A DNA stretch of 64,000 nt. Source: Thuidium tamariscinum. Its lineage: Eukaryota; Streptophyta; Bryopsida; Hypnales; Thuidiaceae. The notes under the pieces were generated by a model, which ran no database searches, had not been told where the DNA came from, and saw only the letters and a list, made by a program, of their open reading frames with translations. Shown piece by piece: positions 1 through 64,000 of this stretch. The stretch spans positions 14,709,501-14,773,500 of the forward strand of contig OX344749.2 of assembly GCA_947034885.2 (NCBI GenBank), read 5' to 3'. Position 1 is the stretch's first letter. Every line of letters starts with the position of its first letter. Position numbers and translations under genes: made by a program.

Positions 1-3000
1 GTTCCATTTAGGTCTATTTTGATCAAGCTTGTTATGTTTAGGCTTGTTTTAGTTAGGCCCATTTAGAGTTGTTGATTTTATTTTTTCTTAATCAAGAGAC
101 AGAGATTGTGATAAAGAAGTTGATTTCCTTTCGAATTGAAGGTTTTGGATTTTTTAATTGAAGGTTTTGGATTTTGGATTTTTGGTGTCATGGTGTGGAA
201 AGATGCAAAGTATGATTTGGCTTACTCTATGATTTTCTGTACGTGGTCTTTGCAAATAGATGTGAATGAGATCCTACGTAGAGCACCGCTAGGAGACTTG
301 ACCATATAGTAGTTGTAGGACTTGCAATCAAAGTTGTAGAAGGGCTCGAGTGCCAAGGAGGTCAATGTTGCAACATGATCAAAATTAGAGGCAAATCCAA
401 TACTATTGATCACACCATCATTGTGTCCGAATTGAAGCTACACTTTGTTTAGGTTCTAGGCCGGGTATGTGCTGATCCCTAACCTCTCTTCATTTTTCTG
501 TCAATTATATAGGTTTTGTAAGACTTTTGCTTATCTACATTACTCTCCTAAAAGCGCATTGGTTAACTTCAAGCTTATAATAGGTCTTGTGAACTCTAAG
601 TTTTGAGCATTTGAACACTAAGATTTTTGTGTTTTTCAACACACTTTTTGTTTAACAATATACTTTGGTTATCATCTATCATGTACACATTCAACTCCTA
701 CTTTGTAGTTTGTATGGCACTTTGTAAATGTCTTGGACTTCACAAATGTTATAGGACTTTACAAAAATTTTGCATACAAGGAAAAAAATGTGAGTGTCAT
801 GGACAAAAAAATAGTAGAATTTTTTTTTGAAGGAACATAGCATATGATATATTTGTGACAATTGGATATTACAAATAATGCATGCTTCCTTTTTGATTAA
901 TCAAATTTGAAAATTACATAATGATAGGGTACGAATAATAATAATAATCCCCCCGTCCATTTATTACCGGTTGTTTGCACCTATATCCTTATTTTTATAA
1001 GGAAAGACCCCCGAGTATTTTTTTTAAAATTAAATATATCAGCTTAATTATGTCAACAATTTTATACTTTTAAAATAGATTCACAATTAATATGACAAAG
1101 CAAAAAGGAAGAATTACATTATATTTAAATTAAGTTACAGTTTTATTTAAATTTAAATTTGATGCATATTAATGTTTTAGAACAATATTCTCATAATAAA
1201 TCCAAAAAAATTATAATCTAAATTTGTTACAAGATTAGCAGTTAATGTTACAATATGAGTTTATCCATTCAAGATTTAACATTAACATCTACAAGACATA
1301 CCAAATAAAAGAAAAAAACATTTTATTCTTGAATAAAATCAAACTATTGGCAATCTCGCACACTAATTAAATGAAATTTTTTCCTTAAAAAAAAACTCCA
1401 CCAAAGTCAAAGAATGAAAATGAACAAATTCAAAGGGTCTACTATTTGTGGCTTAGAGATTCAACTATACAATGTTTAAAAAGAGGGAAAATATTTGCAC
1501 CATAATTTGAGAGATAGCTTATAGCTTGGAATTGCTTTCGATGATATTTTTCATGCATTGACAAAGAAAAATTGTATTTACAAATATAGGCTCTAATTGA
1601 TCCCTATAATATATTAGCACCACAATTTTCAAAGACCACAATCAAAGTGTCATACAAGTTTCCTTAACTATTTAGAGGAGTCATTTCATTTTTATTTTCA
1701 TCAAATTTGAAACACTTGATAAGTTGACTTAAATTTTCAAGAGTAAGTAATGAGAGTTAAGGAAATTGCATGGGTATTCATTAGCCCTTTTTTTAGTTTT
1801 TGAAAATGTGCTAGGATGGCAAATCATTAAAAATTTGGTGAGGTAATGTATTACTATATCCATCTATTTTTGGACAAAATTATACTTTGTAATCATATTT
1901 GTACACTTTTTCATTCAAATTTGGCAATTTCATTGACAATTGTAATAGAAATGGAAAACTTCTTGTGAAAAAAGACTACTTTTATCAAACAAATAGTTAA
2001 CATTTATTTGAAATGGTGCAATCTAGCATCAAGGTGCCAAACAAAGGATAGTGCTTATTTACAAGGATTCCCACTTTTCTTTTTTAAACTGACTACTTAG
2101 AAGCAACTGAAGATTTTAGAGCTTTGATGCTTTTGGTATCTAGATTTGTTTGATTTCATTTTCAAAAAACAGTGTTATATAATCCTTCTTTGTTGCATTT
2201 TTAAACTTTTGTACATAAAACAAGATAAATTCATAAATCGTCATCTAAAATATTTTGACAATTTTTTCCCTTTTATATTGATTTGAACATTTATAAAAAT
2301 CATTATCGTTTTTGAATTGAAGAAAAATAATGACATAAACCTTAAACAAATATTGATGGAATATTAGAAGGTAAAATTCAAATTCCTCATCAATAAGGGC
2401 ATCTAAATAAATTTGAAGATAAAAATGGAAATTAAAAATTTAAGTTGTTCTTAAAAATTGATGAATTTCACCATATAAAAATTAATAGATTTAAAAAAAC
2501 AAACTCATTGGATATGAATGTTTCCTACTAAAAAATTTTACCATTGCTTATTGGAGACAAAAAGAAATATTGATAGTAGAATTTTTGAATTTTCAATAAA
2601 TATGTGCCTCAAATAATTCTTTATCAATTCCATTATTGTATATTAAAAATAATAATAAAATTGCATTTGAATACAAAATAGACACAAAAATTATAGTATG
2701 AAATAGATTTGTGTTAGTTATGTGTTATTTTTGATGCAATTGTGCTAATCTCTGGGCAAAATTAGGATAAATCTATTTTTAATCATGATTTTATTTATTT
2801 ATTTATTTTTGCTAGTGAGTATATGAAATGACATACAAGAAGCACTAGTTGTTGCTTCACTTATATGGCAATTCAATTGCTTAAGTCATGTCATTAAAAA
2901 AAACTCAATTTTTTTTAAAAATTAAAAATTATTAAAAAGAAAAAAGAAAAAAGAAATAAAACACCTATAATAAAGGTTTATCAATTTTAAAAAAACTAGA

Positions 3001-5860
3001 ATTTCACTTTAAGAAATGCATGATTCTAAATTTTTTTTCTTTTATTTATCTTCACAAGTAAAGCTTGATTTAATACAAAATCATTTATTGACCACAAGTA
3101 TATTTACAACAAATTTCTACATTGTAATTGACAAATTACAATTATAAAAATCTAGATTGAACATTTTTATAATTCAATTGATGATTAGAAAATTGCATCC
3201 ATAATCTCAAGTTTTTATTGTCTCAATGATGAGGACACATATGCTAAAGTGCATGAGCAATGGAGAATTTAGGCTATTTCTTGAAGTGAATTGACAAGAA
3301 TTCTCTTTGGACTTCCATTTTTGTATGACTATATATTGAAATTTGTTTCTTCAAAACTTGCAATGTCCCAAGTCTTTAGCCTATTGTTGTATGTCATTAT
3401 AAATAATATCAATTATTATTAGAGCTCTAATATATTAGTCAATTCTAAATCTTGAAATACTATTATTTTGAATTCCTTATAGATTTTTAAACCCATAAAT
3501 TTAGACTTCTAAAAATCAAAATTCAAAAAGATTTCAAGAGTAAAGTCTCTCTATATATGCGCAAATTATTTATATTTAAATTAGAAATTTTAATTTCAAT
3601 TTTGTATACTCTTCACTATTGTCTTTTCAAACAATTATGGACTTATTGATTTTATAAGTATTGCATCTTCAATTATTGTTTGTTCACAATGTAATTTGGC
3701 ATTTGATATTGCATGCTATTAGGAATTGTATTTATAAAATATTTGTTCAATTTTATTGGTTTGTTAGGTATCAAGTCTTTTCATTTATTATATTATAAAT
3801 TTATAATCTTTACTTCTATAGGATGTTGAAAACATCTTGCCTTTTGGCGTAGAATGTGTGTTCATGGATATAAAAGTGTATATAAAGTTGTGATGAAGCC
3901 TCAATTGACAAAAAATTGAACATGAAGTTATGAAGTTTTAATGAGATTGTAATACATAAGGTATTACAACATTATTGTGTAATTTTTATAAACAAAATTT
4001 ATATGCCCACAACATGCAAAAATGACTCAAATTCATATATAATCTTACTTTATCATGGCACAAAAAAGTCCACATACATTGAGGTGCATAGGCATGTGAG
4101 GCATGTCGATGGCAATGCTTTTCTGTTTAAGCAATAAATACTACTTGAAAATTTAGAAGATTGTTCATACAACATGGGTTTGAAAATGCTTTAGAATGGT
4201 TCATGCAAGTAGAGTGGCATAAGCCTACATAAGCTGTATTGATTGAGTGTAGAAATAGTGACCCTATGGCACTTGGAGGTGACTTTTATTTCCTTTGACT
4301 AGTGCTTTGTTAATTAGAGAAGGATATTTGTTCCTTTTAGGATATGAGAGCAATGAATGAGTTTAGATATGGAAGCATTTTGTAGATTATAAAATATACA
4401 ATGGATTTATGCTATGCAAGTTTTTCTTGGAAGTACCACAACCTTGACATGTGTATGTGATTGAATCTTGAACTTGAAAACCAACTTATAGTTTCATAAT
4501 TGGCTCAAAATTACATTACAAAATTATAGTCTCAAAGTATCTATATTTTTCTCAAATTGAAAAACTTGCAATTTTCCATTATGCACAATTTTAGGATTTT
4601 TGTAGATATCCAATTCAATTGTTTATCTTATCAAGTTTGGGTTTCCTAACATTTCTAGGAGACCACTAGATAACTTCTAAGTTCTTTTTAGGAATTATAA
4701 GTCTTCTTTAGGATATTAATACTGTACGTCTAGGTCTGATTTGGCAACTCGTTGTTGAAATAATTTAATTTTCACATTTCCACAATTTGGCAACCTCTTT
4801 TGATATTCATGGTTTTCTCTTATTTTAGAAATAGTTGAAATCTTCTCAAATATTTCCTTTTAAATTTTCTTAAATCATCTCTTTTAAATTTTTTTAGATT
4901 CTCAAAAATAATTTCAGATACAATCCAAAATTTGCCTAGTTATTTTCAAAATTAACCTACACATACAATATCATTGCATAACCTCTACTTCTTCTACAAT
5001 GTGATTTGAGCTACCTCCACATTTGGTCACATTTTTTGCTACACTTTTGAATTCAATTTTTGATAATCTTGTAAGAAGATTTAATGTATTGTCATGTATC
5101 TTCACTATCTTGATAGTATGGAATACCAAATTAATCAATTAAAATGTTGAAAATAAAGATAACTACATCCCTTCATTGAATCCTTCTAATAATTTTAAAA
5201 TTTACTTATCAACTAATTATGTTTCTTAATAATTTATGGAGAATTACAATTATAATTAAATATAAAAATAAACTTATTAAGTTATTATCAAAGTACAATT
5301 GACATAAATACACTATAATTAATTTTCATTTATCCTATAAAATAGTAGTATGGTACTTTCAATTTCGAATTAACATAATTTTTTATTTGATAATTATATC
5401 ATAATTTTTTTGATTTAATTATTTTAATATTCAAAAATATTATTTTTTATAAAATACATAGCCTTTAAAGTTTTGTATTAATATCAATTTATATCAATTA
5501 AGGTACTTATTATATTATTATAAATAAAAATAATTTTTATCAATATACAATTAATTGAAAAATCCATGAAAAGAGGGTGTGTATCATTGACAAGCAATCA
5601 CTATGATGTTTTAGACCATAGACAGGTTAATATCAATTTTTAGCTTATAGAATTTTCATATTAATAAATGTATCAAATACTTGTTACTGTTGGTTTGATG
5701 TATATTACGATTATAAAAATTGTGTATTTAAAATAATCTTGATAGTCTCATTACATATATTAGAATTTATTGAATTAAAATAATAGAATGTTGTATTCAT
5801 TTGAATAATCCAATTCCAAATTCAATTTTAATGAAATGAAAGTAGTTTTGTCATATATAG
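1..5860. other. AT-rich region without a recognisable gene
   Basis: I see no supported coding exon here. Open frames are short and AT-driven, without family motifs or consistent splice sites. A short AAT run lies near 936-948. The last part should contain the promoter and possibly the first exon of the aspartic protease gene, because that gene's first recognised exon has no in-frame ATG upstream of its signal-like segment. Confidence 0.6.
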
Positions 5861-8800
5861 AAACGTCAATTTTTATTGACAACATCAAGACATTTAAATC
5901 AAAAAATCAATAATAAAAAATGTTATATCCTATGTTTTATAGTAGTTTTTGTAGTTTTTATTTTCTCTATTGAAGCCTATTATCATGTTACATTCAAAGA
6001 TCAAATTGAACAAGTTATTATATATCAACTCTATTCAACAACTTTTCCTCACTACAAGTTTGGAAAAAATCCACCAATGATACATAACATTTCAAAACTT
6101 GAACAACACAATAAAATTCGAGAAATGAAATCTATAACAAGATCTGAGAAGTACTACCCAATAAGATTGGGCGGTGGATTTACACATTTTACTTTGTTAG
6201 TTTCAATACAAAATGTATAGTTATTGCTTTAGAGAATCAAACATATTTATATAAAAAATTGGAAACCTATGAAAATGATGTTCTATGTATAACATCAAAA
6301 AATTATTAGTGATTATTCTACTAACAAAATGTTATCTTTCTAATGATACCATATATTTGTTTTTACAAGATTCATAAAAATTTTAAGGTCTTTTTGAATG
6401 TTGTAGTGCCATTGGATATTATATAAAGGTGGCAATTGGTCAAGCAAAGACAATATATAATTTTTACATTGACAGTGGAAGTGAATTAATATGGCTTTTT
6501 TGCAATTGGCCTCAAGATATAAATAACCTTCAACTAAAGGTAGAACTATTTTATATTCCATATCTAAATTTTCTTTTAAATTTGTAGGATTCAATTTGGT
6601 CAATTTTGTCTTCCTACTCCTTTTGTTTGAAAATATATACAATTTTGAGAGAGTTTTTTATTTTCAAAATTTTCAAATAAAAAAACTTCATTTGATTTAA
6701 ATTCCAAGACAATTTTTTGGGGGTGGGTGGGGGTAAAGAAGCATTAATCATCTTTCATAAAAGAATTTCTCCAAGATCTACATTTTTTGCCTGTGAAGTT
6801 AAAATGTTGTAAACATTCAAATTTGTTATAATTTAAAAATTTGAACATCAAGATTTTCCTCAATTAATTCCATGTGTACTAGGCAAAATAGTCTTTACGT
6901 TTGTATACTTGAAATAAAAAATTTCAAGCACATCTACTTGTTAAATAATATCAAAGTGGCATAATTCATTAAAAACTTTTACTGACAAAAACTCATTAGG
7001 CCTTGAAGGATTAGTGAAACTATTTTGATATTTGAATGGTAAAGAATGATTCAATCATTTTTATATGAAATACACAAATGAAAAATTAATAATATTGACA
7101 TTCACAAATAAATAATTAAATAATCTCCACATTTTTATATACAAATTTTAATTTGAAAATTAAGAAAATCATAAGATATATAAGTTGTAGTTGCCTTTCC
7201 AAATAAAGCAATGATTTGTAAAAATAGATAGATGTGCAAATTAGCATTTTAAAACTACTGAGGAAATTCAAAAATTCAAAGAATTGCTAAGTTACTGGTG
7301 AGAGTTTGAACCCAAATTAACTTACACAATATTCCGTATACAATCATTTTTATCTTCCTCTTTAAAATGATTTAAAAATTTTAAGCATAAAATAAAATTT
7401 CAATAAAGCCTTCAATGTGGCTTAAGCCTCAAATTTTTATGAAGCATAACATTATTCAAATTACATATTACACTTTCAAAAATCACAATAATTTTTCTTT
7501 TCTACCAAAACGTTTGAAAAAATCAACATCTATAGAATGACATTTTCTTACATATGAAAACTATAATTTTTTTAATAATTAATTATGTATAGGATAAAAA
7601 TTTAATTTATCTTTGTAGTAACAATTTGACTAGAAATAATTGCCAAGAACATTTTTGGGTATAAGAAACAAAATCACAAGTGCAATATTTTTGCACTGAA
7701 AAATTTATTGATAGAAATCACATAGTTTTATATAACAAAGTATAAGATCATAACTTAGATATAAATCAAAAGGTTTAATTTATCTTAGAAATGATATTTG
7801 ATCATACAATAATGAAACTAATTGTCTAAGATTAATTCTTATAATCCTAAGACCATTGTTTTGTCAAAAAACACTTTGAATTGTCATTTCCAATGTGAAA
7901 AGCAAAATTTTTGATAGAAACATCCAACTAAGGATATTCTTTAAGGCTAACATGAGAATGTTTAGAAGAAATTCAAAAAACTTTGATTATATAAATTTCA
8001 AGATAAAAGCATTTAAAGTGGAAAAATAACAATTCTTGCTCCAACATTATAAAGTCTTGAAACTTCTTAATTAAAGTTGAAGACTTGAATTGAGAATTCA
8101 AGGAAAAAAAATACTTGAGTTTTATTCTTTACATAACTAGTAAGTTGAAGTAGGTATGAGATAGAAGGAAAAACTAAATGGATAAAGCTTCAAGTTAGTA
8201 TTGAACACACTAATCTCAATAGTGAGATTCTTTCAATATGCTAAGAGAACAACAAGGAACTTCTTACATTGAAAAACTATAAAAATTGAATTAAGAATGG
8301 ACCCAATATATCATTTTCTCAATAATTTGTTAAAATTGCTTACAAAAAAAGATGCTTCATACCTTTCACATTATTTATCTAAATACATTGAATGGCAAGT
8401 CTTTCAAAATGGAAAATATGTAATCTATAAGAAATATATTTTTAAAAAAAAATTATAATCTTTGTTGTTGTTGTAACTGTACCCCTTTATATGAATTTGG
8501 TTTGGATTGTATACTCAATGATTCTTACTCCCTCACACCAAATAAAATGAAAATACATATTCTAGAAATGTAATGAATTTTTAGTCTATTTTGGAAAAAA
8601 ATCAAAAGATTATGCCCAAATTTGAAATCATAGGAATTTACTTGAACCTTCAAGAGTACTTCGAAGGGGATTCTTTGGACTTTAGGGATTAGTGAGGTAT
8701 AAGTTTTCAAACTACAAAGGCCATAGAAAGTTATCACTTTTTACCTATTTTTATCTATTTTGCATGGATAGAAATTTTGTATTTATTCTTTATAAAAATC

Positions 8801-11800
8801 ATATAAAATAGCCATGAAATACAGAAGGAAAGGGAAGGCCTGCAATTCTAAGTTAATTTTTGCACTCTTAGATGTACACTTTTTTTTTCTTCTGAAAAAT
8901 AGTTGAAATAAGTTGAAATATTTCAAAATAAAAAATAATTCAACCATTGCCCTTACATATTGTGATCCAAACTTACACCATTCCTTTTTTTTTTCTTACA
9001 AATAAACAATATGAAACCTAATGTTAATAATGATACTAATCAATAGTAAAACTAACACTCACTTTTTACACAAACTGCAATCAAGCATACTAATTTCAAA
9101 AAATCAAAACTCCATTTTTAGTAAAAAAATTCATTTGATTTTTATAGAAGTTCATTGAAAAACATTCAATTGGAAATGAATATAAATTTTTTTGATTGTA
9201 GAGATATGTAGAAAACATCCATATTCACGCTTTCCTTCAACAAGCATCCAATGGTGCTAGTATGTGGACATGAGGGTGTGAGTATGTGAGCCTTGAGCGA
9301 ATATATATATATATATATATATATATCATGCAACCATCAAAGGTGTTTATAACATAAACCCTTATAATATAGATACTTATAGCATATATACACTGTAATT
9401 AACATAGAAGGAGACTATAATATAGACACTTATATCATAGGTGTATAATTTTCTAGGCTTATAAGCTCACACTTTTAAGCTCACATAATAGCAACCTTCA
9501 ACAAGCATCCCCCCAAAAGTTTCACAATTCCGTCTATAGAGATTTGAATGTTGGAATGATAGTGCCCTAATTTTGAAAAATAGGTATATTTTTTATTGTT
9601 ATTAGATTTTGGCATGTTAATTGTACCATCATGCTCAAATGTTTATAAATTATTTGCAATGTGAGGGTCAGATGGTAAAATTTAGTTAAAATGTAAAGAT
9701 TTCCATTTTACAAAGACATATCACATTGAACTCTTTTTAGATTATATTTTTTTCACTTAACCCCTAAAGCTCTAAACTGCGTTTTTTGGTAATATAGAAA
9801 TTTTGAGTAGCTGACTACAAATGGAGTTTTTATTTTTTTTCTTTGAATTTTTTACGGAACATGTGTTTGAGGAGTAGCTTCAAGGCCCAAAAAATTTCAT
9901 AACTTTTGACTACACAGTTTAAAAGTTTCCGCATGATATATAGTTTCCTTTGAATTGTAGGCAGCTTGGGCAACAAAAAAAACTTCTTTAAAAATTATTT
10001 TTTCAAGAAAAAAAAATTTGAAATAGGTTTATTAGATTTTTATCTATGTGGAAAGATTTGAATCATTCCATTTTGATAAATGAGTCAAAAGTTATAAGGA
10101 ATCTTAGTTTGTCGTAGTTTGTGGGTAGTTATAGAATTTCTACTCTACAAAATAGTTTGAAATTATTTATTTAATTCAATATTTAATATTTTTGAAAAAA
10201 AAACTAAAACATTGGGTGAAGATTGTTTATTACAGTATTTTAACCATTGGAATTGACATTTTTCATTTTATAAATAAATTGTTCACAAATTAGAATTTTC
10301 AAGCATTTTCTACTTCTTTCTACTTACTATTTTTTTCCTATATGTTGTACAATTCCAAATGATTTGGAATTATTTGACCATATATCCAACTTGAATTATA
10401 AAATTAATTCAAACAATAGCCATCATTTTGAGTATTTTTTCATACAAATGTGACCTTGTGAAGTCCAGTTGCCCGGGGTTCTTGCAGGGATAAAAAAAAG
10501 GATTTTTGCTAGTTCAAATGTTAATATCTTGCAATCTACAAGGTGAAAGTTTCTGAAATTTTTTCCACATCTTTTCAAACCACCTAACTACAAGATCCTA
10601 TAGTTAAATATGTCAAAAAATGTTTTTTTTCAAAAAAAGTTGCACTTGTACTAGAAATTGTAGTTTTGTAGCGATTTTGGTGGAAACATAGTCAAAAACC
10701 TTTAGGGTTTAATTGGGTGACTTTTGATATGGAAGATGTGCATATGGATGTTTCTTGCATATGCATGCAAATGAATTCAAAAAATTTACCAACAATTCTT
10801 TTCAATAAAATATCATGTAAAAGCATGAAAAGTCACTCTAAAAATTCACCAAAAAACTGAACTTTTACTTTTCATGAAACTAAAATTTGGTATGTTTGAT
10901 TGAAATTTTATAAGAATTGAGTATAAATTATGCAAGATGAAAAATTCCAATTTGTTTCTACACTACGCAAATAAATTTGAATGGTATATTAGGAAGTTTG
11001 TAAGATTGTTAACTGATGCTATACAAGCCTTGACAATGCCTTGAAAGATTAAAGAAATTTTACTAAAATTTCTACTTTTTTTTCAATACAGAAATTTAGG
11101 AAGAATCATTGCCATTTCATATTTCAAAATATATTCAATTTTAAAATAGGAATAAAAAAGAAAAATTTATCTTTTGTAATCAATTACTACAACTTCTAAT
11201 ATCATTTTCTATTGATTAAAGAAACGAAAGATGTGATTTTTGTTTTTTTATCATTGGATAATTTCTATATTTCCTTTGAGCATTGTATAGAAAGATTTTG
11301 CAAAAAAGTTTTGTGCCATTTTTTGTCCTAGAGGCTTAGACCTTCATGAGGGATGATATTTTGGATACAACTTTTGCAATATATTAGTACTTGCACAAGT
11401 TCACTACAAGATAAATGGGTGTTTCAAGTAAGTTTTGAAGTATAGTTTTATATAGAACATCATAAATAATGACCTTTTAGGAGGTTTATAGTAAAATTTA
11501 TCTATATCTATATGATCTATCTATTTATCTTAAATTTTTACTAAAACTCTCCTTACAAGTCATTACTTATAATCTTATTTCATCAAATAAAGACTTTAAG
11601 AAAAAATGTAATATTGAATGAAATTTTAAGGTAATATTGAATTCTTACAAAAGTCTAATGAAAAACTATATACACTTAAGGTAATACATTGATTATGATG
11701 ATGCGTAAATAAATAATATATAAAAAATATATATTACATATAATTTTAATATATTCTACATTTTTTTAATATGGTTTATCATTGTATACTATTTGATATA

Positions 11801-14800
11801 ATAATGAATATTGATTCAAAAAATTTTAATTTGAAAATTTTAAATAGAGTATGTCTTGCAATGATATTAATTTTATTGCTTTTAGATAATGTAAAATAAT
11901 AACTTGAAAATATCAGGGACCTAATGGACTTTATAATCCACATGATGGGGCTAAATTAATAAAAGAAGATTCTTCTATATGTGATCAATACAACATTCCT
12001 AAAGAAATGGATTCTTCTGGACTTTGCCAATTGAAGATTAAATATGAAGATGATTTTTGTATCTTAAACATTATGGTTCAAGAAGAAGTTGAATTATACA
12101 ACCAATTTGGCAAAAAGATATCACAAGAAATCAATCTTGGGTACAATGACAAACTAAGTAGTCAATAATTGCAAATTTTATGAGGTATAAGTTGAGGTTG
12201 AGTATTTTTTTGTCTCTCTATTTTTTAAATTGAATTTGTGTATTTTTGTTATTTTTGCTTTATTAAACTTTGAAGTTGAATCCTTAATATAATTTTGAAT
12301 TTAAATCTCAAATGTGCTACATTTGTAGATTTTATGCTTCGATCTTTATAACAAATTATATTATTCTATTTACAAAAATAAAATCAAAACCACAGTCAAT
12401 CATTTTAATTTTTCTTTTCAATCATTATTGCTATTTTGGTTTCATGTATAAAATGACTTTCAATAACTTCTAATCTTGTATTGTTAAAATTAAGCATATC
12501 TAAGTAATAGATAATTTAATGTTTCCTCAAATGTTCAAAACCTTGTAATAAATTTTTTAGTTTTTTTAAGGATTTTAGACAAATTGGTCTTAGAGATTTT
12601 GGTTTTATATTTACTTATAAATTTATTTGAGAGAAATATTAGGAATGAATTGAAATGAGTACTTGAATGACAATAATTTTTTAGGGAGTCTTAAGAAACC
12701 TATATTTGCTTCATTTAATAAAGAGTATTCCTTGATGAAAATGGTTAAACTATAGATCATTGTTTGGATAAATTATGAATAAAAGTAAAAGATAAGCATC
12801 AATAAAAAAATATTTTCTTTTGCAATTTAATACTAATTTTAGATATTGATAAGCAAATAGCCATTAGAGGGGATTTGGTACAATCTTTTCTTTTGTATTG
12901 ATTTTTTGATTGATATATTATTATGTTATTCATTTGTACTTTTCAAAAATCTCATTGTAATATATATTGTAACCCTTCATTGCCTAAGTCCCCAATATGC
13001 TAAAAACATCCTTGCTTTCAAGCCTTATAAGTCTAAATGTTACTAAAGTATAAAAATCTCATTCTATAACCTTGTAGTGTGCATGTTGTAGATGTCATGG
13101 ATCAAATTTGGAGTCACCTAGCTACATAGACTCTGAGATTGTAATGTTTTAGTGTTGAAAAAAGATGCTAAAATTTTCCTAAAATCACATTTGGAGGTGA
13201 AATTTGATTTCTACACCTACTTAAATGAACAAACTTTAAACTAAAAAGTGCTTCAAAATCAACATACAAACAAATTGGTGAAAAAAAATGTCATTCAATT
13301 GACTCATTGTGTCTACACAATTATAGCTTTGAAATGTCAAAAAAATAGCAAAAAAGGTTGCAAATAACACATCTATGACTAAATCTCCTTCTACTAAAAT
13401 GTTTTTCAGTCACCTACAAAGTCTTGAATTGGATTGATATGAAACTAAAACACACAAATTAGATTTCTAAATGCAACTTTTCTAAAAAGTTTTATTAGAA
13501 ATGGACACCATATGAAGAAGAAACAAGCCACTGAAGTTTACTCTAATCCAAAAATGTCTAGTTTTTGAACTTTAAATTGCTCCCAAACACTTAAACAACT
13601 TTGATTGCCATGAAAATTTGACCACAATAACTAAACTTCTAGACAAAGATAATCCAAAATAAGTTATTAACAAACATTGGATGAAGGAGATACAAGCCCC
13701 CAAAGTTGCAACCATCAATTGTAGTTCAATGAACTAAAATTGAATTTGTGAACTTCAAATGGTTTTCAAATAATCAAAATGTTATAATTTTTGAATTGGC
13801 ATGCTAGACTATATGAGAGGACACTTTTTGTCTTAGACAATGAAGGATTGAGATACAAAAATTTCAGAAAAGTAAGTCTACTAGCAAAAAAATTTTTTTG
13901 TGAAAGAATAAAAAAAATTGGTTATATCCTAAAAAGACTTGTAGAAATAGATACACAAGTAGCCAATAGAGGATATTTGGTTTTTTGAGAAGACCCTTTA
14001 ATCTCAAAAGAGTAGGGCCTATGACCATATTTTCAAATTTTAGTGGTTTTTTGGTCTGTTTCTACCTTATATATAAAATTTATTTTAAATCAAATATAAA
14101 ATATTCTTTAGAATTTGAAAATTTCTCTCATAAGCATACATTATAGCATTTATCATCATTGTGCACATTTATTTAACATATCATCCTACAATCAAAAATT
14201 CAATATTTTGTGGTTACATAAATATTACCTAATGTTTGAATGGTAACAAAATATTGAGTTCTTTGAATTATTCAAAATTTCAAATTGGAGTAGAAATTAG
14301 ACTTGCTAAACTTCTTTTCATTTGTCAGTCTCAAATCAAAAAATTCCTTTTCGTAGATAAAATTTAGATCAAGAGAAAGGAAAAGAAGTTGTCATAATGT
14401 ACTACAATTGATGGGTTTGGTGATCCTTAGAGTTGTCATTGTTGCACATAAGGAAGTCTATAAAATTCACAATGAAAATGAGTCTAAGCAACTCTTCACC
14501 TTCTTCAAAAAAAATTTGATGAAGGAATTTTTTTCTGTTGTGAAGGCCTTCTAAAATTCATGTACAGATTATCCAATGCCCTCTTCAATGTTTTAGGGTT
14601 AATTTAATAATCCAATCTATTTAGAAAAGGCCAAGGCACCTATACAAAATAGTAAGAATAGAGTGCTTAACAATTAGGTTGCCATACATCAAGAAAGTTA
14701 ATTTACAATCCATCAAAGTCAATAAATATTTCTTAAAATACATTACTCATTTGTAAATATGGAGATTCATAAGTCCTTATTAAATAAATATCTAATTTAA

Positions 14801-17800
14801 AAGTAGTGCATTTTCATACAATAACTACAAATATTTATATAGAGTCAAAAGTCAAAAATTAGTGAGAGCAATCTAATTTCACTATATTGTGCTTTAAAAG
14901 GATTGACCACATTAACACCACCTTCTATAAGTACAATAAGGTCACTAATACATATAAAGTCCTTCAGTTTTTTATAATTGTTTAACTAGTTTTGCTTGTA
15001 CAATGTTAACCATACTTTATATATTGAAATGATAATAGTTGTTTATTCTTCTTATTGTAAACAATCTTGATGATTTTGTTGAAGTTTTTAAAAAACAAAT
15101 TTTAGACAACAAAAATGTAAACAAATTTAATAGGTCTTGTCACAAGTAATTGAACATACTAAACCACATACTATTGCTCTCAATAGAGTTATATAAAGTA
15201 AAAAAGCAATTTTATACTTCCTACTTTTATTCTCATTACTTTCTTGAGATAAAGTGACTATATAATGTTGGTAATATACATGATTAGTTTGTATTAAATT
15301 ACATAAATAATTATTGAATGGAGTCTTCAGAATCTTCTTTATTTGGTCTCTTTAAACATCCAAATATCCTCAAATAGTCAAATGTAATGTGATCTTCAAT
15401 ATAATAGATTAAAATATCTCTTTATATGATAAAAAATATTTTTCTTGAGGAAATATCAAAGACTTCTAAATTTATCAAACAAAGTTTGAATTTAAAGAAT
15501 TTCATTTCATGTCAAATATTAATATCCTATCCTTCAAGATAATGATTTTGTAAAAGTTAACATATCCTAATGGTTGTTTAATACAAAATCTTAATATTGA
15601 AAGAAAACGATTTTATTTCTTAGATTGGACTTTTGGCACTAGAAACGATAACTCTAAAAATTAATCATGTAAAAATTAATTTTGTAAAATATAACCATAA
15701 ACCTTCAAAGTTTTAATGGAATATGCAAAAATCTCTTTCTATGATATAAAAACAAGATTGAAAAATTTGTCAATTTTTATTAATTTCAAATTTTACTATT
15801 GAATTATTAAATTATCTAGATGACAAGTATTGAAAGTATTTTGGAAGATGGTTGATTTAATTTTTTAGATGGCCTAAACATATTTTATTTTATTTAGTAG
15901 AGTTTTATTAAAAGACAAATGGAAATGAGGTCTAACTATTGTTAATAATTATTGTTCAAAACTAATCATGATTTTTTGATGTTGGAATGGCGTAAATCTC
16001 TCAAAGCATCTCTATCTTGAATTATTTATTATTGGCAAATTAAAAAATTCTTTGTGTTGAAAGACACTTTTAGAGTTGGAATACTTTAGTACTTCCTACT
16101 TCATATTGCATGATTATTACATAATAATATGTTGGAAAATGCTTCATTTATGCAAAAGAATAAGTTTTAAAAAGTATTTATAAAAAAAAATTGAATTCTT
16201 TTTTATAATGAAATATCAGATGTGGACATTCTGTACAAGGAAGTGAGGCACAAACAATTTTAGCACAAGATAGATCATTTGGATATGATGGATTGATAGG
16301 CATACGAAAAGGAGGTCTTTTACAAGAACTTAAAGATAGTGGAATTATCAAGTCTTTTATCTTAGTATTATGTATTTTAAAAAAAGAAGATTTAGATGAA
16401 GCAGTTGGATTTATAATCTTTGGAAAACCTTTATTTCTTCTACATATGACAAACCATTTGAAATGGACTAAAATGATATCATTTAGGTATTAATTGATTC
16501 ATTAAAATATTATAATATAAATACAACATTTTTATATTAAATATAATGTATGAATTTTTTTAATATTGAAACTTTAAAACTAGTTTTTTTATTTTATTAT
16601 TGCAGTGAAAGTAGATTACCTGGATATATAATAAAAGTAGGTGAAATAAAAATGGGAAATTTGAATACCAAATATGAATTTCCAAATACTGGATTTATGC
16701 ATTTTGAAATTGATACAGGTTCATCAGCTATATTTTTCCAAAAAGATTTGTACAAAAAGATTCATGATAGGGTAATTATACAACATCTACATTTAATCAA
16801 GCATAGGTTTTGTTTCAAATCATTATAAATTGATCCATATTTAAAGTGCAATCAAAATGAATACAATATTAAAAAAATGAGCTTCAAAAAACATAACATG
16901 AAATTTTTTTTATTTAATAAAAATAAATGTTTCTATAAATAAGATTTACAAAGCCCTTCTATGTAAAAATTTCAATTTTTTTCACATAATAAGACCCATG
17001 TTTAAGAAATAGAAATTGACTTACCTGATACATTCAATACTATATTTTAAAGAAAAGCATGTAGTTTTCTACAAATAAATAAATAAAGTACATATTTTGT
17101 ATACATTTTTAATTTTGATAAAATGAAGTATGATTCTATTATTTAAATGAAGTAGAACTTGACTTCCATAATTCATTTTCATCTTGTATATAACAATTAA
17201 ATTTTAAGATTTAAGCCTTTTAGAAATGATGTAATGACATATACATTTATATATTGATTTTTCATTAAAAATTTTGACTTATAAGTTGTAACAATTAAAT
17301 GAATTCCAATAGATTAAAATCATAGGTGAGAATAAGAATTATATAGAAGATCCAATGATAGACAAAGAGACCACATGTCTAAGGTTTCCACCAAAGTAGG
17401 TTTTTGACAAATATCTTCTTCTAATTTTCTAAATTTTACATACATGTAATTAATGTAATTAATGTAATAAATACATAATATAAGCATCAAAATATAAAAT
17501 AATAAAAGACCAAAGACAAACGAAATTGATTTGATGTAAATCAGTGGTGCCAATCCTCAAGTAGATTTTGATGACATACAAATTGGGATTTTTGGCTTAA
17601 ATGGATTCCATTATTTAACGATAATGCCAGATCAATATCTTCGATGGAAGGTATTTTATTACTCTAATGCATACATTTAACTTTTTATAATTTATAATAT
17701 TTAGATAAATATCCTCAACAAATGTCATTAATAATTATAAAATTGTCCAAAACATCTAAACATTCAATCGACATGATAATGCCAGATCAATATCTTCGAT

Positions 17801-18468
17801 GGAAGGTATTTTATTACTCTAATGCATACATTTAACTTTTTATAATTTATAATATTTAGATAAATATCCTCAACAAATGTCATTAATAATTATAAAATTG
17901 TCCAAAACATCTAAACATTCAATCGACATTAAAATGCATCGACATTATAAAAACTATGAATTATAATCAAACATCCAATAATATTTTATGAACCTTATAC
18001 AAAATTAAAATGACCAACAATTAGATTAAACATTAATAATAACATACATGGGTTGAAAAAAATTAAATTTTTAGTATGTTTTAATTTTGAGACCATTTTC
18101 AGGGTTTAGGTGATGTTAATGGACAATATTTATGTACAATGATTTATGAAGAAAATGATAATCCTTATTATCCAAACTTTTTTGGGATTTTGGGTGGTAA
18201 AGAATTATGTCAAGTTCTATTTGTATTACAAGTATTGATTTTTATATTTTCACAATGTTTATCGTATTTTATAACTAACACATTTGAAATGATATGTGCA
18301 TAAATAACAGCACAAGCAGTACAAAATACACTTCTTGTTTTCGACCTTGAAAACGAAATAATTGGTTGGAAATCAAGTATGTGTAATGAAGTACAAATTG
18401 AATTGACTACCATCGAACAAAGCATCAATCCCCATCCTCATAAGAGACCAAAATATAATCCTCCATAG
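5861..18468 (+). CDS. Nucellin-like (A1 family) aspartic protease, nine recognised exons
   Basis: Pepsin-type aspartic protease of the plant nucellin/ASP1 group, expected to enter the secretory pathway. Exons joined by GT-AG introns with matching phase: 5861-6195, 6407-6539, 11917-12140, 16220-16486, 16606-16771, 17313-17395, 17545-17650, 18103-18196, 18311-18468 (TAG). Exon 1 has a hydrophobic signal-like stretch. Exon 2 has the first active site as FYIDSGSELIW (Asp-Ser-Gly codons 6471-6479). Exon 3 starts GPNGLYNP, a nucellin signature. Exon 4 has CGHSVQGSEAQ and DGLIGI. Exon 5 has the second active site, FEIDTGSSAIFF (16712-16720). Exon 9 has LVFDLENEIIGW. About 516 residues are open with no internal stop. 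Introns 2 (5.4 kb) and 3 (4.1 kb) are long and repeat-bearing. The start is unresolved: no in-frame ATG lies between the stop at 5858 and the signal segment, so an upstream exon is likely. It could be a young pseudogene, but the frame argues against that. Confidence 0.8.
9250..9494. mobile_element. MITE related to the large MULE (copy 1)
   Basis: A 245-bp unit inside intron 2 of the protease gene. The left end reads TGCTAGTATGTG after a few bases; the right end, read on the other strand, is TTGCTATTATGTGAGC. It is flanked on both sides by the 16-bp direct repeat ccttcaacaagcatcc (9234-9249 and 9495-9510). The internal sequence has repeats of the type cttataatatagatactta. It has no coding capacity. 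Its terminal motif matches the 15.5 kb element at 22032-37510 and the MITE at 39533-39770. Confidence 0.75.
9301..9326. repeat. (AT)13 microsatellite
   Basis: A pure AT dinucleotide run inside the MITE at 9250-9494. Confidence 0.95.
11402..11585. mobile_element. Degraded foldback MITE with CACTA-type left end
   Basis: Begins CACTACAAGATAAATGGGTG, the terminal motif usual in CACTA (En/Spm) elements. The inner arm, with aataatgaccttttaggag, pairs with ctccttacaagtcattactt about 100 bases later. The right terminus is worn away. Same family as the copies at 21613 and 58857. It lies at the end of intron 2 of the protease gene. Confidence 0.6.
13000..13785 (+). repeat. Dispersed repeat, copy A (inverted relative to 41200-42045)
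   Basis: About 790 bases in intron 3 of the protease gene match the reverse complement of 41200-42045 along their length. Shared strings include tggatcaaatttggagtca and gtgcatgttgta. Many substitutions and stops are present. I do not recognise the repeat class. Confidence 0.75.
17620..17929 (+). repeat. Perfect 155-bp tandem duplication across an exon 7 splice donor
   Basis: 17620-17774 and 17775-17929 read as identical by eye. The unit holds the last 31 bases of protease exon 7, its GT donor and about 124 bases of intron. The second copy therefore offers a second donor preceded by a duplicated exon end. Identity suggests a very recent event, or an assembly artefact. Confidence 0.9.
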
Positions 18469-19223
18469 TTGCTTAAGAAATTGACTTCATCATATCAAAG
18501 GTCAACCTTCAACTACAAATCTTTGAGATCTATTTGGGAGGTTCCAATCATTCCTCCTAAAAGAATAATCAGAAGCACCTTAGGCAACAGAAGAGTTTTC
18601 CATTTTTGTAAGCAATCACAAATTTTCTATGAAAGTAAAAAATTGCACAAGAGTCCTTCCTTTGTCTAGGAACTCCCTCAAAAGCATAGAAAAAGTAGGA
18701 ATCTACAATGAAGTTTTCCACCTATGAGATAGTTGCGAACCTGGTTCATATGCCACAGTTTCATGCCACAGAATAGACTGGTTCAAAGGTGGTATCCAAA
18801 CCTTGATTTTGATCAATTTGACTGATCACTATGTTTCTATCTCTGCTCGGACTTGATACAGATTTATTCCAGTTCACATCTATAATTCTGAACCTGCAAA
18901 AACCAATGACGATGGCTACACAATTTCAGGTATAGTAGTCAAAAAGTTTCTCATTAAGAGTAAAATTCCTTTCAGGGATCGTAGGGATAATACAAACCTT
19001 AAGCCCGCCTACGAAGTTCTCATGAAGATAATAATGTTTGTTTTGGATGAGATAATGGAAGTTCAATACGTGGATGGGCTTGAAAGAGCTACTCACAAGA
19101 TTCAAAACGTAACAATTCATAGGCACTTTGATAGCACTTCCCTGCTTCATCTGCAAGAGGGTCAAAGGGGCCGATTCTTTCTGATAAACGTAACAATCCG
19201 ACGGTGCAATTGTCGTTGAATAT
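18469..19223. other. Spacer between convergent protease and PORR genes
   Basis: It should hold the 3' UTRs of both genes. The open frames here overlap each other on both strands and show no family motifs. Confidence 0.5.
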
Positions 19224-20969
19224 TCACCAGGGAACCTTCGGTGATGGAATTGTGCTGTCATAAGCAGGGATACCACTATCTTGAAAAGGAAGTTGGCCAT
19301 CCTTAATATCAGAATCCAGCTGATTCACTTCCATGAGAGCTGCAAGTTTTTCTTTCACAATGACCAAAGGGTGCTTGTCGATAAGACCATATTCTTTACG
19401 AGATCCAGATGTCTGGATCTTCTCAAAAGCCCCCTTCAGAAACACAGTGTCACGAGAACCCTTTCTTGAAACATAAAAGTACTCGGGATGGCGGATCAGC
19501 ATGCCATGCAACTGAGACAAGCACAAAATTATCATAAGTTAAATCGGACCATTACTGCTCAGCCACCTACTACTTTCGTGCATAGTAAAGCAGAAGAAGT
19601 TTCAGAGCTCATAATCACTGAAGGCATAGACTCTACATTACATGTGAGCTCTGAAAGTTTAAGACAGATACCACAGTGAGACGCGGATGAGAATACGTAG
19701 TACAACAAACCTTCTTTGAAAAATTGAACTCTTTGCGGAAGTGTGTGAGATGGTCCACTAACACTCGCTTCTCTAAAGTGAGAGACAAAAGTTCTTGAAC
19801 AAGAAGAACTGCGCGCTTTTCAAACTGCAAAGATCGACGATGGAGGTGAGTCGCATCCTGATACGGTGAAGGGCAATCAATTTCGTCAAATTTAGAGACC
19901 CGAAGACGTTTAGGTGTGTCAAGGTCCGACATTGACAGAGTGTCTGCAAACATAGACACGGACACGCTGCTTAGCCACGTGAAAGCAAAATTGTAAAGGA
20001 GAATAGAAGAAATTTCATAATGCAATAATAAAGACCAATCCGAAAAAACGCAACCGACTTACCAGGTCCAAGTGCTTGCTTTTTTCCTTGAATTTTACTC
20101 TCGTGTTCTGTCACAGCCAATCGACCGCTCCATCTCACGAGCTCCAATATATCACCTTCAACATCAAGAGTATCCTTGCTCTCTTTCACCCGAAAATACA
20201 TTGGATACTCGTACACAAAGCTTTTTCTGAAATCATCAGGCAGACCTAGATCTCGCCCTAGATGTGCAATCTTTGACAACGCAAGCGTTTTGTCACTTGA
20301 CATCATAAGAAGCTTCCGCAGCTTGATGACGACCTCGGCGTCCATCCCCTTCCGTATTGCTAATTCTTCATCGAAAACTGCTTCTGCCTCGTGTGTCAAT
20401 TGAAACCAAGGCAGCTTGCCGAATTCCGCAGTCTCGTGGACTCTAAACACAGAAGGATACCGTTTCAGGAATGCGATAAGGCGTCCATCGCCCTTGAATC
20501 CTATGTCATCCTTGCGCTTCCCTAGCTCCAGCAGAGTCATGCATCGGCTTGGCTCGGCCCCAAGATGCTCCTTGATTCCCAAAACGATTCTAAGCTTCTT
20601 TTCTTTCTCAATAATATCATCGAAGCCCCGCTCTTTCAAGTGCCTCACAATTGGGCCAGTTCGACCTAATGGCCTAGATTTCCTTGAAACCTTCCTTAGG
20701 GTTTCTACCCCTGTTTCATTAGTTAACTCTCTTGCTCCAGTTAGGGTTGCAAACGATCTCAAATGATGTCCACGCTCTAACGTATTTCCGGAGATACAAT
20801 CAGCGATACATTCTATATCAAATCGAAGGCGTTGCTGTGGGAATCTGGAACTTACATCGTGACTGTTGAGCTGCCGCGAAAATGGTTGCCCGAAAGAAAC
20901 TGAATTCAGATCCAATCCAATCGCCCTTGCCAGATTTCGAGCGCACCTGTGCGTCCATGTCCTTGCCAT
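19224..20969 (-). CDS. PORR-domain (plant organelle RNA recognition) protein, three exons
   Basis: PORR proteins (the WTF1, WTF9, RPD1 family) bind organelle group II introns and promote their splicing. Exons on the minus strand: 20969-20063, 19943-19711, 19511-19224, with phases matching and a total of 475 residues, normal for the family. The N-terminus is Arg-rich and Ser-rich with few acidic residues (MARTWTHRCARNLARAIG), fitting a mitochondrial or plastid transit peptide. Family hallmarks in order: KDDIGFKGDGRLIAFLKRYP, LPWFQLTHEAEAVFDEE, LRKLLMMS, DLGLPDDFRKSF, EKRAVLLVQELLSLTLEKR, HFRKEFNF, HPEYFYVSRKGSRDTVFLK, EYGLIDKHPLV. The start was chosen as the first ATG of the long frame that carries the transit-like N-terminus. 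No breaks were seen. Which organelle and which introns cannot be told from the sequence. Confidence 0.92.
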
Positions 20970-21612
20970 GAGAATCGTCCGTCCACAAAATCACTGGTTC
21001 GAGGTGCCCGGGGAACATAATCTCTCAAGCGCTCACTCCAGGAAAAGTACAATGGCATGTCGAAATCTTGCATCCGAAGCTCGCCCTTAGACCGTTATCC
21101 AGCTAAATGCTAACGAGCTCCAAGAATTCCCACGCCGTTCTTGCTCACGATTCCCGTCGTAAGGACATTGCAGAGCTAGGGTTTAGGGTTTAAGATGAAG
21201 CTCCATAGCTGATCCGAGTCTGTACTGAGTAAAAGTTACCGGTATTTTCTAGTCACCGTAAAAACACTGAAGTCGCTTTCTTTTATCACCAGTGCCAAAT
21301 TGCACCATTTCAAAATAAATTTCTGCTTATAGCCAGATAAAAGTAATTCTTTATAAGTGGAAAAATTTTCATTTGTATAAGAATACAAATGAAATCACTG
21401 AATTTGGATGAAAAAGTATAAAAATTTGATTGAAAAGTATTATTTGGTACAAAAAATGGTTGGATGTAGAAATACAATGATTTGCCAAATTTTAGGTGAT
21501 TGCAATCTTGGCACTTTCTCAAAAACTAAAATAGAAAGGGTTGGGAGAATTGACCTCTTCTTGCCTTGTCAAAAAATAAATGTAAAAATTGCCCCCTATT
21601 TAATGTTGCATA
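20970..21612 (-). promoter_or_regulatory. PORR promoter and 5' UTR with telo-box
   Basis: On the minus strand, AAACCCTAAACCCTAG lies at about 21176-21193, overlapping telo-box motifs. These are common in plant promoters of ribosomal, organelle and translation-related genes. The nearest 150 bases are less AT-rich than the flanks. Beyond 21300 the region becomes AT-rich with no visible gene. Confidence 0.6.
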
Positions 21613-21790
21613 CACTACAAGAAAAAGGGGTGTTTTAAGTTAGTCCTAGTAGTATAGTCTTTTAAGTAATGACTTTTAAGTAAGTTTTTTATTAAAATTT
21701 TACCAAAAAGATTGTCTTTTTATTAAAAAGTTTATTTAAAAGTCATTACTTAAAAGACTATACTACTAGGACTATACTTAAAACACCTTG
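21613..21790. mobile_element. Foldback MITE with CACTA-type terminus
   Basis: Starts CACTACAAGAAAAAGGGGTG. The arm ggtgttttaag...ttttaagtaatgactttta pairs with aaaagtcattacttaaaag...cttaaaacacc over about 50 bases around an AT-rich loop. It has no coding capacity. It lies 230 bases left of the large MULE. Confidence 0.8.
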
Positions 21791-22019
21791 AAGTCTCCAA
21801 TCTACATTTCCCCTACTATCAAGTTTCTTTACATTAGAAATGTAGTTGTTAGCTTTTTGCCAATACCTATACTAATCCCTAAGAACTAACTACTTAATTC
21901 ATATAAGGTAGGCAAGTGTCATTTAGAGACTAAACATTTTTACTTTGAATATACACATTTGTTGTATATAATTGCTTCACTTTACACTTTTGACTACATT
22001 AAGATGTAAAAAAACATCA

Positions 22020-22031
22020 TGATAACATCCA
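22020..22031. repeat. Left copy of the 12-bp direct repeat (candidate target duplication)
   Basis: TGATAACATCCA here recurs in the same orientation at 37511-37522, immediately outside the inverted termini of the 15.5 kb element. Length is close to the 8-11 bp usual for MULEs. Confidence 0.8.
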
Positions 22032-22034
22032 ACG

Positions 22035-22096
22035 TCGCTAGTACGTGAGCGGTGAGCGGTGAGCGGTGAGCAGCAAGTTGTGAGCGGGGAGCATTG
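22035..22096 (+). repeat. Left terminal inverted repeat of the large MULE
   Basis: GC-rich, built of GTGAGCGG-like subrepeats after GCTAGTACGTGAGC. It pairs with 37431-37506 read in reverse complement and has the same leading motif as the MITEs at 9250 and 39533. Confidence 0.75.
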
Positions 22097-22120
22097 ATTT
22101 GGGATGAAAAAAAATAAAGT

Positions 22121-22262
22121 TGCATGAAAATGGATGAAAGTGGATGGAAAAAATGGATGAAAGTAGATGAAAGTAGATGAAAAATAGATGAAAGTAGATG
22201 GAAAAAATGGATGAAGTTGGATGCAAAAATAGAAGACAATGGACGAAAAGAGCAGATGAAAA
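22121..22262 (+). repeat. Subterminal GATGAAAGTG-type minisatellite
   Basis: More than ten imperfect copies of a unit of about 10 bases (ggatgaaagt / agatgaaagt / ggatggaaaa). The leftward open frames rich in Phe, Ser and His here are read from this repeat and are not genes. Confidence 0.85.
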
Positions 22263-22722
22263 AGGTAAAAATCAAAATATATACCATTTAAAATTGTAAC
22301 TTCACTACTACAGTGCCTATGACCGTGGAAGTAAATTGTCTTAAAACCAAAGAAGTTGAGAGTTGAATTGAATTGCTTTTGTGTCATATAATAAATCTCA
22401 AATAGACCCATTATCGTGGACATTTTTAGAATTGATGATTGTGTATTTTGTTTCAAAAAGAAATGAGAGAATTTGAATTATAAACTAAAAAATTAAAATC
22501 AAAACACAATGGTTAGAAGAGAATGAAGGTAAAAATACATGATATCAATGATGGAATATAATAAACCATAATGCAAAATATAGGTATAAGGAAAACAACA
22601 AAAATTATACAGTAATCTCAATGCTGAAAGTGAAATGGAAGTAGTGGCCCTTTTAGTCTCACTACATATACATTGATGAGTACAGAAGGTACAAAAGTTG
22701 ATACTGTTTTGCAATAAAAAAT

Positions 22723-25700
22723 CTAACTTAGAGCTAAATGATTTAATATTCCACTAAGAAGGATCTTCTTGACTTCATTGAAACTGAAACTTGGGACATG
22801 AATGAAGGCATCTATTGCTGACTCAAGGTTGCAAATGATTGTAAAAACAAAATAGAGATGCTTACAATTTGCCCATTGTCCTCGCTTGCCTAATGACTTT
22901 GTAGTCATTTCTTTGAAGTATGGACATAAACACTCTAGAAATGATGAAATAGTAAACATATATTGTTCAATTTTTGGCTCCAATCCAGAGTCAAGGCAAA
23001 CAATGCAACCAAATCCAGGGTGAGGAACCATTGTTACTCGACGAATGCATGCCTTCAGTGTAATTGCAGATGCACAATTGTTCGCATGTTTTACTGTTGG
23101 CGCCTTTGGATTCCGACGAATGGTTTTCCCTGACCGAATTTTTGGATGCTCATCTGGTATACATGGAACAGGATAAGTAGAGACCAAATCTAAACCTGCT
23201 TCTCCACCAAACAGTCTTCGGGGTGAAATAACTTGACGTTGTGGAAGCTGAAAGCCAGCAGTTTCAAATGCCAAAATCTCTTACTTTGACAAATTGGTAC
23301 CCATTTTGACAGGCCATATGGCAGGGACATTAGGTCTTGACAACACCCACTTCCGACTTGTACCCTTCACACAACGTTCAATGTCGTCATTGCAAAAGAA
23401 AAATTGCATTTGCTCATTTCGATTTTTCTTATAATTGGTCATCATTCCTGTGTACGTTGGTGCTGCTGTAGCAATATTGCTTTGGACAATCCTTGCTGTA
23501 CACTTTTTCTTCGAAATAGCTTGGAGGGCAAAGCAAGCCTTTGCTGAGGATTTAGGAAGCCTTGCAATGTGCCATTGAAACTCATCATAGTTGCTCTCTT
23601 GAATTGCTGACACATGAAGAACTCTGTAAGTAAAACCTTCTCTTAAATTGCCCTCAGTTGTCATCGGATCCTCCATCTCAGTATCTGCAGTTGGAATAAC
23701 ATCTTCAATAATAGGATTCAAATTTTGAGTGCCTGTGGAGGCTCTCTTCGACCTCATTTGAATACGTGGATGAGAAAAATTCACTTTGTCCGGGCGGTGT
23801 GAATCATATTCACAGCCCAACGGCATATCTGGCTTGCGTTTTTGTGATCCAAACACTTCTTCACCTTCAAGACGAGGCTCCCTATTGAGAAATTCTTTCA
23901 CTTCTGGAATGTTGGACATAACTTCAGTGAGCACCTTTGGATTCCCCGATCGTTGCGCTGATCGTTGGGCAACTCGGAGTAACAATTCTTCCTTTCCAGG
24001 TCCTGTTCCAGCTTGATCGCCTTTAAGATATTGATAATACTTGACCATTTGCATAAGGCTCTTACATAGTCGTCAACAGTGACAATGTATAAATCGTTTC
24101 CTCGATTTCCAGATTGTTGAAGCCACTTGTTATGGACAGTTTCGGCTAAATTGCAAGAAGGCATTTCCGCGAGCTCAGATTCACTCAGATTCTGAAATGA
24201 CAATGAAATCAAAAATGAAAATTTTGTTAGAAAAAAATATAAATGTATTGTAAGTATAACATTATTACTATTAATATTGATAGTATAACTAGTAATCAAA
24301 GTAAGAAGGAAATTATAATATGAATCAAGAAAAGACAATAAACTTTCTATCATCAAAGACAAAGAAAACAGACCTCTTTTTTAGTTCATGTCATTTTTTT
24401 ACCAAAAAACTAGGAAAGGAAGTTAAGTTGTGTCATTGTCGTTGATGAAGTGGCAAGACATGCTAAATTATGTCTACTTTCAGTATTACAAAAATAAAAT
24501 GATTGAAGATTCAAATCTCATGATCTTTGTTGACAAGGATTATTGGTCTCTAATTTAATATAATTTTTTTGATTAATAATGCAATAAATAATAACCCATA
24601 CTGTCTTTGATGATCTATTTATAGTAATTATAAGAATTGTAGTGAAATCATGTATACTATACATACATTTTCAAATTGACATTGTCCAAATGATTAGTAA
24701 TGGTTATAAAATTAAATTTTGAATTTTTTGCTATAAATAGATTTAAACAAATAGATATTTGAAATATAATAGATGAAGAATAGATACTTACAAGTTGTTC
24801 AAATCCTCCCCATTGGTGGTAACGGAAATGCCAGAACGATAGCCAAAGTTCCAATCGATGAAGTCCTTCTTCTGTCGTAGCACCAGATGATAACCACCAA
24901 GCTTTTATGGCAAGATATCGAGTTTCTGATTCTTCAGAGGAAATAGCATTCTTGTATTGTTTGCATAGCAAACGATGTTGATCTTGTAAGTCTGATCGAA
25001 TATCAGCTTTTGTATGTTTTTCCATTGATTGAGTCCAATGGAAAAGACAAGTCCTTTCTTGGTTTTCCATTGGAATATGAATGTCACTTGATCCATAGAT
25101 TGTCCTCACAGCATTCCAATTTGTTTGGGCACTATCAGCCATAAATCCCTTGAATTTAAGGTGAGATACACCATGTCTTGCAAGAATCGAATTCAAATTT
25201 TTCCAAAATACAATTTGAGGAGCACAGTCTTCAGATTGCATATCACAGACGGCAATAGTCATAACACGACAATACATGGAGTCGTAGACATGATATGCCA
25301 TAGTAGTCCAACCTTTAACACGTTTAACATGATCAAACATTAACCAAGCATCCTGAAGGTCACCGTCAGGTTGCATTCGCTTGACCAAGTCTACTCCACT
25401 ACCGGGTCCAACTTTCGACATTTTGAAGACAAAATTTTTATCCATATCCGATCCTTGACCTGGAAATTTATTCTCTTGAATAAATGCCCAAGAGCTTGTA
25501 CCCCTCAATTTTGTAATGCTATCCATAACTCCAAACCTCCTTAAGTATTTGAATGAAGTTACCTCATTTCAAATATTTGGAGAGCTGAAATATTTGCACT
25601 TGTCAAGAACTGGAAGAAGTTCATCAATGTTGAGGGTCTTCACTGGAACTCCATCTGGACGTAGCAATAATTCTCCCACAAGTTCTTTTGTAGCCTCCAA

Positions 25701-27002
25701 CACAATTGAAGAGTTTGTCGCAACTGGTGTTCTCTCCATTTGTTCACCAATAAGAATACGGGTTCGCTCCTTGATGTCTCTGAGTTCACCATCTTTGACA
25801 GGATGTTGATGAATGCTAAGATGTACAAATGCACGAGAGAAGTTTTGTTTTCCAAACACATAATATACCCTTGCAGAACATCGAGCAATACAGGATGGAG
25901 GTTGCTTGCATATTTTACAAACAAGTATTGATCCTTGAGGATGTGCACTTCCTACTTCAAATAGTGATGGTGTGAACCCTTTCCATTCTAGTTCATTGAC
26001 AGGCTTAGTTCGATGAATACGACTAAGAAACTCACAGCCCGGATTGATGCACTGAAGATGTCCTACACATGAAGATGTACGGAATGATAATCCCATGGTA
26101 TTTATTATATTTGTTGTAATAGTTTTAGACCAGACATGCCCATCATACCGCTTATCCATCCCACTCATTTGCTTAGCTTGAGATAGAGCAGTGGAGGTAG
26201 TAAGTGGTGGAAACTCAAAAATGACATCTCCATTGAAAGTTGGAGGTAATACGCTCACTCTATGAATAGTAATAGTGTCATAATCAATTTTTTTCAAGAT
26301 ATTTCTACATCCCTTCAGTGTACGCAATTCTCTTAAACAATCAATGACAAATGTAATAGATTCGTTGCTACTAGAGGGATTGGCAAATAATGGCTCATAA
26401 GAACTCGGCAAAGCACTAGAGCTGGGCAAAGTACTCGAGCTGGGTAAAGTACTCGAGCTGGGCAAAGTACTAGAATTGAACAAAATACTAGAGCTTGGCA
26501 ATGTACTAGAACTGGGCAAAGTACTAGAACTTGGTAAAGTTGACTCATGACATCAAATCTTAGAGCTTTGCAGTTGCTTGGGAGAATTGTCATCAGAATC
26601 ATCACTTAGAATGGTGACATCATTCAAACCAGGCTCTAATTTAACTCGTGTTGTTAAAGGTGTATCACGAGAGGACGTAGAGGACTGACGAGGTGTAAAA
26701 ACACTCGTAGAAGTTACCATAATGGATTCACGCAATCCATACACCCTAAATTGACCAGGCTTCAAATGCCACAATCTACCAGCACCATCTGAAACAGGGA
26801 CTTGACCAATTGTGTGAGTAAGGTCTCCACTATGATCATCGAACACCTCTTCATCAATATAAAGTGAGTCCTCGTTCAACTGAAACCTAAGACTTAATCG
26901 AAACGCAGAAACCACAGCAAATCCATCTTTGCCTACTAGAAACGTTATTGGAATCCCTTCACCATTCGCCCTTACAATAGCCATCTCTGTAAAGTCTACC
27001 AT
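22723..27002 (-). pseudogene. MULE-family transposase with zinc finger and SWIM domain, interrupted
   Basis: Exon 1 runs 27002-24792 and exon 2 24191-22723, joined at a GTAAGT donor and a TTTCAG acceptor. The ATG at 27002 directly follows an in-frame stop. In order: an N-terminal region ending in an acidic patch; a repeated STLPSSS linker; a zinc-binding segment (CINPGC, CKIC, then HQH), like the WRKY-GCM1 fingers of plant MULEs; the catalytic core, with MFDHVKR and then MADSAQTNWNAVRTIYG followed by CLFHWTQS, matching the MULE pattern of a second Asp and a C-x-x-H-x-x-Q motif; and a C-terminal SWIM finger (CLCPYF...CKHLYFVF) followed by FNEVKK. Breaks: in-frame stops at 26553 (TGA), 25569 (TGA) and 23281 (TAA), plus a one-base frame change near 24050. 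Each stop is one C-to-T step from CGA or CAA. Family is clear; activity is unlikely. Confidence 0.85.
26398..26540 (-). repeat. 21-bp minisatellite encoding a Ser/Leu/Pro linker
   Basis: About seven copies of a 21-base unit read on the minus strand as S-T-L-P-S-S-S inside the transposase frame, between its acidic N-terminal part and its zinc finger. The unit length keeps frame, so copy number can vary without breaking the protein. Confidence 0.85.
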
Positions 27003-28200
27003 TGCTTAAAGATTGAAGTCTCATGAAGATACCATTCTAATTTACGTCCATATTGCACTCAGAAGAAATGAATTGAAAAGAAAGAGATTGTGCTGGAAAC
27101 AAATATGTAGTTAGCAAATATGATGATGAAGTAGTTTACAACGGCTTGAGCAATAGTTAGGAAATCGTTTGAAAATTTCTCAATGATGAATTCTGACAAG
27201 AGTTCAAGAAGTGACATTAATCTTGATCCCTTAAAAGAACCTCATTAGAAAAGAGAAGCAAACTAAAAACACCTAATGGTGACATATTGACATACTGACA
27301 TAATAGACAATAAAGCATAGTACCAAATTTATTAATAATAGTATAAACTTGAATAAATTAATTAGATTAATAAAAATCTAATTATGAAAATAAACATGTC
27401 TCATGTTAATTAATTTAATAATGATTATGAATTATGAATTAAAAAATAAATGAAATATAGTATATGTTAAGATGTTGGTTTGAAGTGGTCAACATAGTTA
27501 GATTAGTGATGATCCGAAAATAAACATGTCTAACATTAATTAATTAAATAATAAATATGAATTATGAATTAAAAAATAAATGAAATATAGTATATATGAA
27601 GATTTTAGTTTGAAGTGGCCCACATTAGAAGTAGCCGTCATTTGTATGAAACAGGAACAAAGAATAAAAGAAAATACAAACATTTAAGTAGTGGGAGCGC
27701 CAAATCCACCTACAGGTTTACGTTATAGTAGAAGATTGATAGAGTATTTATATAAGAAATAACAATTAGAATAACAGATCCGTCAGATTTCAAAATTTGA
27801 ATAAACTTCAGACTTGTACAATTGTCATTTACCGTTGCCAGAGAGTTTAAGTTTTTCTTGTTAGTACATCTTGCTTACCATCTTTATTAAAGTTGTAGGA
27901 CATCATTGTAATACTTCTTTGGTCTTGAAAGCGTTTTGAGTTTGTGTTACAGTAGCTATGCATCCAGTAGGTGATTTTTACTCTTGTTGTGAAAGAAGAT
28001 TGTAGATTTGTGAGAGATGAGAATAATGCACCTTTGTCAATTTTTGAAGGCTTTGAATAGCTAAAAACATTATTTAAATTAGACTCAATGTTTGTTAGAA
28101 CTATGTCTACAGCTAGTAGGGTTGAATGATAGATAATTTGGAGGTGATAGAGACGGTATTATTGTGATGCTTGTTTCGGAATGTATGTGTGGTAGATCAG
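27003..28200. promoter_or_regulatory. Central divergent intergenic region with 130-bp tandem repeat
   Basis: Lies between the starts of the leftward transposase and the rightward exon at 28201. 27386-27515 and 27516-27645 form an imperfect tandem pair, each with gaaaataaacatgtct, then an AT-rich stretch ending in atgaaatatagtatat. It is the likely promoter region for both directions. No specific box could be assigned with confidence. Confidence 0.55.
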
Positions 28201-28575
28201 ATGCTTGAAGAAATCAAGATCCTTAAGTCTCAGGTTGCAAGTAGGTTGATAAAAAAGAAGAGAAAAAGACGCAAACTATATTACACAACTCCGAAAGCTA
28301 GATCAAAAGCTAAGATGAGAGGGGCCAAAATTTTAAGTAGAGGAAAGCGTAGCTATGGTGAGACGTCTAAAGCACTTGATTTTGGTGACCAAGAAGTGGC
28401 CGACATAGTTGGTGACGGTATTTCATGTCTTGATAAGATTATTGAAGAACCAGTATCTATGGTTGAAAGAGATGAGGACAACATACATGGCGAAGAAGAC
28501 GATCAGAGTAAGGACGAGAGCGAGGACAAGAGTGACGAAGATAGCGAAGAACCTGCCCAAAGTAGACAAGATTTG
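28201..28575 (+). CDS. Putative exon: basic N-terminal part, acidic C-terminal part
   Basis: A 125-codon open frame from ATG 28201 that ends exactly at a strong GTAAGT donor (28576). The first half is basic with a KKKRKRRK nuclear-localisation-like run; the second half is acidic (EEDDQSKDESEDKSDEDSEE). I recognise no domain. It could be an alternative first exon of the methyltransferase-like gene, whose exon 2 also starts in phase 0 and is acidic, or an exon of a third gene in the element. I could not choose an acceptor with confidence. Confidence 0.45.
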
Positions 28576-29290
28576 GTAAGTATATCATATTATTTGATCA
28601 TTTGAAGTTGATGTTTTAAATAAGATGTAGCAAGAATTTGTTTAGAAGAACACTTGTTAAGTACTTATTTACTAGTTCATTACATAACAAAGCCAGAAGA
28701 TGCTTGAAAGTATAGAAGAATAGATACCAAAATGATTAGGTTGTTTGTTGAATTAGTATGAATTTTTTTTTGGTAGAGCTGCATTTGACAGGGAAGACTT
28801 TCTCGTGTATTTTAAAAAGACGATTCCAACGATATATGGCACATAAAAATTGGATGGTTATTGAATGTTTTATGGCCCAAAAACGATTTCAGCAGATTGG
28901 AACCTGGTCTGAAATCTTCAAAATCGGAAGATTTTTAGGCAAATCTTGCCCGTGGACTTTTTTGTGAACTTTGACGATTTTTGTAAAATCAGTAGTGAGT
29001 CTAAAAATTCTGAAAAATTTTGGAGTTAACTGTAAGGTTATAATCTACGTATGAAAAAAATTTCAAACCAAATTACTCAAAATTACATTTGCTATTCAAA
29101 ATAAAGCGCTGACCTAAATCTACCAATTTTGTACTCTTTTTTTTTTTTTTTTTTTTTTCCCCGAAGCCGAAGCCAGCATTGCAAACCAGTCCAATTGTGC
29201 GTCGAAGTTGCTGAGGGTTTGGCGCAGAGGAAGATCGCTCGTTGACGAGGCATCTTCTTTGCGTACGATTTGTGGCGATTGTTGCTGCAA
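28576..29290 (+). promoter_or_regulatory. Upstream region of the ParB/methyltransferase-like gene
   Basis: AT-rich to about 29135, then a run of about 22 T, then a GC-richer block (29160-29290) leading to the ATG at 29291. This looks like a core promoter and 5' UTR. One copy of the CTCGTTGACGAG palindrome lies at 29238-29249. Confidence 0.45.
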
Positions 29291-29796
29291 ATGGAAGAGG
29301 GAGAATTTGCAAAGCGTTCGGCGGTGGCTTCGCGTGGAACGCAAGAAGACACTCAGCCAGACATCGAGGTTTGTTTTCTCTTCTAATTTTTTCTCTGTCA
29401 TTTCTAGTTCGAAGTTTTGTGTATTTTTTGGGGGGGCAGCAATTGCAGGACGTGCAGTTTTGAGGAGTCCTCATTGACAAGGATACCCAAAACGGCGGCT
29501 ACCCTAATCAACATTGGTTTGTTTACAGCCCTTTCGGGAAATCTTCGTTGACAAAAAAACCTAAAATTATACATTCTTTGTTTAGATCGTTAGGTTGAAT
29601 TACACACGACTATTTCGAGGAGTCCTCGTTGACGAGGACACTCAAAACAACTTCGAATCTAATTGAAAAATGCTAAGATTGTTGGGCTGTTCTTAACAAA
29701 AAAAATTTGAAGGACAATATTTGCACATTCTTTGGATCAATGCCAATGTTTTGGTTTGAACTATACTCAACTCATATAGTCCTCGTTGACGAGGCT
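29238..29796 (+). repeat. Cluster of CCTCGTTGACGAGG palindromes around exon 1
   Basis: A short palindrome with a TTGA centre recurs: CTCGTTGACGAG at 29238-29249, GTCCTCGTTGACGAGGAC at 29622-29639 (perfect 7-base arms) and CCTCGTTGACGAGG at 29781-29794. Degenerate forms lie at 29467-29484 and 29543-29552. They span the 5' UTR and intron 1 of the ParB/methyltransferase-like gene. Each contains TTGAC, the W-box core. A binding site for a WRKY-type finger or for a ParB-like protein is possible but is inference. Confidence 0.7.
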
Positions 29797-31319
29797 GTCC
29801 ATAACTTGTACTACTTTAGGCTGAATTTTGAGAAGAGATGCCATTTCATGATTTCTTTGTAGCTTCTCTAGTTTTCTAATAGAATGAGTTTTTAACTGAT
29901 TTTAGCCGTTTACTTCAATTCAAACGAAATTGGATATGCATTGTGGAAATTTTTTAGAGCTTTGAGATTATTTAGGAATTCAGTTGTCAATGTTGTTGTA
30001 TTTGTGTTGTCTTATTTGTATACTACGATGCTGTAAACAAGAATCAAGAATGAGTTCATTTTCCTTTCATCTTCATTTATAAATAATGGAGGACTTATGT
30101 CAAGTTTTCTTCAATGATTTCAACTAATCAGATGAATGAAGAAGAAGAAACTGAAATCACATATGTCGAGGAGGAAGAAGGTGAGAACAACAATGATGGT
30201 GAGAGAGTTGTTACAGGAGAAACGGGAAGAGTTGCACCTCCAATTGTTGAGGTAAATGAAATTTCTACATGTTCTCAACTTCATGTCCTTTTCATTACTT
30301 TGTGTATGTACAATTATTCAAAACAACAAGTTTTAAATGTAAATCACTCTCTTCTCTAATGCCATTTTATCTATCATTTTTTTGAAGGTTGCATCTATTG
30401 ATCTTGAAGATGATGAACCAAGATGTGAATGTCCAGCTGATGTAACAAGTGTATTGGAGAGTGAGCAACTCCACCGCAAACAGCTTAAAGTGGACACTAC
30501 AGGACTCATCAACACATTGCGTATCCAACCAGTTTCTAGATCACGCCTTGAGATACCTCTTTGTCGAATGATTGTTATGAACGAGGTTCGACCGGTTGGT
30601 GAAATGGATGTTCAAAGATTGGAGAGTGAGTTTATGACTGGCTATCGAGATGGTGATCGGGTTCTATATATATCACCATACAACAATTTCGAAAAAACTA
30701 TGGACGTGACTGAAGAAGAAATTGCAAGGTGGAGTCCTCATTGGCAACATGTGATTGAGGAGTTTGAGAAAGAGTTGATGGCTGATGATGACCTTGCCCA
30801 ATTGAGAGGCAAGATGTTTTATGTGTGGGATGGAAATCATCGTGTCTCGGCATGGATGCGACACATCACCAACTATCATCCTACATAACTTGATTGGCAT
30901 TGGCAAGTTCATTGCATTATATTGGATCCAAGAGGTCAAGTGGCAAACTTGCTAAATGCAATGAGTGATATTAACTGGTACGTTTCTTATTCTATTTAAA
31001 TTTATTTGTGAAGAATCTAAATATGAATTCATTGCCATGAAATTTGATTTCATTCTCATGCAAATGCATTGTATAATGTGTAGGTCTACTGAGCATGATC
31101 ATGTGAAGAGTACAATTCCAGCTCGATTGCGGCGAATTCGAAATTTTGGAGTTTTACCTCTTGCTGATTTCAAGGACCTTATATCTCCTGAAGAGTACCA
31201 ATATTGTGAGAAGGTGAAGGCAATGAGACCGAGTTGGTTTTCTTTGACAGTCAATGTCTTCATCTCCTTTTTGTATAAGGTGCAATCACATTTCCAATTT
31301 GTTTTTCTTGCAACATTTA

Positions 31320-32232
31320 TATGTCATTTCTGTAATTTCTTTGACATTCTTTTGATATTGTAATATCTTTGACAATCCTTTAGCATTGTAATTTCTGTGA
31401 TTTTTTTGACATTATAAGTTTCAGTTTGTGGTTTCTGAAATTTTTGTAGTTCCTTTGATAGTGTGATTTCTGAAATTTTTGTAGTTCCCTTGATAGTGTG
31501 GTTTCTGAAATTTTTGTAGTTCCCTTGATAATGTGATTTTTGAAATTTTTGTAGTTCCCTTGACAATGTGATTCCTAAGATTTTTGTAGTTCCCTTGATA
31601 GTGTGATTTCTGAAATTTTTGTAGTTCCTTTGATAGTGTGATTTCTGAAATTTTTGTAATTCCCTTGATAGTGTGGTTTCTGAAATTTTTGTAGTTCCCT
31701 TGATAATGTGATTTTTGAAATTTTTGTAGTTCTCTTGACAATGTGATTCCTAAGATTTTTGTAGTTCCCTTGATAGTGTGGTTTCTGAAATTTTTGTAGT
31801 TCCTTTGATAGTGTGATTTCTGAAATTTTTGTAGTTTCCTTGACAATGTGATTCCTAAGATTTTTGTAGTTTTCTTGACAATGTGATTTCTGAAATTGTT
31901 GTAGTTCCCTTGATAGTGTGATTTTTGAAATTTTTGTAGTTCTCTAGACAATGTGATTTTTGAAATTTTTGTAGTTCCTTTGGCATTGTAAATTTTAGTT
32001 TATAGAAAGTCTATTCTATAATAAATTTTGAAGTCCTCTATTTATATGATTTCTTTGACATTGTGATTTCTGAAATCTTTTGTAATTCTTGTGACATTGT
32101 AATTTCTGTAGTGTCTTTGACATTGTAATTTCTGAAATTTTTGTTATTCTATGAACATTGTCAATTCTATGATTTCTTTCACATTGTAATTCCTGAAATT
32201 TCCTTTGACATTGTAATTTTTGTAATTTTCAA
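31320..32232 (+). repeat. 33-bp minisatellite filling intron 4
   Basis: About 25 imperfect copies of a unit like tttctgaaatttttgtagtt + cccttgatagtgtga. Because the unit is 33 bases, the minus strand reads as an artificial 11-residue repeat protein (KFQKSHYQGNY and similar), which is not a gene. The same unit recurs in intron 9. Confidence 0.9.
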
Positions 32233-34439
32233 TTGTAGCGGGAGATTGCATTGGCCGCCGATGAAGCAGCTCGAGAGTACACGATGCGGACACCACTCCA
32301 AGAGAGGACTGCTCCAGGCATTTGGGAAGTAATGAAAAATGCCTCAGACAAGTTTGTCAAGGCTGTTCATGCCAAAGACTTTGACAAATACCTAGCGGTG
32401 GCAAATCCAAAGAACGGAAATGATTTTCTCAAAGAGGTATGAGTTCATTTGTATTCCATTTAAACTTGTAATCTCTGAATTTATCTATACATTGCATCAT
32501 TTCAATCTAATATAAATGTTTTTATGTGCTCAGATTGATAGACACTTCAGTGAATATCCAAATCCTGAAATGACGATTGAAAAGCTTCAAAAAATTGCCA
32601 CCGCTAACATTGAAGCAAAACACAAGGTACGGTGGTTAAGGTGGTGGAATGCATCCTTGACGGTTCGACAATCTTATCGCTTTCCAGGGTCCAAGGATAA
32701 AGACCTCTTTTGGGATTCTTGGATCAATAAAGCATCTTTTTGGGCTGAGGTATTGTATTGTGACCGCAAATCATTTCTTTCTTGCACTTATTATGATTTC
32801 ATTTTATTGTATTTTTAACATTCTTCATTTCATTTTAATAGATGGAGGAAGCAGTTGTTAAGATGGTTACAAACATTTGCAAAGATGAAAACATTGTCGT
32901 AGATTGGACCATACAAGGTGTTCGAAAGCCCTCTGATTATATGGAGAGTTGGCGCATTTTGCTTTGGGATAAAGCATTTATCTTGTTCTTTGGAAACAAA
33001 GATCAGAAACTCTATACAAAGAAGTCTGTATTTAAAGAGTTCCCTGGAGTTGAGAGTGCAGTGAGACGTATTGTATACAGGTACTATCATGCTATTGCAC
33101 TTATCTACTTGCTTTAATATTTTATTATGTAGTTTCTATTGTTTCTTATTTTTGGTTCCTATTTGTTACCTTTACTTCTAAAAGTTGATGAAAATGCTTT
33201 GTTTGTTCTTATTGTTTTCATTCATGAATTACTTGCCAATCATGACATTTGTCTCCTTGACTTCAGGTACTTCATGCGGGTTCTACTTCGCAAAAATGCA
33301 ATTTCAGCAGAAGCTGTACCACCCTTTTTCCTTTCTTGGTTGCAAAAAGACTCTGATCTTTGTATATTTACATTTGAGCAATTGAAGAAGTTCAAAGCTA
33401 CACATTTGGAAGCGGGAGGGTGGTACCTTGGTTGTCATCGGAATTACACCCCTGACTCAGAGGTTGCAGAGAGGACAGCTTTTGATGGTGGACAACTTGT
33501 TATTCTTGACCCTGACGATGCAGAAGAAGTCAATCAACCACAAGAGAAGGCACCAAAGAAAAAGCGGCTCACAAAGAAGGAGAAGGAAGAGATGGAGAGG
33601 GTGGCCAAAGAGAAGGCGGAGAAAGAGAAGGCAGAGAAAGAAGAAGCCGAAAGACAGAAGTCTCAAGCAAATGAGCTTGTAGCCGCGCCTTCACAGAGTC
33701 ATGAGACTACCCCCATGTCAGACCAAGGCCATGATGATGGCCTTGCACCTGCTGCTCCAGATTCTTCTTTATCGAATGTTGTTCATGCCACTGGTAATTG
33801 AATTCGAAAGAAGAAACGATTCATGTTCCCTTCAGCCAGCTCTTCAATGATAGAGCCTAAAGACTCTCTTTATGTCTTTGTAGAGTGCACTTCTCTCATC
33901 ACTCTCTTGAATAGTTTACAAGAGTCCACTGGCCCTGATCCTCGATGGATAAGGTTGCATGACACTATAGCTAAGGTATTGTATTCTCAACTTAATTCCA
34001 ACATTTCATCTTTTATGGCATTGCTTTGAAGGTTTTAATTCTAACTTTACATGTATGAAATGTGCAGATTAGTGCTACTCGCAATCGTACTGTCACATCC
34101 GACTTTTGCAAAGAATACAAACATACAAGACTTGATTTGATCATTGCAGACATTTCAGAGAATCTACCTATTCTAGGTCTTTCAACTTCAATTCCAGAGT
34201 GGAACGCGCGCAAAGAGAATTATGTTGAGACTCTCTTTGAGATGGCTGATATGTATTTGCATGATGATGGTGCCCTCCTACTCATACATTGTGATGACCG
34301 AAGATTGCTAAAAGAAGTTGATGAGTTGGCCGACCAGTATGACATGAAGTTGGCCAAAGATTGGTGGGGAATCAATGAGCTACATCTTGCATCTGCACGG
34401 GATCCATCATTAACGGTAAATGAAAAAGTTTATGTGACT

Positions 34440-35450
34440 TCTTTGACATTGTGATTTCTGAAAAATTTTGTAATTCCTTTGACATTGAAATTTATGTGAT
34501 TTCTGAAATTTTTGTAATTCCCTTGACATTGTAATTTCTATTATTTCTTTGACATTGTGATTTCTAAAATTTCCTTTGACATTGTACATTTTAGTTTGTA
34601 GGAATTTATAGAAAGTCTACTCTACCCTTAACTTTGAAGTCCTTCATTTTTGTGATTTCTTTGACATTGTGATTTCTGAAATTTTTGTAATTTCCTTAAC
34701 ATTGTAATATCTGCGATTTCCTTGACATTGTAATTTCTGAAATTTTCTTTTGACATTGTAAGTTTTAGTTTGTAAGTAGTTTGTAGGAAGTTGTAGAAAG
34801 TATATCCTAAAATAAACTTTGAAGTCCTTCGTTTTGGTGATTTATTTGACATTGTGATTTCTGAAATTTTTGTAATTTTCTTAACATTGTAATATCTGCG
34901 ATTTCCTTGACATTGTAATTTCTGAAATTTTCTTTGACATTGTAAGTTTTAGTTTGTGAGTAGTTTGTAGGAAGTTGTAGAAAGTATATCCTAAAATAAA
35001 CTTTGAAGTCCTTCGTTTTGGTGATTTATTTGACATTGTGATTTCTGAAATTTTTGTAATTTTCTTAACATTGTAATATCTGCGATTTCCTTGACATTGT
35101 AATTTCTGAAATTTTCTTTGACATTGTAAGTTTTAGTTTGTGAGTAGTTTGTAGGAAGTTGTAGAAAGTATATCCTAAAATAGACTTTGAAGTCCTTCGT
35201 TTTGATGATTTATTTGACATTGTGATTTCTGAAATTTTTGTAATTTTCTTAACATTGTAATATCTGCGATTTCCTTGACATTGTAATTTCTGAAATTTTC
35301 TTTGACATTGTAAGTTTTAGTTTGTGAGTAGTTTGTAGAAAGTTATAGAAAGTCTATCCTAAAATAGACTTACAAAGTCCTTTGTTTTAATGATTTATTT
35401 GACATTGTGATTTCTGAAATTTCTGTAGCTCTCTTGATATTGTAATTTCT
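34440..35450 (+). repeat. Higher-order tandem repeat in intron 9, period about 184 bp
   Basis: The landmark gaagtccttc and its variants recur at about 34635, 34821, 35004, 35188 and 35374, giving a period near 184. Each large unit is built from the same tttgacattgtgatttctga module seen in intron 4. The two introns thus share one minisatellite, here arranged in larger blocks. Confidence 0.88.
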
Positions 35451-36393
35451 GAGATACAGTTCTTTCTAATATTCAACTTTTCAATGTTTGCAGTCTGTTC
35501 GATTTTGGATTCAATTGTTTATTCAGCGGGAGATTCCTTCACGGTTTTCATTCCAAGAAAACCGTGATTCTTCTTATGATGGTGAGCCTTTAGAGAAAAA
35601 TGATGCTCTCTTCAATCTTACGGATATTGAAAGCCTTTCTATGAATGAGAAAATTCCATGGAGAGGTCCACGTGAGAAGAACTTACCCTTTAAGCGAGAT
35701 CTCATCCTACAATTTTGCAAGCCTGGAGATATTGTCCTTGATTGCAAAGCTGCAATAGGTATTTTTTTTCTTCTACAATTTTAAGTTCTATTCATCATTC
35801 TTTGGAGCTGATTTTTCATAATTTATTCATATATTTTTTGTTTTCCAACAGGTTCATCCATCAAGGCTTGTTTGGAGACTGGACGGCACATCTTAGCATT
35901 AGAAGATGATCCTCTCATTTTCAAGGCTATGATTGCCCCGTTTGCCCCTGTTGCAGCCTCTATTTCTACAACCAAGGATAGAGCCACTACCCCACCGCTT
36001 GATTAGCCACCTATAAAGAAGCCAAAGAGGAATCGATTCATCTCTTGTGCGTAAGTTGTGATTCATTTGTTAAGTCACCATTTTTCATTTTATAAGAATA
36101 TTTGAATTACATTGTATTTTACTAACCTTTTTTTCTTGTCTTGCAGAGACACCGTAGTAGAGCAAGTACAAGATGCAAATGAGCAGAGTCCGCCTTTCAA
36201 TTTCATTCTCCCGGTTTATGCAGAGAGGATTACTCAAGCATATGTTGATGCTCCATCTCCAATAGTGAATCGACAAAAGCTTCGATATGATCCAAAGGTA
36301 AAGGAGTTCTTGGATATAGAGGTAGATCAAAGAGAGGAATTTGAGATTGAAGGTTCAACCTCTAGTGACTGTAGCTCTAGTGGTGGTCTTTGA

Positions 36394-37430
36394 GTGGTTT
36401 TCATTTTTCAGTGTATTTCACTATTGTGGCTCTAAATTGCCCTCCAGTTTTATGGCATTTGCTTTATCATATATATATTATACAGGCATTTGATTGTGTG
36501 TTCTAAATGTTGAATGCTATATCCAAGTGACCCACATATTTAAACTTATTGTATCTTCTTATCTTGGTGAGTATTCAATTTCTCATTGTGTGAATTTAAA
36601 CAACAAAAGATTTGTTTCTAAATGATTCACAATTGCTTATAACTTTAATGGTTGCAATATTATGCCATAACTATATATGTCTTTTTTTGAGTGGTATTGT
36701 AGTATTATAGTTTTTCATTCAATTTCTTTAAGCTACTTGGTCTTTCCATTATAAGTATTAGATGTTTTTTTGCTCCGTAGGAGACTATTTCAGGGTTCTT
36801 CCCTAAAACTGTTCACTGTGCAATGAACCAGCGACTGCTGGTCTGAATTTTTTGAAGGAAAAAAAAAAAAAAAAAAATCAGAAAGTTATGAAACAAAAAA
36901 CTGATTTTTTTAAATTAATAATTAATTAAAAATATAGTAAAATCTAGCATGATAATCTCTCAACAATGTTAGCCTTCTAAATGCCCCAAAAAACATCTAA
37001 TGTCTTAAATGACAAAAATCCATGGTCATAGATTTCCTTCTATTTTTATTAAAACTAGAAACCATCATTTTATTAGGTATCCAAATTTCCTTAACAATCC
37101 ACGGCTTTACATGCCTGTTTTAATACAAATTAAATTTTTATGAAAATTATACGGTAATAGGGTCTCTTAAATTTCATAAATTAAACTTTAATAAATCATT
37201 TTTGGTTCTCTTATCTCTATTCTTTGCTCTTGTAGAGAACTTTAAATGTTTGAAATTACATGATCATAATGCTTATATCATATAGCTATAGATCTAAGCT
37301 TCCAAAATTCCATGGCTTTAGATTAGAATTGGATTGAAAAAAATTCAAATTTAATATTTTTGGAACAAACTAATTACACGGTTTTAGGTACCCTTTTCCA
37401 CGGTAATAGGATTAGGTAGGTCTTTTTTCC
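36394..37430 (+). other. 3' flank of the methyltransferase-like gene inside the MULE
   Basis: AT-rich, with a run of about 19 A near 36860-36878. Subterminal motifs ACGGTAATAGG appear near 37150 and 37401, mirroring those of the left end and of the element at 62698. No gene is seen. Confidence 0.5.
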
Positions 37431-37506
37431 TAAAATCCCTGCTCCATGCTCACTTTTTCCTGCTCCCTGCTCCCCGCTCGCTGCTCCTTGCTCACATACC
37501 AGCATT
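37431..37506 (-). repeat. Right terminal inverted repeat of the large MULE
   Basis: A CTGCTCC/GCTCAC-rich block ending GCTCACATACCAGC. Its reverse complement begins GCTGGTATGTGAGC and matches the left terminus at 22035-22096 with several differences. Confidence 0.75.
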
Positions 37507-37510
37507 CCTC

Positions 37511-37522
37511 TGATAACATCCA
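37511..37522. repeat. Right copy of the 12-bp direct repeat
   Basis: TGATAACATCCA, identical to 22020-22031. Confidence 0.8.
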
Positions 37523-39532
37523 CTAAATCTTGCAATTGAAAGAATAACAATAATGGGCATGTATTGTAGTCTATAAAGATGACTAAGTTTGGTTTGGGAC
37601 ACAAGTTGTCAAATCTACCATTATTTGTACGTGCTCTCTGTATAGAAGAATTTAATTTTTTTCTAATTTAATCCATACAAAATTATACTAGATACTATGG
37701 GAACATTTGAATTATCTTTTGAGACTTTGCCATAACACATTGTAAGGCTGTAGTATTCAACATAAAAAATGAATTTAGCTATATTGTTGGACTAGTTTAA
37801 GAAAAGTTTTTATTAACGTCACTTGATTGAATTAGTAAACTTTGATTTCTTTTAGAGTGAGATTTTTGAAGTACATAGTTTTTATTAAGATTAATTATAT
37901 ATTTGCCAAATTTCAAAAAATAGAATTGGAATTTTACAAAAGTTGTCCAAAATTTTTAGCAAGGGTCTATACAATCTCTAAAATGATGGGTAATATAAGT
38001 GTATGACTTTTGATTTGGGTCTTTAATTGTCAAATGACATCATTGCAAAGAATGTATTTCCTTTGTCCAACTAAAAACCTCCAAATCAAGTAGATTTTTT
38101 GATTCACTAAAAAACTATTTCTTAATTTGACCATTGACTAAGTGATTGTTATGTTGAACGACCTCAAGGGGGCAAGTGAATCAATCCGGGAGCATTCTTT
38201 TGGCCTAGCAAACTTTGCCTTGCCTATATGAGGTACCTTGTACCAATTGCTTCCTTACGCAATAGAATTGACAATGCGTGTACATAGTAACAACTTCACT
38301 GCTATAAAAATTTGTTTATAAAGTGGGCCAAATTTTCTTGTTGTGAACATATTTCTAAATTCCATTGTTTCTACCACCCTTTAAACCATCTATAATGACA
38401 AAGCTAGTAGCATTCACAAACTACACTAAAATATCATACTTTCTACATCAATTATGGGTGCCTAAATTATAGTTGGAGATTTTGCATAGATCTAAGGGAT
38501 GGGTTACTTGTTCTTGAATGCATATATTGCATGATACGGGAAAAAGAATTTTGGAGTTTTTTTGGAGAATAAAAAGAATATATTTTCTTGTACCTTGTAT
38601 CAAACTTTCTAAAAGATTCATTCAAAACTAACTTTATAAGAACCTGCTCCAATTTCCTATTGTCATTTTCAAAGATGATTGTCCTTTAGAAAATTTTCAC
38701 TTTAAACCCTAACATCTAAATTATCCTATTTTTTTGGTTGGAAATTGAAATAGGTTCCCAAATATATTTAAGACGGTTTTTCAAAGTATATTCATCAAAA
38801 TGGTGTTAGCAAGGGGCTTAAAAATGAATTTAGGTACATTGTTGGACTATTTTTACTTTGCTAAGACCACTCCTAATACCAATTGCAAACCTTAGTATAT
38901 ACCAATGCCACAAAAGGGGCTTTAACAAAGTTTATATATCATAAATAGAGGTTATCTATTTGTCAAATTTGGAAAAAAAATTAAACTATTTTAAAACCAA
39001 TTTAAAAACATTTCATGTTGATAGTTCACAAAAATGCAACATCTATTTTTATTAGGTGAATTGTTACTTTTTGGTTGAAATGTCATCATACACAAATTAG
39101 CACAAAAATGGGCAAAGATTCAATCATGGAAACATCATTCTTACTATCGCCTAATATGGAATTTTTATACTTTATTGTATTCTTAGAATTAATTTCCTCA
39201 TAAAAAAAAGGTATTCAATAGAAATTTCAATTTGTAATGCATTGTTGAATTTCAATGTTAGTCTTTTAAAATTAAATGCCCCTATTGTGTCTACTAAGTC
39301 ATTTAGTTGCTCATGAGTTGTTACTTCCATTCTCCAACAATACCACTATACATCTTCAAATCTCCATTGCTTCATTTATTTCAATGAAGATCTATTTAGA
39401 CTACTTAAATGATAGTAATGAGCCACATTGAGAGCAACAAAAATAATTAGGTGGCTTATCTTACATAAGACACATTGACCAAAGCAATAGGATATAGAGT
39501 ATTACCCTGACAATCAAGATGGGACACAACAA
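37523..39532. other. AT-rich spacer, nothing recognised
   Basis: No coding exon, RNA gene or clear repeat was seen between the MULE and the next MITE. Confidence 0.5.
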
Positions 39533-39770
39533 TGCTAGTATGTGAGCATAGAAGTGTGAGCCTATGAGCCTTGAGCCTAAGTATAAGTAAGTATCCTACA
39601 TTCTTTGAAGGTGTTTATAACATAAAAACCTATAATATAGATGTTTAGAATATAGATATACTATTACTATTGAGGTGCCTATAATACATACACCTATATT
39701 ATAGGTGTATAGAACTCTAGGCTCATAGGCTCACATGAGGACTCACACTTTCTATGCTCACATACTAGCA
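39533..39770. mobile_element. MITE related to the large MULE (copy 2)
   Basis: A 238-bp unit with inverted ends of roughly 50 bases: left TGCTAGTATGTGAGCATAGA, right the reverse complement ending TCACATACTAGCA. The interior resembles the MITE at 9250-9494 (ggtgtttataacataaa, then ctataatatag motifs). A direct repeat of about 10 bases (gatgggacac / tatgggacat) may mark the target, weakly. Confidence 0.82.
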
Positions 39771-41199
39771 AACATGATATGGGACATACCAAATATCCAT
39801 ATCCATATTTTGATATTGCACCAATGTTTTGTATTCATACAATATCCATATTCCACATTCGATTTTGCTTTTGCACCCATATTTGTACATGCATTTGTAT
39901 TTGCAACTATATCTATATTCCTTCTATATCCATATTTTAGTATTGTACTTGTATTTTGTATTCATATAGTATCCATATCTATATCCTGAATTTGTATTTG
40001 GATGGCTCACATTAAATCTCATAAGATCAACGGCTTGTGAATTTTTGAGAAACTGACTGCATTTTAGAGGGGAAGCATTTTTTGTGAAAAAAATCAATAG
40101 CCCATGATTTTTGAGGGAGGGGGGGGGCAACTAATGGCAAATCAAATATGTCTTATCTTTTGGGGGGCCATAGTAGAGTCCGCTAGTCCAATGCTATCAT
40201 TGACCTAATTCCATCATCTTTAGGCCCATCTTATGTCTATTGGTCTCCCTATCCATTTCTTTAAAGTTTGTAAGTATTATATTTTAGGCAAGTAATTGAT
40301 TATTAATAGTAGAAAATTACTTCAAGTTCACAATTATTCATAAATGGTTCAAGGTTGATAAGCATGTGGTTCCATTAATGTCAATTAGGCGTACTTCCTA
40401 GCAAATAAATACTTATCAAAATAAGTAGTAATTTCAGTCAATAGAGAAGGTACTTTTAAAATGTTCAACTTGTGCTTTTAATCCCTAAGTGTCTGAACTC
40501 ATCTCCAAAAATGATGGTTTCAAAAAAATCATCATAAAGTACTATTTGGAAGAATATTTTGGTACTAAGGTGCAAACAAAAGTTGTAGGGTTTGAGTTCT
40601 AAATTCTATCCATACGGTTTGATTCACTAATGCTATCACCAATATTTTCTATAAATATTGAAAGAAAAATTTCAAAATTCATTCAAAATTCAATTATAAG
40701 CAAAATATTTATCATTTTTTGAGTAAATTTTAGTGGGATGGTTTTGAAATGAGTTTCTCTTGACATGATCATTATTTGAAATTTTTGTGTTCTTTGATTC
40801 TATGACCTTATTTTGGCAATTTTGGCTTACTCAACTACTTGATACACTTTGACATTTGTAATTTTAGAAAAACACGTATTCTAATAACAAATCCAACCCT
40901 TGGATAGGACAACAACTTCATAATGTATCCCTAAAAATTATGATGACTTACATCCAAGCTGTAATGAGAAAGAAATCTAACATTCAATCTATACATCATC
41001 TTGAAAATGATTGTTAAAGTGCTTAGGGGAAAACCCTCAATGCCTGAAGGGCTCAAAAGTTGCCTCACATAGTCTGGCAGTCTAATTCAAAGTGCTATAA
41101 CTTTTGTATCCAATGTCCAAATTCAATAAAACTTATTGGAAAAGTTATGTATACTAATTAGTTTGTAAGGTAAAATTTTCAAATTAATCCAAGTTACAG

Positions 41200-42045
41200 T
41201 AAATATTTTTTGGAAGCCAATCAAAGTTCATAAGTTCAATTTGAGTATACCAAATTACAATTGATGGTTGCAACTTTGAGGGTTTATATCTCCTTCATCC
41301 AATATTTGTTTTCATCTAAATTTGTCAAATTTTGTTTTCTTTAGTAAAGTCTAGTTATTGTGGTCAAATTTTCATGGCAATCCAAGTTGTTTTGAATGTT
41401 TGGAAGCAGTTCAAAATTTAAAAACCCCACATTTTAGACTACAGTGAGCTTTGGCAACTTCTTTCTTCTCTCATACAATGTCTGTTTATAATCATTTCAT
41501 TAAAAAAGAGTTACGCAAAATAGTCTAGTTTGTGAAGCTAAAATTTCATAGTAATCCAAGAAGTTATGAGTGATTGAGAAGCATTTTTAGTAGAAGGAGG
41601 TTCAATTGTAGATGTGTTTTTTTGTACCCTTTCTTGCTATTTTTTTTGCTATTTCATGGAATTTTTTAAATTTTTTTGAAACATACGACCTTCAAGGGCC
41701 ATTTCAAAGTCATTTTGCTAACACAATGAATCAATTGAATGACATTTTTTTCCACCCATGTGTTTGTATGTTGATTTCAAAGCACTTCTTGGTTTGAATT
41801 TTTTTTCATATAGGTAAGTTTGGAAATCAAATTTCACCTCTAAATATGTTTTTAGAAAGATTTCAGCATTTTCTTTCAACACAAAAGCATTATAATCTTG
41901 CAATCTACGAGGCCAAATGACTCCAAATTTGATCCATATCATTTACAACATGCACACTATAAGATTGTACAATTGAGATTTTCATAGCTTAGTGACATAT
42001 AGACTTATATAAGGCTTGAAAAGCAAGGACGTTTTCAAACCCCAG
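41200..42045 (-). repeat. Dispersed repeat, copy B
   Basis: The reverse complement matches 13000-13785 over most of its length with roughly 20-25% differences by eye. It contains no intact coding frame. The flanks 39771-41199 and 42046-42283 are AT-rich without a recognised feature. Confidence 0.75.
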
Positions 42046-42283
42046 AAGACCTTCAGCCTTAAGGGGTTAAAGCATTCATCAAATAGGAATAGGAGAGTAT
42101 TAGGTCACTGAAATTTGAACCTCTTTAAGTTGGTCATGACCCCACCTACTAATGATTTTGTATATTTGGTTTAAAAATTCATATCAATTCCAATTTTTAT
42201 CAAATTAATTTAATTCCAATTGCATTTCATTTAATTCAACTAATTCTTCCTTTGAAAAATATAGGCAACAACCAACACATTGC

Positions 42284-42436
42284 TTAACCCATTAAGGACT
42301 AGGTCGATGACTGCAAATGAATATATGGTTGAAAATGACATGTTTTCATCCGTAGCTAAAGTGACTACCAATGAAAACCTATCATTTTCAGCCAAAGTCA
42401 TCAACTAGTCATCGATCTGGTCCTCAATGGGTTAAC
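42284..42436. mobile_element. 153-bp foldback MITE
   Basis: The left arm TTAACCCATTAAGGACTAGG pairs with the right arm, which ends TGGTCCTCAATGGGTTAAC. The inner parts (gaaaatgacatgttttcatc / gatgaaaac...) also pair, so nearly the whole unit is palindromic. It directly abuts the next element. Confidence 0.85.
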
Positions 42437-42714
42437 ATAAGGTAGGTACACCCAAAAGCGCCCTATTCCTAAAAGCGCCATCTATAGTGCACATACATTT
42501 CCAAAATTAGTCATGTTCACAGGCTGTAGATGGCGCTTTCAGAAACAGACTTTGACCGTTAATAACTTCTGCATACGGTATCCAAATCTTGCATTCTTTG
42601 GTGCGTTGGAACATGCTTTCACTTGCCAACAAGACTGCATAAAAATCTGAACTAGCTAATAACAGGAACTAGGCACAGTATGAATAAGTAGCACTTTTGG
42701 GTGTACCTACCTTA
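42437..42714. mobile_element. 278-bp MITE with ATAAGGTAGGTACACCC termini
   Basis: The left end ATAAGGTAGGTACACCCAAA is mirrored by a right end finishing GGGTGTACCTACCTTAT, an inverted repeat of about 24 bases. The interior is not coding. Superfamily unclear. Confidence 0.85.
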
Positions 42715-42839
42715 TATACCCAGTTTGTAAATCTGAGTGGTCATGGGCTGTCCTACCTTACTGCATGTAAATAGCTTCACTGACTGCAGTGTGCATCGCT
42801 TTCTGACCAACCCACAGTAAATAAAATAAAAGAATTGCC

Positions 42840-43520
42840 CAGCCTTTTACGGGCCTACCTGCAAGGACGGAGCCCGCCCGGTAAGGTGGCCGCCCTGTTG
42901 GAATTCGCCCCGCAACGAGCCCGTCACGAGTCAGCCGAATAAGGGTCCCACTCTGTAGGTTCTCGCCCGGTAAGTTACCTGACGGATCCTACCCAGTGAG
43001 ACCCCACCCGGTAAGCAGCGTCAGCTGTACAGTGCAGAGACTACCCAACTAGCCCGGTATCAACCCCGTGCCCACACCATTTTCAACGCCCCCCGCCCTC
43101 CCCAACTTCGACGAAAATTCGCCTTCATTGCATCCATACTACCTCGGAACTTACAACTGCACCCCCTTCAATCCTGCATACACTTCCTTCTCGCAGCTAT
43201 GTAGTCGATGCAGATCGCTCTTCCCTGCCCTTCTCCCCAATCGCTCGCATTGTCCGCACCCTTTTTCCTCGCACCAGACGACTTGCATTTCAACTTTGAA
43301 AAACACACCTCTCACTTCAGACTTCTGCACGCACGTGCTCTGCGCATTTTTCGCATCGAGAGATCGGAGGGAGTTGCCAGGTTCCTTTTCTCATACAATG
43401 TGGATTCTGTTGCTGTCTGCTTGATTTCGAGTTCTTGGTTAGACTGCAGGTTTGCGGAGGTTTAGCGAGGATTTGGGGTTTTGGTAGCTCGATTTCGGAT
43501 CTTTTTGCAATCGATTTTAA
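42840..43520 (+). promoter_or_regulatory. GC-rich promoter region of the EGF-like gene
   Basis: A sharp rise in GC and CpG relative to the flanks, with three CCCGGTAAG repeats (near 42878, 42966, 43008) and pyrimidine-rich stretches. It probably holds the transcription start and first untranslated exon. The short open frames here have no family features. Confidence 0.55.
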
Positions 43521-43615
43521 TCTCCTACGAGTTTGTAAATGCGATTTGAGGTGGAGTGTGCGTCAAGTCGATTCCAATTGTCGAGTCAACGTGAATCTGA
43601 CTTTCGTCGGAATTT

Positions 43616-44253
43616 GTGAGATGTCTTTGATATTCTAACCCTAGAGGCAGAATTGTGGAGTATTGTGGTATGCGGTGTTTTCTTGAACTGAACTGAACTG
43701 TGTGAAGATGTTTTTTGCATGTTTGAGAATTTTTTGGTTTGGAAATGGCGATAGGGCGGGCATCAGGGGTTTGCATTGGGCTTGAAATGATGTGGGAGTT
43801 TGGGTTAGAATGGTTTGTTTTTTTGTTTATTTTGGTGTATATGTCCGGGATGGTTGATTTATGCCTGGGTTTTGAGGGTGGTTCTTGCTGTTCACGCTTC
43901 TTGTTGATGTGTTGGCAGCGTTGAATTTTCACGGTGAGACTTTGCTGAAATGCTAACCCTGAAGGTAGAATTGACGAGTAGTGGGGAATGCGGTGCTTTC
44001 TTTCACGAACTGAACTGCTTGAAGAAGCTTTTTCCATGTTTTGAGAATTTTTAGGTCTGGAAATGATTGTAGGGCGGGCTCCAGGGGTTTGCATTGGGTT
44101 TGAAATGGTGTAGGAGAATTTTGGGCCAGAATGGGTTTGGTTTTCTGGGGGTTCTGGTGTATTTGTTTGGGATGGTAGATTTATGCCTGGGTTTTGAGGG
44201 TGGTTCTTGCAGCTCACGGTCTTGTTGATGTGTTGCAGCGTTGGATTGTCACG
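43616..44253 (+). repeat. Tandem duplication (about 318 bp) ending at the EGF-like start codon
   Basis: 43616-43933 and 43934-44253 align along their length (for example gggcgggc..caggggtttgc, then atttatgcctgggttttgag). Each copy ends with a splice-acceptor-like tgttg(g)cag followed by a 15-base cgttgaattttcacg or cgttggattgtcacg. In copy 2 this runs into ATGAGG, the start codon. In copy 1 it runs into GTGAGA, a donor-like site. A duplicated leader micro-exon is possible. Confidence 0.8.
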
Positions 44254-46297
44254 ATGAGGTTCAGCTCTCGGAACCAGTGGTTTCTGGTGCTCCTTTTGTT
44301 AGTTCAGACCGTGGTCTATACTAGCACGCAAGACGTGGAATGTACTGGCGTTATGATCGACAAATGCAAAACTGGCGTTTGTGAAACTGATAACATCTGC
44401 AAGTGTACTACAGGTGGCACTAATTTTCTGGGGTAAGGATGCCTTCTTGTTGCTTTATCGATCTTCCATGCCTCCGCAGTCAGTGATCACTTCTTAGAGG
44501 GTACTATCTCCATCACTTTAAGCATGTAAATCAATTTGCGGTGCTTGGAAGATCAGTGTATAGCTCTGGGAGATCACTGTGGGTGCAAGAGCCAAAATCA
44601 TGAGATCAAACTTCTGTTACTATGTATGAATCTCTTATTCAATTTCAAAGCGAGGTTGTAGAACACTCGAGTGACTGTAGAGGCTTTCCGTTCATGATTA
44701 GTGGTCACAGACATTTAGCTAAGTCATGCTTACACCACGTGCTAATGAATCCAACAAAGTTGAAGAGAGAGGTTGGTAACAGGGGGACAGTATACTTTGG
44801 AAGTTTTCGATGGAACCAAGTTGTTTTGCTCGAAGCTTGCATTATTGTATCTTTCATTGACCGGTAATTATTATATGTTTTATTGACTTAGAATTGTCAT
44901 TGTTTGCAGAGGGGAATATTGTGATCAACCGGCCCATTACTGCGCTAATACTACTTTCTACTGTTTGGACAACGGTGGCAACTCCACCTGTGGCACGATG
45001 GCTGATCAAAGTTTGACATGTATCTGCCACCCTGGATATACTGGTGCGAAGTGTGAGATAGTTGGTACTACTTGCGGGGTAGGTTACTGCTACAACAATG
45101 CAACTTGTCTGAATGGAGCGACCTGTGATTGTCTACCTAATTGGAAAGGAAATGCCAACTGCTCCTTAGCTACTCTTGTCGGCGACGATTCAGGTGGTTC
45201 CAGCATCAAGGTGGGTTTGCTAACTCACTCAAATCTCTGTCTCATCACTCTCTATATCATATTTCCTTAGATGCGTCCCGAGGTTTACGCTTATGATTGG
45301 ACAACTTCCATATGTTTTCTTTCTAACACGTGTGATAGTTTTTGGTTCCTAATCATGTGACATGAAATAGCTCTGAGAGTAGGAGCTAATATCTCAGCAA
45401 TATTTCTGTGACCTATTGCCATGAAATTTGCTGCTATGAAATTTCATGATTCTATGATCTGTGATCTAGTTTACTGCTGCATGTAACTTTCTTGATTGGT
45501 TCAATCTTTATGAGACCAAATGGTGAAAAGTGGCTTCTTCGAGCTATACCAGTTGAAAAATTCATTTAGGGGAACTTCAAGGGAGCCTCAAGGTAACCAA
45601 ATTTACCAGTAGAGAGATGAAATAATAACCTACGTTTTTGAACGATAGTAATATGATTTGAGTGTTACTGCGATCAACTACTTCAATTTCTTTTTTTTCT
45701 AATAAATGTTTCTAATTTTTTTAACAAATTTCGGTTACTTTGGGGTTCATTATTGTTCATTGCCCTTGTAAGTAGTAACACTTGCGTGAACTGTGGTGAA
45801 TTATTGGATTTTGCAATTTAATACAGTATCTAATGTAGGGGCCTGGCGTTCTAGTAAGTTTTTAAGAAGCTCAATTCTGAGGCCCAACTAAAATGAAACA
45901 TAGAAGAGAACCATATGTCTTCACTACATGTAGTGACCATGAAATTCAAAATCTGAAGTTTATCTTTTCAGAGGAGGTTTGGTAAGGCGCATTGTTATGT
46001 TTTATTTTTCTTATCTTTCTCTTTGTCCAGTTTTCGTTCTTAACATTATCTTGACACTTTGGGTTGGATGTGCAGTGGTGGGGTGGTCTCCTTATTGCAG
46101 GTGCAGTCGTGGCTGCAGTGTCTGTTGGAGTTGTTTTCGGCGTGAAAAAATATAAGGAAAGAACGGAGGGTGCAAATCGCTTCAACGAGTTGAAGAAGTC
46201 TCAAATGAGGGCCAGAGCCGACTCGGATGAGGAGTATGACAGTGACCCTTATGAAGATGAAGTTCACGCCAAGAATTCCACGAGCGCACAACCATAG
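44254..46297 (+). CDS. Type I membrane protein with EGF-like repeats, three exons
   Basis: Exons 44254-44432, 44910-45210, 46076-46297 (phases match; 233 residues). A signal peptide (NQWFLVLLLLVQTVVY) is followed by a Cys-rich ectodomain with EGF-type spacing: CKTGVCETDNICKC, YCLDNGGNSTCG, CICHPGYTGAKCE, CYNNATCLNGATCDCLPNWKG. Exon 3 starts with a transmembrane helix (WWGGLLIAGAVVAAVSVGVV), a basic stop-transfer KKYKER and an acidic cytosolic tail of about 45 residues (DSDEEYDSDPYEDE). Plants have few EGF-like membrane proteins outside the WAK kinases; this one has no kinase domain. Ligand and role are unknown. The start was chosen because the ATG immediately precedes the signal peptide and follows a splice acceptor. 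Confidence 0.85.
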
Positions 46298-48848
46298 TAT
46301 CTTCTCTCTAATGGACTTAACATTAAAAAAAAAAAAAGATTAGTTTAGACAGCAATGTGAGTTTCCGACCCGCTCGATGCAGTATAATATCATGCTGCGT
46401 AAGTTACAGCTCCTTTCTCACATTTACAGACATACCACTTCCAAGGCTTTGTGTAGAACATAGGTTTGCCAAGTACTGTACTCTACATTCGTTCACTGCT
46501 TCAATCCACAGGTTCATGTTCTTCGTGATTTTCAACTATATATGATCTTGCAATTTTTCCATTGACACTGATTGGATTGCTGTTGGGATTGATTTGTGTT
46601 GTCTCCTTATGATAACGAGTTTACCATGTGAGGAATAAGCTTTGTGCCTCAGGGGTTTTCATTTTCTGTGCTCTAATAATGGCTCTTTGACAAGGTTACA
46701 TACAGAACCTCGTGGTACTGGAACCACGATTTCAAACTTAACATTCTAAGTGCCTCGCCAAATCAAGTAATTAGCTCAAAAACTTTGAAGGATCAGGTTG
46801 TGGATACCACACTTAAAATTTTCCTAATAAGTATCTGGGCAGCATTTGAGGCAGGGTAAGAGCTTGTAGTGAATGAGCAGGTTGGCAGGAGGACAATACC
46901 GTTATTGACCCTCTTCCCAATTGTGTCCTTATCTACATCTTTGTAACAAGTCAGCCCATGAAATGTTGGATAGATGTCGGTAGGAACTTAAATGTCCATG
47001 TGTATACCTACCTTGATTCACTTATCTTGGAAAAACAAATTTATTGAGAGAATTTTTGGAAATCAAGTCTATTTTATGTTCCAAAAATCTATTTGTGATG
47101 TGGTAGCCTTAGCCAAGAAGTTACAAACAAATGTTGTTTAGAGAGGGTTAGAGAGAAACATACATCCTCTTTAAACTTTGTCTATAATTTTTGATCGGAG
47201 GATTCACATTTCTAGAAGGATTATTGGAGTTGAAATTCAAACCACTTTCCTACATTTTTGTGATTGAAAAAGTACTAAATTAAAAAAAAAATTATCTCTA
47301 GGGCTTTACAATTTTAACTTTGGATGAGGCTTGTTGTATTATACTTGTTGTCATGAGAGATTCCTCTTCATGAGACATAACAATCTTCTTGATTGGATCC
47401 TCCAATCAATCACTTATAGTGTACTTCTCTATTCCAAAACCAACAGCTACATTGTAAGGGTCTAACCTTATAGCATTTGTTGGCTTGTAGAGAAAGGTCT
47501 TACTCGTATTAAGACCACATTTTTCTCTAGTTGGAGTGATAGTGAAGGTGTAAAGGAGATAAGACACTATTGTAACATTGTAGTCAAGGTCTTTGTATGA
47601 GGTGGAAGTGGCTACAACCACCCACTAATAAACAATTTTATATACTCTATTGTGGAATCAATACATGAGACTATTCACTATTTGGAATACACTAGCACAT
47701 TAAAATTTTATTTTTTATTTATAAGTTTTAAAGCATGCTTAAAATTTACTACGAATATTTGAAACTCATCTTCATGGTGCATTCTAAACTATTTTCTAGA
47801 TTCATGTACACATTTTAAACATTTATAACTGCTTGTGTCTAGGTCCTTTTATAATTGGTTTATAATCCAAATAGAGTTTAGCACTTCCACCTTAATAATG
47901 TAAAGACAATTACCTATGACTGAAGTAATCACTCAAAAATGATTTGATTTTTCTACCAATAGGTGTATTTTTCATTTGTACATTGATCTTCAAAGTCATC
48001 TATAAGCCACATCTTTGGCCTCCATGCAATGTTCTTACAATGTTTGAAAAGAATTGCTAGTTGATTCATTATTAGCTAGAGTCTTTGGATTGAAAATAAT
48101 TGTTAGAGTGTATAAATGAGGATCCAAAACCAAATGAAAAATTGGTTGAATTAATTGGCAACCAATTAATGTGTAGAAAAGAAAGGTGGCTATATAGTTT
48201 ACTACTTTTGTGAAATTGTTAAATTTCAACCACTTTCCATTTCAAATCCATGTCTAACACCTAGGATGGTAAAGGTGGGTATTGTTGTAGAGTTGGTTTG
48301 AGCAACCAATCCTTGCTCTATTCCTCGTGCCTACCTAATGTAATCTATATCTTGAAGACAATTTTTTTTTTTTGTTTGTCATATTGAGATCTCCCTAACC
48401 GTGCATCCCCAAGTCACATTCTTGGTACCGTCGGAAAGCTCTTGGCAAGGAGGGGTGCACCATGGTGGAAAAGTTATGAATTTTCAAGTTATTTATGGTT
48501 ATAAAAAATTAGAAATTACTTTTATTTTGATTTTGACCATGGCAAAGGCACAAGGCACACTAGTGAAATTTGAAGTTAGTTTCATAATTGACATGTCTTT
48601 GAAAGAGGAGGATTATAACTTTTGCAAGTTTGAAGTTGAAGAAAAGTGGCCCTAGTGAGAATTTGGAATTTGATACTAGAGGAAATGAACGGGGAGATTT
48701 TAATAAGGAGAGGATGCAACTGGTGTCCTTGGAAGATCTGGGTGGATTGGCCCCCTCGCTCAGCCTTACCATATTTTACCAGAGGTGCAATCTAAACAAA
48801 AAGCCCCCTAGTTTGGGCCGGGATCACCCCTACTTTCATCACCCCCTA
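46298..48848. other. 3' flank of the EGF-like gene and AT-rich spacer
   Basis: 46298-46700 should contain the 3' UTR. The rest is AT-rich with short frames on both strands and no family motifs. It may hold old repeat remains that I cannot classify. Confidence 0.45.
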
Positions 48849-48897
48849 GCTAATGTGCGGTCTCTGATCGCAAATATGAATTCAAAATTTGCAAAAA
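48849..48897 (+). repeat. Left arm of an inverted repeat bracketing LpxK
   Basis: gctaatgtgcggtctctgat and the following aaatatgaattcaaaatttgc match the reverse complement of 53158-53233, on the other side of the LpxK gene. Confidence 0.65.
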
Positions 48898-49540
48898 AAG
48901 TTTGTGTGAAAAATAAAAAATTACAGCATTTTACCCAAGTGGCCGAGCGAGGGGGTCAGTTCTCCCTGCCCCCTTGGAAGAAGCTCCTGTAAGCTACCAA
49001 GGCAGCTCCAAAATTTGGAACGCTGCAAGACTTCGCAATATTGAAGTTCACAGGGTGAAGTATCGTAACTTACATTCCACTTCGTCTGCTCTGATGTCTG
49101 GCTCTGGCTAGCCTCTAGATGTTGCAGTTCGTTGAGGCATGATTTCCTCTGATGTCTGGCTCTCCACTGGAGATTTTGTCTGTTCCAATGACCTTCGAAT
49201 TGCTTGATGCAGCACTGGGCATGAGTGTTTCCTCTCCGATTTCTACTCTCTCCGCTGGCAGATGGAACCCGCTCGACGCTTCAACATGTAGGTGAAATGG
49301 AGTGGTTGCTTTCTCATGGAGTCGCTGCAGTGGAAAAGGAATGGAGCGGAAACAGAGCCGAGCTCCATTCTGCGAAGTTGAACAGAAGTTCGGTCACCTT
49401 GGTTGAATGTCTGAAGGGATTTAATTTTGTGGGGATTATTGTGAAGCTTGAGGTTTAGGGTTTTCGAGTTTGGGGCTTTAGAAGTCTTGGCACCATCGCT
49501 AGGACTGGGATTGGTGTGATCGTTTGATTTTGCATCGATC

Positions 49541-52500
49541 ATGAAAGAATTATCAGAGAGATTACGAAAAGCCGTGGTGCGAATCTCAGCTACCCAGAAG
49601 AAGGATTTGCGTTTACTGCCGGGGCTGGAGAAATCTCTCGTGCCTATACTGGCCGTGGCGAGCACGTTCTATGGATTTGGCATCCTCATGCGACGCCTTC
49701 TTTTCCAGCTCGGAATTCTTCGTCGAACTAGGTCTACTTTCTGTCTTCCTTGCGCTTTCAATGCTTTTGCACTGGATGCTGCTAATCTACAAGAAAAAAA
49801 AAAGGGAATTGAACTAATGCCAGATGCACTTGTTTTGTAAATATTTTTTTCATCATATTTCTATGCGGAGAATTTGAGGTAAGTGAGTGATTGCTGCTTT
49901 CATGACGCTAATCGAACGATGCTCAATACTGACTAGACTATGTGTCTGCAGGCTCCCTGTGCCTGTGATTAGTGTCGGCAACTTGACATGGGGAGGGACC
50001 GGGAAGACTCCCATGGTGGAGCATTTGGCTCGTCATTATGTTGCAGCTGGCGTGTGTCCGTTGATCCTCTCTCGGGTGCCTAATCTGTACCTTGACTTCT
50101 CCGTCGAAGTTATTCTGAATCTGCTAACTAAGATTTCATGTTTTTAGAATGACGAAATTGATGGATTGTATTGTGAAAATTATAATTCAGATGAGGCCAA
50201 AGTTTATATCACCAGATTCAGTGAAGAATATTACCTGTGTTTGTCCTAAGAAAGAAATAAAAGTGAAGAAAGAAAGGCCCCATAGGGCTTACACGAACGT
50301 GCTGCAAAATCATGAAGCCCACTCTGGGCCTCGTGGTCCTTGAGTGTTCAGTGTCCTGGGTTTAACTTTTTTCTCTCGTAGAAGTTTATCATGTAAGCTC
50401 TTGTCGAAGATGCCACAGACGTGCCGAATGACGGCCTAAGATAACAGCCTGCAGGGTTACAGAGGAGGGGATGAAGTGCGTCTCCTTCAATTGCACCTTC
50501 AAGACACCCCTACTAAGTTTGGTGTTGGGTCGAATCGGGCAAAGGTAGCGCTTTCCATTCTCCAACAGAGTGTTGGACGGCGAACCTGCAATGGGCTTGA
50601 TTCAATAACCACGCAGAAATCAAAGAACCATACGTGGAAATCCTGTGAAGAAACCACTGGGGTCGCAATTCTTGACGATGGGATGCAGGTCAGGGTCTCA
50701 CTGCTGGTATTGTTTTTCTGCTTTTTAGTTGCTTCGTTTCATCGATCCTGGTTGCTGGTTACCGCGACATGCATTTGAGCATTCTGCGTATTGAGCTTCA
50801 AATCTGTGCATATTTTCCTAGCACTGTGAGAGAACTTGTGCCAAAGAAAGAAGATACCGGAGAATTGGAGCATCTTGGATATCCTTGAATTAGCAGTTCG
50901 GCTCGCCACTCTTTCAAGAATTTTATGATACTGTTGCATGTTTATTAGCTGTGTTGACTGGATTTAATTTGACTCACACGTACTGAATGCTTTGGTTGAC
51001 GCAGCACTGGGCACTGGAACGTGATTTGGAGATTGTGATGATCAACTCTGTGTCGTTGTGGGGAAACGGGAAACTTGTACCACGAGGACCTATGCGAGAG
51101 TCATTTGAAGCACTCAGGCGGGCACATGTGGTCGTTCTCCACCATTCTAATTTGGTACGCTCACTTCTTTTTCCTTCACTAATAGAAACCCTTAGCCTCC
51201 CTTGAACACCTAGCCTTGTATACCCGTGTCAATTGTCTCAGAATTTAAGGCAGTTTCAAAGTAAACCTTGTCAATTGCAGCACATTTCTTAAACCAGATC
51301 TGGGTTCTCTACTAGTGCTTTTACCTTTTTCTGCTGGAGTGACAATTCCGTGCGCTCTTATTGCTCAAGTGTTAGCAAGCCTTAGAAGTTACTTATTTGA
51401 ACATGTGGGGATATGCAGGTGTCAACTGACAAGCTAAAGTCAGTTAGGCTTACATTAGAGCCTTTTTTGAAGAAAAGCTCCATCGTGCTAAGCAGTCACA
51501 TGCGTCCTCTTTCCTTCTGGAGTTCCACAAAACCAAGCAATTCACTATCAGAGCTTCCTTTACTGATAGTCAAAGACGCTGTGATCCTTTGTGTATCAGC
51601 GGTGGGGTGCCCAGAATCTCTTGAGCTCGTCCTTTTACAGGTACTTACAATGGCCCGGCTATCCTGTAATCTCTCCTCATGATAGTTTATATTGGATAAG
51701 ATGTTTGATCCTGCACATGTCAACAAGAGGTGGCCAGAGAATAAAACAGTGTTTCCAGTGTAATCACTGTGTTTCAGGAACTTGTCGACAAAATTGTAAA
51801 ATGAATAGCCTCCATCCTTCATGGGGAAGTCTCCCAATTTCTACAATGATCATATGGAGGCCTCACTTTGTGTCGAGGGGAAGTCCCCACATGATTTTCG
51901 GGACCTAGAGTCAGTTCGTAAGAAAATGATATGAAATTATCAGGCTTATGGATGAGTTGGGTTTTTGAGGGTTTCCAGGAAGGAGCTTCTCATGTTGAAC
52001 GGTTAGATTTTAGTGATCATCACACGTTCAAGCATGAGGTGAGTTGTGCGTTCCACTTCGTGCAATTGATGCCATAAAATTTTATGGTCTATGTTCCTTC
52101 TCCACGTAATCCACATTTTTTAACTTACGAGGTCTTGCATTAAGTCAATCTCTTGAATCCCTAAAATCTCTGGGGAGACAAAGCATAGATATTCTTTACG
52201 ACTTTCTCCACAGTTTGCATTGAATGAGAAGATGTTGGTTGTGATGATCAGAAATTGTACACACAGTCAAACTTCAAAATAATCTTTAATTATTTTGTGT
52301 ATTTTTGAGAAGATGTTTAGATATCATTAGGGTTTAGTAATAATGAATGGATGCAAAATTGTGTAGATAAAAACATGATGGATGAAATTGTGACACAATT
52401 TGCATTTAATACAAGGATAACACAAGAATTTGCAGGAGCTGAGAGGAATTGGCGATGTGTTTAAGCAGCTCCAATTGAGGTTTCCGTGCAAAAGGCTTAT

Positions 52501-53143
52501 GGTTGTCACTACTGAGAAGGTGCGTCTACTTTGTCTTGAAATCGCATACATTCCAGATGACCTTGAGAATTGGGAGGCTCATGAAGGTTATCAGACATCA
52601 CAATTAGGTCTACTAAGTCAAGATCATCCGTATTTGTCCATTTCAGTCGATCTACTGTGGGCTCACATCAAGTAGAGGGATTATGGGTTTACAGCCCTCC
52701 TTTGACTCACTGATTCATCGTATCTGTGTGTGTGATTAGTCAACCTATTTGTATTTTATTTATTTAGTGCAGGCTGAACTAAACTATCATATTTCTCTTT
52801 GTAATGACACTAATTTTGCAGTGAGAATCATTTGCGACCTCAGTGCTGCAACTGTGTGGATGAAAACGAGATGAATATAATTTGCGCATTTAATTCAAGA
52901 GATGACATGCCTAACTGAAAAGGGAAAACAATGTTGTGTTGGGTGAAGGACTACATTCGCGATCCAGCTATCATGCTTGAACTCGGACATATGGGAGGTG
53001 GCGCCTTTGTACTTCATTCAGTTCTGGAGATTGTAGACCAGCACGGCAGTAATGAAGCTTTCAGAGAGCTTCTGACTACTGTTTGCTGTCAGTGGAGTGA
53101 AATCTATGGCGATGTTTTCCTAATGACCACTCATAGTACCTGA
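49541..53143 (+). CDS. LPXK: Tetraacyldisaccharide 4'-kinase (LpxK), eight exons, complete
   Basis: LpxK phosphorylates the 4' position of the tetraacyl disaccharide in lipid A-type synthesis; the plant enzyme acts in mitochondria. Exons: 49541-49731, 49952-50075, 50455-50688, 51005-51154, 51419-51640, 51979-52038, 52436-52519, 52949-53143, giving 419 residues with every phase matching. Motifs: an N-terminal hydrophobic segment ([18 protein letters not shown]); [26 protein letters not shown] with the P-loop near residues 73-83; [11 protein letters not shown] and [18 protein letters not shown] (Asp179/180, His184); [31 protein letters not shown] (317-322); VVTTEKDYIRDP. All catalytic and nucleotide-binding landmarks are present. 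The start was chosen because [13 protein letters not shown] aligns with the start of plant homologues. It is convergent with the BAHD gene, 218 bases away. Confidence 0.95.
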
Positions 53144-53157
53144 GACTGACCTGTTCC

Positions 53158-53233
53158 AAGGGGGAAAACGCAGGAATTTTTTATTTTTGCAAATTCTGAA
53201 TTCATGTTTGCAATCACAGACCCCGAATTAGCT
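53158..53233 (-). repeat. Right arm of the inverted repeat bracketing LpxK
   Basis: gcaaattctgaattcatgtt and agaccccgaattagc, read in reverse complement, match 48849-48897 and the bases after it. It lies in the 3' UTR of LpxK. Confidence 0.65.
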
Positions 53234-53361
53234 GTAAGTGGTCTTGAACATACCCAGTAATTCAGTGATTCTGTGCCCCAACGGATGTTCCAGTGAATGC
53301 TCTTCTTTCGACTATTCGAAGATGAAGTGCAGTCAGAAGTGGTCTGGGAAGTACATAAAGG

Positions 53362-55767
53362 TTAATTGACCATCGTAAACTCGGTGTCTGCCATCAGCCT
53401 TTCCATTTGCTCTGCTTTCAAGGACATGAAAACATTGACCGAGCCAGCGCCAACATGCCCCGGCAAAGCTAAATTCCATTGATTATCTGCAGGACCTGCG
53501 AACATTGGTTTGCCGTATCCAAAATCTGCTTCATAGAACGGCATCCTGTGCCAGCACCCTATACAAACATCATTTTCCGAAATTGACGGCACGGGGAGGT
53601 GCTCCTGCGCCTCGCACCACGCCCAGAATGATTTAATGTACGCATCCGTCATCTTCAGAACACTTTCCCTGACCAATTGTGCTGTGAAAGAGAGAGGCTT
53701 GTCAAGTATATCGCCTACTCTCGCGGACATGCACGTTAGAATGATGGCGTTGCCAAAGTAATTCTCCGGCAGATTGGGTTTGATTCTCTTCCTGGCGTCG
53801 AGAGCGGTGAAGAATCTGGCTTCTTCGGGGGCCTTGCACAACTTTGCACGGATGGCCGCCCTGAAAATATGGGCAGACAAGCTCTCGAAAGTGGTGTAAG
53901 AGCCCTGGCTTCCGTCGCCGCGCGCGTCTGCCTTGATCTGTTTCAGCATCTCGGGGGTGAATGTGAACATCTTTTGCATCTCGGGAGTGAACGCGAACAT
54001 CTTCTGCAGCGTTTTGGGCGACGCCAGTGGTTCCTGCTGAAGCTCAGGAGGGCAGATTTCAGGCTTCGCCTGTCCCTTGGAGGACAGGAGGTGGTGATCG
54101 AAATTTGGCAACTGCGAAATCTCCTCCCCTTGTGCCAACTCTGTCCATGCTGTCATGAAGTTTTGTGCAGAAATGCCGTCGGCGACGGTGTGGTGGTTGG
54201 CCATTCCCAGCGCGAAGCCACCGCACTTGAACTTCGTCACCTAAACGGCCAACGTACAACCACGGTTTACTCACATCAATGTCTCCTAACGCGAAAACGG
54301 AATACAGTCTCGTCCTCCGGATCCCAATTCAGCAACTATTTGAACGTCTATAACGTTTTTTCACAGTTCGCGTAAGAGTGGTCGTTGCAAGAAACACTTA
54401 CCATTTTTGATTCAAAATGGCCTAATTCAATGAGTCATGTGACTTTTGGAATAGTTTTTTTTAAATAAAATAAAATATGGATAGTTTAGAGAGCAATGAA
54501 TATGTTGTGCCTCTTAAAATTCAGACCTAATAAAATTTAACTCTAAAAGTTATGCAAAAAAAAAAAGCACAATTTATGAAAAATACAATGAAAATAGACA
54601 CTTTGATGTTTGATTTTTAAAAATTAAATTTTTTTTTATAAAAATAAAAATAAAATAATCAATTTTCCTAACTTAAAGATGCTCCTCCTCAACCATTTTT
54701 ATCTTTGGGAAAAATAGATTGTGTTCTCTACACCTGTACAAAAGGTAGTGCACTTTGAGCACATGTGGAAGTTGGACAATTTACTATTTTTAGAAAATCT
54801 TTTTGTGGTCTTATGCAACTTTAATAAAAATCCTTACATGCCAATTTTGAGCTTAAAATTTACATTTTGGGGTCAAGAATAGGAATATAAAACCTCTAAA
54901 ATGGACAAGGAAGACATTCTAATAGGGATTGTTTAAAAATAGAAAAATAATTTTCAAAATTTTCAAAAAATTACATAATGTCTAAAACTATTATATGTAC
55001 ATTTCAAGTTTTGTGTGGAATGGACAAATGGTCACAAAAATTATGAGTAGAAAACCACTTGTCCAAAGTCAAGGGGACAAAAAATAGCACAAGTGTCTCC
55101 TCCAATCACCCACTCGTAGCTTACAAACAGAATCTTATGGAAAACGGAGTGTGATACAAATTTTTTTAAACGAAATTTTCAAAGATTATGAGAACAGGAA
55201 GACTTTGTTTTCCAGTAATTAAGTAAGTCTCATTAATTGACGGTTTGAAGTGAATAATTCATGATGGACTCTGTAATATTGAAAACGTAGTATTGAAGAA
55301 TAGCGTATGCGTACGATTCTCACTTGTATGTACTGGACGGGCTGCTCCTCGACGTGTATTGAGTAGTCAGCCTTGGGCGCCAACAGCTTGCCAGCCATGT
55401 CGAAGGTGATCGAACTGGTCGATTGGAAGTTGTGGAAGTCGTCGACGGTGCCATCAACTTGGGCATCTACCCACACCACTCCCTCGTCGTTGCAGACAAT
55501 TTCGTATCCAAGCTTCCCTTCAGCTGCAGGTCGCACTCGACCAGCCATGGGGTAGAAGGCCACCAGAAGTTTGGCCAATGCTGCCTTGAGCTTGGCGGCC
55601 GCATCGTTGTGGGCGCCACTAGAGGCCTTTCGGTAGATGTACATGGTGCGCACGTAGTGCATGCTAATGGAGGACAAGTTGTCGCTGATGGAGCACGGGA
55701 GGATGGTGTGCTCCGGAGTCGGAGTCTGCGGGTACACCATGGAAGTTTCCCGAGATATGATCTGCAT
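53362..55767 (-). CDS. BAHD-family acyltransferase (HCT-like), two exons
   Basis: BAHD enzymes move an acyl group from acyl-CoA to an alcohol or amine in the cytosol. Exon 1 is 55767-55324 and exon 2 54240-53362, 440 residues, with one 1083-base intron after ...PVQYIQ, the position usual for the family. The start at 55767 was chosen because MQIISRETSMVYPQTPTPEH matches the family N-terminus, although the frame stays open 50 codons further upstream. The catalytic HXXXD is HTVAD (His165, Asp169) in FALGMANHHTVADGISAQNF. The structural DFGWG motif is DFGYG (387-391). Other landmarks: YPMAGRV, FKCGGF, NYFGNAI. An extra 10-residue tandem copy (QKMFAFTPEM/QKMFTFTPEM) lies mid-protein. The substrate cannot be told; shikimate/quinate hydroxycinnamoyl or fatty omega-hydroxy acyl transfer are candidates from overall resemblance. 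Confidence 0.92.
53946..54005 (-). repeat. 30-bp in-frame tandem duplication in the BAHD gene
   Basis: 53946-53975 and 53976-54005 differ at a few bases and give the repeated peptide QKMF(A/T)FTPEM. The unit of 30 bases preserves the frame. Confidence 0.9.
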
Positions 55768-55947
55768 CCTCAGAGAAGAGTTTGCTGCCCCCTCGAAATC
55801 TGTCACATGCAATGCAATGGAATGCAAAGCCGGCTTAATTAATTCGAAAGGATGTGAAAAGCATGAGGGATAGATAACGTTCGTCAATGCTACAGCAAGG
55901 CATTGCAGATCGACCACCTACAACACGTTCAATTGACTGGGCAGAGA

Positions 55948-55954
55948 TTATATA
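55948..55954 (-). promoter_or_regulatory. Candidate TATA box of the BAHD gene
   Basis: TATATAA on the minus strand, about 180 bases upstream of the chosen ATG. Spacing fits a leader of about 150 bases. Confidence 0.4.
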
Positions 55955-57263
55955 TCAGGGAGGAGGGATCAACGAATTAAATTCTGAAAAAAAAAATCAC
56001 GAATGTGCCATTCGCTTGTTGAACATTAAAGAACTTCAATTAGGATCGATGAATATACGCAACCTTACAATACTCATACTCAGGAGTGAACAGAATCAGC
56101 TTATGAGAATACCGCAGAGTAATCGATCAGGAGGAACTCAAAACCTCCGCTTACATGCGCGCAATAATATTCCAAGAAATATGTGTCCTCACATACAACT
56201 TCCTCTTCAATTGGTGCGGGCATCACGTATTCAGGCCGGTCCTCGGTCGATGAAAAAGTAATTTCCAGCAGTCACGACGGCAAAGGAAAACAGAGACCAG
56301 ACAAGCAGGAATACATCAAACGAAACCTTGTCTTCGTTGCAATTGCAAGCACCACGTCTTGCGTCGTCACCACAATGAATGTCCACCATGCAGTTGCCGC
56401 TACAGAAGGAAAGAAAAAGCTATATAATCAGCGGCACGGCCTCGGACGGGTGATGTCGTCGACTGGAAGCCGTCCGAATGAGATGAGCATTGGAGATTTA
56501 TGTATATTAATTAAAACGATAGAATATGGAAACCTGACTACTATGTATAAATCTGCCTCTGAACTCTGCCTTACAAAGACACTGATATCGAAATCACGTA
56601 ACGTACAATTTCTCGATATGAGGACTGAAAATAGATTCGGAAACGACACCTGCAAGAAAATTCAAAATTCGTAAATGCCAAATGCTCGACAAAGCTGGCC
56701 AAATAACCAAATGCTGGCGGAATGGCCTGTTGAATGCTGATCACAGTCCAGGCAGTCGGTGTCAACCATTCTTTATTGGCTAATTATCACAAGATGTCAA
56801 CAAATATTTTGCTGTTAATAGTCGAACTAGCTAGCTCGATCTGTACAGCAAGCCTATAAAAATGGTATGTACGAAAATTCGATTATTTCATTTTACAAAA
56901 TTTTTGCTAAGAAATAGTTTCAAATCTTCAGCTAGAAATCGTGTAATATTTAAATTTTCCAGAATTCTTAGTCCCAAATTTTGGAGCCACCCCTAAGAAA
57001 ATCAAAAAACGAAAAATGAAGAATTTTAGAAAGACTGGACTCCCGGCGTCCACGACATAGCACAAGTAAGTTGTGATACGAATACTTGAGACATTCATGC
57101 GTGCACTTCTGAATTCCGGCCATCACATTCTACATTTTTCCTATTTTAATAACAAAAACAACGAAACTACAGCTGGTTGCTTCAGTTCGATTCTTCGGAA
57201 CTATTCTATTCGTACCAATTAATTTAAAGCTCGACGCACCTGAGCCCGGCCTGAGCTAGGTTC
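55955..57263. other. Upstream flank of the BAHD gene
   Basis: Moderate GC with scattered short frames on both strands that show no family motif. It is probably promoter and non-coding DNA. Confidence 0.45.
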
Positions 57264-57278
57264 AATTCATCTGAAGCC

Positions 57279-57512
57279 TTTCCAACCTCCTTGAGCTTTG
57301 GCTTCCTTGGGGCGCCTCGGCTTCGACTTGCTCCGGCCGCGAGCCCCTTGCTCTCTGTGCTGTTGATCTTGCTCGTTCCGTTGTTGTTTTCCCCTTTTCT
57401 TGGTTTGCTTGTGGTCTTTGTCTGTGTCTTCCCGCCAGGCCCCTGTGGCTGGTGGCTTTGTATTTTCTCCTCTGCAATGAAATTTCGTTTCATTTGTGCC
57501 AAAAAAAAAAAA
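57279..57512 (+). mobile_element. 5'-truncated LINE-type insertion with poly-A and target duplication
   Basis: A 234-base GC- and pyrimidine-rich segment ends ...caatgaaatttcgtttcatt, then about 14 A. It lies between two exact copies of aattcatctgaagcc (57264-57278, 57513-57527). A poly-A tail plus a 15-base target duplication is the signature of target-primed reverse transcription. The end sequence resembles plant LINE 3' ends, but a processed transcript insertion is possible. The long minus-strand frame over this segment is a shadow of it. Confidence 0.8.
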
Positions 57513-57527
57513 AATTCATCTGAAGCC

Positions 57528-58856
57528 GAGATCGAGTGCCACGGAGCATTGATCGCGCGTGGACATTTATTTCCAAGCCCTTGATGGCTTGATATATGAT
57601 CGCGCCAAAGGTCGATTCGGTACACTGCAATTTGAATGAACAAGACAATTAATGCAATGCAATGACGAGACATTAATGCTGATTTCATGCGGCAGCTCTC
57701 GATCTAGTCGCTCCCTTCCCTACAAATTGCACCATGGCAGAGCTTCCGCAAGCGCTGCTCTGCACAGCAATTGGGCAGCTAACCTTACTCACGGAATTAA
57801 TGTAATGTAACTGTTATTGCAAATCAATTTCAATGTACTGTACATATATCATTGCACTCGGGTGCTCTACTGCTCAGGAGTCCGCAATCTGTAGAGGACT
57901 ACGCGCACTGTGGTTCTGCAGTTAAAGCTTCATGATTTTCGTACCTGCCATCGCTGACGACGTTGGCCTTAGCTCATAGGGATTTCGTTTGAGGATTTGC
58001 CGTGATCAGTGGAATGACCGGGAGTGCAAGCGAGAAACGCGGGGACAGCGTACTCGTCGGATGGTGCACGCGAATGGACGGCCCCGATGACACCAGGGGT
58101 CTCTCTCTTCAAGGCCAATGGCGGGGGTGCAGTGTGAACATGTACGTGGGGAAGATTATTGGGGTTCTCTTTCACCCGCCTACCAAATACTAGACCAAAT
58201 AGGGTGTAGTACCATATTGGCACCCATGCATAAGATGATGTAAATTTTCGAAATTCAGAAAGATACTATTATTTTTTTAACATGATTTCCCTTTAAAGAT
58301 CCTATGTAAATTTAAGGCCGTTAAAGCTTTAAGGAATGATTTCAAGTCATTTTACACTTTGTTGTAGTCCCTTTAGTGCAATATATTTGTTGAAATTTTA
58401 TCATAGGTGTGTTTCACTTCTATCTTCATTCCTAAAAAACTTCAAAACAATATAAGTTTCAATTAAAAAGTTATGCCTCAAAAAGGATGATATTTTGGAC
58501 TTACAAGTAGTTGTAGACAAGTAGGATAGATAGGTCCCCTTTTGGATGAATTCTTCATACATACTCTTGTTTTCATAAGTACATGATTTTGACTTACAAG
58601 CCTTTGAAATCAGACTCTCTTTCTTTAGATAAAATTTACAAATCCAATTTCAAAAGCTTATAAATCAAAATTATGAACTTGGATGCTTTTCAACTTTAAA
58701 GGCTATATTAAGAAGCTTATTGAGAGTATGATTGTATGAAAATTTTCAACTCAATTGGACCTACCTACCATAGTTGCGTGAAACTCCCTATAACTAAAAA
58801 AAAACCCATCATTTTTCATGCATAACTTTCTAACTACAACTTAGATTGATCTGAGA
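57528..58856. other. Gene-free flank
   Basis: 57528-58200 has moderate GC and short frames without family motifs. After 58200 the DNA is AT-rich. No gene is supported. Confidence 0.45.
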
Positions 58857-59046
58857 CACTACAAGAGAAAGGAGTGTTTTAAATGTAGTCTTATAATCAA
58901 TGACCTTTCTGGAGATTTTTTAGTAACTCTTTTTAAGACAAATATGTATTTTCTAAAATATTTTACAAAAACTCTCCTAAAAGGTCATTATTTATAGAAC
59001 TTCACTATTAGAACCATACTAAAATACCCCTTTCTCTTATAGTAAG
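58857..59046. mobile_element. Foldback MITE with CACTA-type termini
   Basis: Left CACTACAAGAGAAAGGAGTG, right cccctttctcttatagta, with paired inner arms (aatgacctttctggaga / tctcctaaaaggtcatt). Same family as 11402 and 21613. Confidence 0.8.
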
Positions 59047-59900
59047 ACTTTTCAAGCATCAAGCTAACAGTAAACTAACTTACACCCTCTAAATCTTCCT
59101 ACAATCTTGAACAAAAATTCCAAGAGAAAAATCGATTTGGACATCCAAAGATGTAGCATTGGATGAATGAAAATTTCCAAAAGCTAAAAGCTCATATGTC
59201 CAAAATTACCTTTCAAAAATGATAAGGCAATTCATATTTGGACTTTCCTAGCAAAAGTCATATGTAAATGAATTTTTTACTCTAATGTTCTATAGAATAT
59301 TTCATCCATCAATTTCTACTAGCTTGTCTATGCAAATTGATTTTTCTCTTGGATGTTTGGTTCTAAATTTTACCTAAATTCTAAAGATTTTTTACACTAA
59401 TTATTAGATGAATTTTATAATCCTCATCGAAAACTCTAAATATCTGATAGTAACTATCTTAATATCTTTCAAATTTCTCCCACTAATTTTTAACATTATT
59501 TGAATAACTATCTTGATAATATTCTTAAAATTATCACAATAAACTTCTTCCAATAATTTCTAATACTACTTTGGTAACCAATTTGATATTTCTTGAAGCT
59601 ACCATGGTAATCATTTTTGTAATTTTGTAATTTCACTACAATAGGTGAAGTAAAGTCAAGCAATGTTATTTTTCACTTTTCATTGATGACTTTGTCTCTC
59701 ATCTTTTGTCAAACTTTATTAGCACTACAAAATACCAACAATTGCTCTCAAAACAACTTCCAAAACCTTTGTTTTACTTCATTAACTTTCTTACAAATTT
59801 TGACAATTTTGTTGTTTTTAGAAAGCTTTAATAGTTCCTAACCCTCTTAACAATTAAATTTAAGATATTAAGAAGATCTCACATAAATTCAATAGAACTC

Positions 59901-60188
59901 CATTAGAGGATTTTTGAGGCCATTAGAAGATTGCGGGTTCTCGGACTGCGAGAACGCAGTTTCTACCCCGTAAACAAAAATCCTACGTGGTCGAGAGAGT
60001 GCCACGTCATAAATTTATTTATTTATTAAAAAAATAAATTTAGGGGGATTTTTTTCATATTTCAAGACCCCCAAATTTTTATTTATTTATTTTTGGATAA
60101 ATGATGGCTTGACAGCGGCCAATTACGGGAACAATTTTGACGAACAGCTCTAAAACGGCCCTTTGGAGGCCTCAAATCCCCTCTAATG
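59901..60188. mobile_element. 288-bp MITE with CATTAGAGG termini
   Basis: The left end CATTAGAGGATTTTTGAGGC is mirrored by ggcctcaaatcccctctaatg. The interior carries two oppositely oriented AT-rich blocks (aaataaatttaggggg / cccccaaatttttattta). A target duplication was not clear. Confidence 0.8.
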
Positions 60189-62697
60189 CAACAATTCCAA
60201 TAATTCTCAAAACCCTTGTACAAAAATTTAGACCTTCATAACTTTCTTGTAGTTTGTCAGTTCAAACAATTTATTTGTTTTCAAAAAGCTCTAATAGTTC
60301 ATGATATTTTCAATGATTAAAAATAATAAAACAACAAGATCTCACAAAAAAAACAAGTACAACTCCAACAATTTCAACAATTCTCAAGGCTTTTGCAACT
60401 TTTTTTCCAAAAATTTGTCCTAAAAATTATGAATTTTGGTTCATTTTCCTTAAAATGAATTGAAACTAAATTTTAGACTAAAATGCTCATCTCAACCACT
60501 TACAAAATCTTTTTTAAGCTTTTCAACAAAGATTTCTTTAATTCAAAGTTCAAAGCTTTCTCATCTCCAAGGCTTCAATGATGAAGATTAGTAGAAAATA
60601 ACAAGGATTACTTTGAACGTATATAAGGTGTGATAAGGAAAGCCAAAGCTTTATTGTTAATTTAGAAATATAATTGAAAACTTACAAAGCAACTAAAGAG
60701 GCATAATAAGGATCTAGATTTTGCATATCAAGGCTCTCAAGAGAATTCTCAATGAGTTGGAATTTCCACACAAGGACCTTGTATAAAATTAGCAAACATA
60801 AGACTGCTACTATTAGAATATCCCTCTAACAACTAAGATCAAAACCAAATAATTAAAACAATGGAAACAACACTTATTGTAGTATAAAATAGCTTTTGTT
60901 TTTTGTTAATTAATTCAATACTATCAAAATTGAAAAATTTAGAAACAAACAAGAAAAATTTGTAGAAATAAATAATTTAAGCTTTGCTTAAACCTTCATT
61001 AATAAAGGGCCACTATTAGAAGTGCTTAAAATTGGTGACCAACATGTCTACAATAGTTTGTAAAAGTGTGCAATCCATTCGCACTTGCTCAAATGAACAA
61101 GAGTTAATGCAACACATGAATGACATCATTTGGCATATATATTTACATATATCAAAATGTATTCCTTAATAATACCATTAACAATTGTAACAAATAATTG
61201 AACTACTACTAGTACCTTGAACCATCAAAGCCCAATTCTTCCATATATGTTTATCACTAATAAACACAAATATAATAATTACATTGTGTTTGCGTTGCTT
61301 TTATGATTCTTTTAAATTTGAAAGGATATGATATCTCATTATCAACAAGGAAATGATAAATTGCAAAATAATTACAAGACTATAAAACCAAAATCATCTT
61401 TAATTCATATTAGTGTAACCGAACCACTTTCGGTGAAAAAAATGTTTTTAGCATCATTGCAAAGATGAAAGAGAATGTGACACTATGATAGTACAAAGAA
61501 AGAAGGAAAGCTTTGAAGGGCTCCCAATGTCCTTCAAAACACACTCCACAATCATCGATAAAAGGAACACAATGCTCAAAAAACATCAAATTGGCCCAAA
61601 TCCACTAGATTGGACACAATTGACAATACAAAATACAAACAAAAGGTGGTTTGGGAAGAAAAAGTTTATACATCCTCCCCTTTTTCTTCAATCCCAAAAG
61701 TTTTCTGGAATTAAATACTAGTTATTCAAATAAGTCAAATTTACCATTAAATTTATTTCTAACTTTTGTAGAAAAGCTTCAAATGACAAATGTATTGTAC
61801 CTTCTACTTCAAAAGGCACAAATTTGCCTCATGGAACTCCAAACCCCAAATTCTAAATCATATGGATCCACAAAGTTGTCAATTGTGGTACAAAAAAAAT
61901 TGTAAATTATTATCCTACATGATGGAATTTGAACTTATTAAAGATTTTGATGTTTTTACATTATTCAAACAAATTTTGGGGTTTAAAAAAGATTTTTGTT
62001 TTTATTTTTTTTAGATGTCATTCATACTAGAGGCTTTGGTCAATTCCTTGAATTTATTTAAATTTCACTATAAGTACTTGGTGTTGCTTATTCAAGTACT
62101 TGCCAATGTTAAATTGCTTTAATATGTGTTTGTTTTTCAACGTCATGGATCTTGTACGAGATTTTAATTTATTTTTTTTGAAACACGTGGACAATTTCTA
62201 GATTGCAGTAAACTTCTAATAAAAATTAGGATAATATATATTTTTAATAATAACATACCTTGACAGATATTTTCTAAAAAATTTATTAAGTTTCATTTAA
62301 GTATTTGGCCTTCCAAAATCCAAACTTTTGATATTCAAGAAAATCCAAAATTCAATTATGACTCATAGAGGGTCCTATGCACTAGATATAGGATCATATT
62401 ATTTCCTTGCAAATATTTCAAAAAGGCTCAAAATTTATTCCCTTTTCTAGAATTAGGTGATTTAGAAATCTATTGATTGGCATGGAATCTTGGCAAATTG
62501 ATTGCATTGTTAAGCTCCTAGTTTATCATCAAAACAACTCCATTAGTCTTTAGATTTTTTATTTTTTATTTGTGGCAATAGATTCTTTATTTCTAAGACT
62601 ACCAATTTGACTTCTACTTGTATTTTGGAAAGATTGATAACTTAGAATTGTGCCCCTAATAAGTAAAACTACAATTAGAGGAGATGTACACCCAGGG
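60189..62697. other. AT-rich spacer, nothing recognised
   Basis: Short open frames near 61485-62014 have no family features. No RNA gene was recognised. Confidence 0.45.
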
Positions 62698-64000
62698 TTG
62701 CTATTTTGTGAGCTTGTAAGCGTGAGCTTGTGAGTGTGTGAGCCTACACAATTTTTTGAAGATTCCATCTAAAACTTTTGGCCAAATTTGATTAACTTTG
62801 GTAAATTTTAGTGCCTATTACCGTGGAACTATTATCATGGACCTATTACTGTGGTCCCTTGAATAACTTTGCTTTACCATTTATTGTACTTTGCTAGATT
62901 TTATGAAGAAAAAAAATTAGTGACTAATTATAATTTTTTTGAAATCAAATGAGGTTATTTCACAAATTTAGATTTTTATGAACACTCTCCTTAGTCTTGC
63001 TTCTTAGTACCCCTTGGCACCAAGGGGAGTCCTATAGCTTTGATTTTATAAAATTCTTTTTTCTCCTCGGCGCCAAGGGGAGTCGCTCGGCCAACCAGAA
63101 AAAAACAAAAAAACAAAGCAAAACAAAACAAAAACAAAAACAAATTATTATTATTATTATTTGCAATAATAATTTTATTGGAGCCGTGGGACTCCTCTTC
63201 GTACCGAGGGGTACCAAGAAGCAAGACCAAGGAGAGTGTTCACAAAAATCTAGCAAAGCTTGACAAGTATTGTTTCAAAATGATAAATAAACAACCATTG
63301 GGTCAAGAAAGAAGAAATGAATCCCTTCATTGGATGAACAAGAGGATAATGAGTCAACTAATCAATAATCTTGTTCACTCTTTACAAAAGTAATCCCTAT
63401 CAATCAAATATATTTTTTTAAATCTTAACAAGTTCCAGTATTGATACATTAAGACAAAACTGTAGGTGCCTACATTGGCCTTTGAGAAGACCTACACTAC
63501 TATAAGATACTCATGAACAAAATGAAATTTGGTGCAACTAAGTTCTTTCCATATATAATGAAACCATACAAACAATTTTTTTTCTAAAATTTAAACAAGT
63601 CCATTGACTTAAAAATGAAGAGGGAATAATTGATGCCCTCCTATTGGCCTTGAGAATACTTATAATGCTACAAGACATGATCAACCAAAATAAAATTTAG
63701 TGTAGCAAAGATTTTTATCAATAAATTTTTTTTCTAAAATTTAAACAATTGTAATAATAATACATCAATAAAAATCATTAGTACCTTTCCCTAGGCCTCA
63801 AAAAGATCTACATTATTATAGGATAATGATCAACCAATACTCTATATTAACTTAATTCCATCTTTATTCATCTTTCATATCAATTGAGTTCTTCATTTTT
63901 GTAATGTATACTTTTAAGTAAGATTGAAAATTAGATTCTTCATTCAATTTCAACATAACCACGGTAATAGATCCACGGTAATAGGTCTACAAAAATAGGT
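62698..64000. mobile_element. Incomplete non-autonomous relative of the large MULE, running off the window
   Basis: The left terminus TTGCTATTTTGTGAGC is followed by gtgagc subrepeats, as in the MITE right end at 9494. About 110 bases inside lie CCTATTACCGTGG motifs (62814-62860). At the window end the inverse motif CCACGGTAATAG appears twice (63959-63985), as expected just inside a right terminus. No coding capacity was seen. A foldback element is inserted within it. Confidence 0.65.
62969..63252. mobile_element. 284-bp foldback element nested in the MULE relative
   Basis: Inverted arms of about 45 bases: left tagatttttatgaacactct ccttagtcttgcttcttagt, right the reverse complement with three differences. 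Inside are three forms of ggcaccaaggggagtc and a simple AAAC/ATT-rich loop. It has no coding capacity. Confidence 0.85.

Follow-up and report, generated by a model that had tools for sequence, protein, structure and literature searches.

A decayed two-gene DNA transposon in Thuidium tamariscinum and the possible role of its methyltransferase-like and putative ParB-like gene

A 15.5 kb segment of the Thuidium tamariscinum genome contains a transposase-like gene and, divergent from it, a second gene that combines a methyltransferase-like domain with a probable ParB-like domain. This raises the question whether both genes belong to one mobile element and what the second protein could have contributed to it. 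Within the 64,000 nucleotides that were analyzed (the window), the locus is best explained as a decayed two-gene cut-and-paste transposon, in which the second protein would have served as an element-specific DNA-binding accessory or anti-silencing factor. We assign this reading a probability of about 0.5; the gene pair is known here from one copy. The features of the locus are given in Table 1.

Table 1. Features of the 15.5 kb element and of related elements in the window.
Feature	Position	Strand	Remarks
22-nt flank adjoining left terminus	22014..22035	.	middle 12 identical to right flank, edges differ
Left target-site duplication	22020..22031	.	identical to 37511-37522; in register at 22-nt offset
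Left terminal inverted repeat core CGCTAGTACGTGAGC	22036..22050	+	
Tandem GTGAGCG repeat, left end	22045..22071	+	TRF, 3.9 copies
Subterminal motif CCACGGTNATAGG, 2 copies, left end	22316..22419	-	motif picked from these sites
Transposase-like gene, second exon	22723..24191	-	frameshift near 24072, in-frame stop 23281-23283
Transposase-like gene, first exon	24792..27002	-	in-frame stops 26553-26555, 25569-25571
Open frame ending in GTAAGT donor	28201..28578	+	candidate alternative first exon of second gene, or separate small gene
Second gene, 12 exons, 1148 codons	29291..36393	+	stops at 30886, 33799, 36004
Exon 3, probable ParB-like domain	30388..30977	+	VWDGNHRVSA from 30823, by eye
Intron 4 with tandem array	31250..32238	+	35-bp unit, 15.9 copies at 31427-31982
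Exon 9, start of methyltransferase-like domain	34068..34415	+	motif IV position is DISE (34149-34160)
Intron 9 with tandem array	34416..35493	+	184-bp unit, 4.7 copies at 34592-35455
Exons 10-11 and their intron, remaining methyltransferase-like domain	35494..36050	+	motif X and motif I positions off consensus
Subterminal motif CCACGGTNATAGG, 4 copies, right end	37020..37410	+	inverted relative to left end
Tandem 7-bp GC-rich repeat, right end	37436..37493	-	TRF, 8.3 copies
Right terminal inverted repeat core TGCTGGTATGTGAGC	37490..37504	-	
22-nt flank adjoining right terminus	37505..37526	.	flank comparison
Right target-site duplication	37511..37522	.	in register at 22-nt offset
Related element A, 239 bp, same termini	9255..9493	+	16-bp duplication in 22-nt frame
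Related element B, 238 bp, same termini	39533..39770	+	8-bp exact run (14/22 matches)
Related element C	62699..64000	+	left end and common subterminal motifs; right end not seen in window

Termini and flank geometry

The first-pass annotation had described a 12-bp direct repeat that encloses inverted GC-rich termini, and both were recovered. The repeat, TGATAACATCCA, occurs exactly on both sides, outside the matching inverted termini of the 15.5 kb DNA transposon. As a word it is not significant, as two matches were found at up to one mismatch and this number was reached in 14 of 100 shuffles. Chance repetition was nevertheless rejected on account of the register: the 12-mer is not remarkable in itself, whereas its placement relative to the termini is. 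For this comparison the terminus was fixed at the same base in the 15.5 kb element and in two short relatives, A and B, which were located through its termini, and 55 offsets were scanned. The best flank match was obtained at 22 nt in all three elements, with exact runs of 12, 16 and 8 bp that lie 1-8 nt from the termini. Among 20,000 random position pairs, runs of at least 12 were absent at offset 22 and occurred in 30 pairs when any of the 55 offsets was allowed. The termini themselves are real: TGCTAGTATGTGAGC has nine matches (up to three mismatches) in the window, two of them internal repeats, against 0.93 expected, with the terminus profile built from the very sites that it then retrieved. 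The subterminal motif CCACGGTNATAGG, likewise built from the sites that it retrieved, has 10 matches in the 64-kb window against 1.16 expected. Six of these are located within about 500 nt of the ends of the 15.5 kb element, in opposite orientation on its two sides, and four in element C. Scans of the window with Rfam (gathering cut-offs) and for tRNAs gave no match.

These data bear on the case that would contradict a single element, namely that two separate small elements lie by chance on either side of a two-gene host locus. Short elements with the same termini, A and B, do exist in the window, but the flanks of 22036 and 37504 have 12 central bases in common, in the same register as in A and B. 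Moreover, 1776 terminus pairs were tested and six passed the flank filter: A, B, the pair of the 15.5 kb element, and three in which the termini are weak or the run is just 3. The inverted subterminal motifs at the two ends also argue against separate elements, which we regard as extremely unlikely. One element encloses both genes, as had been proposed earlier.

The two genes and their decay

The minus-strand gene encodes, as our best guess from its motifs, a DDE-type transposase. Its first exon shows a D..D..CxxH..E arrangement that was assigned by eye (D79, D145, CxxH at 174 and E240 in the translation of 24789-25568), and its second exon a SWIM-like CxCx19CxH that was located by pattern. 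Neither the whole protein nor its core matched a MULE model (PF10551 in Pfam) or another transposase model of Pfam at E ≤10, a search in which the HMMER filters discard most matches above about 0.1; the matches obtained were at chance level and to unrelated models (best E 0.042). The combination of a transposase with a second ORF, together with the D-D-E, CxxH and SWIM-like motifs read by eye, resembles MuDR and other two-ORF MULEs (mudrB, mutB; available text of PMC6446971). However, MULE duplications are described there as 8-11 bp directly outside the termini, whereas the element and its relative A have duplications of 12 and 16 bp in a 22-nt frame, and all three exact runs lie 1-8 nt away. 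A Pack-MULE holds captured fragments of the host and has no transposase gene of its own, whereas a transposase-like gene is present here inside the same termini. Of the MULE transposase that had been annotated, a transposase-like gene on the minus strand is thus retained, but the Mutator-like label, given by motif reading only, is unproven: it has no Pfam support and the duplications do not fit those of ordinary MULEs.

The second gene lies divergent from the transposase-like gene within the same termini. Its exon joins were picked by eye, and its frame contains four stops, of which one is terminal, whereas the other two frames have 50 and 107. All 11 introns are of the GT..AG type. Stop counts and introns support the 12-exon gene that had been proposed, but not its completeness, since it is broken by three in-frame stops.

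Both genes are decayed to a similar degree. Each carries three in-frame stops, and the transposase a frameshift in addition. The second gene has three internal stops and 56 surviving codons of the kinds that a single deamination would turn into a stop; the corresponding numbers for the transposase are three and 64, from a count that leaves out about 40 codons at 24073-24191. The CpG observed/expected ratio is 0.55 in both element genes, against 0.99 and 0.88 in two host genes measured. As the window taken as a whole has the same ratio of 0.55, CpG depletion alone does not single out the 15.5 kb element.

The common decay speaks against a second gene that is a passenger without a role, whether acquired in a single capture from the host or a foreign source or by nested insertion. 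Such an origin would agree with the single copy at hand and with the acquisition of host genes by MULEs (described in the available text of PMC13317346 and PMC6446971). However, no inner pair of termini was found around the gene: within the 25 longest out of 116 inverted pairs, all that connect its left and right sides consist of poly-T/poly-A. An algal transposon is described with the same architecture and strand arrangement (PMC12477816, available text), and 12 exons with common arrays in two introns would be unlike a captured fragment. We therefore consider a passenger rather unlikely.

ParB-like and methyltransferase-like domains

A beta-class N4/N6 methyltransferase-like domain is predicted in the second protein, supported by Pfam PF01555 (E 6.8e-6 and 26.6 bits for the domain, 3.6e-5 and 24.3 bits for the whole protein, both scores being under the curated cut-off of 26.7 bits) and by matches in PHROG (5.8e-6) and PADLOC (3.7e-7). 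A tblastn search of this part against phages returned 489 records at E ≤10, with a lowest E of 2e-4 among the 20 matches listed. In comparison with four aligned phage or plasmid enzymes, the motif IV position reads DISE, whereas two of the enzymes have DIPY and two DPPY. The motif X position reads GPREKN, whereas HPTQKP is found in three enzymes and HPTEKP in one. Motif I reads DCKAAIGSS in place of the GSGST present in three of the four; this position carries less weight than IV and X, because the remaining enzyme, L005, also departs there (GGSCKV). These departures suggest that the methyltransferase of the second gene is probably non-catalytic.

The opposite reading is an active DNA methyltransferase that marked its own element with N6-methyladenine or N4-methylcytosine, as proposed for an Ectocarpus protein. 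It is consistent with the fold supported by matches in all three databases and with the suggestion that ParB and methyltransferase proteins of transposable elements act on the element that encodes them, by binding and modifying it (PMC12477816, available text), and motif I alone proves little when one of four enzymes departs as well. However, positions IV and X differ from all four enzymes, and several substitutions per motif would exceed what is expected from about 5 percent decay. An active enzyme is thus quite improbable. For this protein, the earlier suggestion of a transposon able to mark DNA is open to doubt, as its methyltransferase motifs look degenerate and the copy is broken.

Exon 3 encodes a probable ParB-like domain. 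The match is weak (PHROG E 0.11), and a DGNHR motif was recognized by eye. No ParB match of the second protein was found in Pfam, NCBIfam or PADLOC, and none of the ParB part against phages by tblastn at E ≤10; in a Pfam control, an F-plasmid protein annotated as ParB/RepB/Spo0J was also without a ParB_N match at E ≤0.01. Of the domain pair in the first-pass annotation, the methyltransferase-like half is thus upheld by PF01555 and the ParB half is weak by sequence. In three phage or plasmid records per model, no match was obtained to PF02195 (ParB_N; 0 of 3, with 10 of 14 control genomes positive) or to PF10551 (0 of 3, with 3 of 14 control genomes positive). A fusion of ParB and methyltransferase was sought in one phage region and not found, and no relative was confirmed in two scans of a collection of genome contigs. 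A scan of viral contigs with four protein pieces returned one locus, a contig with phage-like genes (L001), which was rejected as it matched in a short common peptide judged to be chance. Two single-sequence AlphaFold2 models (mean pLDDT 34.0 and 37.8) were too poor to use.

No plant MULE with this pairing had been known to the first annotator, but the arrangement of ParB and methyltransferase opposite a transposase has a precedent in a brown-algal Sola1 element. The available text of PMC12477816 describes a protein of 1104 aa in Sola1-1_Ec32 of Ectocarpus, predicts that its domain methylates, cites similar proteins for green and red algal transposons and mentions no intron arrays for Sola1-1_Ec32, which are present here. 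In both cases one large protein (1148 codons here), encoded opposite to the transposase, unites an N4/N6 methyltransferase-type domain with a ParB-like domain, the latter putative here. The DNA transposons are large as well, at 21.5 kb in Ectocarpus and 15.5 kb here, so that the likeness is one of described architecture. The hosts are a brown alga there and a plant here, the motifs here are off consensus, unlike the algal domain predicted to methylate, and the transposase here is probably not Sola. The Sola duplication measures 4 bp. Other mobile elements are more distant. DIRS1-type retroposons carry a catalytically inactive adenine-methylase-type domain, but they are retroelements with a tyrosine recombinase, and a ParB-like domain has no occurrence in the available text of PMC3537659. 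Retrotransposons of dinoflagellates and a charophyte also acquired a DNA methyltransferase, but these are cytosine-C5 enzymes in retroelements and are called structurally unrelated to adenine methyltransferases (PMC5890265, available text). New here are the plant host, the different transposase, the probably non-catalytic methyltransferase and the one-unit tandem arrays in two introns.

Intron arrays and the proposed role

The array of intron 9 has sub-units in common with that of intron 4. At up to one mismatch, TTTCTGAAATTT occurs on the plus strand 28 times in these two introns and three times elsewhere, and on the minus strand three times elsewhere and not at all in the two introns. Introns 4 and 9 thus place motif arrays outside the coding sequence of the element, as known for VANC, and these are candidate binding sites. 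VANC21 of Arabidopsis binds tandem motifs of the same orientation, and such motifs occur in introns of VANC21 and VANB21 as well (PMC5735166, available text). VANDAL elements share with the present one the large size, a second gene and same-orientation arrays in introns of the accessory gene; however, the array units here are unlike YAGTATTAY, and the likeness concerns the arrangement of the arrays.

In the proposed mechanism, the transposase would have been accompanied by a divergently encoded accessory protein in which a beta-class N4/N6 methyltransferase fold was combined with a ParB-like domain. When intact, this protein may have bound repeated sites in its own element, either the intron arrays, the subterminal motifs or both. 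By analogy with VANC or mudrB, binding could have kept the element expressed or aided its mobilisation, without methylating DNA. Eventually the host would have silenced the element, which then mutated beyond function.

A rival view has the second protein act, like mudrB, in the transposition process (recognition of the ends, choice of the target or integration) in place of anti-silencing; it overlaps with this explanation, which leaves both roles open. The subterminal motifs, inverted at the two ends and present in element C, would suit such a role, integration apparently requires mudrB (PMC6446971, available text), and the unusual 22-nt geometry could, speculatively, need an extra factor. However, a site for the transposase would account for the subterminal motif equally well, and the intron arrays would be left unexplained. 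Taken by itself, a transposition role appears rather unlikely. A wider joint reading appears unlikely: that plant transposons made a prokaryote-type ParB and methyltransferase protein a non-catalytic, element-specific reader of arrays in its own introns that blocks silencing by the host, as an independent counterpart of VANC, and that, in addition, targets were cut with a 22-nt stagger and the 1-8 nt beside the ends replaced, perhaps by retained donor flaps.

The constant 22-nt flank geometry of three elements is a separate, checkable oddity of transposition chemistry. In algae, genes that combine ParB and methyltransferase are suggested to form a class that encodes transposon accessory proteins, for which a function has been proposed (PMC12477816, available text). 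A plant member with off-consensus motifs would set the recognition of DNA apart from its modification; should the class do without catalysis, binding would be its main task. The arrays in two introns provide a candidate binding site and may link this class to anti-silencing by plant transposons.

Termini, flanks and relatives of the large element

A single insertion covers positions 22036-37504, plus its flanks. The conserved terminus TGCTAGTATGTGAGC begins at position 22036 with two mismatches, and its copy at the other end finishes at 37504 with one; the direct repeat TGATAACATCCA, by which the first-pass annotation had delimited the element, was found at both sites. The visible target duplication amounts to 12 bp. 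Two short elements, A and B, have the same termini, and the left end of a fourth family member, C, lies near the right edge of the window. A and B are alike internally and share little with the large-element ends beyond these termini. C carries the subterminal motif of the large element in both orientations, and its right end probably lies just past the window edge. Nested in C is a foldback-like stretch (62969-63252) with inverted ends of approximately 45 bp, as judged by eye.

Left and right flanks were aligned at each of the 55 offsets between 6 and 60 nt. In all three elements 22 nt gave the best match, with exact runs of 16 in A, 12 in the large element and 8 in B (14 of 22 positions matching). 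Among 20,000 random position pairs at offset 22, a run of 8 occurred in six, of 9 in one and of 12 in none; a total of 14 matches was found in 20. When any of the 55 offsets was admitted, 30 of 20,000 random pairs reached a run of 12 and 1028 a run of 8. Thus B alone proves nothing, and its weight is its agreement on offset 22. Six of 1776 candidate terminus pairs passed the flank filter, using a terminus profile derived from the very ends that it was used to test: A, the large element, B and three others whose termini were weak or whose run was just 3. Since the sum is constant across elements, a 22-nt stagger with 1-8 nt replaced beside each end is suggested; the replacing bases may be retained donor flaps. 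The subterminal motif CCACGGTNATAGG, picked by eye from both large-element ends and C, has ten matches at up to two mismatches versus 1.16 expected, a number reached in 0 of 100 shuffles. Six of these sites lie within about 500 nt of the large-element ends and four in C; the two sides carry the motif in opposite orientations.

The window has a GC content of 33%. The gene at 19971-20990, a neighbour of the large element, has a PORR (plant organelle RNA recognition) domain match at E 8.1e-48, and a BAHD-type transferase is matched by the open frames at 53362-55917; the host is thus a plant, and PORR suggests a land plant. An inverted repeat just left of the large element (21641-21774; 57-nt arms, 93% complementary) is likely another small mobile element. 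A 155-bp unit is tandemly repeated at 17620-17937 (2.1 copies, 98% matching), and an EGF-like open frame at 44887-45267 matches Pfam EGF-type models at E 0.0002-0.002, all below their cut-offs.

Coordinates of the genes, related elements and intron arrays (window positions)
Feature	Position	Strand	Description
Transposase-like gene	27002-24792 and 24191-22723	-	two exons, 600-nt intron between
Second gene	29291-36393	+	12 exons, 1148 codons, 11 GT..AG introns
Intron 4 array	31427-31982		35-bp unit, 15.9 copies
Intron 9 array	34592-35455		184-bp unit, 4.7 copies
Short element A	9255-9493		239 bp, non-autonomous, large-element termini
Short element B	39533-39770		238 bp, non-autonomous, large-element termini
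Element C	62699-64000		left end at 62699 of the same type, fourth family member

Decay of the two genes

The core of the transposase-like protein contains D, D, CxxH and E, by eye, in the order typical of Mutator-type transposases, and its C-terminus fits the pattern CxCx19CxH. A Pfam search at E up to 10 returned no transposase model for this protein, and only unrelated matches at chance level. The gene is therefore regarded as MULE-like and not, as first annotated, as a MULE. Three in-frame stops (26553, 25569 and 23281) and a frameshift close to 24072 break it. Near its N-terminus lies an 18-bp coding repeat (26407-26540, 7.4 copies).

The second gene had been described as complete cargo. 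With exon joins picked by eye for phase, its frame 0 contains four stops including the terminal one, against 50 and 107 in the other two frames; due to the three internal stops (30886, 33799 and 36004) it is incomplete. Its first exon is uncertain. Between the genes, a 126-codon open frame (28201-28578) with basic, then acidic tracts ends in GTAAGT, a good donor site, and could be an alternative first exon or a separate third gene.

Each gene thus has three internal stops. Surviving codons one deamination step from a stop number 56 in the second gene and 64 in the transposase pieces counted, and about 5% of such codons were lost in either gene. The CpG observed/expected ratio is 0.55 in both genes, as in the whole window; for two host genes it is 0.99 and 0.88. 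Because their decay is similar, both genes appear to have stayed together, methylated, for about equal time. A single type of coding-strand change fits all six in-frame stops, and a tryptophan codon is required for none of them, despite 44 TGG codons counted in the two genes. This slight strand asymmetry may be chance.

Domains of the second-gene protein

Exon 3 encodes VWDGNHRVSA, which resembles the DG(H/N)xR signature of ParB and sulfiredoxin folds. Detection of the ParB-like domain is weak (PHROG ParB-like, E 0.11): Pfam, NCBIfam and PADLOC searches of the protein gave no ParB match, and a PDB sequence search nothing notable (best E 0.06, unrelated). A control, an F-plasmid ParB-family protein, likewise showed no Pfam ParB_N match at E up to 0.01.

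Exons 9-11 match the Pfam model N6_N4_Mtase at E 6.8e-6, 0.1 bit below the cut-off (whole protein, 3.6e-5), PHROG DNA methyltransferases at 5.8e-6 and PADLOC type II methyltransferases at 3.7e-7. The motif IV position comes first and motif I last, which is the beta-class order. One alignment set the domain against four enzymes from phages or plasmids, at 21-23% identity. At the motif IV position it has DISE, compared with DIPY in two enzymes and DPPY in two; GPREKN stands in place of HPTQKP (HPTEKP in one enzyme), and DCKAAIGSS at motif I, where three enzymes have GSGST. Several changes per motif exceed what 5% decay should give, so the ancestral domain was probably already non-catalytic, as judged from these motifs. 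An active methyltransferase is unlikely, if marginally less so given that the fourth aligned enzyme, L005, also departs at motif I (GGSCKV).

Intron arrays and a putative role of the second gene

The two top-scoring minisatellites of the window sit in introns 4 and 9 of the second gene and have sub-units in common. At up to one mismatch on the plus strand, TTTCTGAAATTT occurs 28 times in both introns together and three times elsewhere, and TTTGACATTGT 27 times and once. On the minus strand both are absent from the introns, with three and one occurrences elsewhere. According to PMC5735166, VANC21 of Arabidopsis VANDAL21 binds dense, same-orientation, tandemly repeated motifs, which occur also within VANC21 and VANB21 introns; the arrays described here are similar in arrangement only.

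The pairing of a transposon with a ParB and methyltransferase gene is already known (brown-algal Sola1, PMC12477816). Inactive adenine methylases are also carried by DIRS1-type elements (PMC3537659), and dinoflagellates and a charophyte have retrotransposons with cytosine methyltransferases (PMC5890265). Titles and abstract openings of the open-access papers listed for ParB and methylase with plant, moss or algal terms gave no land-plant case; such a case in a plant may well have been recorded already. Based on one copy of the large element and its neighbours within 64 kb, the second-gene protein most likely bound repeat sites within the element that encodes it. It would most likely have kept the element expressed, as an anti-silencing factor, or aided its movement. 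The host would then have silenced the large element, whose two genes would have been broken by point mutations and an indel.
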